Made by a program: the position numbers and the translations under genes. A stretch of DNA of 64,000 nucleotides, taken from the NCBI GenBank assembly GCA_022870745.1, contig CP085323.1, forward strand, positions 2,790,001-2,854,000, written 5' to 3'. The notes under the pieces were generated by a model that did not search any database, had not been told where the DNA came from, and worked only from the letters and a program-made list of their open reading frames with translations. This document shows, piece by piece, positions 1 to 64,000 of the stretch. Position 1 is the first letter of the stretch; the number at the start of each line of letters is the position of its first letter. The stretch comes from Silvibacterium acidisoli (GTDB taxonomy: Bacteria > Acidobacteriota > Terriglobia > Terriglobales > Acidobacteriaceae).

Positions 1-692
1 GCGAGGTAGAAATTTTCCGGCAGGGTGTAGCTCTCATCCCACGTGTATGCAAGGTTCGGATGAGGCCGGGCGGCCATTTCGTCGCGGTTCAAAGCCTTTG
101 GCGGAAGCCACTGCATCACCGCGTCGGTGGCCTTGTCGAGCACCTTCAGCGCGTCCGGGCAGCCCGCAAACTGGTGCGCATCGATCAGTCCGCAGTTTGT
201 CTTGTCGTAGGTGTAACAGGGAAGGCAGTAGCCCTCATAGAATTTCGCCTGCGCCGTCGGCGCGAAGCCTTCGACAAGCGAATGCACCTTTGCCTGCGTC
301 GCTTTATCTCCGGTCACTGCATAGGCGCGGGCAAGGCCTGACATGTACTGGCCAAACGTATGGCCGGGGATGTAGCCGGTCATGTTCTTCGGAGGGTTGA
401 AATCTTTCGACGGCGAGTACCATCCCCCCATATCCTCGCCCGGAGCAGGCAGGCCTACAAGCTGGCGGAAGGGCTTCAGCAGGTCGTCGTCGGGGATGCT
501 CATGAACAGCGAGACATTCTGGTGGAACTGGTCAAGCATCGGGCCATCGAGAAGCTGCACATCTCCGTACTCGAACTGTGACAGCCGGGTTGACCCCGCA
601 GTTTCGAACGCAAAAGATTTGTTGCGTAATACGGCTGTTGCCGCAGCAAGAGCCGCGCCATTCTTCAGAAAGTCCCGTCGCGATCCAGACAC
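1..692 (-). CDS. GH127-type (DUF1680) glycoside hydrolase, Tat-exported, 3' end cut by window
   Basis: The minus strand reads from a GTG start at 692, two codons after an in-frame TGA, and stays open to the window edge. The N-terminus begins SGSRRDFLKNGAAL, a near-perfect twin-arginine signal (SRRxFLK) followed by an Ala-rich hydrophobic stretch, so the protein is probably exported folded through Tat. The mature part (LLDGPMLDQFHQN..., GGWYSPSK, IPGHTFGQYMSGLARAYA) matches my memory of the beta-L-arabinofuranosidase GH127/DUF1680 family, whose members release arabinofuranose from plant glycans. Only about 230 residues are visible, so the catalytic Cys/Glu region lies outside the window and substrate cannot be judged. 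The gene was placed by reading the frame directly because it uses GTG and lacks a stop here. Confidence 0.8.
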   Translation of the reverse strand, partial: MSGSRRDFLKNGAALAAATAVLRNKSFAFETAGSTRLSQFEYGDVQLLDGPMLDQFHQNVSLFMSIPDDDLLKPFRQLVGLPAPGEDMGGWYSPSKDFNPPKNMTGYIPGHTFGQYMSGLARAYAVTGDKATQAKVHSLVEGFAPTAQAKFYEGYCLPCYTYDKTNCGLIDAHQFAGCPDALKVLDKATDAVMQWLPPKALNRDEMAARPHPNLAYTWDESYTLPENFYL

Positions 693-763
693 ACGTCACC
701 CCGTTAAACTGTCCTGATGCTTTTGTAGAGGACTATACCACCTGAAAACAGCAGGTGTTGAGG

Positions 764-2296
764 CTACGCATCCGGTCGCAACACGTAGATCCGATAGCCG
801 CGATACGCGCCCATGGCCGGCGGAAAATAACGATCGGTGTAAAGCGTGTAGTGGGTGTTCAGGTAGTCTCGGAACTTCGGCCAGCGATCGAGCTTGCTGT
901 AATCGTTCGCCCTTTCGGGATAGAGCCAGCGTCCGAGAACGATTACCCGCGGCCGATTGGCAAGGAACTGCGCCCAGAAGCGGTCCTGTGAATCCTCGAT
1001 CGCGACATCGCGCCTGGAACTGAAGATGAAGTAGTCGTAGACCAGTCCTGTTGCCTGTACAAGGTGCATGCGGTAGAAAACCGTCGCGCAGTCGGGCAGC
1101 ATGGTGAAGCACTGTGCGTGCCCTGACAGCTGGGTTCCGCCGAGTGTCTGCAGGTCGGCGGTGAGCGCGACATTGAAGGCTTCGTCCCAGTGGGCGTGGG
1201 TGCTGCGCGCAGTGAACAGCGTTGCGCTCACCATGGCGTAGGCAAGTCCGGCATAGCCCAGCGTGCGCAGCCACCCGCGCTTGCGGAGCGCAAGGGTCAG
1301 CTCGATGGCGACGGACAACAGGATGAATGCCGTGATGGGATAACGGTGGTAGACCCAGCCTTTGCCTTGCACGATCTCAGAGAAAGCGCCAAAGCCGATG
1401 CCGGCGAGCAGGAGAAGCCGTTCCCAGTTCCAGCTCCGGCGCTGAGCCCAGCCTGCCACGGCTCCAAGCGCAAGAAGCGTACCGATGGAAGGCACAATCG
1501 AACGGCGCAGCAGGTCGAGCGGTTGTTTCCGGTCGAGCGCGGCGTAGTAAGGCAGCAGGTATTTCACCGTGTGGAGGAACGCGAAGACGGCATGTTCCCG
1601 AGCAAGGAAGGCGAGCGCGGCGATCAACGGCAATGCCATGCCGGCGAGCGAAATCGCCAGAGCCGCCCCAAAGGGTTTCCTCTGCCTGTACCGCTGCCAG
1701 CAGTAAGCCGCAAGCAGGAAGAACGCGAAGACGATGGCCTGCGGCTTGAAGGTCGCGGTGGCAGATGCGCAGATACCGAAAAGGAAGAGAAGCCAGGGCT
1801 TGTTTCGCCTCTCTGCCTCAAACAGAAAAGCAAAGGCGCAGAGCAGGACGACGGAGAGGATGTAATCGCGCTGGCCCATCTGTGCGGGGCCATCATGCGC
1901 GTGGAAGAGAATGAATGTGGATCCTGCGAGCACGCCGGCGAACCAGTCATACGGAATCGCAATGATGAACATTGCGATTCCCGAAACGGCAGCCAGTCCC
2001 AGGTCGAACCCTCGCCAGGCGAATGAACTGCTGCCTAGCACATGCATGACGCTCCAGTAGGTCATGTAGCTGCCCGGCATGTTCATCTCTATGGTGTCGA
2101 GGTACGGGCGCATGCCATGGTCCATCAGCCAGCAGAGATAGCTGCTTTGCGCCGGGTCATTTACCTCAAGCCAATGCCAGCTGCGAAATGCGAAAACTAC
2201 AAGGCATACGCCCAGCCAGATTGTCAGCGCGGCAAAGAGCCAGAAACGCGAGGCAGGCTGTTTAGGAATGGCAAAGCGCGAATCGGAAAAAGCCAA
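764..2296 (-). CDS. GT-C fold membrane glycosyltransferase-like protein (GT39/ArnT superfamily)
   Basis: This 510-residue protein is mostly hydrophobic, with about ten predicted transmembrane segments starting at residues 18-38. The first extracytoplasmic loop carries an acidic residue in VNDPAQ (D47) followed by EMNMPGSY (E70), the position where GT-C enzymes of the PMT/ArnT superfamily hold their catalytic or metal-binding acids. A soluble C-terminal part (about 370-510) faces outward. Known members transfer sugars from polyprenyl-phosphate donors to lipid, protein or glycan acceptors at the periplasmic face. I infer the general role only; donor and acceptor are unknown. It lies 71 bp from the Tat-exported GH127 protein on the same strand, which may or may not be functional linkage. 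Confidence 0.6.
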   Translation of the reverse strand: MAFSDSRFAIPKQPASRFWLFAALTIWLGVCLVVFAFRSWHWLEVNDPAQSSYLCWLMDHGMRPYLDTIEMNMPGSYMTYWSVMHVLGSSSFAWRGFDLGLAAVSGIAMFIIAIPYDWFAGVLAGSTFILFHAHDGPAQMGQRDYILSVVLLCAFAFLFEAERRNKPWLLFLFGICASATATFKPQAIVFAFFLLAAYCWQRYRQRKPFGAALAISLAGMALPLIAALAFLAREHAVFAFLHTVKYLLPYYAALDRKQPLDLLRRSIVPSIGTLLALGAVAGWAQRRSWNWERLLLLAGIGFGAFSEIVQGKGWVYHRYPITAFILLSVAIELTLALRKRGWLRTLGYAGLAYAMVSATLFTARSTHAHWDEAFNVALTADLQTLGGTQLSGHAQCFTMLPDCATVFYRMHLVQATGLVYDYFIFSSRRDVAIEDSQDRFWAQFLANRPRVIVLGRWLYPERANDYSKLDRWPKFRDYLNTHYTLYTDRYFPPAMGAYRGYRIYVLRPDA

Positions 2297-2399
2297 GACG
2301 GAGGGGCGTCTCCTGTAGAGGATGGATAAAGGATAGACGGCGTAAGGGATATGCAGGCCGCTTTTCAGCCGGCGAAATCCTTACTCCCCCCTCAACCGA

Positions 2400-2429
2400 C
2401 GCACTTGAGACGATTGCTGCCCAAGTGCG
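2400..2429. terminator. inverted repeat downstream of the SnoaL-like gene
   Basis: An 8-bp perfect stem (CGCACTTG / CAAGTGCG) with a 14-nt loop sits just beyond the stop of the gene ending at 2448 on the minus strand. No clear T-run follows, so intrinsic termination is possible but not established. Confidence 0.3.
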
Positions 2430-2447
2430 CCGGGGAGGGCGTCATTG

Positions 2448-2807
2448 CTAGAGCTTCCAGAAGCCGGCGAGATGCGTGATCCGGCCCTGCTGTTCGTCGA
2501 AACGAGCATAGCTGTGCCCGTTTACGAGCGCCACGTCGTTTCGATCGAACATCGTCCATGCGGCGAGAAGCTGTCCATGCTGCTGACGCAGTAAAGTGCT
2601 GCGGAAATAACAGCCATTGAACTGCGATTGGAATTCGGTGATGGTAGCGACCATGCGATCGATGCCTCGGTCATCACTGTCCGGGCTGGTAAAGGCGACA
2701 TCTTGGGCGAGGCTCGATCGCAGAAGACGGTCGCGTTCTTCGGCCGGCACGTCCGACCATGCATGCTGATAGGTATTCCATAGCCGATGCAGCGTTTCGT
2801 CGGTCAT
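2448..2807 (-). CDS. SnoaL-like / NTF2-fold small protein
   Basis: The protein is 119 residues when started at the ATG at 2807 (MTDETLHRLW). That start is chosen because AAAGGAG lies eight bases upstream, and because a longer reading would run into the divergent AraC gene. The sequence has the pattern of SnoaL-like NTF2-fold proteins: an N-terminal helix with W residues, LAQDVAFTSPDSD, GIDRMVATITEFQSQF, and a closing strand RITHLAGFWKL. Such folds serve as small-molecule isomerases, dehydratases or ligand-binding proteins. No substrate can be assigned. The AraC-type gene starts 112 bp away in the opposite direction and could regulate it. Confidence 0.7.
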   Translation of the reverse strand: MTDETLHRLWNTYQHAWSDVPAEERDRLLRSSLAQDVAFTSPDSDDRGIDRMVATITEFQSQFNGCYFRSTLLRQQHGQLLAAWTMFDRNDVALVNGHSYARFDEQQGRITHLAGFWKL

Positions 2808-2919
2808 AGGGGGCTCCTTTGTGAAAGCAGGATTGCGTCTTACTTCTTCACCATAAAGATCCTTGGCCATGAGATCGATAATGAAGCATCCTGATTTCTT
2901 TACAGATCGTCCAATCTGA

Positions 2920-3843
2920 ATGGACCCGTTCCTTGATGTAATCCGCCTCTTGCGACCGCAGGCCACTCTGTGGTCGCGGGTGGAGGCGACCGGCCGCTGG
3001 GGGCTCTCGTTTCAGCAGCACGATGACCTGCTGTTCTGCCTGGTGGAGAGTGGCTCGTGCGAGTTGATAAGGCCGGGCCAGGCGTCTTTGCCGTTGCAGG
3101 CAGCAGACTTCGTGCTGGTGCGCACCTCAACGCCATTCAGGCTGGCTACGGATGCCGGCGTTGAAGACACGGACAGTGAAGCGGTGATTCCCGGAGCAGG
3201 CGCGGTTGTGACACTGGGGAGCGGAAGCGGTCCGCGCACGGTGCTCCGCGGGGGCAGGTTTGTCTTTGACACGGCAAACGAACAGTTGCTCACAGGGCTG
3301 TTGCCGCAGGCGGTCCATGTGCAGGCCACCTCCTCTGCTTCGGAGCGCGTGCGGGCGCTGCTCGCAATGAACGAGTCAGAATCCGCCATGTCTGCTCCCG
3401 GAGGCGAGTTTGTGATCACCCGGCTGATGGAGCTGGTGCTGGTCGAGATCCTGCGCAACCCCGCGTTTCAGCCGGACCAGGTTCCCACCGGATTGCTGGC
3501 GGGGTTGGGTGATCCGGCGATGGCACAGGCACTGGTCGCGATGCATGGCGATGTCGCGCGACGGTGGACAACGGCGAAACTGGCGCGATTATGTGGCATG
3601 TCCCGCTCGGCGTTTGCCGCGCGCTTCGCAAGGATTGTCGGTCCTGGACCGGTGCAATACCTGCAGCAGTGGCGCATTGCTCTAGCCAAGGACGAACTGC
3701 GGCACGGCCTGCGCAGCGTTGGCGAGATCGCGCTGGCAGTCGGATTTCAGTCCGGCAGCGCGTTCAGTACCGCTTTCACTCGCGCCGTGGGTTGCTCCCC
3801 ACGCCAGTTCGCGGAAAGTTCGCGAATGCTTTCTCCGCAATGA
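2920..3843 (+). CDS. AraC-family transcriptional regulator with N-terminal cupin domain
   Basis: This is a 307-residue protein. Residues 1-190 resemble the cupin_6 ligand-binding domain of AraC regulators (GLSFQQHDDLLFCLVESGSC, PLQAADFVLVRTSTPFRL). Residues 195-305 form the double helix-turn-helix: WTTAKLARLCGMSRSAFAARF, then GEIALAVGFQSGSAFSTAFTRAVGCSPRQF, the classic second HTH with its G(F)xSxxxFxxxFxxxxGxxPxxF pattern. It is divergent from the SnoaL-like gene, so it probably controls that gene and itself. The effector is unknown. It lies immediately outside the left boundary of the putative tRNA-Lys island, so it may belong to the ancestral chromosome. Confidence 0.85.
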   Translation: MDPFLDVIRLLRPQATLWSRVEATGRWGLSFQQHDDLLFCLVESGSCELIRPGQASLPLQAADFVLVRTSTPFRLATDAGVEDTDSEAVIPGAGAVVTLGSGSGPRTVLRGGRFVFDTANEQLLTGLLPQAVHVQATSSASERVRALLAMNESESAMSAPGGEFVITRLMELVLVEILRNPAFQPDQVPTGLLAGLGDPAMAQALVAMHGDVARRWTTAKLARLCGMSRSAFAARFARIVGPGPVQYLQQWRIALAKDELRHGLRSVGEIALAVGFQSGSAFSTAFTRAVGCSPRQFAESSRMLSPQ

Positions 3844-3893
3844 GAAAAACGCCTTCCATTTGGAGGCATTCGCGTGAACCTGAACTTTTCAGA

Positions 3894-3942
3894 TGGTGGA
3901 CGCGGAAGGAATCGAACCTTCAACCTGCCGATTAAGCGTCGA
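3894..3942 (-). pseudogene. 3' fragment of tRNA-Lys (probable attachment-site remnant)
   Basis: On the minus strand this stretch contains part of the anticodon arm, the variable loop, the T arm with TTCGATT loop, the acceptor 3' strand CGCGTCC, the discriminator A and an encoded CCA, all matching the intact tRNA-Lys at 16878-16953. Similarity stops at 3942, within the anticodon stem, so there is no D arm or 5' acceptor strand and it cannot make a tRNA. Differences from the intact copy fall at 3928 and 3937. Such 3' tRNA fragments are typical att scars. Confidence 0.8.
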
Positions 3943-4109
3943 TAGAGAAGAAATCGTAACCTGCTGTTAATTCATTCTGAAACAGTAGTTTGCAGTAATT
4001 AACGCCCGCACCGATGCAATGCTGCAAGCTGAAAATGCTTGAAACCTATGGAGAGATTTGACTCTGTACGCCACGTTTACTCCACGCTATCGCTGCCTGT
4101 CTGGCCGCT

Positions 4110-5315
4110 CTAGCAAAGCTGTTTACTCATATGAATGCCCAGTTTGAGCGTGCCGATGGCGAGCAGCAGGTAGATAGCTGACGTGGCGCTGATGCATGGT
4201 CCCATGCCGAAGCGGCGCGCTCCGATTGCAATCGCGACAGGAGCAATGCCTCCGCCGAGCCATCCGAGCGAGTTCATGGTCCCGGCAGCAACTCCCCGGT
4301 TTTCAGCTGGTACGACATCGTAGAGCGAGGCCCACATATTTGCGTCATAAACTCCTTTGGAAAGTCCCAAGCCCAATAGGCCTATGACGAGTCCCTTCAG
4401 CGAGGATGTACTCCCTACGAGGAATAAAAACGGTGCTCCCAGGAAAAGCCCACAGGCTTGTACGATCTGGCGTCCCCCGCTTGACCAGGCGGTTGCGCGA
4501 TCTCCCAGATAGCCGCCAAGCAGCACCCCTATGACAGACGCGGTCTGCAGGTATGCCGTGCTGCTTATTCCGGCCTGGCCGAGATTCATCTTGAACTTGG
4601 TGAAGAGGAAAGTCGGCAGCCATGTGAGAAAAACCATGGCGACAAAATTGGCGCCAATAAAGGTTGCAATAATCGCATTCGATTCGGAAATACCAAGAAT
4701 ATGGATCAGGTCCATAACAAAGCTTTTTGATGAGCTTTGTTCATGGTCTGTTCGCGGCGGTGTTTTCATGAGTGCGGCAAGCGCAATTCCCAGCAGAATG
4801 CCGAAGATCCCGAGAAATAGAAAAGATGCACGCCAGCCATGTTGTTCTGCAACGTAGCCTGCAATCGATCCCCCAGCTACGGTACCGGCATACACGCTCG
4901 ATTGATGAATGGCCATGGCCCGGGAGCGGGTCTTCGGACCGTGGTAAAGCGCGATCAGGGTCATGGCCGCAGGAAAATAAAAGGCTTCCGAGAAGCCCCC
5001 GAGGGTTCGGAAGACAACGAGACTGCTGTATCCGCGCGCATATCCTGTAGCCGCAGTGACGACAGACCAGAACGCCAGAGCCCATAAAACGACACTTCGC
5101 GGAGAAACACGATCTGAAATCCATCCCGCAATGGGGCCGGAGATCGCGTAAACCCACATGAAAGAAGACGCGATAATGCCAAGCTGCAGATCGTTCAGGT
5201 TCATCTGCTGACGAATTTGCGGAAAGAGCGAAAAGATGGACTGCCGGTCTGCGTAATTGCAGAAGCAGACAAGCCACAGCATGCCGACCAGGAACCAGGC
5301 GTAACGCGACTTCAT
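4110..5315 (-). CDS. MFS transporter, anion:cation symporter (sugar-acid) type
   Basis: The 401-residue protein has about twelve hydrophobic segments. It opens with YAWFLVGMLWLVCFCNYADRQ, and its loop 2-3 region reads GPIAGWISDRVSPRSVV, the MFS motif A region. The N-terminal pattern (NYxDR, SxFxxxYAxxGPxxGWxxDR) is that of the ACS family, which imports galactonate, glucarate, hexuronates or similar organic anions with protons. It is divergent from the DapA/NanA-type aldolase, so I infer it brings that enzyme's substrate, probably an acidic sugar, across the inner membrane. The exact substrate is not visible. The 168-174-bp spacer between the two genes is AT-rich and likely holds both promoters. 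Confidence 0.8.
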   Translation of the reverse strand: MKSRYAWFLVGMLWLVCFCNYADRQSIFSLFPQIRQQMNLNDLQLGIIASSFMWVYAISGPIAGWISDRVSPRSVVLWALAFWSVVTAATGYARGYSSLVVFRTLGGFSEAFYFPAAMTLIALYHGPKTRSRAMAIHQSSVYAGTVAGGSIAGYVAEQHGWRASFLFLGIFGILLGIALAALMKTPPRTDHEQSSSKSFVMDLIHILGISESNAIIATFIGANFVAMVFLTWLPTFLFTKFKMNLGQAGISSTAYLQTASVIGVLLGGYLGDRATAWSSGGRQIVQACGLFLGAPFLFLVGSTSSLKGLVIGLLGLGLSKGVYDANMWASLYDVVPAENRGVAAGTMNSLGWLGGGIAPVAIAIGARRFGMGPCISATSAIYLLLAIGTLKLGIHMSKQLC

Positions 5316-5350
5316 GACAGGCGCAGGATCTCCCTCTTTAATTTAGGGCA

Positions 5351-5376
5351 TGGAACGGTGAGAACAGATAGTTCCA
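5351..5376. promoter_or_regulatory. candidate operator in the transporter/aldolase divergent promoter
   Basis: TGGAAC at 5351-5356 is mirrored by GTTCCA at 5371-5376 (6-bp perfect arms, 14-bp spacer). A further GTTCCA occurs near 5413. The site lies between divergent genes with an IclR regulator encoded just downstream, so it is a candidate IclR site. The arms are short and this could be chance. Confidence 0.25.
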
Positions 5377-5489
5377 ACGCTTGTGAGTTTATATTTCAAA
5401 ATATCGAATATTGTTCCAAAAAAAGTTGTCATTGGTCCAGTTGTGATTGAAAATAGGAAAGAATTGTTCTGATCATTGGGAGTATGAAA

Positions 5490-6407
5490 ATGCAGCTTGC
5501 TCGCCCTTTGCGGGGAATCATTCCGCCGCTCGTGACCCCGCTCAGCGGACCTGACACCCTGGATGTTGCCGGACTGGAGCGATTGATTGATCACCAAATC
5601 CGTGGAGGAGTACACGGAATCTTTGTTTTGGGTACGACCGGCGAGGGGCCTGCGCTGGCTTATGAAACACGTCGTGAGCTGATTCGGCGCGTGGTGAAGC
5701 ACGTTGACGGTCGTGTGGCGGTGCTGGTTGGCGTTACGGACACGGCCTACTCGGAAACGCGCAAGCTGGCCCGTTATGCAGCCGAGGAGGGAGCAGATGC
5801 TGTTGTGGTGGCTCCGCCATACTACTTTTACTCCAGTCAACAGGACCTTCTTGAGATGGTCCGGCAGTTGGCGAAGGACTCCGATCTGCCAATCTTTCTC
5901 TACAACATGCCCAGCATGACGAAGATGTGGTTTGAGCCGGAGACAGTTTTAGAAGCGGCGAAAATCGATAAGGTTTACGGTCTCAAGGACAGCTCCGGGG
6001 ATCTCGATTATCTTGCCCGCGTTGTCGAGCTGATGCATGACAGGACTGACTTCACCATCCTGATCGGTCCGGAAGAACTGCTTCGCGATGGCATGAAGCT
6101 TGGGGCTCATGGTGGCGTGAACGGAGGCGCGAATGTGCTTCCGCAGCTTTACGTTGATTTGTACAGCGCTTGTGCAAAGGGTGAGGATGAGCTGAGCGAG
6201 AAGCTGCATCGACAGGTTCTGGACTTCGGTAATGCCGTCTATGACCCTGCTGACAAAGAGTATCGCCATATTCGTGGCCTGAAGTCAGGGCTCTCGGTGA
6301 TGGGTATCTGCAATGATCTGCCCGTGTGGCCCTACCGCCCATGCGGCGGGGTATTTCGTACCTCGGTTGCAGAATATTTGGAACGGCAGTTTCAGCTTCA
6401 GGTATAA
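5490..6407 (+). CDS. DapA/NanA-superfamily class I aldolase (dihydrodipicolinate synthase family)
   Basis: The ATG at 5490 is preferred over 5484 because GGGAG at 5478-5482 lies seven bases before it. The 305-residue length and motifs are those of the family: GTTGEG (about residues 48-53), the YNMP tyrosine (about Y138) and the Schiff-base lysine in YGLKDSSG (about K166). Family members either make dihydrodipicolinate for lysine or cleave/condense 2-keto acids, for example N-acetylneuraminate lyase and 2-keto-3-deoxy-sugar-acid aldolases. Here a sugar-acid transporter, an IclR regulator and a sialidase-like gene are close by, so a catabolic lyase acting on a 2-keto-3-deoxy acid or sialic acid-like sugar is more likely than lysine synthesis. 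It is followed after 22 bp by the IclR gene. Confidence 0.85.
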   Translation: MQLARPLRGIIPPLVTPLSGPDTLDVAGLERLIDHQIRGGVHGIFVLGTTGEGPALAYETRRELIRRVVKHVDGRVAVLVGVTDTAYSETRKLARYAAEEGADAVVVAPPYYFYSSQQDLLEMVRQLAKDSDLPIFLYNMPSMTKMWFEPETVLEAAKIDKVYGLKDSSGDLDYLARVVELMHDRTDFTILIGPEELLRDGMKLGAHGGVNGGANVLPQLYVDLYSACAKGEDELSEKLHRQVLDFGNAVYDPADKEYRHIRGLKSGLSVMGICNDLPVWPYRPCGGVFRTSVAEYLERQFQLQV

Positions 6408-6429
6408 ATGAAGCGAATGAACCGTTTCC

Positions 6430-7272
6430 ATGCTTAAAGATTCTAAGAAGACAGTCAAGAAGGTGGTAGCTCGTACCAGGTCTACCGCCGTTCCCGAAGA
6501 AAACCAGTACGCATCCCGCGCAGTGGCCAAGGCTTTTGCGCTGATGCGCATTCTGGGCAGTTCCGGCGAGCATCATTCGCTCAGCCGGCTTGCCGAAGAG
6601 ATCGACCTTACCAAGAGCTCAACTTTCCGCCTGCTGCAGACCCTCCAGGCACTTGGCGAAATTCGTCAAGATGAAGATGGTCGTTATTTGCTAGCCAGGC
6701 AGGATCGCTCGAGCCGTTACGCGCAGATCGTTTCCGCGCTGCAGCCGATTGCACGGGGGCCGATGCACGAGTTGCAAATGCGCTTCAAGGAAACGTTAAG
6801 CCTTGCCGTGCTCTTTCAGAATCACATTGAAGTCGTGAGCGTGATCGAGAGCCCGCAAATCGTACGCATGGCGAATACGGTGGGGCGCATCCTTCCGCCG
6901 CACGCCAGTTCTTTAGGCAAGGCCATTGCCGCCTTCCAGCGGGAAACGGTTGCGCAACATCTTTTCCAAAGCTACGGTCTTCCGCGGCTGACGAAGAACA
7001 CGATCACGGAAGAGTTTCTGCTGACGCGCGAGATGCAGCAGATCCGCGAGCGCGGCTATTCCACCGAGGATGAAGAGTCTGTACTGGACGGATGTTGCTT
7101 CGGTGTGCCGATCTTCTTCGATTCCGACTTCGCGGTTGCCGCGATGAGCATTTCCATGCCGAAATCGCGTGCTTTACCAGAGGAAGAAAACAAGCAGCTC
7201 ACAGCAGCGATGCGCCAGAGCGCGGCTGCTCTCTCCAAGCAGCTGCGTCAAGCGCTACGAGGCGGCTCTTAG
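6430..7272 (+). CDS. IclR-family transcriptional regulator
   Basis: The 280-residue protein starts with a basic tail (KKTVKKVVARTR), then a winged helix (about residues 35-95: AVAKAFALMRILGSSGEHHSLSR..., EIDLTKSSTFRLLQTLQALG). An effector-binding IclR domain follows at about 100-275, with VSVIESPQIVRMANTVGRILPPHASSLGKA and the late ERGYSTEDEESVLDGCCFGVPIF segment. IclR regulators usually control nearby sugar-acid catabolic genes and respond to a pathway metabolite. It is probably cotranscribed with the aldolase and may act on the divergent promoter at 5316-5489. Its stop codon overlaps by four bases the stop of the convergent glycosidase-like gene. Confidence 0.88.
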   Translation: MLKDSKKTVKKVVARTRSTAVPEENQYASRAVAKAFALMRILGSSGEHHSLSRLAEEIDLTKSSTFRLLQTLQALGEIRQDEDGRYLLARQDRSSRYAQIVSALQPIARGPMHELQMRFKETLSLAVLFQNHIEVVSVIESPQIVRMANTVGRILPPHASSLGKAIAAFQRETVAQHLFQSYGLPRLTKNTITEEFLLTREMQQIRERGYSTEDEESVLDGCCFGVPIFFDSDFAVAAMSISMPKSRALPEEENKQLTAAMRQSAAALSKQLRQALRGGS

Positions 7273-7280
7273 CGAGCCGC
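7262..7280. terminator. hairpin over the convergent stop codons of the IclR and glycosidase-like genes
   Basis: GCGGCTC (7262-7268) pairs perfectly with GAGCCGC (7274-7280) around a 5-nt loop containing both stop codons. It has no long T-run on either strand; it may act as a bidirectional terminator or simply end the two messages. Confidence 0.35.
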
Positions 7281-9722
7281 TTCAGTAATCAGCCATACTT
7301 CCGCGATCTGCAAGCCTCTTCCGCCGCCGCCTGCTCCTGTGGGCCGTGTCCATTTCAGGTCGAGCTTGCCGTGGGTCGTAGCCGACTGCGGAATATCGAA
7401 TTCAAGTGTCTCCGGATTGCCCTTGCGGCGTAGCGGCGCATGGATCTCGACCGCATCATTCGCAATCAGGCGAATGGGCAGTGTATAGTCTTCGCCGCCA
7501 TATGTTACGCGAAGCCGGTAGTGCTTTGCCGGGTCGAGATCTTCGTAACGCATCTCGACTGGCGTGTCATATAGCGTCTCGGCATACGTGATCGTTGAGA
7601 TACGCAACCCTTCATCTGGAATCTTGTCCGCAATGCCATTTACGGTGGTTGCGTAAAGTTGCGGATCTCTGCTGGCTCCTTCGCCCATCACCAGGTGTGG
7701 TTCGTCGGAAGGATCTCCGAGGTCGTCATAAAAGCCGCCCGGACCTGGATCTTCATAGTGAAGCATTGCGGAAAGGCCTGCTTGCCGTCCCGCTTCTGTT
7801 GGTAGCTTCTCCAAGCGGTCGAACTGCTTCTCCATCCATGCGCGATTGTTGAGGTTCACGTCCACGCGATCGAGATTGGCGCCGCGTTCAATGCCGGATG
7901 CGCCGTACTTCTGAGTGCTCAATTGCATACCTGCATCATGGAAGAGATTATCGGCAAGCTCGAAGATGCGTTTGCGCAGGTCCTGTGCGGAAGAATGAGG
8001 TGTTGCGTTAAGAGCCTCCCGCGCTGCGGCGATGGTTTTGATGGAATTGCCTTCTGGAGCAGAGCGAAGAATGGCAAGCGCTTGTTGCTCCGCACAGGTT
8101 TCTCTAAGCAGGCGTGCACGGATATAGGCATCGTAATAGGCTCGATACAATGCCATTTCAAAGCGCCAGTTACGCAACTGGCCTGCATCGGCAGCACGTT
8201 CCAGCGCCTGGAACTGCAGCAGCGTTGTATCTACACCACGATTGGTGAGGGGTGAGCCGTTCCAGTTGCGTTCAAGGCCCATGATCGCGTCCGCAAAGGT
8301 GCTGCTGTCGAATGGGCCGATCTGCGAACCGAGGAAGTAGCGGCTATAGTCACGCAGCGTGTCCATTGGATCGGTCTGTGAAGACCATCCCAGTTGATCC
8401 CATATCACCTTGTTCACATCATCGTTCACTCCTTCGCTGTAGGTGACAAAGCCGCTGTGCAAGCCGGCAAATGTGCGATAGATATTAGTCTCTTCCATCG
8501 GACGCGGATCGATCGGTTCGCGTCCTTCGGAGAAGGCGTATGCCGGATCCCAATCCGGCATGGCAAATTGTGCATGCATGGAGTGTGCAATGTCCGGATA
8601 AGCCTGTAGCTGATATTGCGCAGGAATCATCCTCCGCTGCAATGGAAAGCTATCGCGCGACTGCGGTCCCACAAAGAAGCCTGTGATGAACTTTGGGTGT
8701 TGTTCGCGCAGAATGGAGTAGAACTCGCTGTACCAGGCAGCGTTGAAGCCCTGTGCTGAAATCCATACCTTGGCGTGAGGGTGATATTTGTGCAGAATCT
8801 CAGCTTCCTTCTCCACAAGCGGTAAAAGGTATCTCGGTTCTGTATGGCCCGGATCGCCGCCAGGAACATAGAGCGCATCGATGTGTGGGAGTGCCCGGAA
8901 CAGAGCGTCAGCTTTTTGCAGTTCGGCATCTACTTGTGCCGGGTCGGAATAATCCTTTGCCATCTCCGGGTAGTAGAGGTCAAAGTCCAGTCCATAGGAA
9001 ATCGTCGATTTGCATATGCCAATTAAGGTCTCAAGCGCAGGGGCGGGAAAGAGTGGACTGTCGTTGCGATCGTCAGAATTCGGAGCCACGACCTGGATGG
9101 TGTTGTTGCCGAAGACAGCCAGGTCGCGCGTCTGTTGATCGAATTGAGCGACGGTCCACGCGTCATAAGTATTGTTCTTGTATCGATAGCCGATCTGTTG
9201 TCCACGCACAGGATACTGTGGCGCTGTTGTGATGTTGATGTCGGTAGCAAGCATCGCACGATTCGGCTCCATCTCCAGCTTGCGCAGCAGATAGCCTACT
9301 CCGAAGAGCAACCCACGGTTATCGTTGCCTGCAATGACGATTGTGGTGGCCGAACCGATGTGCAACGTTCGAATGGAAAATCCTTCGGATCTGTTCGCTG
9401 CGCCTGTCGAGGCCTTTTCCCACGAGAATCTCATGGCTTTCGGGAGCAAGCCTGGGATCTCATTGTGTAACCCGGCGACGATGGTTACGTTTGCCCCTGA
9501 TGGACCGTGCGCGAGGGCCCATTCCACGTGTGTTCTCTTTGACGTTTCTTCTCTGAGAACCTGAATCGCCTTGTTTTCCAACTGATTCGGATGAGCTGCG
9601 GTTACGACCACCGCTTGAGTGCAGGCAGTTGCAGCATCGGCAGATGGAGCCAGCAGGCTGGCGAAAGTAAGAATGACTGTGCTGAAGAGAGCAGGCTTTC
9701 TGGGAACAAACGTGGTTTTCAC
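7269..9722 (-). CDS. secreted glycoside hydrolase-like protein (GH20/GH67-type N-domain plus TIM-barrel region)
   Basis: About 817 residues. Neither candidate start (TTG 9740 or GTG 9722) has a good ribosome site; GTG 9722 gives a clean signal peptide ending near PSADAATA. Residues about 35-160 look like the alpha/beta N-domain that precedes the barrel in GH20, GH67 and related enzymes (NKAIQVLREET, TIVIAGNDNRGLLFGVGYLLRKLE). The middle (160-530) reads like a (beta/alpha)8 barrel with acidic patches such as YYPEMAKDY, YVPGGDPGHTEP and VTYSEGVNDD. The C-terminal 200 residues look like a beta-rich accessory domain. I cannot place it in one CAZy family; an exo-acting glycosidase on an acidic sugar fits its neighbours. 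It is convergent with IclR and divergent from the TonB receptor. Confidence 0.6.
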   Translation of the reverse strand: MKTTFVPRKPALFSTVILTFASLLAPSADAATACTQAVVVTAAHPNQLENKAIQVLREETSKRTHVEWALAHGPSGANVTIVAGLHNEIPGLLPKAMRFSWEKASTGAANRSEGFSIRTLHIGSATTIVIAGNDNRGLLFGVGYLLRKLEMEPNRAMLATDINITTAPQYPVRGQQIGYRYKNNTYDAWTVAQFDQQTRDLAVFGNNTIQVVAPNSDDRNDSPLFPAPALETLIGICKSTISYGLDFDLYYPEMAKDYSDPAQVDAELQKADALFRALPHIDALYVPGGDPGHTEPRYLLPLVEKEAEILHKYHPHAKVWISAQGFNAAWYSEFYSILREQHPKFITGFFVGPQSRDSFPLQRRMIPAQYQLQAYPDIAHSMHAQFAMPDWDPAYAFSEGREPIDPRPMEETNIYRTFAGLHSGFVTYSEGVNDDVNKVIWDQLGWSSQTDPMDTLRDYSRYFLGSQIGPFDSSTFADAIMGLERNWNGSPLTNRGVDTTLLQFQALERAADAGQLRNWRFEMALYRAYYDAYIRARLLRETCAEQQALAILRSAPEGNSIKTIAAAREALNATPHSSAQDLRKRIFELADNLFHDAGMQLSTQKYGASGIERGANLDRVDVNLNNRAWMEKQFDRLEKLPTEAGRQAGLSAMLHYEDPGPGGFYDDLGDPSDEPHLVMGEGASRDPQLYATTVNGIADKIPDEGLRISTITYAETLYDTPVEMRYEDLDPAKHYRLRVTYGGEDYTLPIRLIANDAVEIHAPLRRKGNPETLEFDIPQSATTHGKLDLKWTRPTGAGGGGRGLQIAEVWLITEAAR

Positions 9723-9895
9723 AGGGTAAGAATACTGCAAATCTGGTTGTTTTTCAGAAAAAGCATGTTTGTGTCATTTTTTGATTGAATACAGCATGAA
9801 ACTGGATTAGCGTGTGTTCACTGAAGTTTTTCAGGCTGTTTCGCAGCGATCTGGCGTGAAGTAAAACGCCGGACGGGGTAAAGGAAAGAGATCTA

Positions 9896-12800
9896 ATGAA
9901 GCGATTTGTTCCCATACTGTGTGCCCGCGTTTCCTGCCGTGCAACACTCGCCGCTCTCGTCCTCTTTTTGGCTTGTTCGTTCCAGATGCTTGGCCAGGGC
10001 GTCACGGCGGATATCTCAGGTACCGTCACAGATGAAACGGGGGCGGTCGTCCCCGGTGCTCAGGTCGTGGCAACGAACACGGCAACCAACGTAGCAACCT
10101 CCGCCGTAACCAATGGCAGTGGCGTGTATTCGATCCGTTTTCTGCAGATCGGAAACTACACTCTTACTGTTACGGCTCCAGGGTTTTCTACCTGGAAGGC
10201 GAATGCCTTCGACCTTGAAGTTGGACAGGTTGCCAAAGTGGATGCCAAGCTGAGTGTTGGCGCAGTGCAAACGGTGACGGCAAGCGCAGAGCTTGCTCCG
10301 ATCCTGAACACAGATAACGGTACGCTCAGCACAGCAATTTCGGAATCGCTGATCAACGATCTCCCCATCAACGGCCATAACTTCGAAACGCTGGCGCAGT
10401 ATGCGCCAGGTGTGAACGTCTCCGATGGCAACCAGTGGAATGGTGCGTCAGGTTCGCCGAACAACTCAGGAGAACGCACGCAGAGCTTCGCAACCTTGCC
10501 GAATGTCAACGGCAACCGCACCTATAACAATAATTATCTGCTCGATGGCATCAGCATTATTGATACCGGTGCGAATATCTCGAATGGTTTTGGCGTTCCG
10601 GCTTATGCGCCTGCAGCAGCAGCCGTGAAAGAAGTCAACATCCTTACCGCGGTGCCTCCAGCGGAGTACGGGGACGCGACCGGCGCACAACTGATCCAGG
10701 TTATGCGCAACGGTACGAATGAATACCACGGCCAAGGCTACTTCTACCTGCAGAACTACAACATGGATGCGAATACTTTCGGGAACAAGCGTTCTTCTCC
10801 TGCAACAGCGCGTGCCCCGTATACGCAGCGCATCTTTGGCGCGACGCTTGGTGGCCCGGTTCGCATTCCTCACTTCTTTGACGGGCGCAACAAGCTCTTC
10901 TTTTTTGTCGATTACGAGGCCTATCGCAAACCCACCGCGGGAGATGGACAGACGAGCGTGCCGCTGAATGCATGGCGAGGGAATACCGGTGGGGCGACCT
11001 CGGTCGATCCGTCGCTTTCACCCCTTACTGGATACGCTTATTTCGGCAGTGCAGTACCACAGCTGTACGATTCGCAGAATGGCTATGCGCCTTTCAACCA
11101 GACTATCAACGGGACAACTTATCAGAATCTGGTTCCCATTCGTAACCCTGTCGCAACTTATCTGTTCGCGCACCCCGAACTGTGGCCTCTGGCAAACCAC
11201 GCAGCGGCAACGGCCCCGGTCCAATATAACTATCAGTCACCGGTAAAGACGCTGGATCGTAATGACCAGGCTGACATCAAGGTCGACTGGAAGATCTCCG
11301 ATCGTGATTCGATCTTTGCCCGTGTGTCGGGCGGGGAAGCATGGGATTCAGAACCGACTCCGGCAACGCCGATCTCCTTCCCGACAGTAAATGATTTCCC
11401 TTTCAAGCAATACGTTGGAAACTATATTCACATCTTTACGCCGAACATCGTGAATGATTTTCGTGCAGGATTCACCCGCATTGGTTATGAATCTTTCAAC
11501 GAAGACCCTTCTGGTCTGTTTGGGAATGGTGACAGCCTCATTGGCATTCCGTTTTCGCAAAGCGTCTCCGGCTTCTCTCTGCAGTCGTTTACGCAGAGCA
11601 CCAACAGCACGGGCGTGACTTCGGTTGGTACTGCCGCAACAGGAAACATCGCGCTCGACAATCACTTCAGCTATAACGACACACTTACCTGGAGCCGCGG
11701 CGTGCATACCATGAAGTTTGGTGCCCAGCTCTTCCGCATTCAGAACAACTATTATCTGAACTCGACCGGTGGTCTTCTCGGAAGCTTCGCATACTCAGGC
11801 TCTTTCACCGGCAATCCGAACGCTGGTCAATCGCTCGGTTATGATTTCGCCGACTTCGTGCTCGACTATGTCTCCTCGCGCAGCGTTGAGACGGAAACGG
11901 GCGACGTGGGGCAACGTCAGTACCGCTTCGCTGCCTTTGCGCAGGACGACTGGAAGGTGACGCCCGCGCTCACGGTGAACTATGGGCTTCGCTGGCAGTA
12001 TGATCAGCCGGTATATGAGGTCAACAACAAGATTTCCAATGTTGATCCGACGACTGCCCAGGTTATTCTGGCGGGTGTCGATGGCAATAGCCGCTCTCTT
12101 TATAAGCCGACTTACAATCAGTTCAACCCGCGTCTTGGATTTGCCTGGCAGGAGAGCCCCCGTCTGGTGGTTCGCGGTGGATTCGCCATCACGACTTTCT
12201 CCGACTACAACGTGCAGACGCATACCGGGAACGCTCCGTACCATCTGACGGTCAACCAGGTTGCCGTAACTCCGACGACAGCCTCGCCTGGAACACCCTA
12301 TGCGGTGGGTGACGGTTTCCCAACAGCGACCGGTGCGACATCACAGTACACCGCCTGGAATGCTTTGCATCCGCAGTGGGTTCCACAGTGGAACCTGACG
12401 ACGGAATACCAGCTGAGCAACAGTGCATCGTTCAGTATCGGCTACGTTGGCGAAGTCGGTCAGCACCTCTCCGACATTCGTAACATTAACCAGTACAAAC
12501 TTGCTGGGCAGCCGACCAGTGCTCCGTTCTATAGCGCGGTGGGGTCAAGCCTGATCAAGCTGCTCGAAACCGAAGCGTACATGAACTATAACGGCCTTCA
12601 GGCTCAGTTTCGCCAGCGTACGCATAACGGACTGGAGTTCACGGTCAACTACACGTATTCGAAGAACCTGTCGGACTCAGGTGGTCCGATCGGCGTGAAC
12701 GACACAAACTCGAGCTCGGGCTATCCGCAGAATAGTTATTGCCTGAAGTGCGAATATGGTCCGACGGGCAACGATACGCGCCATATGTTCAATTGGACAG

Positions 12801-13423
12801 CGCGTTACGAGCTTCCCTTTGGACATGGCCGCCAGTATATGAACAAAGGCAACCCCGTCATTGATGAAATCTTCGGTGGCTGGGTGGTTTCGGCAAACTC
12901 CGTTCTGTTGAGCGGTTTTCCCGACACGATCACTGCCTCCGGTTCTGCTAACGTCGGCACTGCCGGCAGCCTGCGCGCAAACCATTATCGTCACATGGTG
13001 GTGAAGAATCGGGCATGGGGATACGTCACCTCCACAATTGCCGGTGGATGGGGAACAGACCCGAGTGCAGTGGATTCGGGCGGTACGAATAGCCCATGTG
13101 CCAAGGCTGGCTTCGACGACGGAACCTGCGCATACGGCCAGCCTGCCCTGGCAGCGACTGGAGCAACACCGATTTTTGGGGATGCTTCGGTAGGCTCCGA
13201 GCGCTCACCGGGCTATCAGAACTACGATGCCGCAGCTGAAAAGGCCTTCCGCGTGTGGCGTGATCAGTCGATCGATTTCAAGTGCTCTGCCTACAACGTA
13301 GGAAACATTTCCAGCTACAACAATCCGGGACGCGGTGTCGATGGCAGCAGCACCTGGGGGCTTGTTCAGAGTACGCGTTCTCAGCAGCGTCAACTGGAAT
13401 TGCAGCTGGAATACAAGTTTTAA
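9896..13423 (+). CDS. Oar-like TonB-dependent outer-membrane receptor
   Basis: At 1175 residues this is the large receptor type common in Acidobacteriota. The start is supported by AAAGGAAAG upstream. Residues 1-34 are a signal peptide; 38-115 form a carboxypeptidase-regulatory beta-sandwich (ISGTVTDETGAVVPGAQVVATNTAT, SIRFLQIGNYTLTVTAPGF). A plug follows at about 130-260 (LPINGHNFETLAQYAPGV, NNYLLDGISIIDTG), then a long beta-barrel ending in the C-terminal aromatic LEYKF needed for outer-membrane insertion. TonB receptors import oligosaccharides or chelates at the expense of the proton gradient. With the flanking glycosidase-like and sialidase-like genes, I infer import of a sugar oligomer. 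A strong terminator follows at 13441. Confidence 0.9.
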   Translation: MKRFVPILCARVSCRATLAALVLFLACSFQMLGQGVTADISGTVTDETGAVVPGAQVVATNTATNVATSAVTNGSGVYSIRFLQIGNYTLTVTAPGFSTWKANAFDLEVGQVAKVDAKLSVGAVQTVTASAELAPILNTDNGTLSTAISESLINDLPINGHNFETLAQYAPGVNVSDGNQWNGASGSPNNSGERTQSFATLPNVNGNRTYNNNYLLDGISIIDTGANISNGFGVPAYAPAAAAVKEVNILTAVPPAEYGDATGAQLIQVMRNGTNEYHGQGYFYLQNYNMDANTFGNKRSSPATARAPYTQRIFGATLGGPVRIPHFFDGRNKLFFFVDYEAYRKPTAGDGQTSVPLNAWRGNTGGATSVDPSLSPLTGYAYFGSAVPQLYDSQNGYAPFNQTINGTTYQNLVPIRNPVATYLFAHPELWPLANHAAATAPVQYNYQSPVKTLDRNDQADIKVDWKISDRDSIFARVSGGEAWDSEPTPATPISFPTVNDFPFKQYVGNYIHIFTPNIVNDFRAGFTRIGYESFNEDPSGLFGNGDSLIGIPFSQSVSGFSLQSFTQSTNSTGVTSVGTAATGNIALDNHFSYNDTLTWSRGVHTMKFGAQLFRIQNNYYLNSTGGLLGSFAYSGSFTGNPNAGQSLGYDFADFVLDYVSSRSVETETGDVGQRQYRFAAFAQDDWKVTPALTVNYGLRWQYDQPVYEVNNKISNVDPTTAQVILAGVDGNSRSLYKPTYNQFNPRLGFAWQESPRLVVRGGFAITTFSDYNVQTHTGNAPYHLTVNQVAVTPTTASPGTPYAVGDGFPTATGATSQYTAWNALHPQWVPQWNLTTEYQLSNSASFSIGYVGEVGQHLSDIRNINQYKLAGQPTSAPFYSAVGSSLIKLLETEAYMNYNGLQAQFRQRTHNGLEFTVNYTYSKNLSDSGGPIGVNDTNSSSGYPQNSYCLKCEYGPTGNDTRHMFNWTARYELPFGHGRQYMNKGNPVIDEIFGGWVVSANSVLLSGFPDTITASGSANVGTAGSLRANHYRHMVVKNRAWGYVTSTIAGGWGTDPSAVDSGGTNSPCAKAGFDDGTCAYGQPALAATGATPIFGDASVGSERSPGYQNYDAAAEKAFRVWRDQSIDFKCSAYNVGNISSYNNPGRGVDGSSTWGLVQSTRSQQRQLELQLEYKF

Positions 13424-13440
13424 ACTGCTCCAACTTCTTA

Positions 13441-13482
13441 TCGCATCTGCCGTTAGACTCTGAACGGCAGATGCGTTTTTTT
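13441..13482 (+). terminator. strong intrinsic terminator after the TonB receptor gene
   Basis: A 13-bp perfect stem (CGCATCTGCCGTT at 13441-13453 with its complement at 13462-13474), an 8-nt loop and eight T residues at 13475-13482. It ends 32 bp before the start of the next gene, which therefore probably needs its own promoter or relies on read-through. Confidence 0.92.
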
Positions 13483-13514
13483 TGGCACGTAACATGGTAG
13501 AAGAGGACAACCGG

Positions 13515-16124
13515 ATGATGCCTGAAGCTCCCTGGTCCCGTCGCAGATTCATGCAAATCATGAGTGCTGCAGCACCGATGATTGCTGCGAGAGGTACTTT
13601 TGCATTGCCCTCCCGTGCAATTGAGTATGATTCGGCTGGAGCGGAGTACCAGCGCATTGAACCAGGCATTTACAGCATGGGAGAGGATCGTGAGATTCCG
13701 CTCGAGTTCTGCGAGCCACTGGCATACATGACACGCGCAGAATTGCAGAAGATGTTTCCGTACGGAGACCCTGCGCGCTTTTTACTTTCCGATAGATTAT
13801 TTACGTCAGGGGATTTCGATACGCGCCCCGTTGTCCCTGTCAGGATTGACCACCCGTTCCTGATTTCCGCGACACCGGTAACGAATAGGCAGTATGAGCA
13901 CTTTGATCCGGAACATAAGAAAATGCGCGGCAAGTTTGGCTTCTCAAGAGAAGACGATGACGCGGTAATTTATGTGAGCTGGCACGATGCGGTTGCGTAT
14001 TGCAATTGGCTTAGTAAGAAGGAAGGTAAGATTTATCGTCTGCCTTCGGAGGCGGAATGGGAGTATGCCGCACGAGCCGGCACGCGAACATTCTTCTCAA
14101 CCGGTGATGAGCTTCCGGATTATTATCTGCAGGACGCCGAGGTGACAGACTTCACTGCAGAAAAGGACAAGGTTAGTCTTCGGGTCGGACAGAGGCCGCC
14201 AAACCCATGGGGGTTGTATGACATGCACGGCCTTGTTGAGGAATGGGTGGAGGACTGGTACGCACCGTACCATCGGGATAGAAGTGTTCCCGGGGAAGGT
14301 ATGTTTAAGGTTACGCGTGGCGGGAGCTTTGGAACCTTCGCATACTATCTGCGTTCTGCCAATCGCGCTGCCGCGCTTCCGCAGACGAGGGGATTCACCA
14401 TCGGGTTTCGTGTTGCTTGCGGCGATCCGCAGCCGGAGAGAAACAGCATCGACCGGAAGAAGACATTTCCGGTGAAACAGAGATCTCTTGAAGAGGTGCA
14501 GAGGCATCACGATCCCGCAAACCCGTATTTTCGCGGACCTCGTCAGTTCGTAAGAATTCCGAAGGACTCGCATGGGCCGCTCTATCATTGGCACAACCAC
14601 GATACCGGAATTGCGGAATGCCCAAACGGGGACATGCTCGCCATCTGGTACAGCTGTGCAAAGGAGCAGGGCCGTGAGCTGAGCGTGGCGGCGAGCCGCC
14701 TGGAGTATGGCGCAGAGGAATGGAGCGAAGCCTACTCGTTTTACGACACTCCCGATCGGAATGACCATTGCCCTGCGCTCTGGTTTGACGGCGACGAAAC
14801 GATCTATCACCTGAACGGCACTGCATTATCCCACTATTGGGAACCGCTGCAGATTGTTCTTCGTGAATCGAGGGATAGCGGCGTGACATGGTCAACGCCA
14901 CGATACATTGCAAAAGATTTTGGACTGCATCACATGGTCTGCCAGCCGATGATTCGCCTGAGCAACAGTTGGTTGATCTTCGGAGCCGATGCGCACCCCG
15001 ATGCTTCGGTCATGTGGCTGAGCAAAGATGATGGCCAGACATGGACGGATACTCCAGGAAAGATCAATGGTATCCACGCGTCAATCGTGGAGTTGAAAGA
15101 CGGGCGCCTCATGGCTCTCGGCCGTGGCAATAATATTGATGGTCATATGCCGATGAGTATCTCAAGCAATTACGGCATGACATGGAACGCTGTGGCCTGC
15201 GAATTGCCTCCCGTGACCTTTACGCAACGCTTTTCGATGAAGCGACTGGCCGAAGGACCGCTGGCCATTGCGACATTCTTGCCGGATGTATCGAAACTTG
15301 AGGCGCATAAGGATACGGACCGTGAATTGGCAAAGCTCTGTATCTGCATCTCCTACGATGATGGACTGACCTGGCCGGTGCGCCGTATCCTTAGCGACGA
15401 TGCGGGCGATCATGGCGTGACAGGCATGAGCAATGGCCGCATCTATATGGGGCCGGGAAACAGTGAGCCTACCGGTTATGTCAGTCTGGTTCAGGCACGG
15501 GATGGTGTCATTCACGTGCTCAGCAGCATCAACCATTACGCATTCAATCTGAAGTGGGTCGAGTCGGGTGAGAAGAACCCAAGTCCGATGCCCCAAGCGA
15601 AGATGTTGCCCCAGAAGAAACAGCTCGCGGCGTCTATAACGCCGGAGCAGATGGCCTCCCTGCGGATAGGGCAGCACAATTGGACCAACGAGAGAACCGG
15701 TGCGATGGAATCACTGGATCTCGAGAGGGGATTCACCTTAGAGGCTCGAGTCGCGTTACAGAACGATCTCGAGGATGCTTTGACGCTCAAGGTTTTCGTA
15801 CGCAGTGGATGTACGATGTGCAATCGTTACTGGTTGCGTGTGAATGCGAAGTCCGCGGCGTACTGGTATGCAGGTGCGTGGCAGTTACTGCCGCAGGTCG
15901 TGCCTGCGGGGGTGGGCGTCTATCGAATGGCTGTTCGCGACGACACGTGTGTGCAGATCTATCACGACGAGGCGCTGCTTGCGTGCTATCCGGCTTCCTA
16001 TGAAATCGGATTTGGTCCGCCGACGCGCGGCAACTGGATGGAGTGGGAGATCTCTGCGGGCGATCGGGAATTGACAGGCTTTGAATTGTCCTACGATCTG
16101 GATGGCCCGTATCGACTCGCATAA
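13515..16124 (+). CDS. Tat-exported fusion: FGE/SUMF1-like domain + sialidase (BNR) propeller + C-terminal beta-sandwich
   Basis: The ATG at 13515 is chosen because AGAGGA lies about seven bases upstream; the product is 869 residues. Residues 1-30 hold a twin-arginine signal (SRRRFMQI). About 45-300 is an FGE-sulfatase-type domain (HPFLISATPVTNRQY, YVSWHDAVAYCNWLSKKEG, RLPSEAEWEYAARAGT, TRGGSFGTFAYYLRSANRAA, GFRVA). It lacks the cysteines of true formylglycine-generating enzymes at the active-site position, so it is probably not a sulfatase activator. About 340-690 is a sialidase/neuraminidase-like propeller with several Asp-box-like repeats (SRDSGVTW, SKDDGQTW, SSNYGMTW, SYDDGLTW). The last 170 residues look like a LamG/concanavalin-type sandwich. 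Export and domain content suggest glycan binding and hydrolysis; substrate is inferred only. Confidence 0.8.
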   Translation: MMPEAPWSRRRFMQIMSAAAPMIAARGTFALPSRAIEYDSAGAEYQRIEPGIYSMGEDREIPLEFCEPLAYMTRAELQKMFPYGDPARFLLSDRLFTSGDFDTRPVVPVRIDHPFLISATPVTNRQYEHFDPEHKKMRGKFGFSREDDDAVIYVSWHDAVAYCNWLSKKEGKIYRLPSEAEWEYAARAGTRTFFSTGDELPDYYLQDAEVTDFTAEKDKVSLRVGQRPPNPWGLYDMHGLVEEWVEDWYAPYHRDRSVPGEGMFKVTRGGSFGTFAYYLRSANRAAALPQTRGFTIGFRVACGDPQPERNSIDRKKTFPVKQRSLEEVQRHHDPANPYFRGPRQFVRIPKDSHGPLYHWHNHDTGIAECPNGDMLAIWYSCAKEQGRELSVAASRLEYGAEEWSEAYSFYDTPDRNDHCPALWFDGDETIYHLNGTALSHYWEPLQIVLRESRDSGVTWSTPRYIAKDFGLHHMVCQPMIRLSNSWLIFGADAHPDASVMWLSKDDGQTWTDTPGKINGIHASIVELKDGRLMALGRGNNIDGHMPMSISSNYGMTWNAVACELPPVTFTQRFSMKRLAEGPLAIATFLPDVSKLEAHKDTDRELAKLCICISYDDGLTWPVRRILSDDAGDHGVTGMSNGRIYMGPGNSEPTGYVSLVQARDGVIHVLSSINHYAFNLKWVESGEKNPSPMPQAKMLPQKKQLAASITPEQMASLRIGQHNWTNERTGAMESLDLERGFTLEARVALQNDLEDALTLKVFVRSGCTMCNRYWLRVNAKSAAYWYAGAWQLLPQVVPAGVGVYRMAVRDDTCVQIYHDEALLACYPASYEIGFGPPTRGNWMEWEISAGDRELTGFELSYDLDGPYRLA

Positions 16125-16877
16125 GCGAGGGGCAGGAGCATTGTCGCTGTATCCGCGTCAAGGCGCTCGAATCCGATATTGTCTTCACTTCCGAACCTGT
16201 TTTTTTCAGGGCGGTAACGACCGAGCGCAGCGGCAACACGGAGTGTACGGTCGCTCCCGCCCTGATCCTCCTTGTATCTTGAGTTAGCCTGATCCGTGCC
16301 TTGACCCCGGATCATATGCAAGAGGTTGATATTAAGGATTGTTGACCTGTCAGGAAACAGAGGGATAAAGGGCCGCTCGATTTCCAATCTTCTTCTGATT
16401 GCAACTGCGCTTTCTGTGTTGCAATCAATCTCCGCACCGTTTCATAACTATGCTCGACATCTTCTCCGAAAACGGAATGCCGGAATGATGGCCATACACG
16501 AACAAGGCTCTCCGGACTCTGAAACGGATGCTCTCGAAAGCAGGGGAATGGAAATTGATTCGGGATGTTCCGAAAATTCGCCTTGTCGAAAGCGTATGGG
16601 CGGGACACTCTGATTGATTCGCAGACTGCAAGAGCGTTGCTTCAAAGTTTGTCCGAACCGGTGAAGCACAAACGAACCAGCAGGACACGAACGCAGTTGC
16701 GGGACATCATCGTAACTGCTCACGACACAGGGATGCCTATCAGCATCATCGTCTCGATCCTCTGCGTGAAGTCATCGGTCGCCGCAATGAAGCAGATGGC
16801 TTACGTCGCGGTAGCAAAACACCGGCGAAAGGCCCAGGACCTGATTTTTCTATGCAATTGATCGGGGGTGAGTGAGA
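16125..16877. other. 753-bp stretch without a convincing gene, beside tRNA-Lys
   Basis: Only short open frames occur here (for example 16326-16613 and 16565-16861 on the plus strand, 16312-16608 on the minus strand), with no ribosome sites or recognisable domains. The minus frame contains a SYETVRR peptide like that of IS6-type transposases, too little to call. Base composition is lower in GC than the flanks. The position next to the tRNA is where an integrase of the putative island would be expected, so this may be decayed mobile DNA. Confidence 0.5.
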
Positions 16878-16953
16878 TGGTGGACGCGGAAGGAATCGAA
16901 CCTTCAACCTGTCGATTAAGAGTCGAATGCTCTGCCAGTTGAGCTACGCGTCC
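16878..16953 (-). tRNA. tRNA-Lys(CTT)
   Basis: On the minus strand the acceptor stem is GGACGCG/CGCGTCC with discriminator A and encoded CCA. The D arm is GCTC...GAGC, the anticodon loop CTCTTAA gives anticodon CTT, the variable loop is AGGTT, and the T arm is GAAGG-TTCGATT-CCTTC. The 76-nt gene is complete; the only flaw is a T-C mismatch at the top pair of the anticodon stem (27-43). It decodes AAG lysine codons. Its 3' half is duplicated at 3891-3942. Confidence 0.96.
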
Positions 16954-17072
16954 ACTTGTGTTTGCCGGAGTCACTCGCTGTAGGAAAGACCAGGCTGGAG
17001 CGCACATTTGTTCGTTATGCGCCTTTCAAAATATAACACAGTTTTGCCGGTTGTTTGGAAGCCTGCAGACGC

Positions 17073-18758
17073 TCAGAACGAAAAAGAAATGCCGCCTTCG
17101 ATGGCACGCGGAGCCTGCGCGAAATAGAGCACGCTGCCATCGCTGGTGACGAAGGGCAGGTAACCCTGCGCGAGCAGGTTGCGCACATCGATCAGCGCAT
17201 CGATGCCATTCGGCAGCACGCCCTTGTAGTGAATCGGCTGGCGCAGGTAGAAGCTAAGGTAAGGATCGCGCTGGTAGGTGTTGAATGGGTTGACGGGAGT
17301 CAGCGTATCCGGCTGCTGCCAGCGATACGAGGCCTGCCACTGCGTTCCATGTTCGAGCTTGCCGCCAAAGCTCGCCGAGTAGCTTCCGGCACGGCGAGTC
17401 TTGAAGCCCAGTGAGCCATTGGAAACCGTTAACGGCGCGGGGTGCGGGTCCAGTATCAGGGAATTGCCGATGCCAGAATCGAAGCCGATCCACATATCAC
17501 CCGGCAGCATCTCCTTAATCTCGGCAAGCACGCCCGAACCCGAGAAATCCTGGCCCGCAACCGCAAGCATTCCGGTCGACGAGTCATAGAGGTAATTGCC
17601 CTGCTTCCAGTCCGCCGACGAGATCGTACCGCCCCCGTGAATCATGGGGTTTTCGACGCGATCATGGAAGACCGTTACCCGCGTACGGATATTGCCCGAA
17701 GTTTCGGAAAAGGATACCTCCTGGTGGAGACCATGTTCCTGTACCAGTTGGCCATTGCGCTCGGCGACCATGGGAGGCAGTGAAGCCGGCCGATCGATTG
17801 CATCGGCAGACTGCAGGCCGGGAGCTGTCGTCACATGGTAGGCGACTACGGCATTGCCGAGTTGCATCCGCACACCGGCAAAGGCATGCTGCGAAAGCAC
17901 GGTGTTTCCAAGGTGCACGCCTTCCATTTCGCTGCCGAATTCGGCGGTAAGCGCAGGGCCGACCTCCATTACCTCCGAGGTGCGCAGCACCATCGCCTGC
18001 ATGCCCTGGGCATCCGGGCCGCCACCGATCTCGGGGCGGTCGACAAAGGCTCCGACAGTGCGAAGAGTGCGGCCTGGGCCCAGTTCCTGCTGATATCCGA
18101 CGACAGTATTAAGAGAGGTATCTTCGGCCTGGCCAACGTCGGCGCGGAAAATCAGCTGCCGCGTGTCATCCGGCGAGCGGCGCCATTCAAATCCCTGGTG
18201 GACTCCGCCATCTCCAAAAGTGCTTTCTCCGCCGCGCAGGGTAACGCGCGCTTTGAGGGCAGGGTTCACGCCGTCGGCTTCAGTCACAACCAGCAGTGGA
18301 CCATCCTCAAGCATGCGGAGCAGCGGCCGGTTCGCAGAAAGGCGCAGCGTCCAGGTCCAGTCGTCTGAAGGCTCGTCGGTGGTGCGAGGACGTGCCGGGA
18401 GCCAGCGGAAGGCTTCGTAAAGTGTGCTGAGGGTGAGGTTGACTACGAGTTTGGAGCTGGCTGCTACATGCAGATTTTCGCGCAGAGTCGGCAGAAAGAG
18501 AGAGCCTGTCGCTTTGACGCCGTAGATTCCCGGCAGAATCTTGGGGAGCTCGTAATGTCCGTGGTCATCGGTAAAGGTCTGGCTGATAACGGTGAGATCA
18601 GGGCGGAGAAGCTGAACCAGTGTACCGATCTGCGGCGCACCCTTGCTATCGCGCACCACACCCATCACCGCGCCGTCTGTGAGCGCACAGGCGGGTAGCG
18701 TAAGGGCTGCGGCAAGCAGCGTCAGAACGGGGACGACTATGGAAAATCGACGATTCAC
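17073..18758 (-). CDS. outer-membrane barrel protein with carboxypeptidase-regulatory domain, no TonB plug
   Basis: A GTG at 18758 gives MNRRFSIVVPVLTLLAAAL, a good signal peptide; a TTG at 18800 is the alternative. Neither has a clear ribosome site. The product is 561 residues. After the signal, residues about 35-110 form a carboxypeptidase-regulatory sandwich (GVVRDSKGAPQIGTLVQLLRPD, YELPKILPGIYGVKA). The rest is alternating beta-strand sequence ending EGGISFSF, the aromatic end of an outer-membrane barrel. I see no plug domain or TonB box, so it resembles the barrel half of an Oar receptor without the gate. It lies 94 bp downstream of the GWxTD gene on the same strand, and the two probably form an operon. 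The function is unknown. Confidence 0.65.
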   Translation of the reverse strand: MNRRFSIVVPVLTLLAAALTLPACALTDGAVMGVVRDSKGAPQIGTLVQLLRPDLTVISQTFTDDHGHYELPKILPGIYGVKATGSLFLPTLRENLHVAASSKLVVNLTLSTLYEAFRWLPARPRTTDEPSDDWTWTLRLSANRPLLRMLEDGPLLVVTEADGVNPALKARVTLRGGESTFGDGGVHQGFEWRRSPDDTRQLIFRADVGQAEDTSLNTVVGYQQELGPGRTLRTVGAFVDRPEIGGGPDAQGMQAMVLRTSEVMEVGPALTAEFGSEMEGVHLGNTVLSQHAFAGVRMQLGNAVVAYHVTTAPGLQSADAIDRPASLPPMVAERNGQLVQEHGLHQEVSFSETSGNIRTRVTVFHDRVENPMIHGGGTISSADWKQGNYLYDSSTGMLAVAGQDFSGSGVLAEIKEMLPGDMWIGFDSGIGNSLILDPHPAPLTVSNGSLGFKTRRAGSYSASFGGKLEHGTQWQASYRWQQPDTLTPVNPFNTYQRDPYLSFYLRQPIHYKGVLPNGIDALIDVRNLLAQGYLPFVTSDGSVLYFAQAPRAIEGGISFSF

Positions 18759-18852
18759 TGAGTCAGTTGTTCGTTGCTCCCTGGCTTCTGCTCCAAACAA
18801 AAGAACCGAAACATGGACGTGCCGCTCTCTGGCGGCTGGTCCTATTCACCAG

Positions 18853-20562
18853 CTACTCCACCGTGAAAGGTGCGGTCTCGGCGATCTCCTGCTTGGAGAT
18901 ACCGTCATTCACCGATACTTTCACAAGATACTTTCCAGGTTGAAGGCTGGTGAGGGGGAGAGTCTTTTCCACCGTCAACTGGTCGGAATTGGCGCTTAGC
19001 GTTTTTGAGTCCTCTTCCGTATCCAGAAGCGACTTGTTCGATGCCGTATCGATGATCTGATACGTGATCTTGGCTGAGTTCTGCTTGCTCTTCTCGTCGA
19101 TGCCGAGGTTGTAGACCTGCATCCAGAAGTTCAGCTTCTGATCGCGGTGAAAACTTGCCGGCGTAGCTAAAGTCTGCATCACGCGCGGACGGATATAGGT
19201 GTTGCCGATGATGAAATTGCCTGTTCCGATCTGCTTCGAGGGAACGCGCTCCATCTTGTCGGCCAGGATCAGGGACGAGGCCGAAAGGCGATCGTCGTCG
19301 TACTTCGGAACCGTGATGCCCTGGGCATAGATGCCGACGTGGTCAGGGTTGTTCACGTCCTTGATCGCAATGTCGACGCGATAACGGCCCGGGACCAGCG
19401 GCAGCGCCTTCCAGTAGAGCTGGCGATGATCGAGCGACTGCGCCAGTAGCTCAGATGGCTCTTCTACCTGGACAGTCTCTTCGAAGGTCTGCACCACGCG
19501 GTCGGTGATCGTCGATACGCGTCCCAGGATGTTCACGACGCCCTTCGAAACGCCATCGGTTTCCTTGAAGGTGATGTCGCGGTTCTTGATCTGCAGCGTA
19601 ATCGGCACCAGCACGGTGCTGTCGGTCACCTTCACGAAGTCCGTACGGACGTCGAAGGGAAAGACAGGGCCGGTCAGCAGCTTGTGGTTGGTCAGGAACG
19701 ACTCAAGATCCTTGAACTTGATCGGCGGCGGCGCCTGCAGCTTGGCGAACAGCTCGAGGCGGTCGAATTCCTTGCTCTGCTGCTGGCTGGAGTTCGGGCC
19801 GGTGCCCAGGCTCTCAAGCCCGCCGCGGAAGCGGTCAGCCTGCTTGGCCATGCCCATCTGCTCATAAAGGGTCTGGCCCGCGCCGGGAACGTGCAGCAGG
19901 GCATCCTTTTCCGAACGATCGATGGTCATGTGGTAGTCACCGCACATGCAGGTGTCCACAAATTCAATGTCGATGTTGTCGCCGATGCCTTCGAGATAGC
20001 GGTAATGCCACACTTCGAACGGGAAGGTCGAGGTCTGGCCGCCGCCTTCTTCAATCGGGCGGTCATAGGTGCCGCCACTCGGGTGCGAATCGATGCTGTC
20101 CGGCTTGCCGAAGGAGATATAGATGTGGCCGCGATCGGTCTTCCAGCCGGGCTTGCCGGCGGCGAAATGCTCGTTGGCGTAGGCGATACGGCGATAGTGC
20201 TCTTCGCGAAACTCGTTTTCCGGGGAATCGGGGCTGGGATTGCGGCGCTGCCAGAACTGTTCGATGAAGGCGTCGCGCTCTTCGTCGTTGCTGAGGCTCT
20301 TGAAGGCTTTCAGTTCCTGGTCGGTAATGATCCAGTGCACGTCCTCGTCCACCCACTTTTTGTAGGTGCCGTGCAATTCCTGCTTCAATTCCTTCTGCTG
20401 CTTAAATCTTTCCTTATCCGAAAGCTGCCGTTTCAGCGGATCCTGCGTCTGAGTATCGGTAGACGCCTGCGAATCTGTCGAAGACTGGGCATGCAGCATG
20501 GGGCCAGCCGCGAAACTGCCTACCGCGACCGCCAAAAGGAAAGAAAAACGCCGGTTAAACAT
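18853..20562 (-). CDS. GWxTD domain-containing secreted protein
   Basis: The 569-residue protein begins with a signal peptide (MFNRRFSFLLAVAVGSFAAG...LHAQ). Residues about 40-160 carry the family core: WVDEDVHWIITDQE, DEERDAFIEQFWQRRNPSP, FREEHYRRIAYANEHF and the naming motif GWKTDRGHIYISFGKPD. The C-terminal half is predicted to be beta-rich, with sandwich-like repeats ending LQPGKYLVKVSVNDG. GWxTD proteins are widespread in Acidobacteriota and Bacteroidota; no biochemical role is established that I know of. The next gene downstream is a plugless outer-membrane barrel, which hints at a cell-envelope task. The start at 20562 is the only one giving the signal peptide. Confidence 0.85.
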   Translation of the reverse strand: MFNRRFSFLLAVAVGSFAAGPMLHAQSSTDSQASTDTQTQDPLKRQLSDKERFKQQKELKQELHGTYKKWVDEDVHWIITDQELKAFKSLSNDEERDAFIEQFWQRRNPSPDSPENEFREEHYRRIAYANEHFAAGKPGWKTDRGHIYISFGKPDSIDSHPSGGTYDRPIEEGGGQTSTFPFEVWHYRYLEGIGDNIDIEFVDTCMCGDYHMTIDRSEKDALLHVPGAGQTLYEQMGMAKQADRFRGGLESLGTGPNSSQQQSKEFDRLELFAKLQAPPPIKFKDLESFLTNHKLLTGPVFPFDVRTDFVKVTDSTVLVPITLQIKNRDITFKETDGVSKGVVNILGRVSTITDRVVQTFEETVQVEEPSELLAQSLDHRQLYWKALPLVPGRYRVDIAIKDVNNPDHVGIYAQGITVPKYDDDRLSASSLILADKMERVPSKQIGTGNFIIGNTYIRPRVMQTLATPASFHRDQKLNFWMQVYNLGIDEKSKQNSAKITYQIIDTASNKSLLDTEEDSKTLSANSDQLTVEKTLPLTSLQPGKYLVKVSVNDGISKQEIAETAPFTVE

Positions 20563-20652
20563 CTGTGTCCAACTGCTCCTAATACAGCATTTCGATTCTA
20601 CGGACTCGACACGCCGGATACAAGCACCGAATCGAGCGCAAGCAAACCGTCA

Positions 20653-20678
20653 CAGCCTGATATCATCAGGCTGTTTTT
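20653..20678 (+). terminator. terminator-like hairpin upstream of the adaptor gene
   Basis: CAGCCTGAT (20653-20661) pairs with ATCAGGCTG (20665-20673) around a 3-nt loop, followed by TTTTT at 20674-20678. It points along the plus strand in the 264-bp spacer between the divergent GWxTD and adaptor genes. It could stop antisense transcripts, end a short leader RNA, or act in attenuation of the adaptor operon. Confidence 0.6.
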
Positions 20679-20826
20679 GACGTTTGAACCAGCGTTTTGT
20701 CAACCGGATCCATCGATCAATTCGGGGAACCCAGGCCGGAGGGAACTTCACCCTTCGGAGGTGCGTATCGGGTTGTAAACGTCTGGGTCGCGGCAGTTCC
20801 GGCAACCGCCGATAAGGAAGAGGCAT

Positions 20827-22191
20827 TTGAAGAGGATTCTTGTTGCTGTCGGGGTCGTTCTGGCCATTGCCGCAATCGTCGTTTTGACCATCGTCAGGGC
20901 TCAAGCTGGTTACACCAAGGTAGTTACCGGCAAGGTAACCCGGCAGGACCTCGTGTCAACGGTGAGCGGAACCGGCCAGATCAAGCCCAAGACCTACGTC
21001 AATCTCGGCGCCACTGCCTTCGGACGCATTACGCATCTCTATGTAAAAGAAGGGGAAAAGGTCCATAGAGGTCAGCAGGTCGCCAGCATCGAAAGCGTGC
21101 AGCAGGGAGCCAATGTAGCCGGACAGGAAGCCGCGATTGCAGCCGCGCGCACCGATATTGCCGCCTATGTGGCCGCGGAGAAGACGCAGCAGGCCGCCAT
21201 CGAGCACTCGAAGGCGGATCTCGAACAAAAGAGACTGGATTTCGACCGCGCAAAGGCTCTCTATAACGCCCAGGTCATGTCCAAGCAGGACTACGACGCG
21301 AAAAAGGCCGCCTACGATACCGACGTCGCCAGCCTGGCTCAAAGCGAAGCCGCACTCGCCCAGGCCCAGGCCCAGACCGATTCGGCCCGCGGACACCTGA
21401 CCACCCAGCAGGCGACCCTGCGGGCGAATGTCGATCTGCTCGGCAAGACTGTAGCCATTGCCCCTTTTGATGGAATCGTGACCAACCTGCCGGTTCGCGA
21501 GGGAGAGACGGTGGTCGAAGGCATCCAGAATGCCGAGGGCTCCACGTTGATGACGCTGGCGGACATGTCGGTCATCACCGCCGAGGTCAAGGTGGACGAA
21601 ACCGACATCGTGAACGTCGCCGTAGGACAGGTCGCGGATGTGACCGTGGACGCGCTGCCGGGCAAGGTTTTCAAGGGACACGTTACCGAAGTCGGCGACC
21701 AGGCACTGCTGCGCTCGACCGGAGTGGCCACCAGCCAGTCGACCAGCGGCCAGGAAGAGGCGAAGGACTTCAAGGTCGTCATCACCATCGATACTCCGTC
21801 GGAGACGCTGCGGCCGGGGCTATCGACAACGGCCAAGATTGAGACGGCACGGAAGACCGAGGCTGTGACCATGCCTATCCAGGCATTGGCCATGCGTGCG
21901 CCGACGCCTCCGGGCGGGAAGGCGCCGAAGGAGCCCGATCCGAATGCCAAGCAGGAGCAGGGCGTTTTTGTCGTCGAAGATGAAAAGGGCAAGCTGCGCG
22001 CCCACTTTGTTCCCGTCACTACGGGAATTACCGGAACGACGGATATTGAAGTCACCGGTGGTCTCAAGCCGGGGCAGGAGATTGTAACCGGCACGTTTCA
22101 TGTTCTGCGCACGCTCAAAGATAATGCTCTTGTGAAGCGCGACACGACACCGGCGACCGTGACCAAGGACGACAGCGCCTCAGGCTCCTAA
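20827..22191 (+). CDS. periplasmic adaptor (membrane fusion) protein, MacA/HlyD type
   Basis: The start is a TTG with AAGGAAG a few bases upstream; the 454-residue product opens [22 protein letters not shown], an uncleaved N-terminal anchor. About 35-75 and 205-245 are the two halves of a biotinyl-lipoyl domain ([37 protein letters not shown]). About 95-205 is an Ala/Gln-rich coiled-coil hairpin, then a beta-barrel ([26 protein letters not shown]) and a membrane-proximal domain. It matches MacA-type adaptors that link an inner-membrane ABC transporter to an outer-membrane channel. An ATPase gene follows after 61 bp, but no permease gene is in this cluster. Substrate unknown; export is inferred. 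Confidence 0.88.
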
Positions 22192-22252
22192 ACAGCTTTC
22201 TCGCGCCTTATTCGTCCAAACTGCATTTGCAACAGTAGATGAGGAGTACCAG

Positions 22253-23041
22253 ATGAGTACCGAGACGACACCAACCTATTCCGCCGAAACAGGACAGGAC
22301 AGCCGTCCAGCAGGCGTTCCCCAGGGCGATGTCATCGTCGTCGAGGATATCTGGAAGACCTACGACATGGGCTCGGAGCAGCAGGTGCACGCGCTGCAGG
22401 GCGTCACGCTGCGCATCCGCCACAACGAGTACGTCGCCATCATGGGGCCGTCCGGCTCCGGCAAATCGACGCTGATGAACCTGATCGGCTGCCTCGACTC
22501 ACCCAGCAAGGGGCAGTACTGGCTGAATGGCCACCTTGTAAGCGAGCTGAACGACGATGAGCTCGCGCGCATCCGTAACAAGGAGATCGGCTTTGTCTTC
22601 CAGACCTTTAACCTGCTGGCCCGCGCCGATGCCCTGCATAACGTCGAGCTGCCGCTGATCTACAACGGAACTTCCGCCGCTGAGCGTATCAAACGCGCGG
22701 AGGATGCTCTGAAGGCCGTGAATCTCGGCGAACGCATGCACCACAAGCCGAATGAGCTTTCCGGTGGCCAGCGCCAGAGGGTCGCCATTGCACGAGCGCT
22801 CATCAATCGCCCGTCGATTATCCTGGCCGATGAGCCCACCGGCAACCTCGATTCGAAGACCGGCGACGAAATCATGGCGCTCTTCGATACGCTGCACTCG
22901 CGCGGCAACACGATCGTGCTGGTGACGCACGAGCCGGATATCGCCGAGTACGCACATCGCGTGGTGCACATCCGCGACGGCAAGATCTTCTCCGACCAGC
23001 CATCCTCACGTGTGCGCGATGCCGGACAGGTCGCCAACTAA
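22253..23041 (+). CDS. ABC transporter ATP-binding protein, MacB/LolD type
   Basis: The 262-residue protein contains Walker A GPSGSGKS (about 65-72), Q-loop FVFQTFNLL, signature [15 protein letters not shown], Walker [13 protein letters not shown] and a switch histidine in LVTHEPD. The DEPTGNLD form and the length are those of the MacB/LolD/FtsE subfamily, whose ATPase pairs with a FtsX-fold permease to move lipoproteins, peptides or drugs mechanically. In MacB the permease is fused; here the ATPase is free-standing and no permease gene adjoins it. The protein is cytoplasmic and acts with the adaptor encoded 61 bp upstream. The regulator-like gene begins 59 bp downstream on the same strand. 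Confidence 0.93.
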
Positions 23042-23100
23042 ATTTTCTTTGTGAACAGCCGATAAAACCCTCAGTGCCGCAAGCCAGGGGGGGAAGTATC

Positions 23101-24075
23101 GTGCTGCTCGCGTCGTCTACTGAAACGTCATCGCCCGATCCGCAGCTTTCCTCCGCCGACCAGAGATCGGAATGGGGGCTGGGGGAGATGGTGGGCCGCA
23201 GTCCGCAGATGGTGCGGCTGTTTGCGCAGATGCGTGCCACCGCCCGCCACCTGCGTGTCGCGGTGATCGAAGGCGAAGCCGGAACCGGCAAGATGCTGGC
23301 GGCGCGCACCCTGCACGGATTGGGCGCTGCCGCGGGTGCGCCGTTCGTTCCCTGCCTTGCGGCGGCCCTTTTCGACCGGAACTCAGCGCAGCCCCTGCCG
23401 GCGGTGCTGCACGAGGCAAGCGAGGGGACGCTATTTCTCGGGCATGTGGAGCAGCTTTCGCCGGAGCAGCAGGGCAAACTGGTCGACTTCCTCCAGTGGC
23501 TCGATCACCAGCATGCAAGGCGTGCTTTTTCCGCCGCTCCTCGCCAGGTTTACTGCAGCTCCAGCGTGCCTTTGCGGCGCATGGCCTCGACCCCTGGCTT
23601 CCGTACCGACCTGCTTCACCGGCTGACGGCTATCCGGTTCGTTGTGCCTCCGCTGCGTGAACGTCGTGAAGACATTGGCCTGCTGGCCGAGAGCTTTGTC
23701 CGGAGATTCTCGGTACTCCACAACAAACCGCTGCGCGGCCTGGGGCCGCAGACGCTGCAACACCTGGTGCCCCACTCCTGGCCGGGGAATGTCCGCGAGC
23801 TCGAAAGCGTCATGCAGAGTGCATCGCTCGAATGCGAGGGCCAGTGGATTCGCCCCATCGACCTGCCCAACCTGGCGCTGGCGCCGCGCCCGGCTCTGCC
23901 GCCCCCTCCGCATGCCAGCGACGACGATCCGAACCTGGATCGCGCCATCCTGGCGCATATTCAACGCGTCCTGGCCCGCGCCAAGGGCAACAAGCTGCGT
24001 GCTGCACGCATGCTCGGCATCAGCCGCTCCACGCTCTATCGGTTGCTCGAGAATGGCGAAGAGGCAGGCCGCTGA
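23101..24075 (+). CDS. degenerate AAA+ enhancer-binding-type regulator with Fis HTH
   Basis: GTG at 23101 is preferred (a purine-rich GGGGGGAAG lies just upstream) over GTG 23074; product 324 residues. It has the architecture of sigma-54 activators: AAA+ domain at about 30-240 with Walker A GEAGTGKM, the FRTDLLHRL and PLRERREDIGLLAE segments and HSWPGNVRELESV, then a Fis-type HTH at about 275-315 (NKLRAARMLGISRSTLYRLL). Two features are missing: no GAFTGA loop is present, and Walker B reads GTLFLGHVE where active proteins have GTLFLDE. It therefore probably cannot remodel sigma-54 holoenzyme and may act as a DNA-binding repressor or sigma-70-type regulator. It sits at the end of the adaptor/ATPase cluster, which is its likely target. 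Confidence 0.82.
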   Translation: MLLASSTETSSPDPQLSSADQRSEWGLGEMVGRSPQMVRLFAQMRATARHLRVAVIEGEAGTGKMLAARTLHGLGAAAGAPFVPCLAAALFDRNSAQPLPAVLHEASEGTLFLGHVEQLSPEQQGKLVDFLQWLDHQHARRAFSAAPRQVYCSSSVPLRRMASTPGFRTDLLHRLTAIRFVVPPLRERREDIGLLAESFVRRFSVLHNKPLRGLGPQTLQHLVPHSWPGNVRELESVMQSASLECEGQWIRPIDLPNLALAPRPALPPPPHASDDDPNLDRAILAHIQRVLARAKGNKLRAARMLGISRSTLYRLLENGEEAGR

Positions 24076-24195
24076 CCTGCCAGCTTCTGGCAAGCCGGCA
24101 AGGCACTCATCTACACTGCGTTTATGGGGACTGCGCCTGCAGGTCTGCGTTTACCGGACCTGCTACCGGCAGTGCGTATGAACCCGCTGGTGTTT

Positions 24196-26031
24196 ATGAA
24201 AAAGATCAACCTTTGCGGCACCGCCGCCCTTCTTTGCTTCAGTCTCGCGTCTTCCGCACAGACCTTTCCCAAATCCGTCAGCAAGTCGGCCGCGACGCAG
24301 CGTTTTCCCGGCGCAACGCAGGCGGCAGTCCCGGTTTCGCTCGAAGACCGCCGCAAGGCATTGAACGACCTCTTCGCAGAGATGTGGGAAGACCGGCTGA
24401 AGCATGAACCCGAATTCGCATCGAGCCTTGGGGACAAGCGGTATAACGATCAGCTCTCCGATTACAGCGTCAACGCCTATAACGAGACGCTGGCCCGCGG
24501 CCGCGATTATCTTTTCCGCCTCGCCGCGATCGATACCACCGGCTTGAGCGATCAGGAGATCCTGAGTAAGGATCTTGCCGCCCGGGACCTAGTGGACCAG
24601 CAGGCAGAGGCTGAGTTTAAGCCGTGGGAGATGCCGGTCAACCAGTTCAATGGCCTGCAAACCGACCTGCCGCAGATGGTCTCGCTGTTGAGCTTCGAAA
24701 CTGCGAAGGATTACGACGACTACGCTGCCCGTCTCGCAAAGATTCCCACGGCCTTCGACCAGATCAGCGCAAATATGAGCCTGGGCGTTGCAGACGGTCG
24801 CGTGCCGCCGAAGTACATTCTGGAAAAGGTACTGGTACAGGTGAATGACATCGCCAACCAGAAGCCCGAAGACTCACCCTTTGCCAAGCCGATCGAGAAG
24901 TTTCCCGCTGGAATTTCCGCAGACGACCAGGCTCGCATCAAGACCCAGATCCTCGATGCGATCCGCAAGCAGGTGCTGCCGGCCTACCAGCAGTTTGCGC
25001 GCTTTCTGACGGCGACCTACATTCCGGCTGGCCGCACCGATCCCGGTATCTGGTCGATTCCCGATGGCGACAAGTATTACGCCTTTCTCGTGCAGCAGAG
25101 CACCACGACGGACCTGACTCCTCAGCAGATCCACCAGATCGGCCTCGACGAGGTGAAACGCGACGAGACCGAGATGCTGGCGATCGCCCAGAAGCTTGGC
25201 TTCAAGGATCTGGCTTCCTTCCGTGCTTCGCTTGCGAACAATCCCAACCTGCACGCGAAGAGCACCGCAGACCTCCTCAATCTCTACAGCCATTACATCG
25301 ACCAGATGAAGCCAAAGCTGCCGCAGCTTTTTGGCACGCTGCCCAAGGCTCCTCTCGAAGTTAAGCCGGTGCCGGAGTACATGCAGCAGGATCAGACACA
25401 GGCGTATTACATGGAAGGCAGCCCGGACGGCAAACGCCCGGGCGCGGTTTACGTGAACTTCTACAAGTTCAACGAGCGCCTCACCACCAACGTCGAGTCG
25501 ATCTCGTACCACGAAGGCATTCCCGGCCATCACCTGCAGATTGCCATCGCGCAGGAGCTGACCGGCCTGCCGGAGTTCCGCAAGCACAGCTACTACACCG
25601 CATACACCGAAGGCTGGGCGCTTTATTCCGAGCGGCTGGGCAAGGATATCGGCTTCTACCAGGATCCTTACTCAGACTACGGACGCCTCGAGGCCGATAC
25701 CTGGCGTGCGATCCGCCTGGTCGTCGATACCGGCGTTCACAACATGCACTGGACGCGCCAGCAGATGCTCGACTACTTCCACGAGCACTCTTCGATGGAC
25801 GACACGAACATCCAGTCGGAGGTCGATCGTTACATCGCGTGGCCGGCGCAAGCGCTCGGTTACAAGATCGGGCAGATGAAGATTCTCGAGCTGCGTGCCA
25901 AGGCTCAGAAAGCACTCGGTCCGAAGTTCGATATCAAGGCCTTCCACGACCAGGTGCTCGACTCCGGAGCGTTGCCGATGGACGTGCTCGAGCAGCGTAT
26001 CGACGCCTGGATCGCACGAGCCAGCAAATAA
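24196..26031 (+). CDS. DUF885 family secreted metallopeptidase-like protein
   Basis: ATG 24196 (MKKINLCGTAALLCFSLASSAQ) gives a standard signal peptide; upstream ATGs at 24124 and 24178 are less convincing. The 611-residue product matches the DUF885 family throughout, including EMWEDRLKHEPEFASSLGDKRYND near the N-terminus and YYTAYTEGWALYSERLG. The zinc-site-like motif YHEGIPGHHLQ (about residues 438-448, HExxxGH) is intact, with a downstream glutamate in TEGWALYSE as a plausible third ligand. DUF885 proteins are thought to be envelope zinc peptidases or carboxypeptidases; activity is not well defined. The gene is 120 bp after the AAA+ regulator and is followed by a run of palindromic repeats. 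Confidence 0.85.
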   Translation: MKKINLCGTAALLCFSLASSAQTFPKSVSKSAATQRFPGATQAAVPVSLEDRRKALNDLFAEMWEDRLKHEPEFASSLGDKRYNDQLSDYSVNAYNETLARGRDYLFRLAAIDTTGLSDQEILSKDLAARDLVDQQAEAEFKPWEMPVNQFNGLQTDLPQMVSLLSFETAKDYDDYAARLAKIPTAFDQISANMSLGVADGRVPPKYILEKVLVQVNDIANQKPEDSPFAKPIEKFPAGISADDQARIKTQILDAIRKQVLPAYQQFARFLTATYIPAGRTDPGIWSIPDGDKYYAFLVQQSTTTDLTPQQIHQIGLDEVKRDETEMLAIAQKLGFKDLASFRASLANNPNLHAKSTADLLNLYSHYIDQMKPKLPQLFGTLPKAPLEVKPVPEYMQQDQTQAYYMEGSPDGKRPGAVYVNFYKFNERLTTNVESISYHEGIPGHHLQIAIAQELTGLPEFRKHSYYTAYTEGWALYSERLGKDIGFYQDPYSDYGRLEADTWRAIRLVVDTGVHNMHWTRQQMLDYFHEHSSMDDTNIQSEVDRYIAWPAQALGYKIGQMKILELRAKAQKALGPKFDIKAFHDQVLDSGALPMDVLEQRIDAWIARASK

Positions 26032-26043
26032 CGGTGTTGGCAG

Positions 26044-26135
26044 GTCGCGGCTCCAGCCGCGACATTCGGGAGCCCACCTCAGCGGCTTAAGCCGCCGATT
26101 GAATTGGCATCAAGAGGCATGGCTAAAGCCATGCC
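26044..26135. repeat. cluster of three GGCT/AGCC palindromes
   Basis: Three successive hairpins occupy the spacer: 26044-26063 (9-bp arms, GTCGCGGCT/AGCCGCGAC), 26083-26094 (CGGCTTAAGCCG) and 26116-26135 (9-bp arms, GGCATGGCT/AGCCATGCC). All share a GGCT-short loop-AGCC core. The same type recurs at 44912-45050 and partly near 48030, so this is a dispersed intergenic family. Confidence 0.7.
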
Positions 26136-26165
26136 CTGCCAGCTACGTCGTAATGGCGTCAGATT

Positions 26166-26813
26166 CTAATCCAGCGAATGCGGGTCATCTCCACGGAGAT
26201 GGCCCGTTTCGTCTTCAGGGTGATGGCGGATGGCCCTGCCGGGCGTGATCCAGATGATGGTCACAATCGCGTTGAGTCCGAAACCCGCCAGCGGATTCCA
26301 GAAAAGCACGGCCAGCGAAACAAGATACACGAGCAGGCTGGCATAGTGCTTCCATAGCTCGGCCTCGTCCGTATGCCCGAGCGAGCCTGAAGCTCTCTGC
26401 CTGCGCATCACGGCACGCCGCAGCACGAAGAAGGTGCTGCCGGCGAAAATCATCGTCAGGTTATAGAGAAGCACCGCGAAGGACGAGAACTTCTTGTCGT
26501 CCAGATAGTCGACGAAGTAGGGAATCAGCGAGAGCGAGAAGAGGAAGATCAGGTTCGACCACAGGATGCTGAAGTCGACGTGCTCGATGCGCCGCAGGAG
26601 TTCATGGTGGTTGATCCAGTAGATGCCTACGATGAGGAAGCTGAGCAGGTAAACGCCCAGGCGGGGCAGGATAGAAAGCAGGCCGGGCAGGCCGTCCTGC
26701 TGAGGGACGTGCAGCTCCAGCACCATGATGGTGATGATGACGGCAATCACACCGTCGGAAAATGCTTCAAGCCGGGCCGATTTCATCCCCGAATGGCCTG
26801 CAGGCATGGACAT
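26166..26813 (-). CDS. TMEM175 (DUF1211) family potassium channel-like protein
   Basis: The 215-residue membrane protein carries the family's first-helix signature RLEAFSDGVIAVIITI (about residues 13-28), where the FSD motif forms part of the pore lining in bacterial TMEM175 channels. Six hydrophobic segments follow (about 15-35, 48-68, 80-100, 108-128, 155-172, 176-192). Bacterial members form tetrameric, weakly potassium-selective leak channels. The C-terminal tail is polar and His/Asp-rich (HHPEDETGHLRGDDPHSLD). No operon partner is evident; the upstream neighbour is 292 bp away. Function is assigned from the motif and topology. Confidence 0.85.
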   Translation of the reverse strand: MSMPAGHSGMKSARLEAFSDGVIAVIITIMVLELHVPQQDGLPGLLSILPRLGVYLLSFLIVGIYWINHHELLRRIEHVDFSILWSNLIFLFSLSLIPYFVDYLDDKKFSSFAVLLYNLTMIFAGSTFFVLRRAVMRRQRASGSLGHTDEAELWKHYASLLVYLVSLAVLFWNPLAGFGLNAIVTIIWITPGRAIRHHPEDETGHLRGDDPHSLD

Positions 26814-26908
26814 ACCTCACGCGAAGATAGGGTCGTTCCATGGTAGCGCCTGAGGGGCAGAGCAAGGCTCAGAGCACAGGCATCGATGATTGTGACTCGC
26901 CATCTAAT

Positions 26909-26953
26909 TTGTCATCCCGAACAGCAGGTTCCTCGCTTCGTTCGGAATGACAA
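26909..26953. repeat. small palindromic repeat (TTGTCATCC family)
   Basis: TTGTCATCCCGAAC at 26909-26922 is mirrored by GTTCGGAATGACAA at 26940-26953 with one mismatch in 14 bp, enclosing 17 bp. A diverged relative lies at 39259-39346. Likely a REP-like or MITE-derived intergenic element. Confidence 0.65.
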
Positions 26954-27012
26954 GGTGATTTGCTGCGGTGTGGATGCGGGCTGCAGCGAGATGGCTGATA
27001 AGCGTCTGTGCT

Positions 27013-27041
27013 TCCCACTCAAGCGGAGCTTGGATGGGGCA
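27013..27041. repeat. solo terminal repeat of the 44.7/45.1-kb MITE-like element
   Basis: These 29 bp match the right terminal inverted repeat of the elements at 44740-44873 and 45069-45203 with one or a few differences. The rest of the element is not recognisable, so this is a fragment or a single-end relic. Confidence 0.65.
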
Positions 27042-27105
27042 CCCGCTTGTGATTCTCTGTTTAGAATTTCTGTTGGGTCTCGCCTTGTCACCCCTCACCT
27101 ACCAT

Positions 27106-28272
27106 TTATCCGCGCAGCAGCTTGCAGGCACGGTCGAGGTCTTCCGTACGCTTGGCGAAGCAGAAGCGGAGCAGTTTTTCGCCACGTCCGCCGGCGAAGA
27201 ACGCGGTGCCGGCAACCGCGGCAATACCGCGTTCCCGCAGCAGTGTGCGCGCCTTTTCCTTGGCATTCGCGCCCTCGATCGAGGAGACATCGGCCAGCAC
27301 GTAATAGGCTCCAGGAGGAATCGACGGCGTAAAGCCTGCATCCTGCAGCGCTGAGCAGAGCTTGTCCCGCTTCATCTTGTACTCTTCCGCCATGCCGGTG
27401 TAATAGGAAACAGGCAGGTCCAGCAAACCGGCAGCCGCTCCATATTGAAACGCCGACGGGCTGCAGACATAAGTGAGATCGTGGAAATAGCCGATGGCAC
27501 CCAGCCAGCGGCTGCTCGCAGCCAGGTAGCCGACGCGCCATCCTGTGATGCTGAAGGTCTTCGAGAGTCCCGAAATGGAAATCGTACGTTCTGCCATGCC
27601 CGGCAGCGTCGCCGGACTGATGTGCCGCGTTCCGTCATAGACGAAATACTCGTAGATCTCGTCGGTGAAGAGGAACAGATCGTTCTCCTCAACGATTCCG
27701 GCGATTATTTCGAGTTCCTTAAGCGAGAAGACCTTGCCGCAAGGGTTCGATGGCGTGTTTACGATCAGGGCGCGAGTCTTTTCAGTGATTGCCGAGCGGA
27801 CCCGGTCAAAATCGATCTCCCAGCTTCCTTCCGCCATGGGAACAACGACAGGCTTGATGCGCAGCGAGATCAGCGTGTTCAGGTGGTAGCCATAAAACGG
27901 CTCGAAGACGATCACTTCATCGCCGGGATTGAGCAGCGCCAGCGCCGCGGCATACAGGCCGCCTGTCGCACCCGAGGTGACGAGCACCTCCGACTCAGGA
28001 TCGACCGTCATGCTGTTGTCCCGTTCCAGCTTGCGGGCAATCGCTTCGCGCAACGGAGCAATGCCATCGAGACGCGTATAGATATTGCGGCCATCGCGGA
28101 TGGCCTGGATCGCCTGTTCGACAACGGGGGCCGGAGGCTCGGTGTCGCACACGCCCTGGGCAAGGTTCACGCCGCCCAGGCGGTCGCACTCCACGGTCAT
28201 CGAACGAATCTCCGATTGAACAACGTTCGGAGCAATCTCACTCAGGTGCAGCTTCTCGGTTGCGGTTGGCAT
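27106..28272 (-). CDS. PLP-dependent aminotransferase, class I/II (fold type I)
   Basis: The 388-residue length and motifs are those of aspartate-aminotransferase-like enzymes: NLAQGVCDTEPP near the N-terminus, VTSGATGGLYAAALALL, NTPSNPCGK (about 172-180), TDEIYEYFVYDG, and the PLP-binding lysine in SISGLSKTFSITGWRVGY (about K238). Such cytoplasmic enzymes move amino groups between amino acids and 2-oxo acids, or act as beta-lyases. The substrate cannot be fixed from sequence alone. It is transcribed alone: the upstream olsA gene ends 57 bp away in the same direction, so cotranscription with the ornithine lipid genes is possible. Confidence 0.9.
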   Translation of the reverse strand: MPTATEKLHLSEIAPNVVQSEIRSMTVECDRLGGVNLAQGVCDTEPPAPVVEQAIQAIRDGRNIYTRLDGIAPLREAIARKLERDNSMTVDPESEVLVTSGATGGLYAAALALLNPGDEVIVFEPFYGYHLNTLISLRIKPVVVPMAEGSWEIDFDRVRSAITEKTRALIVNTPSNPCGKVFSLKELEIIAGIVEENDLFLFTDEIYEYFVYDGTRHISPATLPGMAERTISISGLSKTFSITGWRVGYLAASSRWLGAIGYFHDLTYVCSPSAFQYGAAAGLLDLPVSYYTGMAEEYKMKRDKLCSALQDAGFTPSIPPGAYYVLADVSSIEGANAKEKARTLLRERGIAAVAGTAFFAGGRGEKLLRFCFAKRTEDLDRACKLLRG

Positions 28273-28329
28273 CGCCCAATATTGACACGATCAAAGTGCA
28301 GGATGCACGCGCTGAAGAGCCATTCACGC

Positions 28330-29118
28330 TCACACAAAAGTGTCAGAGGCGACTGCGGATTCGGCAACACCAGTGCGCAACTCCAGCACCTGGCGTCGCA
28401 GGCTTAAAGCGGCCTCTTTACGGTTGCTGTGGACCGTAGCCTCTTCGGCAAACATTATGTTGCAGGAGACAGAAGATCGGCGAAGCGCTCCCAGCAAATG
28501 CGGTGCGAAGGTGATGTCTCCGTAATAGCAGAGATCGGCCTCGACGCCATCTGCGACGTTATATCGAATCGCGGCCGCATGCATCACTGCGCCTGCGGCA
28601 ACGGCCGGTTCAAGGAAGGCGCTGTGAAAGGGAAGCACAGACGATCCATCGGTGCTGGTGCCTTCTGGAAACAGGATGACGGGTATCTGCTGATCGAGCG
28701 CCGTGCGAATGCGTTCGGCAGGGCCACTTACACCGTGGCGCCGGTCGCGTTCGACAAAGATAGTGCCGCCGCATTTCGCGAGAATGCCGAACATCGGCCA
28801 CGACTTCACCTCGGACTTCGAGACGAAAATGCAGGGCGTTTGTGAAGCATAAAAGAGAATGTCGAGGTAGCTCAGGTGATTGGAGACAATCAGTCCGCTT
28901 GCCGGCAAGGCTCCTGTGAGGTGAACCGGCATGCCCAGCCTGCGGACGATCCTGCTGCAGGAATGGTGCATCCATCTTGCTCTTTCCCAAAATGGAACTC
29001 GACCTCCATAGCGGATAGACAGCAGCCCGAAGCGCAGCAGTACCTCGACAAGACTGGCGCAAAGAATACATGCGCGGCTGGCGCCACGGATTCTGGCTTT
29101 GAAGGAAGAAAGCGTCAT
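28330..29118 (-). CDS. olsA: lysophospholipid acyltransferase (PlsC family), probable OlsA
   Basis: ATG 29118 (MTLSSFKARIRG) is chosen because longer readings overlap the upstream gene; product 262 residues. It has the PlsC acyltransferase motifs: NHLSYLD (HX4D) near residue 80, KSEVKSWPMFGILAKCGGTIFVERD, and FPEGTSTDGSSVLPFHSAF (motif III). An N-terminal hydrophobic helix anchors it to the inner membrane. Because the gene just upstream encodes an Acetyltransf_5/OlsB-like protein, I infer it is OlsA, which O-acylates lyso-ornithine lipid to ornithine lipid, a phosphorus-free membrane lipid. A general lysophosphatidate acyltransferase role is the alternative. Confidence 0.8.
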   Translation of the reverse strand: MTLSSFKARIRGASRACILCASLVEVLLRFGLLSIRYGGRVPFWERARWMHHSCSRIVRRLGMPVHLTGALPASGLIVSNHLSYLDILFYASQTPCIFVSKSEVKSWPMFGILAKCGGTIFVERDRRHGVSGPAERIRTALDQQIPVILFPEGTSTDGSSVLPFHSAFLEPAVAAGAVMHAAAIRYNVADGVEADLCYYGDITFAPHLLGALRRSSVSCNIMFAEEATVHSNRKEAALSLRRQVLELRTGVAESAVASDTFV

Positions 29119-29180
29119 TCGTTCGAGCGGGCGTGCTGGTGCCTCGTCATCGAGTCTACCGGCTGATGCTGGTCTTGAAA

Positions 29181-30032
29181 CTAGTGTGTCTCGATGCAGA
29201 AGCGGTGCCTTGCGGCTGGTGTGATCTGCGTGAGATCCAGCAGGGTCAGGAAGTCGATGGTGTGGAACTCGCGGTCCCAAGCGGGCACGCCACAGATCCT
29301 TGCACCTACTCCAATGTATGTCTTGAGCAGCTTGGGTATCTTGGCTTCGCAGACCGTGCCGGTAACATCGGGCGGAAGTACATAACCGGTTGCCGGCGAA
29401 GTGCGAAACTCAGGCGAGACCAGGAAGGAAGAGAGCTGTCCATAGATGGTCCAGCCGGTCTGTGCATCTTCGGAGTTTACCGATGAGCAGCCAATGAGAT
29501 AGCGAAGTCCGTGCATCTGTGCATACTGCGCGATGCCGCGCCACAACAGCGTGAGCACCTCGCTGGTGCGATGATCGCGATCGATTGAGGCGCGACCGAG
29601 TTCGAGGACCTGGCGGCGGATGATCTCATAGGGTGCGAAATCGAATTCCTGCGCGCTGTAGTAACCGAGGTTTCTCGCCGCAGTTACTCCTGATTGCATG
29701 CGGTAAGTACCAACTACTTCGTTGCGCGTTTTATCCTCAACAATGAGGTGGTCGCAGAAGACATCAAACTTGTCCTGATCCATGCCCGTCGAATAGGAAG
29801 AAACCAGGCCTTCCCCGAGTTCGACGTTAAACACCTTGAAGCGAAGGCGGCATGCTGCCTCCCGATCCGTGAGCGTTTGCGCGAGACGAATCTGGTATTT
29901 GCCAGTGTCGAAGCCGATCCAGTGGCTGGCGTCCGTCGAAGGTCGTGAACCCCCAGCGGGCAGTATCTCCAAGGGATCGATTACCGCTGTGGCCAGTCTG
30001 CGGAGCTTCGTCTGGCTGTAGGAGGTGATCAT
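29181..30032 (-). CDS. olsB: probable ornithine N-alpha-acyltransferase OlsB (GNAT superfamily)
   Basis: The 283-residue protein belongs to the Acetyltransf_5 group related to autoinducer synthases: YQIRLAQTLTDREAACRLRFKVFNVELGEG (about 46-75), DQDKFDVFCDHLIVED, VGTYRMQSG, LELGRASIDRDHRTSEVLTLLWRGIAQYA and LIGCSSVNSED. These match OlsB, which transfers a 3-hydroxyacyl group from acyl-ACP to ornithine, the first step of ornithine lipid synthesis. The PlsC-type gene 62 bp downstream supplies the second step, supporting the call. A hemolysin-like acyltransferase of another lipid path is the main alternative. Ornithine lipids are often made under phosphate limitation; I see no PHO-type box. Confidence 0.8.
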   Translation of the reverse strand: MITSYSQTKLRRLATAVIDPLEILPAGGSRPSTDASHWIGFDTGKYQIRLAQTLTDREAACRLRFKVFNVELGEGLVSSYSTGMDQDKFDVFCDHLIVEDKTRNEVVGTYRMQSGVTAARNLGYYSAQEFDFAPYEIIRRQVLELGRASIDRDHRTSEVLTLLWRGIAQYAQMHGLRYLIGCSSVNSEDAQTGWTIYGQLSSFLVSPEFRTSPATGYVLPPDVTGTVCEAKIPKLLKTYIGVGARICGVPAWDREFHTIDFLTLLDLTQITPAARHRFCIETH

Positions 30033-30293
30033 GGCGATATCATGCGCCAGGAAGATGGAAGCATTCTTAAAATGCTGAGAATTGCCGAAGAATTCTCAGT
30101 TAACGAATTTTGTGAGTGTCATCAAAGCCACTTTGGGCCTTGTACGCATCGAATATGTAATTGCCGTAAATGTTTTTGAATCCGTCCCCGGTATTCATTC
30201 GTTGTAAAATGTGCATGTTCCACGGCATGGTTGTCTGTATTTGCAGTAGTTGAATGTAAAAAACTAAGCGACTTAAGAGGACAAATAATAAAA

Positions 30294-30518
30294 ATGAATC
30301 GTGAAGAAATCATTGCTGCGATTGATGATGAAATTGGAAGACTACAGCAGGTACGGAAGTTGTTACTGAACTCGGGCGGCAACCATCTCTTTACTTCCTC
30401 GTCTGCCAAGCCCGCCAAAAAAAGGATTCTGAGTCCGGAAGCCCGTCAGCGCATTGCTTCTGCGCAGAAGCGCCGTTGGGCAAAGCAACGGAAAGAAGCA
30501 GCCGCGGCTACGAAGTAA
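30294..30518 (+). CDS. small basic protein of unknown function, upstream of dut
   Basis: ATG 30294 is chosen for the AAGAGGA site ahead of it; product 74 residues. The N-terminal half (MNREEIIAAIDDEIGRLQQVRKLLL) is predicted to be a coiled coil. The C-terminal half is strongly basic with the repeat-like pattern KKRILSPEARQRIASAQKRRWAKQRK, a segment I associate with nucleic-acid-binding tails in several bacterial phyla. Its TAA abuts the ATG of dut directly, so the two are cotranscribed and probably translationally coupled. A DNA- or RNA-binding role is a guess from charge. No other domain is visible. Confidence 0.7.
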   Translation: MNREEIIAAIDDEIGRLQQVRKLLLNSGGNHLFTSSSAKPAKKRILSPEARQRIASAQKRRWAKQRKEAAAATK

Positions 30519-31013
30519 ATGCTGAAGGTTAAGCTGCTTCATGAAGACGCTATTCCCCCAAGCGTTGCCCATGTCGGCAGCGATATCGGTTTCGACCTTT
30601 ACTCCATAGAGGATGTCGTACTGCAGCCGGGCGTTCCGGTGAAAGTACGGACCGGTATTGCAGTAGAGGGCCCTGCCGGATGCGGTTTTGTTTTGGGCGA
30701 CCGGTCTTCAATGGCAGCCAAAGGCGTGACTTATGCCGGTGGTCGTATTGACGCAGGTTACAGGGGCGAGATTCTTGTTTGCCTCATCAACGTAAATCAG
30801 CCTGTATACTCGCTCCGCATTGTGCGGCAGGCTGGTGGATCGATCTCCGACGTTGCGCTGGACTGCACAGACGTTAATGTGCACATCCGCAAAGGCGACA
30901 AGATTGTGCAGATGTCGCCATTCGATGCCCGGACGGACATGGAAATTACGCTTGTCGAGGAACTCACGACAAGTCACCGTGGCGTAATGGGATTTGGTTC
31001 GAGCGGCCGTTAG
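30519..31013 (+). CDS. dut: dUTP diphosphatase (dUTPase)
   Basis: The 164-residue protein has the five trimeric dUTPase motifs: SDIGFDLYS (I, about 21-29), GDRSSMAAKG (II, 60-69), GGRIDAGYRGEI (III, 74-85, with catalytic D78), GDKIVQM (IV, 126-132) and RGVMGFGSSG (V, 154-163). It hydrolyses dUTP to dUMP and pyrophosphate, keeping uracil out of DNA and feeding thymidylate synthesis. Between motifs III and IV there is an extra stretch of about a dozen residues (RIVRQAGGSISDVALDCTDV) compared with the usual length of about 150. Motif II has SSM where SSL is usual, which is conservative. It follows the small basic protein gene without a gap. Confidence 0.92.
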   Translation: MLKVKLLHEDAIPPSVAHVGSDIGFDLYSIEDVVLQPGVPVKVRTGIAVEGPAGCGFVLGDRSSMAAKGVTYAGGRIDAGYRGEILVCLINVNQPVYSLRIVRQAGGSISDVALDCTDVNVHIRKGDKIVQMSPFDARTDMEITLVEELTTSHRGVMGFGSSGR

Positions 31014-31021
31014 CGGCCGCT
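31002..31021. terminator. hairpin between convergent dut and tetR genes
   Basis: AGCGGCC (31002-31008) pairs with GGCCGCT (31015-31021) around a 6-nt loop that includes the dut stop codon. It lacks a T-run; it may end both messages. Confidence 0.35.
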
Positions 31022-31631
31022 AACCATGGAGAAGCGGTTCAGCCTGGGTCAGCTCGGGCTGTAGCGAGGGCAGAATCAGCCGCAACACCAGCGGCACCAG
31101 TTCTTCGGCCGGTAAACGGTCTGCCTGCGAAAACCACTCCTTTACCGCGCCGCATACTGTCCAGCTGGCAGCAGTGGCCGAAATGTTGACCACTTCTTCC
31201 GGCGCAACTCCGCTCTTCTTCATCCCCTCGATCAGAACGCGGCGGATAGCGGCGGCGATGGCTGCGTCCATCAAAGGCTCAAATGCGCCCTGGCGTTCAC
31301 ATTCGCTATGGCTGGACCTGCTCTCAACGAAATAGTCGCAGGTTGCAAGAACGATCGCCCGTGCTGCAGTGGGACAGGTGCCGTCATAGATGACGTTCCG
31401 CTCATGCAGCAGCTTGTGGAACCCGCCAGCTACCAGGGCATCCAGCAGGGCAAATTTGTCGTTGTAGTGATCGTAGAAGGTGGCCCGGTTCACGGTCGCC
31501 GCCTCGGTAATGTCCTGTACCGAGATCTCGTCAAACGGCTTCTGGTCCATCAACTGTTTCAATGCTCCCTGCAGAAGCTGGCGGGTACGCCGGATCCGGG
31601 GGTCACGGACTTCGCAGTCAGAGATGGGCAT
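31020..31631 (-). CDS. TetR-family transcriptional regulator
   Basis: ATG 31631 (MPISDCEVRDPRIRRTRQ) is preferred to 31694 because AGGAGG stands nine bases upstream; product 203 residues. The N-terminal HTH reads TRQLLQGALKQLMDQKPFDEISVQDITEAATVNRATFYDHYNDKFALLDALV, typical of TetR proteins. The C-terminal ligand-binding domain (about 70-200) is all-helical and not assignable to a ligand. The azoR gene starts 127 bp away on the opposite strand, and the spacer holds palindromes, so the regulator probably represses azoR and itself until a quinone, azo compound or similar electrophile binds. Confidence 0.9.
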   Translation of the reverse strand: MPISDCEVRDPRIRRTRQLLQGALKQLMDQKPFDEISVQDITEAATVNRATFYDHYNDKFALLDALVAGGFHKLLHERNVIYDGTCPTAARAIVLATCDYFVESRSSHSECERQGAFEPLMDAAIAAAIRRVLIEGMKKSGVAPEEVVNISATAASWTVCGAVKEWFSQADRLPAEELVPLVLRLILPSLQPELTQAEPLLHG

Positions 31632-31688
31632 GTGGGTGGGCCTCCTTCCCTTTAGCCTAACAAATGAAAAATTCACGAAGCTTTTATC

Positions 31689-31728
31689 CGACATTTGTCG
31701 TCAAAGTAGAAAACGACATGTGTTTTCT
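31689..31728. promoter_or_regulatory. candidate TetR operator region for tetR/azoR
   Basis: Two palindromes lie in the 127-bp divergent spacer: CGACA-TT-TGTCG at 31689-31700, and at 31708-31728 perfect 7-bp arms AGAAAAC/GTTTTCT around GACATGT. A further ACGATTGTCGT half-related sequence follows near 31734. The arrangement suits binding of one or two TetR dimers over the facing promoters. Confidence 0.5.
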
Positions 31729-31758
31729 AAGTTACGATTGTCGTTAAGGAGAAAAGCT

Positions 31759-32379
31759 ATGGCCACCCTTCTGCACCTAGACTCGAGTCCGCTCGAAAGC
31801 TCTGTTACCCGCGAACTTACGCGGGAATTTGCGAAAACCTGGCAGCTTGCCCATCCGGCTTCGACTGTCGCCTATCGTGATCTGGCCAAGACCACGCCCT
31901 CGCCGCTTGACGCCGGATGGATCTACGCGGCCTATACGCCTGAGAAGGATCGTTCGCCGGAACAGAAGGCGGCCTTGGCATTTTCCGATGAGTTGATTGC
32001 TGAATTGGAAGCGGCAGACGAGTACGTGATCGGGGTCGCCATGCATAACTTCGGTGTGCCCTCGTCGTTGAAGCTCTGGATCGACCAGATTGCGCGTGCC
32101 GGTAAGACTTTTACCTACAGTGAAACCGGCCCCCAGGGCCTGCTGCATGGCAAGAAAGCGACCCTCGTGGTTTCGACCGGGGGCGTGTACGACGCAGGAA
32201 CACCTGCCAGCGCGCTGAATTTCGTGGATCCCTATCTGAAAACGATCCTTGGGTTCCTGGGCGTAACCGATGTCACGGTGGTGACGGCCGGAGGTGCGGC
32301 CCAGTTGATGACCGGCGCCATCGATCGCGAGACATTCCTGCAGCCGGTGTTGGAGCGCGTACGCATCGCGGCTGCCTAA
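31759..32379 (+). CDS. azoR: FMN-dependent NADH-azoreductase / quinone reductase
   Basis: ATG 31759 has AAGGAG seven bases upstream, giving a 206-residue protein. It matches AzoR flavoproteins: LLHLDSSPLESSVTRELTREFAKTW at the N-terminus (phosphate-binding loop of FMN), VIGVAMHNFGVPSSLKLWIDQIARAGKTFTY (about 95-125), KKATLVVSTGGVYDAGT and YLKTILGFLGVTDV. AzoR enzymes transfer two electrons from NADH to azo dyes and, more physiologically, quinones. They are cytoplasmic dimers. It is divergent from a TetR regulator, the common arrangement for detoxification genes. A bidirectional terminator follows its stop. Confidence 0.92.
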   Translation: MATLLHLDSSPLESSVTRELTREFAKTWQLAHPASTVAYRDLAKTTPSPLDAGWIYAAYTPEKDRSPEQKAALAFSDELIAELEAADEYVIGVAMHNFGVPSSLKLWIDQIARAGKTFTYSETGPQGLLHGKKATLVVSTGGVYDAGTPASALNFVDPYLKTILGFLGVTDVTVVTAGGAAQLMTGAIDRETFLQPVLERVRIAAA

Positions 32380-32403
32380 GGGAGGGTGATGCACCCTCCC
32401 TTT
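32378..32403. terminator. bidirectional terminator between azoR and the TonB receptor gene
   Basis: An 11-bp stem, AAGGGAGGGTG (32378-32388) with CACCCTCCCTT (32392-32402), has a 3-nt loop, T3 on the plus side and A2 on the other. It overlaps both stop codons and can serve both genes. Confidence 0.75.
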
Positions 32404-34729
32404 AAAAGCTGGTCTTCAACCGCACAAAGAAGCTGCGGCCGGGGGCGATGGCATTGCCTGAGAACAGACCGCCGAAGTCGATGACGTTCAGGCGGTCGTT
32501 CAGGTTGGTGCCGTCGGCCTGCATGTTCATCTTCATCCGGTCGCTTTTATAAAGGTCCAGCCCCAGGGACGCGTTCACGTCCAGCGAGGGGTCGACGCGG
32601 CCGCGGTTAAAGTTGATCCGGTTGATCACATCCGGACCGTATTCCTCGGCGGCTTGCTGCTGGTCTCCATCGAACTCAAAAGGCAGGCCCGAGCCGTAGT
32701 TCATTCCGCCGGCAAACCAGACGCGCGGCAGCAGGTCGTACTGAAAGCGCAGCCGGAGGGTGTTGCGCTGGTCCTGCGAGTCGGGAAAGTGCCCGCGAAG
32801 CTGCGTCTCCGCATCGGAAACGTCGTCGCCCAGGAAGAGTCCGCCGGTCACGGGATACCAGGCGTTCCCCACCTGGTAGGAGTAGCTGGCGAAGCCGGAG
32901 AGCTTCTGCCACTGCACGAGATCGACCTTGGCTTCCGCTCCATAAATGATGGCCTTGTCGAAGGCGATGGGATAGCTCACGCCGGTGTTCAGCAACTGAT
33001 CGTCGTCGGCGTAATTGCGTACGTCGCGTCGGTAGATATTCATGTCGAGCCGCAGATTTTTGCTGAAGCCCTTGGTCAGGCCTCCTTCGTAGTAGTTGCC
33101 CTTGGACGGTTGCACCGGCAGGTGCAGGAAGTCGGGGTTAAGGGTGGAGGCGAAGTTCGAACTCGAGATCAGGATGTTTTCAAAGGACGGTGTCTGGAAG
33201 ACGCGATCGTACGAGGCGTGGAGGACAATACCGGGTTTCTGGAAGAACTTTCCGATGGTGATGCGCGGGCTGACGGCGTTCTGATTCAGCAGCAGCTGGT
33301 AGTGATCCCAGCGCAGGCCGGCGCTGATGGTCCAGTCGCCCAGCCGGATCATGTCCTGAACAAATGCCGACTGTTCAAGATCGGGACGGTTGCCTGTGAA
33401 GGCCGCCGTTAAGGGCGTTCCGTCGTCGAAGTCGTCAGGATTGGTGATGGTGTAGCTGAACTTCTCGTGGAGGAACATGGCGTCCGACTCGATGCCCGCC
33501 TTCCACTCCTGCCGCCCTTCGTGAAACGAGACTGCGCCCTTGAAGTAGCCTTCGTTGAAGTAGTTGTGCTGGAAGGCAATGATGGGTGTCGAGTCCGGAT
33601 TCGAATAGAGATCGTTTGAGTTGTTGCGCACCATCCCCGAGAAGTCGGCCAGCACGTCCGGCGAAAAGATGTGCTGGTAGAGGACGGTGCCCATGGTCTC
33701 GAAGTTGTCGCCGTACTGGCGCTGCCCTGCGTCCTGCTGCACGAACTCGTTGGGAATCTGGTAGCGGGAGAGTTCGTGGCGGACGCTCATCCGCAGGGTG
33801 TCGCTGGCGGTCAGGTCGCGGTCGAAGCGCAGGGAGAAGTCGCCGGCCGTGCCGTTATTGGTGAAATTCTGCGGCACCACTGGGTTCAGATAGTGGCTGG
33901 TCATGTTGCCGGCAGCGCTTGCGCCAAAGGTGTTGCGTCCCCAGACCTGTTGCGCCTGCGCATAGGAGCTGGCAGTGTCGTAGCTGCCGCCTGCGAGAAC
34001 CACCTGTCCATGCAGCCCCGGGCTGGTTTCGCGCCGGGTGTTCATTTCGACGACGCCGCCCATTTTGCGGCCGTATTCGGCAGGAAAGCCGGCGGTGTAG
34101 ATGCTCATGGAGTCGAGGTCGTCAGCCTCGATATCCGGCCCGAAGCTGGGCGAGCGGTTATCGGTGAGGGGAATGCCGTCGATGACGAACTGCGTCTGAT
34201 ACTCCGACCCGCGCGGGTGCAGCACTGCATTGCCCTCGTAGAGCCATCCGGGCTGGGAGTTGACCAGGTCCTGTACCGACCGGCCGGGGAGCGAGTTTAC
34301 CCGGTTGCCGATCTGCGTGGTGCCGATCTGCATGGTCGATGAGGGGTCGTGGGGATCGACGAGCGTGGCTGCTTCGTTCACTTCCACAGTTGTCGTGACG
34401 GGCGCGACGTCGAGCCGCAGCGCGTAATCGATGGGGAAGGCGGTGCGCACTTCTATAGTGCGGGTGACGGTGGTAAATCCGGGGGCCTGAACACGCACCA
34501 GGTAGATGCCGTAGGGCAACGCCGAAAGATCGGCGGTTCCGGAGGCGCTGGTGGTGAAGCGGTTTTGATACTGGTTGCCGCCGCTGGTGAGGTCGACGGA
34601 TGCCCGTACGCCCTGCTGCTGCGGACCGGCGATATGAAGACGGATTTCGCCTGAGTTAGCCTGACCGCTGGCTGCACCCGAACAGCTCAGAATGAGAGCG
34701 AGGGCACCAGCCCCGAGAAACTTCCGCAT
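32402..34729 (-). CDS. TonB-dependent receptor with carboxypeptidase-regulatory domain
   Basis: A 775-residue receptor: signal peptide 1-24 (ending SGAASGQA), carboxypeptidase-regulatory sandwich at about 26-105, TonB-plug at about 115-245 (GNRVNSLPGRSVQDLVNSQPG, QTQFVIDGIPLTDNRSPSFG, TAGFPAEYGRKMGGVVEM) and a barrel closing with FFVRLKTSF. It is shorter than the Oar type at 9896 and closer to classical substrate receptors. The ligand is unknown. It is divergent from a sigma/anti-sigma pair, but it lacks the N-terminal signalling domain of FecA-type receptors, so surface signalling by that route is unlikely. Confidence 0.9.
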   Translation of the reverse strand: MRKFLGAGALALILSCSGAASGQANSGEIRLHIAGPQQQGVRASVDLTSGGNQYQNRFTTSASGTADLSALPYGIYLVRVQAPGFTTVTRTIEVRTAFPIDYALRLDVAPVTTTVEVNEAATLVDPHDPSSTMQIGTTQIGNRVNSLPGRSVQDLVNSQPGWLYEGNAVLHPRGSEYQTQFVIDGIPLTDNRSPSFGPDIEADDLDSMSIYTAGFPAEYGRKMGGVVEMNTRRETSPGLHGQVVLAGGSYDTASSYAQAQQVWGRNTFGASAAGNMTSHYLNPVVPQNFTNNGTAGDFSLRFDRDLTASDTLRMSVRHELSRYQIPNEFVQQDAGQRQYGDNFETMGTVLYQHIFSPDVLADFSGMVRNNSNDLYSNPDSTPIIAFQHNYFNEGYFKGAVSFHEGRQEWKAGIESDAMFLHEKFSYTITNPDDFDDGTPLTAAFTGNRPDLEQSAFVQDMIRLGDWTISAGLRWDHYQLLLNQNAVSPRITIGKFFQKPGIVLHASYDRVFQTPSFENILISSSNFASTLNPDFLHLPVQPSKGNYYEGGLTKGFSKNLRLDMNIYRRDVRNYADDDQLLNTGVSYPIAFDKAIIYGAEAKVDLVQWQKLSGFASYSYQVGNAWYPVTGGLFLGDDVSDAETQLRGHFPDSQDQRNTLRLRFQYDLLPRVWFAGGMNYGSGLPFEFDGDQQQAAEEYGPDVINRINFNRGRVDPSLDVNASLGLDLYKSDRMKMNMQADGTNLNDRLNVIDFGGLFSGNAIAPGRSFFVRLKTSF

Positions 34730-34875
34730 GTTTATAAATGCCTGCGGGCTCGTTTTTGTTCAGGCTTTTTCAGCCAGCGGTGCGAAAAACTCTGAACAAA
34801 CGATCACCCAGAGGAATTTATTATCGAGGACAGGCTGAAATTCGCTTGGCGTCGCAATCTCAATCCGCTCTGAGC

Positions 34876-35409
34876 ATGGGGCTGCCGTTGATGGCAACGG
34901 CGGAGGCGGAGGTGCGTTCCGCGCTCGAACGCGATGTTATGGAGCTTTTCGACCAGTTCCACGAGCGGCTTGCCGGCTACATTCTTTCGTTCGGTCTGGC
35001 GAAGCACGACGCGGAAGACATCGTGCAGGAGACATTCTTTGCACTCTTCTGCCATCTGCAAATGGAGCGCTCACGAGAGAATCTGCGCGGCTGGATCTTC
35101 AGAGTCGCGCACAATCTTGCCCTGAAGCGGCGCACCAGCAATCGCCGTTATGAGAGTGAAGCCGATTACGTGATCGAGCCTCTCGATCCACGGCCCAGCG
35201 CGGAAGACCAGGTTTTGTTTTCGCAGCGGCGCAGCCGGTTGCTGGCTGTCGTCGATGCGCTGCCTGAGCAGGACCAGCGTTGCCTCTACCTGCGCGCCGA
35301 GGGTCTCAAGTATCGCGAGATTGCACAGGTGCTGGGAATTTCACTGGGTTCTGTTGCTCAATCCCTTGCGCGTTCGGTAGGCCGTCTCACCCGTTCGGAG
35401 GCGAGATGA
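34876..35409 (+). CDS. ECF-type RNA polymerase sigma factor
   Basis: The ATG at 34876 leaves 146 bp for promoters between this and the divergent receptor gene; the ATG at 34738 would leave eight. The 177-residue product has sigma region 2 (VMELFDQFHERLAGYILSFGLAKHDAEDIVQETFFALF, then GWIFRVAHNLALKRR) and region 4 (ALPEQDQRCLYLRAEGLKYREIAQVLGISLGSVAQSLARSV). It should direct core polymerase to a small regulon. The next gene starts inside its stop codon (ATGA) and encodes a zinc-finger anti-sigma factor, its probable partner. No ribosome site is obvious at 34876. Confidence 0.88.
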   Translation: MGLPLMATAEAEVRSALERDVMELFDQFHERLAGYILSFGLAKHDAEDIVQETFFALFCHLQMERSRENLRGWIFRVAHNLALKRRTSNRRYESEADYVIEPLDPRPSAEDQVLFSQRRSRLLAVVDALPEQDQRCLYLRAEGLKYREIAQVLGISLGSVAQSLARSVGRLTRSEAR

Positions 35410-36263
35410 GGAAGGTGTCGCGAAGCCAGAGGGGAATCGGTCGTCACCTGTCCGATGAGGAGTTGCTGATGTTGGCGGATGAAGAGGTTTCGCCGGATCA
35501 GGCTACGCGGTTTCGTCGACACCTGGCCTCCTGTGGAGAGTGCAGGGCCCGCGCGACGCGGACGGAGCTGGCCATTGCGGACTTCGTCGAGCTGCACCAG
35601 GATCGCTTTCATCGCAAAGCCTCTGTGAATCCGGCCATCAGGGCCTCGCTCAAGGCTCAGCTTCGAATGCAGGCGGCCGAGCCGGAGATGCGAACCGGTT
35701 TCTGGCGTCCCATGGCCTACGCTGCGATGTTGCTTGTCATGGTGGGAGCGGGTTTCTGGCTTCTGTCCGCGCAAAAGCAGGCGCGATCCTCGCAGACTGC
35801 CAATCTCTCACTGCCCGATCGCCGCTTTACGCCGGGAGCTGTGCAGCCGGCAGCGGTTGCCGATCTGTGCCGCATGTCCGATAGCGATGCTCCTCCGGAG
35901 GTGGCGCAGGCGGTAAAGCAGCAGGTCTTTGACGACTATGGTTTGCCGGTTTCCACCAGCCGTTCCTATGAACTCGATTACCTGATCACGCCGCAGCTCG
36001 GCGGCGCGAACGATCCTAAAAATCTGTGGCCGGAGCCGTACAGCTCGACTGAATGGAACGCCCACATCAAGGATGAACTGGAAGACAGGTTCCATGACAT
36101 GGTGTGTGACGGCAGGCTGGATCTGGCGACGGCGCAGAGGGAGATTTCCGGCGACTGGATCGCCGCATACAAGAAGTACTTCAATACCCAGGTTCCGTTG
36201 AGTGAAGCGCAGGCGCGCAATCGCATGCCCGCGCTCTTTCGTCGCGTGTCGGCAGGCTATTAA
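35406..36263 (+). CDS. membrane anti-sigma factor with zinc finger and HNH-like C-terminal domain
   Basis: The ATG at 35406 overlaps the sigma stop by four bases; product 285 residues. Residues 30-50 hold an anti-sigma zinc motif H39-x3-C43-x2-C46 (RHLASCGEC). One transmembrane helix lies at about 102-122, and the C-terminal part is periplasmic if topology is usual. Residues about 170-258 (SYELDYLITPQLGGANDPKNLWPE...KDELEDRFHDMVCDGRLDLATAQREI) resemble HNH-nuclease-type domains that normally read YExDHLxxLELGG; here the histidine is tyrosine (Y192), so catalysis is doubtful. I infer a sensor module built on a dead nuclease fold. The homology is from memory of the motif. Confidence 0.75.
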   Translation: MRKVSRSQRGIGRHLSDEELLMLADEEVSPDQATRFRRHLASCGECRARATRTELAIADFVELHQDRFHRKASVNPAIRASLKAQLRMQAAEPEMRTGFWRPMAYAAMLLVMVGAGFWLLSAQKQARSSQTANLSLPDRRFTPGAVQPAAVADLCRMSDSDAPPEVAQAVKQQVFDDYGLPVSTSRSYELDYLITPQLGGANDPKNLWPEPYSSTEWNAHIKDELEDRFHDMVCDGRLDLATAQREISGDWIAAYKKYFNTQVPLSEAQARNRMPALFRRVSAGY

Positions 36264-36664
36264 AAGACCGGGCGACGCTGCGGGATGAACATCCAGATGA
36301 TGCTGGACAGTGTGATGAGTGCGATGATGCCCTGCGAGATGACGCAGTAGAGGCACCAGACCTCGAGCTTATGCGCTTCGATATTGGTGAGATAGAGTGC
36401 GAACGCCAGGCCGATGATTGACGCGACGAGTGTGAGGGCGCGGCGGCGGGTAAAGGAAAAAAGCGCCAGCCCGAGATATCCGGCGATGCCGATGGCAGCT
36501 ACGGGAATGTGCTGAATCTCGGCGTAGCGGCTGTGGTTCACGATGCCGCAATCCCAGTGCGCGTTAATGTCGCAAGGCTGTACGTCGTGGGAATAATGCA
36601 CGCGCAGGGCCTGGATGGAAACAATTGCCCCGGCAAGGGCGAGCAGCGCTATCAGAAATCGCAT
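36260..36664 (-). CDS. vitamin K epoxide reductase (VKOR) family protein
   Basis: The 134-residue protein has four transmembrane helices (about 2-20, 52-70, 76-94, 106-127) and the VKOR cysteines: loop pair C31/C39 (PCDINAHWDC) and the redox-active WCLYC (C104/C107) beside the quinone site. VKOR proteins re-oxidise periplasmic DsbA using quinone, replacing DsbB in many bacteria, including Acidobacteriota. The divergent gene 113 bp away encodes a DsbA-like thioredoxin-fold protein, so the two likely form one disulfide-forming pathway. Its stop overlaps the end of the convergent anti-sigma gene by four bases. Confidence 0.9.
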   Translation of the reverse strand: MRFLIALLALAGAIVSIQALRVHYSHDVQPCDINAHWDCGIVNHSRYAEIQHIPVAAIGIAGYLGLALFSFTRRRALTLVASIIGLAFALYLTNIEAHKLEVWCLYCVISQGIIALITLSSIIWMFIPQRRPVF

Positions 36665-36777
36665 AGTTCCTTTCCTGTCCGGCTGACGCCGGTTCTTTTC
36701 ATCATTTCTTTTCTTAGACGCACGCTGAGCCGACTCGCTCCCTAATCCGTCAAAGGGATAAGATTAATTCACCTGCT

Positions 36778-37422
36778 ATGTTACGGAATATTCTGCTCTC
36801 CTTCACCGCCGCCGTCGTTCTGTTGGGTTCACAATCAAGCCGTGCACAGGATATGTCGATCCTGAAGCCGCCTGCGGGCGCGCACGTGGCTCTTTTTGAA
36901 TTTGCCGATCTCGAATGCCCCATGTGCGCACAGCAGAATCCGGTGCTGAAGGGTGCCGCTGCAAAGTATGGGATTCCGTGGATTCGCCATGATTTCCCCC
37001 TTCCCATGCACGCATGGAGCTTCCAGGCTGCGGTGAATGCCCGCTGGTTCGATACCAAGTCGAAGACGCTCGGTGACGAATACCGTGACGCCGTCTTCGC
37101 CAACCAGCCGAGCATCGAGACCAAGGACGATCTGCGTGCCTTCACTGACAAGTTTGCGCAGCAGCATGGCACGCCGCTGCCGTTCGCAATCGATCCGCAG
37201 GGTAAGCTGACCGATGCCGTCAAGGCTGACGGCTCGCTGGCCGAGCGGATGGGTGTTCACCAGACGCCGACTGTGTGGATTGTGACCGACCGTGCAGGCG
37301 GCGCAGCTCCGTATACCGAGGTGCACGATTTCAGCCGCCTCTACACGATGATCGATGAGGCCATTGCGCAGACAAGCCATGGAGCACCGGCGCACGTGGC
37401 GGCTGCAAAGGCGAAGAAGTAA
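36778..37422 (+). CDS. DsbA-family thiol:disulfide oxidoreductase
   Basis: The 214-residue protein begins with a signal peptide (MLRNILLSFTAAVVLLGSQSSRAQ). A thioredoxin fold follows with active site LECPMCAQQNP (C47-x2-C50), an inserted helical domain, the cis-proline loop HQTPTVWIV, and an Ala/Lys-rich tail (HVAAAKAKK). CPMC is a variant seen in DsbA-like proteins of this kind. It should introduce disulfides into exported proteins, with the divergently encoded VKOR as its oxidant. It is followed after 10 bp by the M24 peptidase gene on the same strand. Confidence 0.88.
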   Translation: MLRNILLSFTAAVVLLGSQSSRAQDMSILKPPAGAHVALFEFADLECPMCAQQNPVLKGAAAKYGIPWIRHDFPLPMHAWSFQAAVNARWFDTKSKTLGDEYRDAVFANQPSIETKDDLRAFTDKFAQQHGTPLPFAIDPQGKLTDAVKADGSLAERMGVHQTPTVWIVTDRAGGAAPYTEVHDFSRLYTMIDEAIAQTSHGAPAHVAAAKAKK

Positions 37423-37432
37423 GATAGCCGCC

Positions 37433-38605
37433 ATGCAGATCGATCAGATACAGGAAGCTCTCCGGGAGCAGGGCGCGGATGCGTGGCTCTTTTACGACCA
37501 CCATCACCGTGATCCGATTGCCTATACCATCCTCGGCCTGCCCGAGCACTCGCACGTCACGCGCCGCTGGTACTACCTGATTCCCGCGCAGGGTGAGGCG
37601 AAAAAGCTGGTGCATCGCATCGAAACGGCACGGCTCGATACGTTGCCGGGAGCGAAGACCGAGTATTCCTCGTGGCAGGAGTTGGAGGCTGGCTTGCAGG
37701 CGATGCTGGCTCCGCACCAGACCATCGCCATGCAGTATTCGCCACGCAACGCCATCATGTACGTCTCGATGCTCGACGCCGGCACGATGGAGGTGCTGCG
37801 CGAGCTGGGCAAGACGATTGTGAGTTCTGCGAATCTCGTCAGCCGCTTCGAAGCCGTGCTGACCGAGGAACAGATCGTCAGCCACTACGCAGCCCAAAAG
37901 GCGATCGACGCCATTCTTGAAGACGGCTTCCGTGAGATTGGCCGCCGGGTGCGAGCAGGACAGTCAAAGGTTACCGAATACGACATGGTCAAGTGGTTCA
38001 ACGAGGCCATGCAGCGCGAGGGGCTGGTCTGGGAGAATGGTCCGAACGTTTCGGTAAACGAAAATGCCGCGGATTCGCACTACGAACCGAAAGCAGATAG
38101 TTCGCGCGAGATTCGTCGCGGAGATTTCGTTCTGATCGATATCTGGGCGAAGCAGAACCATCCCGGAGCCTGCTACTACGACATTACCTGGACCGGCGTT
38201 GTCGACCGTGAGCCAACCGAAAAAGAACAGAAGGTCTTCGAAACGGTTCGTGATGCACGCGACGCCGCGGTCCGTACGGTGAGCGAGGCATTTGCGCAGC
38301 AGCGGCCCATAGCCGGATGGCAGGCGGACGACGCCAGCCGCAAGGTGATCGTCGACGCTGGTTTCGGCAAATACTTCACGCATCGCACCGGCCATAACAT
38401 CAGCAGCACGCTGCATGGGAATGGCGCAAACCTGGACAATCTGGAGACCCACGACGAGCGGCTGATTCTGCCGAATACATGCTTTTCGGTCGAGCCGGGG
38501 ATCTATCTCGACCCCTTCGGCGTGCGCAGCGAGTTGAATATGATCACGACACCGGGCAAGGCTGTGTCCACGGGCCGTGTGCAACAGGAGCTGGTGCGGA
38601 TCTAG
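37433..38605 (+). CDS. M24-family metallopeptidase (Xaa-Pro aminopeptidase/prolidase type)
   Basis: ATG 37433 starts 10 bp after the previous stop; the product is 390 residues. An N-terminal creatinase-like domain (1-155) precedes the pita-bread catalytic domain, with metal ligands in VLIDIWAK (D236), YYDITWTG (D250), FTHRTGHNIS (His), SVEPGIYL and RSELNMI (two Glu). Enzymes of this type remove N-terminal residues before proline or cleave Xaa-Pro dipeptides in the cytoplasm. No signal peptide is seen. Specificity between aminopeptidase P and prolidase is not settled by sequence. Confidence 0.9.
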   Translation: MQIDQIQEALREQGADAWLFYDHHHRDPIAYTILGLPEHSHVTRRWYYLIPAQGEAKKLVHRIETARLDTLPGAKTEYSSWQELEAGLQAMLAPHQTIAMQYSPRNAIMYVSMLDAGTMEVLRELGKTIVSSANLVSRFEAVLTEEQIVSHYAAQKAIDAILEDGFREIGRRVRAGQSKVTEYDMVKWFNEAMQREGLVWENGPNVSVNENAADSHYEPKADSSREIRRGDFVLIDIWAKQNHPGACYYDITWTGVVDREPTEKEQKVFETVRDARDAAVRTVSEAFAQQRPIAGWQADDASRKVIVDAGFGKYFTHRTGHNISSTLHGNGANLDNLETHDERLILPNTCFSVEPGIYLDPFGVRSELNMITTPGKAVSTGRVQQELVRI

Positions 38606-38635
38606 CCGGCTGCAGGCTGGTATGATTCCAAAGAG

Positions 38636-39046
38636 ATGGCTTCCAAGGTTCAAGTGCCCGCAAAAACAGGGACTTCCTCGCAGGGCTTCCCCTATTCCGC
38701 ATTGATTCTCGGCTGGCTCGTTCCGGGTGCCGGACACGTGCTGACCGGGCGCTGGGTGCGGGGTATCCTGCTGTTTGTTTCGATCGGTTCGATGTTTGCG
38801 CTTGGGCTCGCCATGCAGGGCGAGCTTTACCAGGCCAACACCAGCGACATTCTCGCCATGCTGGGCTTTGCCGGAGACCTGGGCAGTGGTCTCTTTTACA
38901 TCGTAGGGCGCCTGCTCGACCTCGGCCACGGAGCCGCTCAGATTGCTACCGCCGACTACGGAACCAAGTTTGTGGTCGTGGCCGGCCTGCTGAATTTCAT
39001 CTCTGCCGTAGACGCGCACAATCTGCGCACCGGGAGGAAGGCCTGA
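38636..39046 (+). CDS. DUF6677-type small membrane protein
   Basis: The 136-residue protein contains hydrophobic segments at about 22-38 (ALILGWLVPGAGHVLTG), 42-62 and 109-124, with a Gly-rich first segment. The opening pattern GWLVPGAGHVLTGRWVRGI is that of DUF6677, a family common in acidobacteria. Function is unknown. It is 30 bp after the M24 gene and its stop codon overlaps the start of the next small gene (TGATG), so the three are probably cotranscribed. Confidence 0.72.
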   Translation: MASKVQVPAKTGTSSQGFPYSALILGWLVPGAGHVLTGRWVRGILLFVSIGSMFALGLAMQGELYQANTSDILAMLGFAGDLGSGLFYIVGRLLDLGHGAAQIATADYGTKFVVVAGLLNFISAVDAHNLRTGRKA

Positions 39047-39225
39047 TGTTCGCTCCCTCTCATTTCTTTGCAGTCCTGCTGTTCGCTACCTTTGCATCGG
39101 TGGTCTTCGGCATCACGCAGCGTTCCACCACGAAGGCGATGGTCCGTTATGGGCTTTACTGCTGGGTGATGTTCGTGGGAGCGGTGATCGTGGCCAGCTG
39201 GGTGATGTGGCTGATCCGCCGCTAG
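39046..39225 (+). CDS. 59-residue two-helix membrane protein
   Basis: The ATG at 39046 overlaps the preceding stop by one base. The product (MFAPSHFFAVLLFATFASVV...SWVMWLIRR) has two hydrophobic helices, about 6-24 and 38-56, joined by a short basic linker QRSTTKAMVRYG. It was too short to be listed as a standard ORF but the tight coupling, membrane-protein composition and clean TAG at 39223 support it. The function is not recognisable; a partner of the DUF6677 protein is plausible. Confidence 0.65.
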   Translation: MFAPSHFFAVLLFATFASVVFGITQRSTTKAMVRYGLYCWVMFVGAVIVASWVMWLIRR

Positions 39226-39258
39226 GCGATCCGCGAGTTCAACAAGCTTATAGAAGAG

Positions 39259-39346
39259 TTGTCATCCCGGCCGGAGTGCGGGGTCGGCATTTTCTTCGCT
39301 CTGCCACCATGTCCAAGCGCAGATGCCTCACTGCGTTCGAGATGAC
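39259..39346. repeat. diverged TTGTCATCC-type intergenic repeat
   Basis: TTGTCATCCCGG at the left end and TTCGAGATGAC at the right end resemble the ends of the repeat at 26909-26953, with a longer, unrelated middle. It probably is an old member of the same dispersed family. Confidence 0.4.
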
Positions 39347-39381
39347 TAGGTAAAAGAGCGGGATGAAAAAGGCACGGTTAT

Positions 39382-40359
39382 TCAGCCGGCGTTTTTTTCC
39401 CAAAGCATAGCGTCAAAACGGTGCATGGCCTCGAAGCCGACGCGCTCGTACAACCGGACGGCATTCTTGTTGCCCATGGTCACGGTCAGGGTCAACGACT
39501 TGAATCCATGACTTGCCAGGTGTGAGGCGCAGTGCTCCACCAGCATCGCTCCGATACCCAGCCCCTGGCATTCCTTACTGACGCATAGCTGCGTGATATG
39601 TCCTACGTCTTCGCGGACCCGCGAGCAGAGCAGCAGCCCGGTCAGATGGTTGGTGGCGGTATGCACCAGCACGCGCGATGCCGAGGCATCGAAGAAGCCG
39701 CATCCCGGGAAGCGGATGATGTTGTGCAGGAAGCGCAGCGAACCTGCGACCGACCGGTACTGGTCGTTGATGTGGCTGTCCAGGTGGTCCCGGTAGGCGT
39801 CCGCGATCAGGCGCGCGGCATTGTTGAAGTCATCCTCGCGCCACTGCCGCACATGGTATCCCTGGGGAGCAGGTGGCAGCGTATATTTCCTGGTGCGATT
39901 CAGGGCCAATCGCATGAACAGGCGCGTGTAAATCTGGAAGCCGCTGCGCTCAAAGACCTCCTTCTGCTCACCGGAAGGATGCAGGAGCAGTTGCGACTCG
40001 ATCCGCTCCACTCCGGGAGAACCCTGCAGCAACTCGATCAGGCTTTCCAGCAGCCTCGATTCGATCTCGGCGGCGGAGGAGTCGGAATACTGCGATTTGA
40101 CGGCAAACACGTCGCCGATTACGGCTTTGTGTTCTTCATAAACGCAGAAGACATAGCCCGAAACCCTTCCGTTCTCGATGGCGACGTAGCCAGGCAGCAG
40201 GCGCGAGTCAAGATATTGCAGCAGCAGGTCGGCGGAGGAGCGATAATCCCACTCCAGCCGTTCACTCCACAGGCGAGATTCGGCGTCCAACAACGGCCGG
40301 AGGCTTGCAGCAGAGAAGTGCCGCAGATCGAGTATCTCGAGTTGGAGAGCCGGTGTCAC
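39382..40359 (-). CDS. GNAT-family N-acetyltransferase
   Basis: The 325-residue protein has two GNAT-like halves. The C-terminal half (about 170-320) carries the acetyl-CoA motif A region THITQLCVSKECQGLGIGAMLVEHCASHL-like (QLCVSKECQGLGIGAML), followed by LTLTVTMGNKNAVRLYERVGFEAMHRF, the classic motif B. The N-terminal half (YVAIENGRVSGYVFCVYEEHKAVIGDVFAVK) looks like a degenerate copy. Tandem GNAT proteins often keep one active domain. The acceptor is unknown. It is a single gene with no obvious operon partner; 172 bp separate it from the next gene. Confidence 0.85.
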   Translation of the reverse strand: MTPALQLEILDLRHFSAASLRPLLDAESRLWSERLEWDYRSSADLLLQYLDSRLLPGYVAIENGRVSGYVFCVYEEHKAVIGDVFAVKSQYSDSSAAEIESRLLESLIELLQGSPGVERIESQLLLHPSGEQKEVFERSGFQIYTRLFMRLALNRTRKYTLPPAPQGYHVRQWREDDFNNAARLIADAYRDHLDSHINDQYRSVAGSLRFLHNIIRFPGCGFFDASASRVLVHTATNHLTGLLLCSRVREDVGHITQLCVSKECQGLGIGAMLVEHCASHLASHGFKSLTLTVTMGNKNAVRLYERVGFEAMHRFDAMLWEKNAG

Positions 40360-40531
40360 TACAGTCTCCTCGTGCGCGAAAGGTAAAGAGGGCCATCGTA
40401 CCGCCAGACGGGGACGAGAGCAATGGCTGTTCTATGGCCAATATATGCTTCGCGGTCCACGGCAGATAGACAATCCGATATTACCGCAGCCGATAACGCT
40501 GCAACTGCTGGGTAATGCCCTAATTACCGCA

Positions 40532-42322
40532 CTACTGCCGTGCTGCTACTGAATAGATGACGAGATCCTGCGCGGGATACGTAAAGAGTGGCTCGTAGTG
40601 CCGGCCTTCGAGAAAATGCTCGAGTTTGCCAACGTTCGATTGCCGCGTGACGAGGATATGTCCCTGAGCCGGAATGCCATCCCGATCGTAATTGGTGACC
40701 TCGTGGTCCTGGTAGAAGGACAGGCCGTATTCAAGATCGCGCCGTACCTCGTATACAGCGACCGTGCCGCCCGGCTGCATGATCTGAGTCAAAATCTTAG
40801 CCAGGGGACGCGCCGAGTAGGTGAGGTCGATCAGGGCGATGTTGCGCTTGGTGGCTGCCATCGCGGGAATGCCGAAGAAGGGTCCAAGGCCAAACAGGAA
40901 GACCAGCATCACCACCATGGGAACCATCGTGGCGATGCGTAAACGTTTGATTCCAAAACGGTACACGGTGATGAGGATGAGGACGGCGGATGCGAACCCC
41001 GTCATGCCCCCGGCGACGATGGCATTTAACGGCGGTACGGATTCGGGATGCTGCAGGTGCAGCGGCAGCAGTACGACGAACGCGATCAGCAGGCCGGTAA
41101 GCACGGCATGTGCGATCAGCAGCCACGGCTTGAGCCCCTTTTCCCGCATGCGGTTCAGGTAGTCGCCGGTGAGGATGGTCAGCGGTGGAATCGCGGGAAG
41201 AATATAGCCGGGAAGCTTCGATTCGGAGAAAGAGAAAAAGATGATCGGGACCAGCGCCCAGAGGACCAGGAATTCCGGAAAGGCATCCCCTGCGCGGAAG
41301 TTGCCCATGTAGTGGTACTTGGCGCGCCGGGCCTTCCACTCTGCGATAGACTGTCGTACCGCATCGGCGAAGGCCGCGATGGCAATGACGGCCCAGGGCG
41401 TCATCGACAGAATCACGATCGGAATGTAGAACCAGAAGGCCTGCTCATGCTGGAAGCGATTGGAAGCAAAGCGCTCCAGGTTATGTTCGAGGAAGAAGAC
41501 ACGCAGGAAGTTGGGGTTTCGTTTTTGGACGGCGATGAACCAGGGCAGGACCATCGCCAGGTAAAGAATCACCCCAGGCCACCAGATGCTTCGCCGCAGT
41601 ATCGACCATTCCCTGCGAAGCGCCGCAAAGGCCAGGATGATCACGATGGCCAGAAATGGGGCGACCGGTCCCTTGGCCAGGGTGGCGGCTCCGACGAAAA
41701 AATAAAGGTCGAAGAGCCAGAATTTGCTGTCCGTCTCGTACCACGCGTACCAGCCCAGCATGCCAATGCAGAGGGGCGCGGCAAGCTGCATATCTGTTGA
41801 AGCGCCGCGCGCGAAGCTGAGAATGCCGGCGCAGGAGGCGGTAATCAGGGCGGCGTCCAGTTGTCCGCCGCGGCGGAAGCGCCGGATATGCAGGTAGATG
41901 AGCGTAACCAGGATGAACGCGAAGCTGGCCGAAGGAAGGCGCGCCGACCAGTCGTGGATGCCGAACTCGCGGAAGGAGAACATGGCCCGCCAGTAGTAAA
42001 GAGCAGGCTTCTCCAGCCAGGGTTTGCCCCAGAGGATTGGAGTGACGTAGTCGTGGCGGGTGAGCATCTCCCGCGCCACCTGCGCATATCGCGGCTCATC
42101 GGCGCCGACGAGTCCGATTCCGGCGCCGCCGAAGATCGGAACGAGCCCATAGAACAGGAAGAAAGACGTCAGAATGAGGAGCGTGGCGGCTTCCAACACG
42201 GTTGCGGGAGCGGGTATGCGCGAGCGCAGCCCCGAGGGGCCGGAAAGCAACGTTTTCAGTCGGGAAGAAATGCCCACAGTCTTCAAGGAGTTCCGGGTTA
42301 AGGCTAACAGATTGAAGGTCAA
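40532..42322 (-). CDS. ArnT-like glycosyltransferase (GT39/GT83, GT-C fold)
   Basis: The 596-residue protein has about twelve transmembrane helices after a polar N-terminal tail. The first periplasmic loop has the catalytic-type acid motif GADEPRYAQVAREM, then WLEKPALYYW, matching ArnT and related enzymes. Later landmarks are LAKGPVAPFLA, FFSFSESKLPGYILPAIPPL and a C-terminal soluble domain with GGTVAVYEVRRDLEYGLSFYQDHEV. ArnT adds aminoarabinose to lipid A; relatives add other sugars from undecaprenyl-phosphate donors. No arn genes are nearby, so substrate is open. It ends 25 bp from nrnA's 3' side on the same strand. Confidence 0.85.
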   Translation of the reverse strand: MTFNLLALTRNSLKTVGISSRLKTLLSGPSGLRSRIPAPATVLEAATLLILTSFFLFYGLVPIFGGAGIGLVGADEPRYAQVAREMLTRHDYVTPILWGKPWLEKPALYYWRAMFSFREFGIHDWSARLPSASFAFILVTLIYLHIRRFRRGGQLDAALITASCAGILSFARGASTDMQLAAPLCIGMLGWYAWYETDSKFWLFDLYFFVGAATLAKGPVAPFLAIVIILAFAALRREWSILRRSIWWPGVILYLAMVLPWFIAVQKRNPNFLRVFFLEHNLERFASNRFQHEQAFWFYIPIVILSMTPWAVIAIAAFADAVRQSIAEWKARRAKYHYMGNFRAGDAFPEFLVLWALVPIIFFSFSESKLPGYILPAIPPLTILTGDYLNRMREKGLKPWLLIAHAVLTGLLIAFVVLLPLHLQHPESVPPLNAIVAGGMTGFASAVLILITVYRFGIKRLRIATMVPMVVMLVFLFGLGPFFGIPAMAATKRNIALIDLTYSARPLAKILTQIMQPGGTVAVYEVRRDLEYGLSFYQDHEVTNYDRDGIPAQGHILVTRQSNVGKLEHFLEGRHYEPLFTYPAQDLVIYSVAARQ

Positions 42323-42347
42323 AGCCGCGATAACGACGACCGTGGAT

Positions 42348-43334
42348 TCAGCCGATTGCCGCCCTGTTATCCAGGGTGACTCCGCAGACCAGCCGCAGAT
42401 GGTCCAGAATGCGTGCAGTGGTGTCGGGAATCGGACCGTCGAGGGTGCATCCGCTGGCGTGCTGGTGGCCGCCGCCGCCGAAACTCTCGGCCACGTTGGC
42501 GACGTTGAGGGTGCCTTTGCTGCGCAGAGAGAGCCGCACGCGCCCGTCTTCGAGCTCTCGCATGAAGACGGCTACCTCTATTCCGGCGATGCCGATAGCG
42601 TAATTCACCAGCCCCTCGCAGTCTTCTTCCTGTGAGCCGGTGCGCAGCATGTCGTCATAAGTGATCCACATCCAGGCGATTCCGCCTTCGCGGTGCAGGT
42701 TCGAAAGCGCCGCGCCCAGCAGCATCATTTTTGCCGCGGGATTGGTGAAATATGTCCGGCGGGCGATCAGAGCCGGGTCTGCTCCCTGGCGCACCAGGTC
42801 GCTGGCCAGCTCGAAGGTATGGGCATCGGTTCCGGAGTAGCAGAAGGCGCCGGTATCCGTCAGGACTGCCGTGTAGAGGCACGTTGCCATTTCCGGTGTG
42901 ACCTGCACGCCAGAGATAGCAGCGAGGTCGTAGACCATCTCCGCGACGGCGCAGGCTTCGGTCTCGATCCAGTTCACATCGGCGAAGTTCTTGCCGCTCA
43001 GGTGATGGTCGATGTTGATGAGGAAGCGGCCTTCGAGACCGGCGAGCCGGCTGCGCTCGATGCTGTCGCATTCGAGCAGGATGACGGCATCGTATTCCCC
43101 CTCGAGGATCGGAGTTTGCCGGATCGAGTCCGCGCAGGGCAGCTCCTTGTAAATGCGCGGAACCCTGTCGAACGAGACCAGGTCGAAGTCCTTGCCCATC
43201 TGTTCGAGAATCATGCCGCAGGCCAGCATCGAGCCGATGGCATCGCCATCCGGACGCGCGTGCGCCGTCACCGCGAAACGCTGGCCGCGTTCGATGGCGT
43301 GGAGCACTGCGTGGATGTCGTTGCGCTGCTGCAT
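42348..43334 (-). CDS. nrnA: DHH-family nanoRNase / pAp phosphatase (NrnA)
   Basis: The 328-residue protein carries the DHH superfamily motifs: AHARPDGDAIGSMLA (about 22-36), ILLECDSIER, INIDHHLSGKNFADVNW (DHH, about 105-120), and the DHHA1 C-terminal GGGHQHASGCTL. NrnA degrades short RNA oligomers (2-5 nt) and dephosphorylates pAp. The gene lies seven bases after rbfA, the usual neighbour in the nusA-infB-rbfA-nrnA arrangement. All the metal-binding residues I can recognise are present. The ATG start is supported by the close spacing with rbfA. Confidence 0.92.
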   Translation of the reverse strand: MQQRNDIHAVLHAIERGQRFAVTAHARPDGDAIGSMLACGMILEQMGKDFDLVSFDRVPRIYKELPCADSIRQTPILEGEYDAVILLECDSIERSRLAGLEGRFLINIDHHLSGKNFADVNWIETEACAVAEMVYDLAAISGVQVTPEMATCLYTAVLTDTGAFCYSGTDAHTFELASDLVRQGADPALIARRTYFTNPAAKMMLLGAALSNLHREGGIAWMWITYDDMLRTGSQEEDCEGLVNYAIGIAGIEVAVFMRELEDGRVRLSLRSKGTLNVANVAESFGGGGHQHASGCTLDGPIPDTTARILDHLRLVCGVTLDNRAAIG

Positions 43335-43341
43335 GGGTGAG

Positions 43342-43722
43342 TTAGCTGGGGTTCTCCGGTGCCTTTTTGGTGCGCTTGCGGCTGAGCAACTCGTCGATGC
43401 GGGCGGTCAGCTTCTCCGACCGGTCGATGAGGAAGGTCAGGTCGGGCACGTGGCGCACGCCCATGCGTTCAAGCAGCTCGTGGCGGATGTGGCCGCGCGC
43501 GGCCATCAGGCCATCGAGCGTGCTGGCTTCTTCTTCCTTGCCGCCTTCGACGGCAACATAAACCATGGCGGATTTTCCGCCCGGGTTCAGGACAACCTGG
43601 GTGACATACGCAGAGCGGATGCGAGGGTCGGACAACTCTCCCTCGATCATGGCTCCTACTTCTTCACGGAGGGTCTCAGCAACCCTGTCGCGGTGATATT
43701 GACGTGCCCTTTGCTCCGGCAT
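43342..43722 (-). CDS. rbfA: ribosome-binding factor A
   Basis: The 126-residue protein matches RbfA along its length: YHRDRVAETLREEVGAMIEGELSDPRIRSAYVTQVVLNPGGKSAMVYVAVEGG, then RHELLERMGVRHVPDLTFLIDRSEKLTARIDELL. RbfA is a KH-fold factor that binds the 30S subunit and aids 16S rRNA 5'-end maturation, notably in the cold. It heads the pair with nrnA. In many genomes DUF503 (ylxP) and infB precede rbfA; here DUF503 lies 1.5 kb upstream with a foreign-looking insertion between them. A basic C-terminal tail (RKRTKKAPENPS) is present. Confidence 0.95.
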   Translation of the reverse strand: MPEQRARQYHRDRVAETLREEVGAMIEGELSDPRIRSAYVTQVVLNPGGKSAMVYVAVEGGKEEEASTLDGLMAARGHIRHELLERMGVRHVPDLTFLIDRSEKLTARIDELLSRKRTKKAPENPS

Positions 43723-43875
43723 CTCTCGTTCCTTGGTTAAACGATTGAGAATACCAGATGGTTGCGCGGGATCAAAATGGGAAGAATCGCTAGTCGTTCC
43801 GAAGCGAATTGTTTCCTCTCAGTATTGCTCCTGAACCTGAGGCGATATACTGAGTTCACCTGAGAGTCGAAGGAA

Positions 43876-44037
43876 ATGGCAATGAGCGAACAAGAGTTGA
43901 AAAAGTCGGTTGAAGCCATGCACAGCCTTCGTGAAGAGGTAACTGCCTCCAAAGAGAAAGCCCTCGCATTTCTGGTTAAAGCCGGTTTCGCCACAAACAC
44001 CGGAGAGTTGACCGCCCCATATCGGCAAGGTGCATAG
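43876..44037 (+). CDS. 53-residue helical protein, first gene of a toxin-antitoxin-like pair
   Basis: ATG 43876 is preceded by AAGGA. The product MAMSEQELKKSVEAMHSLRE...YRQGA is predicted to be two helices and ends with the pattern KALAFLVKAGFATNTGELTAPYR, which I recall in many small bacterial proteins encoded next to ADP-ribosyltransferase-like or other toxin genes. Its last eight bases overlap the start of the following gene, so translation is coupled. It is charged (many Lys/Glu), like antitoxins. It could equally be an accessory subunit; no experimental role is known to me. The gene was identified by direct reading because it is under 60 residues. Confidence 0.65.
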   Translation: MAMSEQELKKSVEAMHSLREEVTASKEKALAFLVKAGFATNTGELTAPYRQGA

Positions 44038-44629
44038 CCTCTCTACATCCTTCATACTTGGATACCACGGTTGTGATCGGGACACAGCTGAGCTTTTGCT
44101 CGCCAATGAGCCTTTCGAGCCGAGTGCAAACTCTTATGATTGGCTTGGTTCCGGCATCTACTTCTGGGAGTCGAATCCTGATAGGGCGATGGAGTGGGCG
44201 CAGGTACGTTCCGCGCGGATTCTAGAAATTGAAGGCCGCACGGTCCAGCCCTCTGTGATCGGGGCTGTTATCGACCCCGGCTTTTGCCTTGATCTAATCA
44301 GTTCCAACGGCATCCGGGTGGTCGAGCAGGCTTATGCCGACTTCACTTCAGTGATGGCTGTGTCAGGCGTTCCGATGCCGGAAAATCTCGGAGGACACGA
44401 CCTCCTTCTTCGCAATCTCGATTGCGCCGTCATCAACTACCTTCATGTCGCGCGGAAGGAAGCCGGAGAACGAAGTTTTGACACGGTTCGCGGTGTTTTC
44501 ACCGAAGGAGAACGTGTTTACCCAAACTCGGGATTTCACCACAAGACGCATACTCAAATTTGCGTCCGCAATCCCGAAAAGATTCACGGCGTCTTCCATG
44601 TCCACGAGCGATATTTTTCTCAGGCCTGA
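44030..44629 (+). CDS. ADP-ribosyltransferase-like (PARP-fold) protein, toxin candidate
   Basis: Start is GTG 44030, overlapping the small gene by eight bases; product 199 residues. The N-terminus ILGYHGCDRDTAELLLAN (H13) and SANSYDWLGSGIYFWESNPDRAMEWA (Y44) are the first two elements of H-Y-x ADP-ribosyltransferase folds: a YHG motif, a conserved YDWLG-GIYFWE strand. A possible third element is HTQICVRNPEKIHGVF (Q176), where classical enzymes have Glu, so catalysis or acceptor may differ. Such proteins modify a target with ADP-ribose from NAD. It is encoded opposite to rbfA and DUF503, between them, beside MITE-like repeats, which suggests acquisition. Function as a toxin is inferred. Confidence 0.65.
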   Translation: MHSLSTSFILGYHGCDRDTAELLLANEPFEPSANSYDWLGSGIYFWESNPDRAMEWAQVRSARILEIEGRTVQPSVIGAVIDPGFCLDLISSNGIRVVEQAYADFTSVMAVSGVPMPENLGGHDLLLRNLDCAVINYLHVARKEAGERSFDTVRGVFTEGERVYPNSGFHHKTHTQICVRNPEKIHGVFHVHERYFSQA

Positions 44630-44739
44630 TGTCGAGTCTGCTAGGCGCCCCGCAGTTCGCTTCTGAGATGTGGGGTGGGATTTCCCTCAGCGGCTGAAGC
44701 CGTGCCCTGACACAAAGCTCGTCACTTAACATGCGCGGA

Positions 44740-44873
44740 TGCCCCATCCAAGCTCTGCTTGGGTGGGATGTGCGACCTTTCCAGCTTCGTATTCAGCTTT
44801 TGACATTAGGTGAAGCATTTTGTGCCTGTGTCGAGTGTGTTCGTTCCCACCCAAGCAAAGCTTGGATGGGGCA
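44740..44873. repeat. MITE-like element, copy 1 (134 bp)
   Basis: The ends are 29-bp inverted repeats with one mismatch: the left runs TGCCCCATCCAAGC...GGGTGGGA, and each end is itself a hairpin (CCATCCAAGC with GCTTGGGTGG). The 76-bp middle has no gene. It is about 85-90 percent identical to 45069-45203. Non-coding size and long terminal inverted repeats fit a miniature transposable element. Confidence 0.75.
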
Positions 44874-44911
44874 CCCAGCGGTTCCGGTGGATGGAGTCTC
44901 CAGCTTGGTAG

Positions 44912-45050
44912 CGCGGGGCTTTAGCCCCGCGAATAGATTCATGAGAGGTGAGCGGCTTCGGCCGCTGAGGAGGCTCGCGTCACGTGCGATACCTCAGGGG
45001 CTGAAGCCCTTTTTCCTGACGCTCAATGATGTCAGGGCTAAAGCCCTGAC
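44912..45050. repeat. run of GGCT/AGCC palindromes between the two MITE-like copies
   Basis: Hairpins occur at 44912-44931 (9-bp arms CGCGGGGCT/AGCCCCGCG), 44951-44966 (AGCGGC/GCCGCT), around 44996-45014 (GGGCT/AGCCC followed by T5) and 45031-45050 (9-bp arms GTCAGGGCT/AGCCCTGAC). They share the core seen at 26044-26135. The 592-bp interval 44630-45221 otherwise has no gene. Confidence 0.7.
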
Positions 45051-45068
45051 CTGCCTGATTTGCACGGG

Positions 45069-45203
45069 TGCCCCATCCAAGCTCTGCTTGGGTGGGATGT
45101 GTGATGTTTCCCGGCCTCGTCTTCAGTTTTTGACATTAGGTGAAGCATTTTGTGTCTGTGTTGAGTGTGTCCCTTCCCACCCAAGCGGAGCTTGGATGGG
45201 GCA
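45069..45203. repeat. MITE-like element, copy 2 (135 bp)
   Basis: Same orientation and structure as 44740-44873: 29-bp terminal inverted repeats differing at one position, and a matching middle including TTTTTGACATTAGGTGAAGC. The two copies are about 195 bp apart. It ends 18 bp from the stop of the DUF503 gene. Confidence 0.75.
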
Positions 45204-45221
45204 TCCATTTTGGGTGGCGCT

Positions 45222-45521
45222 TCAGACTTCCTCAACGAAATCCCACCAGCAATCGGCGATCTGGGCTCCGAGATCGTTCGTGATGCGCGTGGCGGCGTCT
45301 TCTACCTGCCGCATTAGTCCTGACAGATAGTCCCGGGAAAGAGAAATGGCAGCAACGCCTATCGTGGCGTTCTGCCATGTGAGTGCTTCGTCCATTTCTG
45401 CAATGGAGATGTTGAAGCCGTGCGCGAGCTTTTCCTTGAGGCTGCGGACCACCTGGCGGCGGTCCTTCAGCGACTGCGCATGCTCGATGCGCAGCTCAAT
45501 CGTCATGCAGGCGACAGCCAT
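45222..45521 (-). CDS. DUF503 (YlxP-like) protein
   Basis: The 99-residue protein matches DUF503: VACMTIELRIEHAQSLKDRRQVVRSLKEKL at the start, FNISIAEMDEALTWQNATIGVAAIS in the middle (ferredoxin-like fold). DUF503/YlxP proteins are encoded in the nusA-infB-rbfA operon of many bacteria, and have been linked to RNA or ribosome work; no activity is firm. It lies nine bases after ssb and upstream of rbfA, consistent with that operon, but is separated from rbfA by the 1.5-kb insertion. Confidence 0.9.
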   Translation of the reverse strand: MAVACMTIELRIEHAQSLKDRRQVVRSLKEKLAHGFNISIAEMDEALTWQNATIGVAAISLSRDYLSGLMRQVEDAATRITNDLGAQIADCWWDFVEEV

Positions 45522-45530
45522 GCCGGTTCG

Positions 45531-46010
45531 TTAGAAGGGGATATCGTCGTCGGTGATCTCGGTCGAGTTGACGAGATCGTCGCCGTATCCGCCGCCGCTT
45601 GCCGGGCGCTGGTCGTATGAGGACGACGAGCTGCCACGGTTCTGGCTGTAGCCGCCGCCGTCTCCGCCTTCGCTGCGGCCCGAGAGCAGGACCAGCTCGT
45701 TCACGAGAATTTCCGTGCGGTACTTCTTCTCGCCGGAGGTCTTGTCGTCCCAGGAGCGGGTCTGGATCTTGCCTTCGATGTAGATCTTCGAGCCCTTCTT
45801 CACGTAGTCGCGGATGATCTCGGCGGTGCGCTGGAAGGCGACGAGGTTATGCCATTCGGTCTTGTCGACGTAGTTGCCGGTCTGGTCCTTGGCGCGGTCG
45901 GTGGTCGCGAGCGAAAAGCTGGCGACGGTCATGCCGCCGGCGGTGGCGCGAAATTCGGGATCCTTGCCTACGTTGCCGAGAAGGGTGACTTTATTGACGG
46001 TCTTTGCCAT
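45531..46010 (-). CDS. ssb: single-stranded DNA-binding protein
   Basis: The 159-residue protein has an OB-fold SSB domain (residues 1-110: VNKVTLLGNVGKDPEFRATAGGMTVASFSLATTD, TEWHNLVAFQRTAEIIRDYVKKGSKIYIEGKIQTRSW), a Gly/Ser-rich linker, and the acidic tip DDDIPF that binds partner proteins such as RecO, PriA and ExoI. It coats single-stranded DNA during replication and repair. Its length is typical of short bacterial SSBs. The gene sits between a small membrane protein and DUF503 on the same strand. Confidence 0.97.
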   Translation of the reverse strand: MAKTVNKVTLLGNVGKDPEFRATAGGMTVASFSLATTDRAKDQTGNYVDKTEWHNLVAFQRTAEIIRDYVKKGSKIYIEGKIQTRSWDDKTSGEKKYRTEILVNELVLLSGRSEGGDGGGYSQNRGSSSSSYDQRPASGGGYGDDLVNSTEITDDDIPF

Positions 46011-46070
46011 AACTGCGGTGCTCCGTTGTTTGTTCTGAGAAGGATAACAGGGTGATTTGTCTGCGCCAGA

Positions 46071-46397
46071 TTACTGGCGTTTTCTGAGGTTCCGGTTGCG
46101 CAGCCACTTTGCGAAGCCGAGCAGGAAGAGCAGCAGGCCGAAAGGCAGGCAGTTGAGCGCAACGATCATCGCAAGCCAGCCCGAATTGGTATGCGGTCCC
46201 TGACGTCCGATGCCGCCGAACAGGAACTGTGCGGCAGCAGCCGCAAGCACGCCGGCAAAGAGGGTCCATCCGCCGCTGCGCAGCAGCTGGCGAGTGCCGT
46301 AATCGTCGGCCGCACTTTCGCGCCGCGCCGCCAGGTGCAGCTCCCGCCGGGTGGATTCCGGGTCGCTCTCCGGTTTTTGCTTCATAACCGTCGGCAT
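46071..46397 (-). CDS. small membrane protein of unknown function
   Basis: The 108-residue product has a polar, charged N-terminal 38 residues and two hydrophobic helices (about 43-62, WTLFAGVLAAAAAQFLFGG, and 74-97, MIVALNCLPFGLLLFLLGF), ending in a basic tail RNRNLRKRQ. It follows the DUF420 gene after eight bases, so it is probably in the ctaB/DUF420 operon. I do not recognise a family. A role near cytochrome oxidase assembly is only contextual. Confidence 0.6.
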   Translation of the reverse strand: MPTVMKQKPESDPESTRRELHLAARRESAADDYGTRQLLRSGGWTLFAGVLAAAAAQFLFGGIGRQGPHTNSGWLAMIVALNCLPFGLLLFLLGFAKWLRNRNLRKRQ

Positions 46398-46405
46398 TTT
46401 CCTAC

Positions 46406-46939
46406 CTACCGCCAGATGGCGAGCATGGCGTAAACCACAACGCCGGTGACTGAAACATAGAGCCAGATCGGAAACGTGAAGCGGGCGATCTTCTTATGCT
46501 GCGGAAAACGTCCGGTCAGCGAGAAAAAGAAAGTCGTCAGCACCATGGGCAATGCAACCACAGACAGCAGAATGTGGCTGATCAGAATGAAAAAATAGAT
46601 CGGCCGCACGATCCCATGTCCCGGAAAGTGCGTGTCTCCATGAATGGCGTGATTGACGATGTAGCTGACCAGGAACAGAGACGAGAAGACGAAAGCCGAG
46701 ATCATCGAAGCGCGGTGCGCTGCGATGTTCTTGCTCCGGATGAACGAGAACCCGATGACCAGGCAGATGGAGCAGAGCGCATTCAGCACGGCGTCGAGCG
46801 CGGGCAGAAAGTTGAAACGGTTGGCGAACGCAGGAGAAGCGTGATGCACGTACAACAGCCAAAGCAGAAAAGCCGTAGCGGCCGCGCTGATGCCGACGAT
46901 GGTGGTGATGGCCTTGTTGCTCGATTCGGCGGTCTGCAT
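46406..46939 (-). CDS. DUF420 family membrane protein
   Basis: The 177-residue protein has five transmembrane helices. Typical DUF420 features are LPALDAVLNALCSICLVIGFSFIRSKNIAAHRASMISAFVFSSLFLVSYIVNHAIHGDTHFPG and the second histidine-bearing segment PIYFFILISHILLSVVALPMVL. DUF420 members (for example Bacillus YozB/CtaM-type) are linked to cytochrome c oxidase assembly. Several histidines within the membrane could bind heme or copper; this is speculative. It starts three bases after ctaB ends, indicating tight coupling. Confidence 0.88.
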   Translation of the reverse strand: MQTAESSNKAITTIVGISAAATAFLLWLLYVHHASPAFANRFNFLPALDAVLNALCSICLVIGFSFIRSKNIAAHRASMISAFVFSSLFLVSYIVNHAIHGDTHFPGHGIVRPIYFFILISHILLSVVALPMVLTTFFFSLTGRFPQHKKIARFTFPIWLYVSVTGVVVYAMLAIWR

Positions 46940-46942
46940 CTC

Positions 46943-47935
46943 TTATCTTCCTTTGGCGTTCAACATCAGGGCGGTCAGCAGCAGGGGCAGATAGATCACG
47001 CTGACCTTCAGCAGGTCGCGGGCGTACATCCGGGATTCGGAAGGAACCTTCGTGATGCGTGAGAAGCGAATCGTGTAAGCGAGATAGACAAGCCCGAGGA
47101 TCAGCGCCGCGGCTCCATAGAAATATCCCGCAATATGCAGATAAACCGGCAACAGGCTTGCCGGGATCATCAGTACGGCATAAGTCAGTGCTTCGAGCAC
47201 GGTCGACCAGCCATCAGGCTGCACGACAGGCAGCATCTTGATGCCGGCGCGTCCGTAATCCTCGCGATAGAGCCATGAAATGGCCATGAAGTGCGGAAAC
47301 TGCCAGATGAAGAGAATGGCGAAGAGGGCAACGGCGGGCCACTCGATGCGTCCCCGGGCGGCTGTCCAGCCGAGAAGCGGCGGCATAGCGCCGGGAAAGG
47401 CCCCGATAAAAGTCGCGAGGCTGGTGTAGCGTTTCAGCGGTGTATAAACCGCGACGTAGGTGAAGGCAGTGATGAGCGTCAGCAGGCCGGTAATCAGATT
47501 GGTTTCGCGGGCGAGAACGATAGAGCCGAGCGCGATGGCTCCAAGTCCGGCGAGAATGCCGTGGGCGAGACCGATGCGTCCGGAAGCCACGGGGCGCCAG
47601 GCGGTGCGCAGCATCTTGGCATCGAGCTTGCGCTCGATGCATTCATTCAGGGCGGCGGATCCGGCGGAGACAAGACCTATACCGATCAGGGCCTCGACCA
47701 GTCCCGGCTGTACGCTGCTGATGCCGGATTGCATAGACCCGAGATAAAAGCCGGCCCAGGCGGTCAGCATGACCATGAGGGTGACGCGGTCTTTGAAGAG
47801 TTCCCTGTAGTCGGCGATGCGGGATGCCGTCTCCCCTGCACGCAGATGTTTGGGCACGTGCGCCGTCGCTTTGGCAGACGGAGTCTCGGCCGGCGGTTTT
47901 ACTTCCGCCTCTGCTGTCAGTGGAGCGGGGTTCAC
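46943..47935 (-). CDS. ctaB: protoheme IX farnesyltransferase (heme O synthase)
   Basis: A 330-residue UbiA-superfamily membrane protein with a 30-residue polar extension before the first helix. The polyprenyl-diphosphate sites are AALNECIERKLDAKMLRTAWRPVASGRI (first Asp-rich motif, with Glu replacing the first Asp, common in this branch) and SWLYREDYGRAGIKMLPVV. The latter is the CtaB-specific motif YxxDYxxAGxxMLPVV. It converts heme B to heme O with farnesyl diphosphate for cytochrome oxidase. The DUF420 gene adjoins it, as in other heme-copper oxidase assembly clusters. Confidence 0.93.
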   Translation of the reverse strand: MNPAPLTAEAEVKPPAETPSAKATAHVPKHLRAGETASRIADYRELFKDRVTLMVMLTAWAGFYLGSMQSGISSVQPGLVEALIGIGLVSAGSAALNECIERKLDAKMLRTAWRPVASGRIGLAHGILAGLGAIALGSIVLARETNLITGLLTLITAFTYVAVYTPLKRYTSLATFIGAFPGAMPPLLGWTAARGRIEWPAVALFAILFIWQFPHFMAISWLYREDYGRAGIKMLPVVQPDGWSTVLEALTYAVLMIPASLLPVYLHIAGYFYGAAALILGLVYLAYTIRFSRITKVPSESRMYARDLLKVSVIYLPLLLTALMLNAKGR

Positions 47936-48053
47936 CTTTTAATGATAGCAATCCACGGGCGTGTGATGCGGAAATGGCCTCGATGATGTGGATGAGGGGC
48001 CCGGGCCGCCAAGGAGATTTCCGGTGTTAAGCCTCAGGAGCTGAAGCCCTGAC

Positions 48054-48902
48054 CTACCGGTCTTTCCAGGCTGAGAGCAGCCGTGGAGCCTTGCCGATGG
48101 TTTCGAATCCGTCGGAGCGGTTGGAAAAGTAACGGGCATTGATCTCGGCGGTGCCGAGATCTTCGATCCTGTTGAAGGCCGAAAGCTCGTGGGCCATCTC
48201 TTCCGGCGTGAAGAATTGCCGGAAGGGTTCTCCGGAGAGCTGCACGCGGGATGCGATGGAGTCGTGTGCAAGCTGTTCATGGAAGGGCAGTACCGAGCGG
48301 GGCTGGGCGTAGTCGAGGGTGACGCCGCTTCCGGCCGGGCGTTCCGCGATGAAGCCCAGTGTCGCCCGGAAGGCTTCAGGGGTGAGGTATGGCACGACCC
48401 CGAGCCACGCGAAGCAGGCAGGCCGATTGGGATCGAATCCAGAGTGCTGCAGTTCGACCGTCAGCGATTGCCGCTCAAAGTCGACCGGGACATGATGGGT
48501 TGAAGCTGGTACAGGAATGTTGTTGCGCGTCAGCAGTTCCTGCTTCCACGCCTGGGTGGCTGGATGGTCCACTTCGAAGACCTGCAATCCGGGGTAGGGA
48601 TTGCGATAGCCGAAGGTGTCGAGTCCGGCTCCGAGGAGAACATATTGCCGAACCCCGCTTTCGACGGCGCTCCTGAGATTTTCTTCAGCGTAGCGGCTGC
48701 GAGCGACGAGGAAAGCACGCAGTCCCGTGGAATAGGGGCGGTCAGAGCGTCTCGGCGTTCTTTCCAGCTCGGCGGCGTAGGCGGATCCCAAAATGGGAAC
48801 CGCCATCGGATCTTCGAAGACAACTGGTGTGTCGAAGAGTTGGTGCGCGGCGCGACGCAGTGCCACACGGAGCGCCGTGCGGGATGGCTGAGCCTCGTGC
48901 AT
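48054..48902 (-). CDS. SAM-dependent methyltransferase, leucine carboxyl methyltransferase (LCM) type
   Basis: The 282-residue protein fits the TIGR00027/LCM-like family: ALRVALRRAAHQLFDTPVVFEDPMA at the N-terminus, then the SAM-binding QYVLLGAGLDTFGYRN (motif I), VFEVDHPATQAWKQELL (acidic residue binding the ribose), and the cap segment FAWLGVVPYLTPEA. These enzymes methylate small molecules or side-chain carboxylates; the substrate is unknown here. The start overlaps the end of the AI-2E transporter gene by one base, so they are cotranscribed. Confidence 0.88.
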   Translation of the reverse strand: MHEAQPSRTALRVALRRAAHQLFDTPVVFEDPMAVPILGSAYAAELERTPRRSDRPYSTGLRAFLVARSRYAEENLRSAVESGVRQYVLLGAGLDTFGYRNPYPGLQVFEVDHPATQAWKQELLTRNNIPVPASTHHVPVDFERQSLTVELQHSGFDPNRPACFAWLGVVPYLTPEAFRATLGFIAERPAGSGVTLDYAQPRSVLPFHEQLAHDSIASRVQLSGEPFRQFFTPEEMAHELSAFNRIEDLGTAEINARYFSNRSDGFETIGKAPRLLSAWKDR

Positions 48903-50008
48903 CAGGAGTGGATATTTCCGAACGACTCCGGCGAGGCGATGATCGGCTCAGGCTGAACGGCGTACTCGTTAAGCAGCACGGCGACGAGCACGGCGGTTGG
49001 CACGGCGACCATGGCGCCCACGATCCCGGCGAGCGCGGCTCCGAAGAGCAGGGCTACGATGACGGCTAAGCCAGCCAGGTCGACGCTGGTGCGCATGATC
49101 TTCGGGGTAAGGTAGGAGGTTTCCACCTGGGCGTAGATGGCGTAAAAGATGAGCACGCCGGCGACTCGTCCCCAGGAATCGATGGCGGCAACCAGAACGA
49201 CGAGGCTCATGGAGATGAGAGCGCCGGCGATGGGGATGATGTTGAAGACGCCCATGAGAACTCCAAGGGCATAGGCGTAACGAACATGCAGGAAGAGGAA
49301 GACGATGGTGCTGCTGACTCCCAGGATCAGCATGAGGAGGCCCTGTCCCAGCAGCCATTTGCCCATGCGTACTTCCGCCTGGGCCAGTGTGCAGTCAAGG
49401 CGTTTGCGCTGGTTCACCGGGAAGAAGGACAGCAGCCAGTGATAGGCGGTCTCCCCTTCCAGCATGAAATAGACGGTGAGAATGACCCCGGTAATGATGT
49501 CGAAAAGTTTGCTGGCCCAGTCGCGAATAGAGAGCAGCAGATAACTGGCGAAGTTGGAGGCGAAATCCTGCAGCTTCGCGTTTAGAGAGCTTACGTCGAC
49601 CCGCTGGCTGAAGGGCAGCTTGCGGATACGCGAAAGCAGCTGGGGGCCTCGTGTGGGCAATTCAAGGGCGAACTCATGAAGATCCCGAACGACTGGAGGC
49701 AGCGCAAAGAGGAAGAATAGGGTAGCACCCAGGGCAACGGCCATGAGCAGCAGGAAGACAGCCATCCCGCGGCCCGGCTGCCACTTGCCGATGCGCAGCT
49801 TCATGATGCCTTGCGTGATCGGCATGAGCACCACGGCAAAGAGTGCGCTTACATACAGGAGGACGAGCACATCGCGAACATGCCAGGCGGTGTAGAGCAC
49901 AAGGGCCAGGGCGAATGCGAATGTAATGTTTCCGCGGGAGGAGCGGACATGCGGAGCCTTCTGCTCGCGGGTGTGACAATTTGCGGGGCTATCACCGGCG
50001 TCGTTCAT
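48902..50008 (-). CDS. AI-2E family transporter (TqsA/PerM-like)
   Basis: The 368-residue protein has the AI-2E exporter fold: early helices (FAFALALVLYTAWHVRDVLVLLYVSALFAVVLMPITQGI), a large loop of amphipathic helices (150-210), and the conserved C-terminal core GQGLLMLILGVSSTIVFLFLHVRYAYALGVLMGVFNIIPIAGALIS and LTPKIMRTSVDLAGLAVIVALLFGAALAGIVGAMVAVPTAVLV. Members move small molecules or ions; few are true AI-2 exporters. The start overlaps the aroK stop by four bases. It ends at the methyltransferase. Confidence 0.88.
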   Translation of the reverse strand: MNDAGDSPANCHTREQKAPHVRSSRGNITFAFALALVLYTAWHVRDVLVLLYVSALFAVVLMPITQGIMKLRIGKWQPGRGMAVFLLLMAVALGATLFFLFALPPVVRDLHEFALELPTRGPQLLSRIRKLPFSQRVDVSSLNAKLQDFASNFASYLLLSIRDWASKLFDIITGVILTVYFMLEGETAYHWLLSFFPVNQRKRLDCTLAQAEVRMGKWLLGQGLLMLILGVSSTIVFLFLHVRYAYALGVLMGVFNIIPIAGALISMSLVVLVAAIDSWGRVAGVLIFYAIYAQVETSYLTPKIMRTSVDLAGLAVIVALLFGAALAGIVGAMVAVPTAVLVAVLLNEYAVQPEPIIASPESFGNIHS

Positions 50009-50589
50009 CGGTGGGTCAGGTCCTTGTTTTGAGATGAGATGGCTGACTGCTCTCCGACGGTCTGGAAAATCGTTTCGGCTACGGCATCCGGCTCCAGCCC
50101 CATCGTTGTAATGGTCAGATGCGCTTTACGGTAATGCGGCATACGATTTGCGAAGCGCAGTGCCAGCCTTTCGCGATCGGCAAGGACTGGACGCTCGGCC
50201 GCGCCGGGCTGCTTCAGGCAGCGATCGATCATGATCTCAAGCGGGGCATCGAGAAAGACGATGCAGGTGTCCGGCATTTCCTCGAGGATGCGGCGCGTGG
50301 CCTCGTTCTCGATCGCGCCGCCACCCAGCGCCAGTACGATGGCGTCTTCATCTCTTGTTGACCGGATGGCTTCGGCTTCAGCCAGGCGAAAGGAGGCCTC
50401 GCCCTGAGCGGCAAAGATGCCGGCGATGGTCATGCCGGTCTGCTCTTCAATCAGCGTGTCGGAATCGAGAAAGCGCCAGCCCATACGGGCAGCCAGAAGG
50501 GAGCCAACGGTCGACTTGCCGGCTCCCATGAAGCCGGTCAATACAATACGTCGCACCGCGGCGGGGATCCCTGTCGTGCTCCCATTCAT
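50005..50589 (-). CDS. aroK: shikimate kinase
   Basis: The 194-residue protein has Walker A LTGFMGAGKSTVGS (about 14-27), the substrate-binding D-S-D in WRFLDSDTLIEEQTG, IVLALGGGAIE (shikimate-binding GGG) and a lid region with RPVLADRERLALRFANRMPHYRKA. It phosphorylates shikimate for aromatic amino acid synthesis in the cytoplasm. An N-terminal extension of about ten residues precedes the P-loop strand. The pheA gene at the other end of the window belongs to the same pathway but is not linked. Translation is coupled to the next gene by a four-base overlap. Confidence 0.93.
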   Translation of the reverse strand: MNGSTTGIPAAVRRIVLTGFMGAGKSTVGSLLAARMGWRFLDSDTLIEEQTGMTIAGIFAAQGEASFRLAEAEAIRSTRDEDAIVLALGGGAIENEATRRILEEMPDTCIVFLDAPLEIMIDRCLKQPGAAERPVLADRERLALRFANRMPHYRKAHLTITTMGLEPDAVAETIFQTVGEQSAISSQNKDLTHR

Positions 50590-50624
50590 GAATACAGATT
50601 ATATGGACCGCCGCAGCAGCGATG

Positions 50625-50906
50625 TCAGCGCTGTCCGCTGCTCACCTGCGGCGAACTGTCGGCCGGTTCACGATCGATAGCCGTCTGGATGTTGTTCCAT
50701 ACAGCGGGGCTTGGGTCGTGGATCGGAAGCAACAGCTTTGCCTGCTGGGCAATGTATTCAAGGTCGCGTACCAGGGCAGCACACTGCTCGCAGGTTTTTA
50801 GATGATCTTCCGCGCTCAGGTCCTGGTGCGTTTCGAAGAGCTCGGGCAGTCGTTCTTGGAATTCCGAACAGGTCATCGTGTCTTTCTGTGTCTGATTATC
50901 GGTCAT
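50625..50906 (-). CDS. soluble zinc-finger anti-sigma factor
   Basis: The 93-residue protein carries a ZAS-type motif [13 protein letters not shown] (H-x3-C-x2-C; H51 region) after a short helical N-terminus ([15 protein letters not shown]). There is no transmembrane segment, so it is a cytoplasmic anti-sigma factor or a sensor that may respond to thiol oxidation. Its start overlaps the sigma gene's stop by four bases, and the partner should be that sigma factor. The first two Met codons differ; the ATG at 50906 is supported by the coupling. Confidence 0.82.
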
Positions 50907-51535
50907 GCGTGAGACTCCTTCCGTTGACCGGTGCGGAGGAGATCGCGCAGCTTCATGCGGGCCTTGTGGAGCTGCGATTTACTGTTGCCGATGGAGCACG
51001 AGAGCATGTCGGCAATTTCGTTGTGTTCGTAACCTTCGATATCGTGCAGCACAAAAACCAGGCGGTAGCCGGGGGGCAGGTTTTCGACGGCACGCTCGAG
51101 CGTAACGCGATCGATGGAGCCGGAAAGCTGGAGGTCGCGGGCGCCGATATCCTTGCGTGGGCCGTCATCCTGGCTGGGTTCGAGCGCTTCTTCGAGCGAA
51201 ACCTGTGGCAGACCCTTCTTGCGCAGGTGCATCAGCACCACGTTGACCGACAGGCGATGGAGCCAGGTCGAGAAAGCGGAATCTCCGCGAAAGGTTCCGA
51301 TCTTGCGGTAAAGCTGCAGGAAGGCTTCCTGCGTGAGGTCTTCTGCGGCGGCAACGTTGCCGAGCATGCGCAGGCAAAGCGAGTAAACGCGACGCTTATG
51401 CAGGGAGTAGAGGGTCTCAAACGCGGCGGCGTCGCCGGCCTGCGCTGCGGCAATGGCCTCTGCTTCACCGGCAATCGGAGGATTGCGGCGCAAATGCTGG
51501 TGTGTCGATTTGACAGGGGTAGGCCCTGCGCTCAT
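50903..51535 (-). CDS. ECF-type RNA polymerase sigma factor
   Basis: ATG 51535 ([11 protein letters not shown]) is chosen because AAAGGA lies at a suitable distance; 51541 and 51631 are alternatives. The product is 210 residues. Region 2 reads [71 protein letters not shown], and region 4 reads [48 protein letters not shown]. This is an RpoE-like ECF factor coupled to the zinc-finger anti-sigma gene downstream. The regulon is unknown; the ZAS partner suggests control by redox state. Confidence 0.9.
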
Positions 51536-51691
51536 GAGCATGTCCTTTGATTCATTTATAACTCCATTGACGGGGGACTGGAGCGCGGAAGGTATTCTCT
51601 GGGTCGCTGTCATAGCTGGATGGGTTTTCAACTGGAACTGCGAATTTAGAATCGCCGCGGTTCCAGATGGTTGCCAGCCCGCTTACCCGGC

Positions 51692-52738
51692 CTACGACCC
51701 GATGAAGCGGGCATACAAAGTGCGCGCAACGGAAATATCCGTCGTACCCTGGATGACCGCGCGTCCATCTGCGAAAACGGTCATCGTGTATCCCTCGCGG
51801 TCGAAGCGCAGCAGCATGGAATTGAACCTTACCTGGCCGTGAGGTTTGAGGCGCGCCTGAAGTTCCGCAAGGTCAACAGGGCGGTTATGTTCATGAATCT
51901 GAACGGAGTTACGCCCACAGAGCGTGATATGCGGCCGTCCCTCGCCGCGCAGATGGCGGAAGTCGCGCCGGCCGCAGACTTCGCAGTCGGCACGCGGATG
52001 ACCGGCTTTGATCTGCGACCAGTCATTCGTCCAGAGATCGCAGGAGAGGAGGGTGCGGCGCAGCTTTGCCGGCGGCCCCACCAGAAACTTCAGGGTCTCC
52101 GTAACGGCGAGCGATGCGGCGAAATTGACGGCGGAGTTCAGAATGCCGGCGGTGTCGCAGGTCTCCACGGTGCCCGAGGGAGGCTCGGGAAAAATGCAGG
52201 CGAGGCATGCCGTGTCGCCGGGCAGGATGTTCATGGAGACGGCGTAGCTGCCGATGGCCGCCGAATAGATCCACGGCTTGCCCTGCTCGACTGCATAATC
52301 GTTCAGCAGATAGCGGGTCTCGAAATTATCGGTAGCGTCGAGCAGGATGTCGGCCCCTGCCAGCAACTGATGGATGTTTGCAGGGTTCAAGTCTGCAATA
52401 TGTGCCTGTACCTCGACTTCACTGTTGAACAGCGCAATCTTCCGCCGGGCTGCTTCGGCCTTGGGCAGCGATTCGCGAGCATCGGCTTCGTCGAAGAGCA
52501 CCTGGCGTTGCAGGTTGCTTTCCTCCACGAAGTCCCGGTCGATCAGGATCAGTCGCCCTACGCCGGCCCGGGCAAGCAGGCTGGCTGCCGCGGCGCCGGT
52601 GGCTCCGCAGCCGATCAGTGCGACCGTCGCTCCAGCGATCCGTGGCTGGCCGGCAGCTCCGATACCTGGAAAGAGAATCTGGCGGGAGTAGCGCTCAGGG
52701 AACCCGGAGGGGGCGGAAGTTTTGTCAGAAGCAAGCAT
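51692..52738 (-). CDS. ThiF/MoeB/HesA-type adenylyltransferase
   Basis: The 348-residue protein has an E1-like fold: YSRQILFPGIGAAGQPRIAGATVALIGCGATGAAAASLLARAGVGRLILIDRDFVEESNLQRQVLF (nucleotide loop GCGATG, and the D/R/Q substrate adenylation residues), then LLDATDNFETRYLLND. Cys pairs in GDTACLACIF and ADCEVCGRR suit a structural zinc. It adenylates the C-terminus of a small beta-grasp protein such as ThiS or MoaD. The C-terminal 90 residues (after about 255) hold a rhodanese-less extension. No ThiS, MoaD or thiamine genes are adjacent, so which pathway it serves is open. Confidence 0.88.
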   Translation of the reverse strand: MLASDKTSAPSGFPERYSRQILFPGIGAAGQPRIAGATVALIGCGATGAAAASLLARAGVGRLILIDRDFVEESNLQRQVLFDEADARESLPKAEAARRKIALFNSEVEVQAHIADLNPANIHQLLAGADILLDATDNFETRYLLNDYAVEQGKPWIYSAAIGSYAVSMNILPGDTACLACIFPEPPSGTVETCDTAGILNSAVNFAASLAVTETLKFLVGPPAKLRRTLLSCDLWTNDWSQIKAGHPRADCEVCGRRDFRHLRGEGRPHITLCGRNSVQIHEHNRPVDLAELQARLKPHGQVRFNSMLLRFDREGYTMTVFADGRAVIQGTTDISVARTLYARFIGS

Positions 52739-52839
52739 CGGTCTTGATTAGTATAAAAGTCGAGTTGAGGGTGCAGGGCCGCGATCTCTACTGGAGACAG
52801 CATCTTAGAGAGCAGCTTTCCGCGTAAGGCGAGGTTTGA

Positions 52840-55800
52840 TTGTTTTTGTCGCGAATCAAGGGCCAGAGTCACCGCCGCCAACTGTCCCTGACGGCCGGTT
52901 TGATTTTGATGCTCGGGTCCGGAGCGCATCCCGTCTTGCGGAGCCAGCAGACAGGTGTGCCAGGTAGTCCAGCAGAACAGCCATCGAGCGAGGCGGCGCC
53001 GGCGTCGACCGTGCACGCCAGCGCCACCGATAGCCTGCGTGCATGGGCGGGCCTGAAGATCGAGTCCGTTCAGTTTGCAGGTGTCGACGGCATCCGCCTG
53101 TCTCCGCTGCCAGCGCAGTTGCCATTACAGGTTGGGAAGCCCCTGCGTGCCGAGGATGTGCGCGAGAGCCTGCGCCGCCTGTATGCGACAGGCCTGTACC
53201 AGGGGATCGAAGTGCAGGGCATTCGCCATGGAGACCAGGTCTCGCTCATCTTCAGCGGAAAGCAGACACTTTTTCTAGGCAAGATCACCGTGGGAGGTGT
53301 GAAGAACGACCGCCTGACCACGCAGCTGCAACGTGCGACGCGACTGAGCCCTGGTACGCAGTACAACGAGGGAAAGCTGGAACAGGCCGACGACCTCCTG
53401 CAACAGACTCTTCAGGAAAACGGCTATTACCAGGGGAAGGTTTCGCGGACGACGACGCTGGATGGCGCGGACGAACAGGTAGATGTGCAGTACCGCGTCG
53501 ATACAGGCAAGCAGGTACGTGTCGGCAGCGTAAAGGTACAGGGCGATTCAGGACTGACGAACGAGCAGTTTCGCAGGAAGGGCAAGCTGAAGGTGAACGG
53601 TAAGGTGAACCGAGACACTGTCAGCCGCGCAATCTCCGGCCTGCGAAAAAACTACCAGAAGCAGCAGCGCCTCGAGGCGAATGTCGGGCTGGAGTCGAAG
53701 GATTTTCAGGATGCCACGAATCGCCTGAATTACAGCTTCAACGCGGTACAGGGTCCGACCGTAAAGATCGTCGTGAATGGCGTGAAGCTGAGCGACGGCA
53801 AGATCAGGAATCTTGTGCCCGTCTACCAGGAAGGCACGGTCGACGAGGATCTTCTGAACGAAGGAGACCGGCGCATTCGCGATTATTACCAGCGCGATGG
53901 ATATTTCGACGTGAAGGTTTCGCATCAGCGAACGGCTTCACCGACGAACACGTTGATCGAATATGCGGTCCAGCTCGGAGATCGTCACCGCGTGCTGTCG
54001 ATTCACATCAAGGGCAACAAGTATTTCAGCACGGATGTGATTCAGCCTCGTCTGAGCGTGACAAAATCGAACCTGTTTCTGCGCTACGGAGCTTACAGCC
54101 AGGCTTTGACCCAGGCGGACATCAACGCCATTACGAATCTTTACCAGAGCAACGGTTTCAGCAATGTAAAGGTGACATCCGAGGTGAAGGCTGTTGCCTC
54201 CAACAGGAAAAACGAGGCCGATGCGCTCACTGTGACCTACCAGGTCGACGAGGGCCAGCAGCAGAAGATCGGAACCTACAACGTAGCGGGCGAAAACCAG
54301 ATTCCGATGGACCAGCTAAGTCCATTGCTGAATCTTGAAGGCGGCCAGCCTTATTCAGCTTCGAGCATTATTGGGGATCGGGATGCGATCCTCGAGTACT
54401 ACCTGAAGAAGGGTTTCAGTCACGCCGAGGTCAATATCGATCAGCAGACGGATAAGGCTGATCCGAGCCACATCAATGTCACCTTCCGTATCAAGGAAGG
54501 CGAGCAGATCTTCGTAAACCGGATTCTTGTTTCGGGCCTTCACTACACCAGGCCCGGCACCATTGCTCCGCACGTGTTGATCCATCCAGGCCAGCCGCTT
54601 GACCAGTCCGCGCTGCTCGAGACGCAGCGGCAGATGTACGACCTGACGCTGTTTAACGAAGTCAATGCTGCGGTGCAAAATCCCGCAGGCAACGAGCAGC
54701 GGAAGAACGTACTGCTGCAGTTTACGGAAGCGAAGCGCTGGGATGTGGATTACGGTTTTGGCTTCCAGGCACAGACGGGCAATCCTTCGACCAACTGCCC
54801 AAACCCCGCCAGCCTGATCCAGTTAGGCATTAACCCCGGCAGCTACGAGGCGAATTGCAGCCCGAATGGCAAGACCGGCGCGAGCCCCCTGGTGCTCTTC
54901 GACGTTTCGCGTCTCAACCTGATGGGCCGCAACCAGTCCATTACGCTTCGCACAGAATACGGAACGCTCGAGCAGTTGGTGAGCCTGATTTACTCGAGCC
55001 CGCACATCTTCAACAATCCGAAGTTCGATTTCTCGATGAGCGGCGGCTACACGAATGCGCAGGATGTGACGACATACGCCGCATCGAGACTGGAAGGCAC
55101 GGTTCGCCTGACGCATCGGCCAACGTTGCCGACGACGTTGATTTACCAGTTCACATATCGCCGGGTGAAGGTCGATCCGAATAGCGTGCAGGTTGCTCCG
55201 AACGAGATTCCCCTGGTGTCGGAGCCGGTGCGCGTAGGCGGTCCGGGTGTCACATGGATTCGCGATACGAGGCGCCCCACAGCGCTCGATGCGAAGTCGG
55301 GCACTTATAACTCGGTGGAAGAATTCGTGACGGATAAGGTGTTCGCGTCGGAAGCGAATTTCAATCGCATGGACATGACGAACTCCAGCTACTACACCGT
55401 GAACAAGAAAGGCCTTGTGCTGGCGCGGAGCACGCGCTTTGGCTTTGAGCGCGCCTTCGGCGATCCAGCGGATGAATATATCCCCCTGCCGGAAAGGCTT
55501 TATGCTGGTGGCGCACAGTCGTTGCGCGGGTTCTCGATTAATTCGGCAGGCCCGCGCGATTCGCTCACCGGCTTTCCAATCGGCGGTGCGGGGGTATTTG
55601 CAAACAGCACGGAACTGCGCTTTCCGAATCCGCGTTTGCCTTACTTAGGCGATGCTCTTGGCTTTGTTCTGTTTCACGATATGGGCAATGTCTTCGACAA
55701 GTCGTCCGATATCTGGCCGAGCATTATCCGCATCAAGCAGCCGCACAGCTATACCTGCAAGGATCTGAGCGCGGCCGACCAGCAAGTGGCCGTCCGCTCT

Positions 55801-56040
55801 TCGAGTACGAACGAAACCGGAACCTGCAACTTCAACGATTTTTCCCATGCCATTGGCCTTGGGCTTCGCTACCACACGCCGATTGGGCCGATCCGTCTTG
55901 ACTTCAGCTATAACCTGAATCCGCCGATCTACCCGGTTATCGTCACCTATGGCACGCTGTCGAATGGCCAGGCAATTCCGCCATACGTGGGGCAGGCGGG
56001 ACACTTCAACTTCTTCTTCAGCATCGGGCAGGCTTACTGA
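52840..56040 (+). CDS. Omp85 (BamA/TamA) family outer-membrane protein with several POTRA domains
   Basis: The start is TTG at 52840 with GAGG upstream; the 1066-residue product has a signal region (RRQLSLTAGLILMLGSGAHP). Repeated POTRA-like units span about 70-610 (for example ESVQFAGVDGIRLSPLPAQLPLQVGKPL, GKITVGGVKNDRLTTQLQRA, KIVVNGVKLSDG, YNVAGENQIPMDQLSPLL, NRILVSGLHYTRPGTI). The C-terminal barrel (630-1066) includes GGAQSLRGF, the Omp85 loop-6-like region, and ends FFFSIGQAY. It inserts or translocates outer-membrane or surface proteins. The next two genes encode a SurA-N protein and TamB, so TamA-like function is likely. It is larger than the usual ~800. Confidence 0.9.
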   Translation: MFLSRIKGQSHRRQLSLTAGLILMLGSGAHPVLRSQQTGVPGSPAEQPSSEAAPASTVHASATDSLRAWAGLKIESVQFAGVDGIRLSPLPAQLPLQVGKPLRAEDVRESLRRLYATGLYQGIEVQGIRHGDQVSLIFSGKQTLFLGKITVGGVKNDRLTTQLQRATRLSPGTQYNEGKLEQADDLLQQTLQENGYYQGKVSRTTTLDGADEQVDVQYRVDTGKQVRVGSVKVQGDSGLTNEQFRRKGKLKVNGKVNRDTVSRAISGLRKNYQKQQRLEANVGLESKDFQDATNRLNYSFNAVQGPTVKIVVNGVKLSDGKIRNLVPVYQEGTVDEDLLNEGDRRIRDYYQRDGYFDVKVSHQRTASPTNTLIEYAVQLGDRHRVLSIHIKGNKYFSTDVIQPRLSVTKSNLFLRYGAYSQALTQADINAITNLYQSNGFSNVKVTSEVKAVASNRKNEADALTVTYQVDEGQQQKIGTYNVAGENQIPMDQLSPLLNLEGGQPYSASSIIGDRDAILEYYLKKGFSHAEVNIDQQTDKADPSHINVTFRIKEGEQIFVNRILVSGLHYTRPGTIAPHVLIHPGQPLDQSALLETQRQMYDLTLFNEVNAAVQNPAGNEQRKNVLLQFTEAKRWDVDYGFGFQAQTGNPSTNCPNPASLIQLGINPGSYEANCSPNGKTGASPLVLFDVSRLNLMGRNQSITLRTEYGTLEQLVSLIYSSPHIFNNPKFDFSMSGGYTNAQDVTTYAASRLEGTVRLTHRPTLPTTLIYQFTYRRVKVDPNSVQVAPNEIPLVSEPVRVGGPGVTWIRDTRRPTALDAKSGTYNSVEEFVTDKVFASEANFNRMDMTNSSYYTVNKKGLVLARSTRFGFERAFGDPADEYIPLPERLYAGGAQSLRGFSINSAGPRDSLTGFPIGGAGVFANSTELRFPNPRLPYLGDALGFVLFHDMGNVFDKSSDIWPSIIRIKQPHSYTCKDLSAADQQVAVRSSSTNETGTCNFNDFSHAIGLGLRYHTPIGPIRLDFSYNLNPPIYPVIVTYGTLSNGQAIPPYVGQAGHFNFFFSIGQAY

Positions 56041-56774
56041 TGCGGCGGCTGCTGGCGAACGCGATCTGCGGACTGGTCCTTGTGGCTGGTGGCCGATGCT
56101 GTGCGCAGGCCGATACGCAGGGGAAGCCGGTGGTACTCGATCACGTTATCGGCGTTATCAACGGAGATGTTCTGCTGCAGAGCGACGTGGATGAAGAACA
56201 GCGTTTTGCGGCGCTTGAGCCGTTCTCGACGCAGGGCCGCAACAATACACCGGAACGCGCCGGCAGAAGACTGGCGAATCGCACACTGATCCTGCAGCAG
56301 ATGAAGGAGCAGCAGCTCAATACGAGCGTCAGCGACGAAGAAGTACAGAAGTCCCTGGCTGAGCTGCGTCAGCATCTGCCAACCTGCAGGCGCTACCAGT
56401 GCTCGACCGATTCAGGGTGGAAGAATTTTCTCGCTGCGAATGGACTTACCGAATCTGAGGTGGATGCGCACTGGAAGCAGCGGTTGGAGATTTTGAAATT
56501 TATCGACATTCGCTTCCGTACCGGCATTCGCATCACGAAAGAAGAGATCGACACCTACTACCAGAAGTCAATTCTGCCGGTGTATGCGAAGCAGAATGAA
56601 AAGCCACCGGCAGAGAGTCTGCTGGCTCCGCGGATCCAGGAGATTTTGTTGCAGCAGCATGTAAATGTCCTGCTGCAGGACTGGCTGAAGAGCCTTCGCG
56701 ATGAAGGCAGCGTTCAGATACTCGATCCCGCGTATGGGCAGAGCTCAGGCAACAACAGTGATGAGGACAATTGA
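56040..56774 (+). CDS. SurA N-terminal domain periplasmic chaperone-like protein
   Basis: ATG 56040 overlaps the preceding stop by one base. The 244-residue product has a signal peptide (MRRLLANAICGLVLVAGGRCCA) and a SurA_N-type domain (VIGVINGDVLLQSDVDEEQRFAALEP, LANRTLILQQMKEQQLNTSVSDEEVQKSLAELRQHLP, GLTESEVDAHWKQRLEILKFIDIRF). There are no parvulin PPIase domains, so it is about half the size of SurA (about 430). It should hold outer-membrane protein precursors without isomerase activity. It is placed between the Omp85 and TamB genes, with overlapping stops and starts, pointing to a joint role. Confidence 0.85.
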   Translation: MRRLLANAICGLVLVAGGRCCAQADTQGKPVVLDHVIGVINGDVLLQSDVDEEQRFAALEPFSTQGRNNTPERAGRRLANRTLILQQMKEQQLNTSVSDEEVQKSLAELRQHLPTCRRYQCSTDSGWKNFLAANGLTESEVDAHWKQRLEILKFIDIRFRTGIRITKEEIDTYYQKSILPVYAKQNEKPPAESLLAPRIQEILLQQHVNVLLQDWLKSLRDEGSVQILDPAYGQSSGNNSDEDN

Positions 56775-59700
56775 TGGCCGACGATCCAAAGCTGCCTGAG
56801 ACCAACGCGCCCTCATCGAAGGAGCAGGGCGCGGCGACGCCGCCTGCGAGCTCCGGGCTTCGTGTTCTCGGACGCATGCTGCTCGCGCTCGTCGTGCTGG
56901 TCGCGATTGTCTTCGCGGCGGCAGTCTGGTACGCGAGCACGCCGGAGTTTGAAGGCCGCGTGCGCCAGAGGCTGGTTTCCACACTTGAGAACGCCACCGG
57001 CGGCAGGGTTGAGCTGGGCGCGCTGCACTGGCGGGTGCTGCATCTCGAAGTGGAAGCCGACGATCTCACCATTCATGGGCTGGAAGCTCCAGGCGAGATG
57101 CCGTACGCACACGTAGACCGGCTGTACGTGCGCGCGAAGATCATCACTTTCCTGCGAACCAAGATAGGCCTCAACTATCTTGAGGCGGATGCGCCGCAGG
57201 TGCACCTGATCGTTTATCCGGATGGCTCGACCAACCAGCCGCATCCGAAGGTGAAGTCAACCTCAAATAAACACGTGATGGATACGATCTTCGATCTCGA
57301 CGTAGACGAGGCCGAAATTCGTAACGGGTTGGCGGTGGTGAACCAGCGGTCGATGCCGTTGAATCTTTCTGCCAATAATCTTGGCGTTGTCGTCAAATAC
57401 GTTCCGGCTTCAGTTGCGCAGGCGACTACCGATCGTTATGACGCTACGATCCACATTGAAGATCTGGCCGCACAGCACGCGCGCAATCAGGCCGTGCACT
57501 CCATTCTTGATGCGCAGGCTTCGCTCAAGCGGAGCAGCCTTGCGTTGAGCTCGCTGCACCTGCAGACCGGCAAGGATGCACTGGATGCGAGCGGAACGCT
57601 GGCAAACTTCTCCCAGCCGCAGTGGAGCGGCAACCTGAAGGGAACCGCCGATGTGCGCACGGTACAGGCTATCGCCCAGCTGCCGGGACTTGAGCGGGGT
57701 CTGGTGAACCTGCAGCTTGCGGCGCATGGCTCAGGCTCAGGCTTTGATGTTGACGGCCAGGCGGATGTTCGTGAAGGTGCTTACGGAATCGGTTCTGTTC
57801 ATGTGGTTGGAGCTGTCGCGAGAACGAAGATTCACTTCACGCAGGATGATCTCGAGCTTCCCGATCTTTATGCGAAGCTGCCAAGTGGCGGAACGGTAGC
57901 CGGCTCAGTGAGCATCGTGAACTGGCACGCGCCTTCGGTCCCGGCCAGGGAGGTGCTCACAGCGAAGCGCGCAGGTGCCGTGTCGCAAGGCAACCTGCTG
58001 AAAGCATCGATCCGCGCCGATGTGCGTGGCATGTCTCTGGCTTCGGTGATGGAAGTCGTTTCGCCGCCGGGCTACCGCGATCTCGGTTTCAATACCGTGG
58101 CAAACGGCAAAGCGTCGGTCGATTGGGTGGGGAATGCTGAGAATCTGGTTGCCGATGCGAAGGTCGTGCTCACTCCGTCGTCGCGCGCTCCGCAAAACAT
58201 GGTGCCGATGAATGGTGTGGTAGATGCGGCTTATCACAATGCCGATGGCAGCGTTCATATCCGCAGCCTGGCTGTTCAAACGCCGGGAATGCATCTGAAT
58301 GTGAACGGTGCGCTTGGCGTTTATCCGATCGAGCGCGCGTCGCAGATGAACGTCGATTTGAAAACGTCGAATCTCGGCGAATTCGATCGCACGCTGACAA
58401 CGCTTGGCTTCGCGGCCAATGGTAAGAAGGGAGTCAATGCGATTCCCATTGCCCTGCACGGGCAGGCAGAGTTCCAGGGTACGGTCACGCGCGGCATTCT
58501 TACGCCGGACGTAAAAGGCCATGTGCAGGCCACTAACCTCGACCTGGTCTACACGCAGTCTCCCCAGGCGCCTGCGGCAGCGGCGAATGTTGAGACGGTA
58601 AGCAACATCGTTACCGCGCCCTCAACCAAAACGGTACATCTCGATTCGATCGATGCGCAGGCGGAGTATGCTCCTGACCTGGTCGCGGTTGACCAGGCAT
58701 TGCTGGTGCAGGGTGGCACGCAACTTCATCTTTCCGGATCCTTGCATGCGCACGAGCTCGCAAGGCACCGCACCGCTTTCGATGATGAGTCAGAGATACA
58801 GTTGAATGCGTCCTTGCAGAAGGCCTCTGTCGCCGACCTTCTCACCATGGCGGGACAGAGCTTTCCCGTGACCGGCACGGTCGATCTCAACGCGCAGGTG
58901 AACGGCCAGTTGAACAACCTGTCCGGCGGAGGTCATCTTGCGGTACAGAGCGGCACGCTCGAGGGAGAACCTTACCGCAGCCTGAATACCGACCTGCATT
59001 TCGCGGGTCGCGAGATCGACCTCGAACACCTGCTCTTTTTGCAGGACGGCGGTAAGGTCACCGGCAGCGGAGGTTACAACATGCAGAGCGAAGCCTACCA
59101 CCTGAACGTGCAGGGCAGCGGCTTCGACCTGGGGCACATTCAGCGGTTGAAGAGCGAGAAATATCCGCTGGCAGGTGCATTGAATTTCGAGGCGCAGGGC
59201 AGCGGCACCATTAAAGATCCTTCGCTACAGGCAAAGCTTCACCTTACCGGCCTGAACCTGGCAAATGCGGCAACGGGGTCGGTCGAAGCAGATGCACATA
59301 CCCAGGGACATGCGCTGCTGATGGACGTGAAGGCGCAGATGACGAATGTGTCCTTCGAGATGAAAGGACAGACCCAGCTTACGGATGATTTCCAGACGAA
59401 GGCGCAGCTTACGCTCACCAGCCTCGACGTCGATCCCATCCTCGAGACGTTCAACGTTCGCGGAGTGAAAGCGCACTCATCGATCTCCGGCAAGGTCGAT
59501 ATCAGCGGCCCGCTGAAGACTCCGCGCAAGCTGAGTGGCGATGCAACAGTGCAGCAGCTCTCGCTTTCGCTCGGCGGAATCCCGCTGAAGAGCGATGGAA
59601 ATATCCACGCCACTTTGATTGCCGGCGAATTGCATCTAGACCCGATGCGCATCGTCGGTGACGACACGAACATTCGCGCGCAGGGCTCGGCGGTTCTCTT

Positions 59701-60991
59701 TGGCGGCGAGCATGATCTGGACGGGCACGCGGACGGGTCTATCAACATGAAGCTGGCACAGACCGTCGATACGGACATCACTTCATCCGGCCATGTGGAT
59801 TTCAATGTGGATGCCAGCGGAACTTTCCAGAAGCCCGGCCTGCAAGGGCAGGTCAAGTTCACCAACGTGAACATGGCTCTCGAGGATTTCCCGAACGGTC
59901 TAAGCCAGATGAACGGCACGCTGGCTTTCGACCAGGACCGGCTCGACGTGAAGGATCTGACTGCGGTAAGCGGTGGTGGCCAGTTGAAGCTGGGCGGTTT
60001 TGTCGCCTATCAGCAGGGCCTGTATGGCGATCTGACGGCGACTGCGAAGGATGTTCGCATCCGCTATCCGCAGGGCGTCAGCTCCATGGCAGATGCTAAG
60101 CTGCGGCTACAGGGCACGCAGAACTCGATGCTGCTGAGCGGCAACGTGACGGTGACGCGTTTCGCTATCAACAGCGATCTGGATTTCGCATCGTTCAACT
60201 CCACGAGCGGAAGCGTCACGCTGCCGCCGGATCCGAATGCGCCTTCCAGCCACCTGCGTCTCGATATTCACGTGGTCTCGGCGCCGGAACTCGATTTTCA
60301 AAACTCCTATGCCAAGCTGGCCGGAGACATAAACCTGCGAGTGCGCGGAACGGTGGCGCAGCCTTCGGTGCTGGGACACATCACCGTCACCGAAGGCACG
60401 GCTACGTTTGCCGGAACAAAATACGAGCTGCAGCATGGCGATATCTACTTTGCCAACCCGGTGCGCATCGAGCCTACGATCGATCTGAGCGCGACTGCGC
60501 ATGTCGAGGATTACGACATCACCATCGGGTTGAATGGCACCTCTGCCAAGTTGACGCCGACCTTCCGCTCGGAGCCTCCCTTGTCTGAGCAGGACATCTT
60601 CGCCCTGCTTGCCATGGGGCGCACGCAGGAAGAGCAGCAGATCTACTCGAACGAGCAGCAGGTCGCGGGAGTAAACAGTACGGCCGATACGCTGCTGGGC
60701 GGTGCACTGAATGCCACGGTCAGCAGCCGTATCCAGAAGCTCTTCGGCGGCGGCAGCGTAAAGATCGATCCGACGTTTGTGACCGGCACAGGCAATTCAA
60801 CCGCCCGCATCACGGTCGAGCAGCAGATCTCAAAGAACGCGACCCTCACTTATGCAACGAACGTCAACTCCACGGCGCAGCAGCTGATCCAGGGACAGCT
60901 GAACATTACGCAGAACGTCTCACTGCTGGCTGTGCGCGATGAATCGGGCGTCTTCAGCCTCGTCTTCAAGATTCGCCGTCGATATCGATAG
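56774..60991 (+). CDS. tamB: TamB/DUF490-family translocation and assembly module protein
   Basis: ATG 56774 overlaps the preceding stop (TGATG); a TTG at 56771 is the alternative. The 1405-residue protein has an N-terminal helix (VLGRMLLALVVLVAIVFAAAVWYAS) in the inner membrane, an AsmA-like start (FEGRVRQRLVSTLENATGGRVELGALHWRVLHLE), a very long beta-taco region with alternating strands, and the C-terminal DUF490 signature (FAGTKYELQHGDIYFANPVRIEPTIDLSATAHVEDYDITIGLNGT, SEPPLSEQDIFALLAMG). TamB bridges the envelope and works with an Omp85 protein in outer-membrane assembly or lipid transport. The operon neighbour fits that. Confidence 0.93.
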   Translation: MADDPKLPETNAPSSKEQGAATPPASSGLRVLGRMLLALVVLVAIVFAAAVWYASTPEFEGRVRQRLVSTLENATGGRVELGALHWRVLHLEVEADDLTIHGLEAPGEMPYAHVDRLYVRAKIITFLRTKIGLNYLEADAPQVHLIVYPDGSTNQPHPKVKSTSNKHVMDTIFDLDVDEAEIRNGLAVVNQRSMPLNLSANNLGVVVKYVPASVAQATTDRYDATIHIEDLAAQHARNQAVHSILDAQASLKRSSLALSSLHLQTGKDALDASGTLANFSQPQWSGNLKGTADVRTVQAIAQLPGLERGLVNLQLAAHGSGSGFDVDGQADVREGAYGIGSVHVVGAVARTKIHFTQDDLELPDLYAKLPSGGTVAGSVSIVNWHAPSVPAREVLTAKRAGAVSQGNLLKASIRADVRGMSLASVMEVVSPPGYRDLGFNTVANGKASVDWVGNAENLVADAKVVLTPSSRAPQNMVPMNGVVDAAYHNADGSVHIRSLAVQTPGMHLNVNGALGVYPIERASQMNVDLKTSNLGEFDRTLTTLGFAANGKKGVNAIPIALHGQAEFQGTVTRGILTPDVKGHVQATNLDLVYTQSPQAPAAAANVETVSNIVTAPSTKTVHLDSIDAQAEYAPDLVAVDQALLVQGGTQLHLSGSLHAHELARHRTAFDDESEIQLNASLQKASVADLLTMAGQSFPVTGTVDLNAQVNGQLNNLSGGGHLAVQSGTLEGEPYRSLNTDLHFAGREIDLEHLLFLQDGGKVTGSGGYNMQSEAYHLNVQGSGFDLGHIQRLKSEKYPLAGALNFEAQGSGTIKDPSLQAKLHLTGLNLANAATGSVEADAHTQGHALLMDVKAQMTNVSFEMKGQTQLTDDFQTKAQLTLTSLDVDPILETFNVRGVKAHSSISGKVDISGPLKTPRKLSGDATVQQLSLSLGGIPLKSDGNIHATLIAGELHLDPMRIVGDDTNIRAQGSAVLFGGEHDLDGHADGSINMKLAQTVDTDITSSGHVDFNVDASGTFQKPGLQGQVKFTNVNMALEDFPNGLSQMNGTLAFDQDRLDVKDLTAVSGGGQLKLGGFVAYQQGLYGDLTATAKDVRIRYPQGVSSMADAKLRLQGTQNSMLLSGNVTVTRFAINSDLDFASFNSTSGSVTLPPDPNAPSSHLRLDIHVVSAPELDFQNSYAKLAGDINLRVRGTVAQPSVLGHITVTEGTATFAGTKYELQHGDIYFANPVRIEPTIDLSATAHVEDYDITIGLNGTSAKLTPTFRSEPPLSEQDIFALLAMGRTQEEQQIYSNEQQVAGVNSTADTLLGGALNATVSSRIQKLFGGGSVKIDPTFVTGTGNSTARITVEQQISKNATLTYATNVNSTAQQLIQGQLNITQNVSLLAVRDESGVFSLVFKIRRRYR

Positions 60992-61130
60992 GATTCCCGC
61001 GAAATTTGCTTTAAGATGCATCCCGCGGAGAGTTTTCGGGTTCAATGATGCAGGGATGGATCCGCTTTTAGCAGCGCTTCGCGGAAGAGGCGTCCGGAGT
61101 CCAAAGCTTGGTCAACCAGGAGGGAAGAAA

Positions 61131-61922
61131 GTGAGCACTACAAATCACAAGTTAACCCCGGTTCTGATGGCGGTTCTCATGTTAGGCGGAACCTCTGCTG
61201 TTTCCGCGCATTCTGCCGCGTTTGCACAGGGCTCGAATGACGATAACAGCCTTAAGGCCGAAGTCGTGAACAAGGCCCTCAACAAGTCGCAGTTCAAGGA
61301 TGTTCAGGTCACCGTCGCCAGCGGCGTTGCAAAGCTCACGGGCACCGTCGATGTCTTCGACGCAAAGGTTGAGGCATATAAGCGCGTCCATCGCATCAAG
61401 GGCATCAAGGCCATCGATGACGAGATCCAGGTTGCCGGGCCGGAAGTCTCCGATGCAGAGCTGCAGAACAAGCTGATCAAGGCGATTGAATACGACCGCG
61501 TTGGTTATGGAACCACGCCATTCAACGCCATCGCCGTACAGGTGCAGAATGGTGTCGTCACGCTTGGCGGTCACGCCTATGGCCCGGTGGACGCCGACTC
61601 GGCGGTCTCGGTCGCGGCGAATATGAAGGGCGTAAAGGATGTCGTCAACGAGATCCAGGTCGATCCGGTTTCTCCCATGGACGATCGGGTCCGCTTCGCG
61701 GTCTTCCGTTCCGTCTACGGTTTCCCGTCGCTGAACAAGTACGCGATCGATCCGGGCAAGCCGATCCGCATCTCTGTGCAGAACGGCAATGTCACCCTTT
61801 ACGGAGCGGTGGATTCGCAGGCGGACAAGGATGCGGCCGGAATCCGTGCGAACAGCGTTCCTGGCGTCTTCAAGGTCACGAACGATCTCCAGGTCGCTGG
61901 CAGCGGGTCGCAGCAGAAGTAG
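61131..61922 (+). CDS. secreted protein with three BON domains
   Basis: GTG 61131 is the start because AGGAGG stands seven bases upstream; product 263 residues. A signal peptide (STTNHKLTPVLMAVLMLGGTSAVSAHSAAFAQ) precedes three BON repeats at about 40-105, 115-180 and 185-255, each with the G-V-V-x-L-x-G core (VASGVAKLTGTVDVFDAK, VQNGVVTLGGHAYGPVDAD, VQNGNVTLYGAVDSQADKD). BON domains bind membranes or phospholipids in the periplasm, as in OsmY. It probably protects or organises the envelope. An intrinsic terminator follows 20 bp after its stop. Confidence 0.88.
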   Translation: MSTTNHKLTPVLMAVLMLGGTSAVSAHSAAFAQGSNDDNSLKAEVVNKALNKSQFKDVQVTVASGVAKLTGTVDVFDAKVEAYKRVHRIKGIKAIDDEIQVAGPEVSDAELQNKLIKAIEYDRVGYGTTPFNAIAVQVQNGVVTLGGHAYGPVDADSAVSVAANMKGVKDVVNEIQVDPVSPMDDRVRFAVFRSVYGFPSLNKYAIDPGKPIRISVQNGNVTLYGAVDSQADKDAAGIRANSVPGVFKVTNDLQVAGSGSQQK

Positions 61923-61942
61923 CAGCACAGGATGTCCCAAGA

Positions 61943-61969
61943 GGCTCCCGCCACGGCGGGAGCCTTTTT
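61943..61969 (+). terminator. intrinsic terminator of the BON protein gene
   Basis: GGCTCCCGCC (61943-61952) pairs with GGCGGGAGCC (61955-61964), giving a GC-rich stem of at least eight pairs with a small loop, then five T residues at 61965-61969. Confidence 0.9.
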
Positions 61970-61996
61970 CCGTGCGGCATTCGATAAACTGGATTC

Positions 61997-62860
61997 ATGG
62001 CTTTCTTTCGCAATGTTGGTGTGACCCTCGAGATGATCAAGTGGGAGCACTCCGTTTTCGCACTGCCTTTTGCTTTGACGGGTGCCATGCTGGCCGCCCA
62101 CGGCCTGCCCAGCCTGGTGCAGATCCTTTGGATCATCGTCTGCATGGTGAGCGCGCGCTCGGCTGCGATGGCCTTTAACCGCTGGGCCGATGCCTCGCTC
62201 GATGCGGAGAATCCGCGCACCGCAATGCGGGCGATTCCCGCTGGGCACCTTTCGCGTGGATTCGTCGGCGGCTTCACAGTCCTGATGGCTGCGCTCTTTA
62301 TCTTTGCGGCGAGCCGGTTGAACCACCTCACCCTGTTGCTTTCACCGGTAGCGCTTGCCGTGGTGCTTGCCTACTCCTATGCGAAGCGGTTTACTCGCTG
62401 GTCGCACCTTGTCCTGGGCGTTGCATTGGGAATTGCGCCTGCCGCTGCATGGATCGCGGTGCGTGGATCGCTTGACCCTCGCATTGTGATTCTTACTGCC
62501 GCGGTGATGTTCTGGGTGGCCGGCTTCGACCTGCTTTATGCCTGCCAGGACGCGGGGCACGATCGCCAGGCGGGTCTGTTCAGCGTGCCTGCGACCTATG
62601 GAGTAGTTGCTGCTTTCTGGATTGCGCGCATCTTCCACCTGGTGATGATTGGGCTGCTGATTCTGCTGGCGCGCGAGTTTCACCTCGGTGTGGCCGCGAT
62701 GATCGGCATCGGTGCTGTCGTAGCGCTGCTGGCCTATGAGCACTCGATCGTATCGCCTCGCAATCTGAGCAGGCTGAATGCTGCTTTCTTCACGATGAAC
62801 GGAGTCATCTCGGTGGTCTTCTTCCTGTTTGTCGCGGCAGACCTGCTTATGCGCCGCTAG
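61997..62860 (+). CDS. UbiA-family prenyltransferase (4-hydroxybenzoate octaprenyltransferase-like, possibly MqnP)
   Basis: A 287-residue membrane protein with about eight to nine helices. The prenyl-diphosphate motifs are MAFNRWADASLDAENPRTAMRAIPAG (NRxxDxxxD type) and FDLLYACQDAGHDRQAGLFSVPA (YxxQDxxxD type), both in the UbiA order. It prenylates an aromatic ring in quinone biosynthesis. Acidobacteriota usually make menaquinone, and the futalosine-path enzyme MqnP is a UbiA relative, so that role is plausible; UbiA itself is the alternative. The start gives an early basic-then-hydrophobic N-terminus. Confidence 0.88.
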   Translation: MAFFRNVGVTLEMIKWEHSVFALPFALTGAMLAAHGLPSLVQILWIIVCMVSARSAAMAFNRWADASLDAENPRTAMRAIPAGHLSRGFVGGFTVLMAALFIFAASRLNHLTLLLSPVALAVVLAYSYAKRFTRWSHLVLGVALGIAPAAAWIAVRGSLDPRIVILTAAVMFWVAGFDLLYACQDAGHDRQAGLFSVPATYGVVAAFWIARIFHLVMIGLLILLAREFHLGVAAMIGIGAVVALLAYEHSIVSPRNLSRLNAAFFTMNGVISVVFFLFVAADLLMRR

Positions 62861-62871
62861 GTTTTTCGGCA

Positions 62872-62904
62872 TAAAAAAGCCCGCGAAGATCGCGGGCTTT
62901 TTTT
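62872..62904. terminator. bidirectional intrinsic terminator between ubiA-like and csbD-like genes
   Basis: GCCCGCGA (62879-62886) pairs with TCGCGGGC (62890-62897) around a 3-nt loop. Seven T residues (62898-62904) follow on the plus strand and an A-run precedes it on the left, so it works for both converging genes. Confidence 0.93.
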
Positions 62905-62917
62905 AGCTTTCCGCAAA

Positions 62918-63220
62918 TCAGGCCGGGCGGCGATCACGGTGCTCGTCAATCTTGTCATTGACGGCGCGCTTCATGTCTTGCACCTTTTCGACAACCTTGT
63001 CGCGTGCATCCGCTGCGCGGGATTCGTGCTCGGAGCGAACTGCTTCCTTGTTGTCGTGAGCTGCATCTTTCGCATTGCCCCAGGTTTCCTTCGCAGCGCC
63101 TTTGACCTGTTCGGCCACGCCGCGATTTGCCATCTGATCGTTGCCGACAGCTTCGCCTACCTTCTGCTTGATCTTGCCGGTCACCTGATCGATTTTGCCT
63201 GTTACCTGTTCGTTATTCAT
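62918..63220 (-). CDS. CsbD-family stress-response protein
   Basis: The 100-residue protein begins with the CsbD signature MNNEQVTGKIDQVTGKIKQKVGEAVGNDQMANRGVAEQVKGAAKETWG. It continues with a lysine/glutamate-rich amphipathic extension (DAAHDNKEAVRSEHESRAADARDKVVEKVQDMKRAVNDKIDEHRDRR). CsbD proteins are general stress proteins of largely unknown action, thought to be induced by osmotic or envelope stress. The C-terminal extension is unusual in length compared with ~60-residue members. It is transcribed toward the terminator at 62872. Confidence 0.92.
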   Translation of the reverse strand: MNNEQVTGKIDQVTGKIKQKVGEAVGNDQMANRGVAEQVKGAAKETWGNAKDAAHDNKEAVRSEHESRAADARDKVVEKVQDMKRAVNDKIDEHRDRRPA

Positions 63221-63290
63221 GATGAGCTACTCCTTGATTGAGGAACGCCTTTGGCTCGTGCCTCTGGCAATGTCGTGCGGGGTTAAGGTT

Positions 63291-63443
63291 TCAGAGGGCG
63301 GATCGCCGTCCACTGATCAACTGAATGAGGAGCACCACAAGCGCGATTACCAGCAGGATGTGGATATACGCTCCAATCGCATGGAAACTCACGAGGCCGA
63401 CCAGCCACAACACCAGCAGAATTACAAAAATTGTCCAAAGCAT
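63291..63443 (-). CDS. 50-residue lmo0937/DUF5670-type membrane protein
   Basis: The minus strand from ATG 63443 to TGA 63291 encodes MLWTIFVILLVLWLVGLVSF...SGRRSAL. It has two hydrophobic helices (about 1-20 and 26-42) and a short basic tail, the pattern of the lmo0937-type family, which is common in acidobacteria and proteobacteria near stress genes. The function is unknown. It lies 70 bp upstream of csbD on the same strand, so joint expression is possible. The gene is below usual ORF length limits and was found by reading the frame. Confidence 0.8.
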   Translation of the reverse strand: MLWTIFVILLVLWLVGLVSFHAIGAYIHILLVIALVVLLIQLISGRRSAL

Positions 63444-63549
63444 CGTCTTTGCTCGCTTTCGTTCTGTGTTTAACTTCTACGGTGTGATATGGTGCGCGGC
63501 GTGGCCTTTGGGTTGCCGTACAATCGAAAATTCGAGGGTCCAGGAAACA

Positions 63550-64000
63550 ATGCAGATTGCTATTCAGGGAGAGCCCGGCTCTTTCAGTCACGAAGCGACA
63601 TTAGGGTTCTTTCCGCAGGCAACCATTGTCCCCTGCAGCTTCTCTCCAGAGGTGTTTCGCCTCGTCATGGAGGGGCAGGTAGAAGCCGCTGTAATCCCTA
63701 TCGAAAACTCGCTTGCCGGTTCGGTCCTCGAACACTACGACCTTCTGCTTCAGAATGACCTGCTCGTTGAGCAGGAAGCCCTGCTGCGTATCCGGCACAA
63801 TCTCATAGCGGTTCCCGGCTCCGACCTGGGTAAGGTTCGCCGCGTTTACTCACACCCCATCGCCCTGGCCCAGTGCCGCCGATTCTTCGCGGATCACCCG
63901 GAAATGGAAGCGGTTCCGTTTTATGACACAGCTGGAAGCGTGAAGCAGGCCACAGAGCTGCGCGATCCATCGGTTGCGGGCATCGCGAGCACACAGGCGG
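63550..64000 (+). CDS. pheA: prephenate dehydratase, 3' end cut by window
   Basis: ATG 63550 starts MQIAIQGEPGSFSHEATLGFF, the standard prephenate dehydratase opening (I-x-GxxGSxSHEA), followed by VMEGQVEAAVIPIENSLAGSVLEHYDLLL (IPIENS motif) and HPIALAQCRRFF. About 150 residues are visible; the TRF catalytic motif and ACT domain would lie downstream. It converts prephenate to phenylpyruvate in phenylalanine synthesis. AGGA upstream gives a weak ribosome site. No chorismate mutase domain precedes it, so it is the monofunctional type. Confidence 0.93.
   Translation, partial: MQIAIQGEPGSFSHEATLGFFPQATIVPCSFSPEVFRLVMEGQVEAAVIPIENSLAGSVLEHYDLLLQNDLLVEQEALLRIRHNLIAVPGSDLGKVRRVYSHPIALAQCRRFFADHPEMEAVPFYDTAGSVKQATELRDPSVAGIASTQA

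Follow-up and report, generated by a model that had tools for sequence, protein, structure and literature searches.

tRNA genes are well-known landing sites for genomic islands, and the stretch of DNA analyzed here (64,000 nucleotides, hereafter the window) contains a single tRNA gene, a tRNA-Lys with anticodon CTT on the minus strand (positions 16878 to 16953, predicted with ARAGORN). The locus raises the question of whether the block of about 13 kb that ends at this gene was put there by a mobile element and, if so, what the element brought with it. The first-pass annotation had read the block as a sugar-acid island delivered by tRNA-targeted integration.

The tRNA-Lys gene, its fragment, and the borders of the block

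A repeat search of positions 1 to 22000 recovered the claimed direct repeat of 52 nt, with copies at 3891 to 3942 and 16875 to 16926, spaced 12,984 bases apart and 96% identical (50 identical positions). The repeat consists of the final 49 nt of the tRNA gene and 3 nt past the gene end. The proximal copy, on the minus strand, lies within and just past the intact gene, which would be the integration target; the other, also on the minus strand, is a 3' fragment of tRNA-Lys(CTT) that comprises tRNA nt 28 to 76 plus the 3 nt beyond, ends at nt 28 in the anticodon arm, and would represent the distal copy of the attachment site. The fragment has the same orientation as the intact gene and lies downstream of it. 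ARAGORN and the repeat search thus bear out the placing of a fragment at the left edge and of the intact gene at the right, with the tRNA kept whole on one side. Compared with the intact tRNA, the fragment scores 80.6 bits (next best site in the 184 kb of the genome searched, 25.6 bits), and the 301 bases from 3800 to 4100 match only themselves and the tRNA in the whole genome (E value of 0.001). It is located in a coding gap between an AraC ORF that ends at 3843 and a major facilitator superfamily (MFS) ORF that reaches 4110, and the ORF that overlaps it (3564 to 3935) has no Pfam match at an E value of 1. The intact tRNA-Lys sequence is identical in three relatives, and the fragment differs from its own tRNA at two places.

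As defined by Islander (PMC4383910), a tRNA-borne island has a tRNA and, downstream of it with matching orientation, a 3' fragment of that tRNA; island sizes peak at 13.6 kb, and 2083 of 3919 islands are in the anticodon class. Our block likewise has a tRNA with a downstream 3' fragment, a length of 13.0 kb, and a break in the anticodon region. Following the Islander criteria, a single replicon carries both the intact tRNA and a fragment of it, the 3'-end fragment is downstream in the same orientation, the 12,984-base spacing falls within the range of 2 to 200 kb, and the fragment overlaps no conserved protein domain. Islander also demands an ORF for a PF00589 integrase inside the island, and since this block has only an integrase relic, it would be filtered out.

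Base composition delimits the same block. Its GC content is 54.2%, versus a mean of 59.4% (standard deviation [SD], 0.85) in the surroundings, and none of 292 segments of the same length outside it is as low. A two-breakpoint GC segmentation of positions 1 to 40000 puts the borders at 3800 and 17100, and GC is low throughout, from repeat copy to repeat copy. The six genes of the block have GC3 values of 0.585 to 0.658, compared to a mean of 0.714 (SD, 0.050) in 100 other ORFs; the IclR gene has the highest value, just about 1 SD under the mean; outside the block, the ORF at 2448 to 2966 (0.607) is as low as the cargo. With a composition that differs from the surroundings and borders at the repeats, the block is very probably a genomic island in the broad sense.

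Next to the fragment, the noncoding DNA from 3943 to 4087 forms the end of the element: positions 3968 to 4087 are 83% identical to DNA inside the tRNA-Lys fragment of a genome of another genus (g18; genome G025). This DNA is matched in 3 of 398 genomes of the family, namely, our own, G025, and G148 (a 27-base match). Among 55 genome pairs, the DNA inside the fragment, computed without the tRNA part, scores 79 for our genome and G025 and 52 for G022 and G036 (next best pair, 13), while both of these pairs score 11 for the DNA outside it. On the inner side, and only there, the element end is common to our genome and genus g18.

Integrase remains and the tRNA-Lys site in relatives

The gap between the last gene and the tRNA (16125 to 16877) was searched by profile for a decayed integrase, as proposed in the first-pass annotation, and a relic was found at 16498 to 16590 on the plus strand, reading towards the tRNA. 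It covers only the core-binding part, namely, its end, and matches a profile of 31 integrases with an E value of 6.7e-9; an earlier profile, built from six integrases of relatives, had scored it at 0.0022. No control comes near the 30.3 bits of the relic: 500 shuffles peaked at 6.5 bits, and the highest score among 228 other stretches of 753 bp was 4.8 bits. A possible second piece at 16682 to 16738 (plus strand), in another frame but colinear with the first, is weak (profile E value of 1) and corresponds to a second tblastn segment. Pfam at an E value of 10 misses the relic, and no integrase catalytic part was found in the gap. PF00589 has 10 matches in the genome and none inside the island; the gap ORFs have no Pfam match, and PHROGs gave only chance-level families for a set of gap ORFs that leaves out the frame holding the relic. 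The earlier impression that the integrase was lost thus holds for the catalytic part and has to be amended for the core-binding part, which persists as a relic.

The same end of the same gene is occupied elsewhere in the family, which we sampled with sets of 250 or 398 genomes from a larger group. An integrase or relic lies within 3 kb on the 3' side of tRNA-Lys in 9 of 34 loci, our own included, always reading towards the tRNA; none lies there in the other 25, and only one locus has an integrase within 3 kb on the 5' side. Of the 34 loci, four have a left flank shorter than 1 kb, and in L159 and L160 the tRNAs are just 75 to 79% alike and may be other tRNAs. In the eight loci besides our own, the integrase frame ends 4 to 73 nt from the tRNA; two of these matches are weak (G024, 3.2e-4; G051, 7.3e-5), and three of the loci (G023, G036, and G054) contributed to the integrase profiles and also match PF00589. 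Compared each with the tRNA of its own genome, all 10 tRNA-Lys fragments break in the anticodon arm (nt 28 to 38), seven of them at nt 28 to 32, in a count that leaves out G022 and shorter or edge tRNA matches (e.g., G012, G017, G018, and G031). Seven carry no mismatch up to the break; the remaining ones are our own (two mismatches), G035 (two), and G004 (five), the last without its final bases. In relatives, the 3' end of this tRNA-Lys is a recurrent insertion site.

Two of these relatives carry islands at the same tRNA, one of 18.0 kb from fragment to tRNA, with the break at nt 31 and the integrase at the tRNA (G036), and one of about 44 kb, with the break at nt 28 and the integrase at the fragment (G423). 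In contrast to our relic, matches to both integrases still span most of the sequence, even though the G036 integrase is interrupted.

Outside the island, the right-hand neighbor of the tRNA is a conserved CarboxypepD_reg-like barrel protein (17073 to 18800, minus strand), which, among the matches listed, adjoins tRNA-Lys in seven of eight relatives of the genus; in G004, it is on a different contig from the tRNA. On the 3' side, each relative examined has a different neighbor. In no relative examined, with one genome per species, is the AraC side beside tRNA-Lys, and neither the AraC protein, nor a membrane protein at 764 to 2296, nor the ORFs over 120 kb leftward lie next to it. The AraC protein has its best match in the genus at 37%, with closer copies (54 and 53%) elsewhere in our own genome, and the first 3 kb on the 3' side of the tRNA-Lys of Terriglobus roseus has no DNA match at an E value of 1e-5 in the stretches searched. 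Since tRNA-Lys usually has neighbors other than the AraC side in the relatives examined, the predicted island-free genome, in which it would meet the barrel side at a single tRNA-Lys, was not seen among these single genomes per species. With a left flank that lies beside tRNA-Lys in none of the relatives examined, the left side could have undergone a rearrangement.

At this site, relatives lack the island genes (17 loci with an intact tRNA-Lys, some short flanked, at an E value of 1e-10), and the only matches there are TonB-transporter paralogues with 24 to 33% identity. In the sample of 250 family genomes, no relative was seen that keeps all six genes in place without the fragment, the case that would have spoken against integration.

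Cargo genes and their relatives

Between the repeat copies there are six uninterrupted ORFs that fill 89.8% of the block. The first (4110 to 5315, minus strand) codes for an MFS transporter (PF07690, 1.7e-55) nearest to the D-galactonate type, as both its top NCBIfam model, the D-galactonate transporter (under its cutoff), and its top PDB match (6e9n, D-galactonate transport) point to this substrate. It is followed by a member of the DapA/N-acetylneuraminate-lyase superfamily (5484 to 6407, plus strand; PF00701, 8.6e-58; best PDB match 4xky), with Lys168 in a GLKDSSGD stretch, a residue that presumably has the Schiff-base role. Judging from the family, the enzyme is probably a sugar-acid aldolase or dehydratase. 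An IclR-family regulator (6430 to 7272, plus strand; PF01614 and PF09339) matches several NCBIfam models (BhcR, PcaR, KdgR, and others), all under their cutoffs. The next gene (7269 to 9740, minus strand) codes for a glycoside-hydrolase-like protein with a GH67-N-like part (PF03648, 5.7e-4, below the cutoff); it has relatives in 21 of the 250 sampled genomes of the family, our own included, and its structure, predicted from two sequences, was too poor for a fold search (mean pLDDT of 45).

A TonB-dependent outer-membrane transporter (9896 to 13423, plus strand; PF25183, PF13620, and PF07715) precedes a fusion of a formylglycine-generating-enzyme-like domain and a sialidase-fold propeller (13482 to 16124, plus strand; PF03781 and PF13088). 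The model of the fusion is of moderate to low confidence (mean pLDDT of 54.7), the propeller being the better part, and its matches to sialidases extend over about 400 aligned columns with root mean square deviations of 4.4 to 6.5. As low-confidence models can yield meaningless matches, this suggests a sialidase fold and not the enzyme activity. At an E value of 1e-100, the fusion occurs only in our genome in the sample of 250.

Taken together, the six genes resemble a coherent set for carbohydrate acids, in keeping with the coherence that the first-pass annotation saw in them, and "sugar-acid" appears a plausible name. No virion or conjugation genes were found among the six genes (Pfam) or the small gap ORFs (Pfam and PHROGs), so there is nothing that would define a prophage or an integrative conjugative element.

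Partial relatives of the cargo are grouped at other sites. T. roseus DSM 18391 has a cluster (L123) with a GH-like protein, a DapA-family enzyme, a regulator, a TonB-dependent transporter, and an FGE-sialidase fusion, which has four of the island's six kinds of gene, arranged in a similar order. It differs in its regulator, which belongs to another family (we take it to be of the GntR type), in that no MFS gene was matched, and in its location, with no tRNA within the 22.6 kb of the locus examined and the tRNA-Lys about 0.77 Mb away. The locus of cargo relatives in G001 also contains no tRNA.

Origin of the island and what it means

With the block enclosed between a whole tRNA and a copy of its tail, and with the remains of a broken integrase adjacent to the tRNA, its insertion by a mobile element is most likely. 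We put at roughly 90% the probability that an element with a tyrosine integrase entered tRNA-Lys(CTT) at the 3' end of the gene and later decayed. Order and orientation, the GC borders, the relic, the relatives' integrases, and the shared break arm and element end all support the tRNA-targeted integration first proposed for this locus. The attP of such an element would bear the 3' half of tRNA-Lys, so that crossover in the anticodon arm would rebuild a whole tRNA at 16878 to 16953 on one side and leave the displaced 3' fragment at 3891 to 3942 on the other. The integrase, at first set against the tRNA 3' end, would then have been reduced to a relic, other transfer genes would have been lost or never there, and the fragment would have gained its two changes after integration, all of which would leave the island now fixed. 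An acidic glycan may be trimmed and taken up by the TonB-dependent transporter together with two proteins that are probably exported (the GH67-N-like and sialidase-fold ones); the MFS protein may import the released sugar acid for the DapA-family enzyme to cleave or dehydrate, and the IclR protein may control the set.

The cargo could also have arrived in a second step, by homologous recombination or another insertion, after an integrase element had entered tRNA-Lys. Of the integrase only a relic is left, next to cargo ORFs that are still intact, no transfer genes were recognized, and the cargo relatives lie at other sites, with no tRNA in the T. roseus and G001 loci examined; against this, GC is low from repeat to repeat and no second long repeat pair was found inside the block, and we consider this course of events unlikely. 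It overlaps with the preferred explanation, which does not specify how the cargo arrived. Much less probable is a chromosomal rearrangement between tRNA-Lys sequences that brought unrelated DNA to the tRNA, so that the block would not be one inserted unit. The 3' neighbor of the tRNA does differ in each relative examined, and in G025 about 0.56 Mb would separate the tRNA from the fragment on a circular contig, but the low-GC block has one border close to the fragment and the other close to the tRNA, with normal genome GC outside both. A local tRNA duplication can make short repeats, and the integrase is only a relic, but an origin of the fragment in this way, without a mobile element, is highly improbable given the same-arm breaks in other genera, the element end that another genus has in common with our genome on the inner side alone, the GC borders near both copies, and the relatives' integrases at the same spot.

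Insertion by a tyrosine-integrase element at a tRNA is a well-known kind of event, and what is new here is a decayed example documented in some detail. In an acidobacterium, "Candidatus Solibacter usitatus," 16 candidate islands that include integrases and tRNA genes were described earlier (PMC3174227), and a comparison of 24 acidobacterial genomes calls it unclear whether mobile-element events brought metabolism-relevant genes (PMC5900883). Among the literature matches listed (titles and abstract openings, with few subscription journals), none describes tRNA-Lys islands of this family. The locus provides a worked case, with a probable metabolic gene set between two attachment-site copies and an integrase relic alongside, and with use of this site extending to several genera, the question of metabolic cargo becomes testable across the family. 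As a tentative proposal that we hold to be possible, tRNA-Lys(CTT) may serve as a standing delivery port, where integrases using the same arm would have landed repeatedly and left metabolic cargo, so that carbohydrate-use loci would pass between genera by site-specific integration and become fixed by integrase loss.

The tRNA-Lys fragment and the borders of the block

The best explanation of the 13-kb, six-gene block beside tRNA-Lys(CTT), with a probability of about 0.9, is that an integrase element inserted at this tRNA and later decayed. The single tRNA gene in the window (16878-16953, minus strand) has its 3' end facing the block. A repeat search of 1-22000 found a direct repeat of 52 nt (50 identities) between 16875-16926 and 3891-3942, the left copy of which corresponds to tRNA nt 28-76 (the 3' part) plus 3 nt beyond and lies downstream of the tRNA in the same orientation. 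The repeat is far above chance, with the tRNA query scoring 80.6 bits on the fragment versus 25.6 at the runner-up place in 184 kb of the genome, while the sole other match of 3800-4100 in the whole 5.36-Mb genome was the tRNA itself (E 0.001). Repeat and tRNA searches thus agree on the repeat, fragment and intact tRNA described in the first-pass annotation. An element whose attP carries a tRNA 3' half would in principle leave such an arrangement, according to an excerpt of PMC4383910.

The GC content of 3943-16877 is 54.2%, versus a mean of 59.4% (sd 0.85) outside, with none of 292 nontouching windows of the same length in 184 kb as low. Two-breakpoint GC segmentation of 1-40000 chose 3800 and 17100. 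GC3 is 0.585 to 0.658 in the six cargo genes versus 0.714 (sd 0.050) in 100 other ORFs (200 aa or longer); the IclR gene (0.658) is by itself no outlier, and an ORF outside the block (2448-2966) has 0.607. There is also a GC dip to 0.498 at 30001-31000, where two small ORFs lie (30231-30518 and 30519-31013).

We examined 11 fragments (G022 and the 10 named below) from 61 genomes of one search and 2 of another, and compared 10 with the tRNA-Lys of their respective genomes. The break falls at nt 28 (S. acidisoli, G423), 30 (G023, G024, G025), 31 (G036), 32 (G054), 33 (G004), 36 (G035), or 38 (G051), within the anticodon arm in 10 of 10, which is consistent with the anticodon class as excerpted from PMC4383910. 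Seven of the 10 have no mismatches up to the break, S. acidisoli and G035 have two each, and G004 has five, including its last bases. As the tRNA-Lys of S. acidisoli is identical in three relatives, its two changes belong to the fragment.

Counting the tRNA part, 197 nt inward from the fragment align with G025, a different genus. Without that part, inner sides score 79 for S. acidisoli/G025 and 52 for G022/G036 (the next of 55 pairs, 13); outer sides score 11 for both pairs, and the S. acidisoli outer side shuffled 200 times gave a maximum of 18. As inner sides are alike and outer sides are not, homology begins at the tRNA end and extends into the element, which is what a mobile end should show. 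Of 398 family genomes, three match the inner arm: S. acidisoli, G025, and G148, the last over 27 bases. On a circular contig, the G025 fragment (L101:7040-7239, same orientation) would be ~0.56 Mb away from the intact tRNA; a search of 15 kb around it gave no cargo relatives at E 1e-10, so this copy is a remnant or has moved.

An integrase relic and the tRNA-Lys site in relatives

The small ORFs between the last cargo gene and the tRNA (16125-16877) gave nothing of note in Pfam or PHROGs scans, and the 10 PF00589 matches of the genome all lie outside the island. We searched a six-frame translation of 20 kb with a profile built from 31 integrases (those adjoining tRNA-Lys in G054 and G023, plus the 30 ORFs of 30 loci, 29 after one of <250 aa was left out). 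It matched 16498-16590 on the plus strand (E 6.7e-9); the runner-up, 16682-16738 (E 1), is colinear in a different frame. The gap scored 30.3 bits; the top score was 6.5 among 500 doublet shuffles and 4.8 among 228 other stretches of 753 bp. The relic, which we take to be the end of the core-binding part, reads towards the tRNA like the integrases of relatives, and the profile recognized no catalytic part in the gap. The earlier impression of a lost integrase stands for the catalytic part, while the six-frame profile search proposed with it recovered the relic.

An integrase or relic lies within 3 kb on the tRNA 3' side (E 0.001) in 9 of 34 loci matching tRNA-Lys, four of which have a left flank of <1 kb. 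The nine are the window, G009, G013, G018, G023, G024, G036, G051, and G054, all with an integrase or relic reading towards the tRNA; G024 (3.2e-4) and G051 (7.3e-5) are weak, and G023, G036, and G054, which fed sequences into the two profiles, also have independent PF00589 matches. On the 5' side, one of the 34 has an integrase or relic (L160, with a tRNA of just 79% identity). G034, a tenth case, came from outside this survey. G423 has a whole-looking integrase ORF on the inner side of its fragment (L233:7389-8865), ~44 kb from the intact tRNA and so at the far end of its island. Elsewhere in S. acidisoli, a weak integrase piece (C1:5335538-5335663; PF00589 E 7.3e-5, below cut-off) lies ~100 bases from a second match of the tRNA-Lys query (C1:5335769-5335827, 85%), and at the matching place in G001, G023, G027, and G035 integrases are 0.1 to 0.8 kb away. 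Besides tRNA-Lys(CTT), a second tRNA may be serving as a target site.

Cargo genes

The cargo codes for an MFS transporter, a DapA-family enzyme, an IclR regulator, a GH67-N-like protein, a TonB-dependent transporter, and a fusion of an FGE-like domain to a sialidase-fold propeller (13482-16124). As every listed NCBIfam match of the MFS, DapA-family, and IclR proteins falls under its curated cut-off, we withhold substrate names for them. The fusion, an unusual architecture of predicted domains with what we assume to be a twin-arginine-like motif at its N terminus, was found at E 1e-100 only in S. acidisoli among 250 sampled family genomes. In another collection 19 loci match, 15 of them over both domains, the nearest being a MAG (67%) and T. 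roseus (64%, from this collection and not the 250-genome sample). Loci with the fusion also come from MAGs that bear the labels Planctomycetota, Phycisphaerae, Pedosphaera, Actinomycetota, and Acidobacteria.

GH-like relatives occur in 21 of the 250 genomes, S. acidisoli included. That of G001 (69%) is located elsewhere, with no cargo partner in the 30 kb fetched except a 26% transporter paralogue. Among 11 GH-like loci fetched (G001 and 10 of the other 19 genomes), four have an MFS relative (at least 43%), four a transporter (at least 40%), one a DapA relative, and none an IclR relative. In T. roseus, GH-like, DapA-family (39%), regulator (presumably GntR-type), transporter, and fusion genes are consecutive but, unlike the S. 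acidisoli cargo, remote from the tRNA-Lys of that genome. Given this partial co-occurrence, the set first read as coherent for sugar-acid uptake and catabolism is partly coherent by association; for an acidic sugar as the substrate, the odds are about even.

Flanks and origin

The right neighbour, a CarboxypepD_reg-like barrel protein (17073-18800), adjoins the tRNA in G025, G027, and seven of eight genus relatives; G004 carries it on a separate contig. To the left, the neighbours change from one examined relative to the next. At 15 loci (including a G004 contig without the tRNA), the nearest ORFs (up to 14 each) had only 24 to 35% matches in the window plus the adjoining 20 kb. Likewise, the ORFs of 120 kb leftward had few matches (45% identity, 60% cover) in the tRNA neighbourhoods of eight relatives (left flanks of 3.8 to 118 kb), namely, one gene each in G025 and G007 and three in G001, 5 to 44 kb from the tRNA. 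The closest match of the AraC protein (ORF ending at 3843) in the genus is a distant 37%, the best match of the gene next to it is 42%, and the AraC side was not found beside this tRNA in any relative examined. With these mismatches, an empty site joining both flanks at one tRNA-Lys was not seen; the tRNA 3' side is a breakpoint among the relatives examined.

An integrase element would thus have entered at tRNA-Lys(CTT) and then decayed in place. The tRNA-targeted integration first proposed is supported by the fragment orientation, GC borders, relic, integrases of relatives, and shared element end. The cargo likely arrived together with the integrase; a two-step origin, with the cargo acquired apart from it, is less likely and overlaps with insertion followed by decay. 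The island is a further case of a familiar kind, probable insertion at a tRNA; the strict filter of Islander would reject it, as it has no integrase ORF. The wider idea is testable: if true, tRNA-Lys would be a port that delivers metabolic loci across the family.
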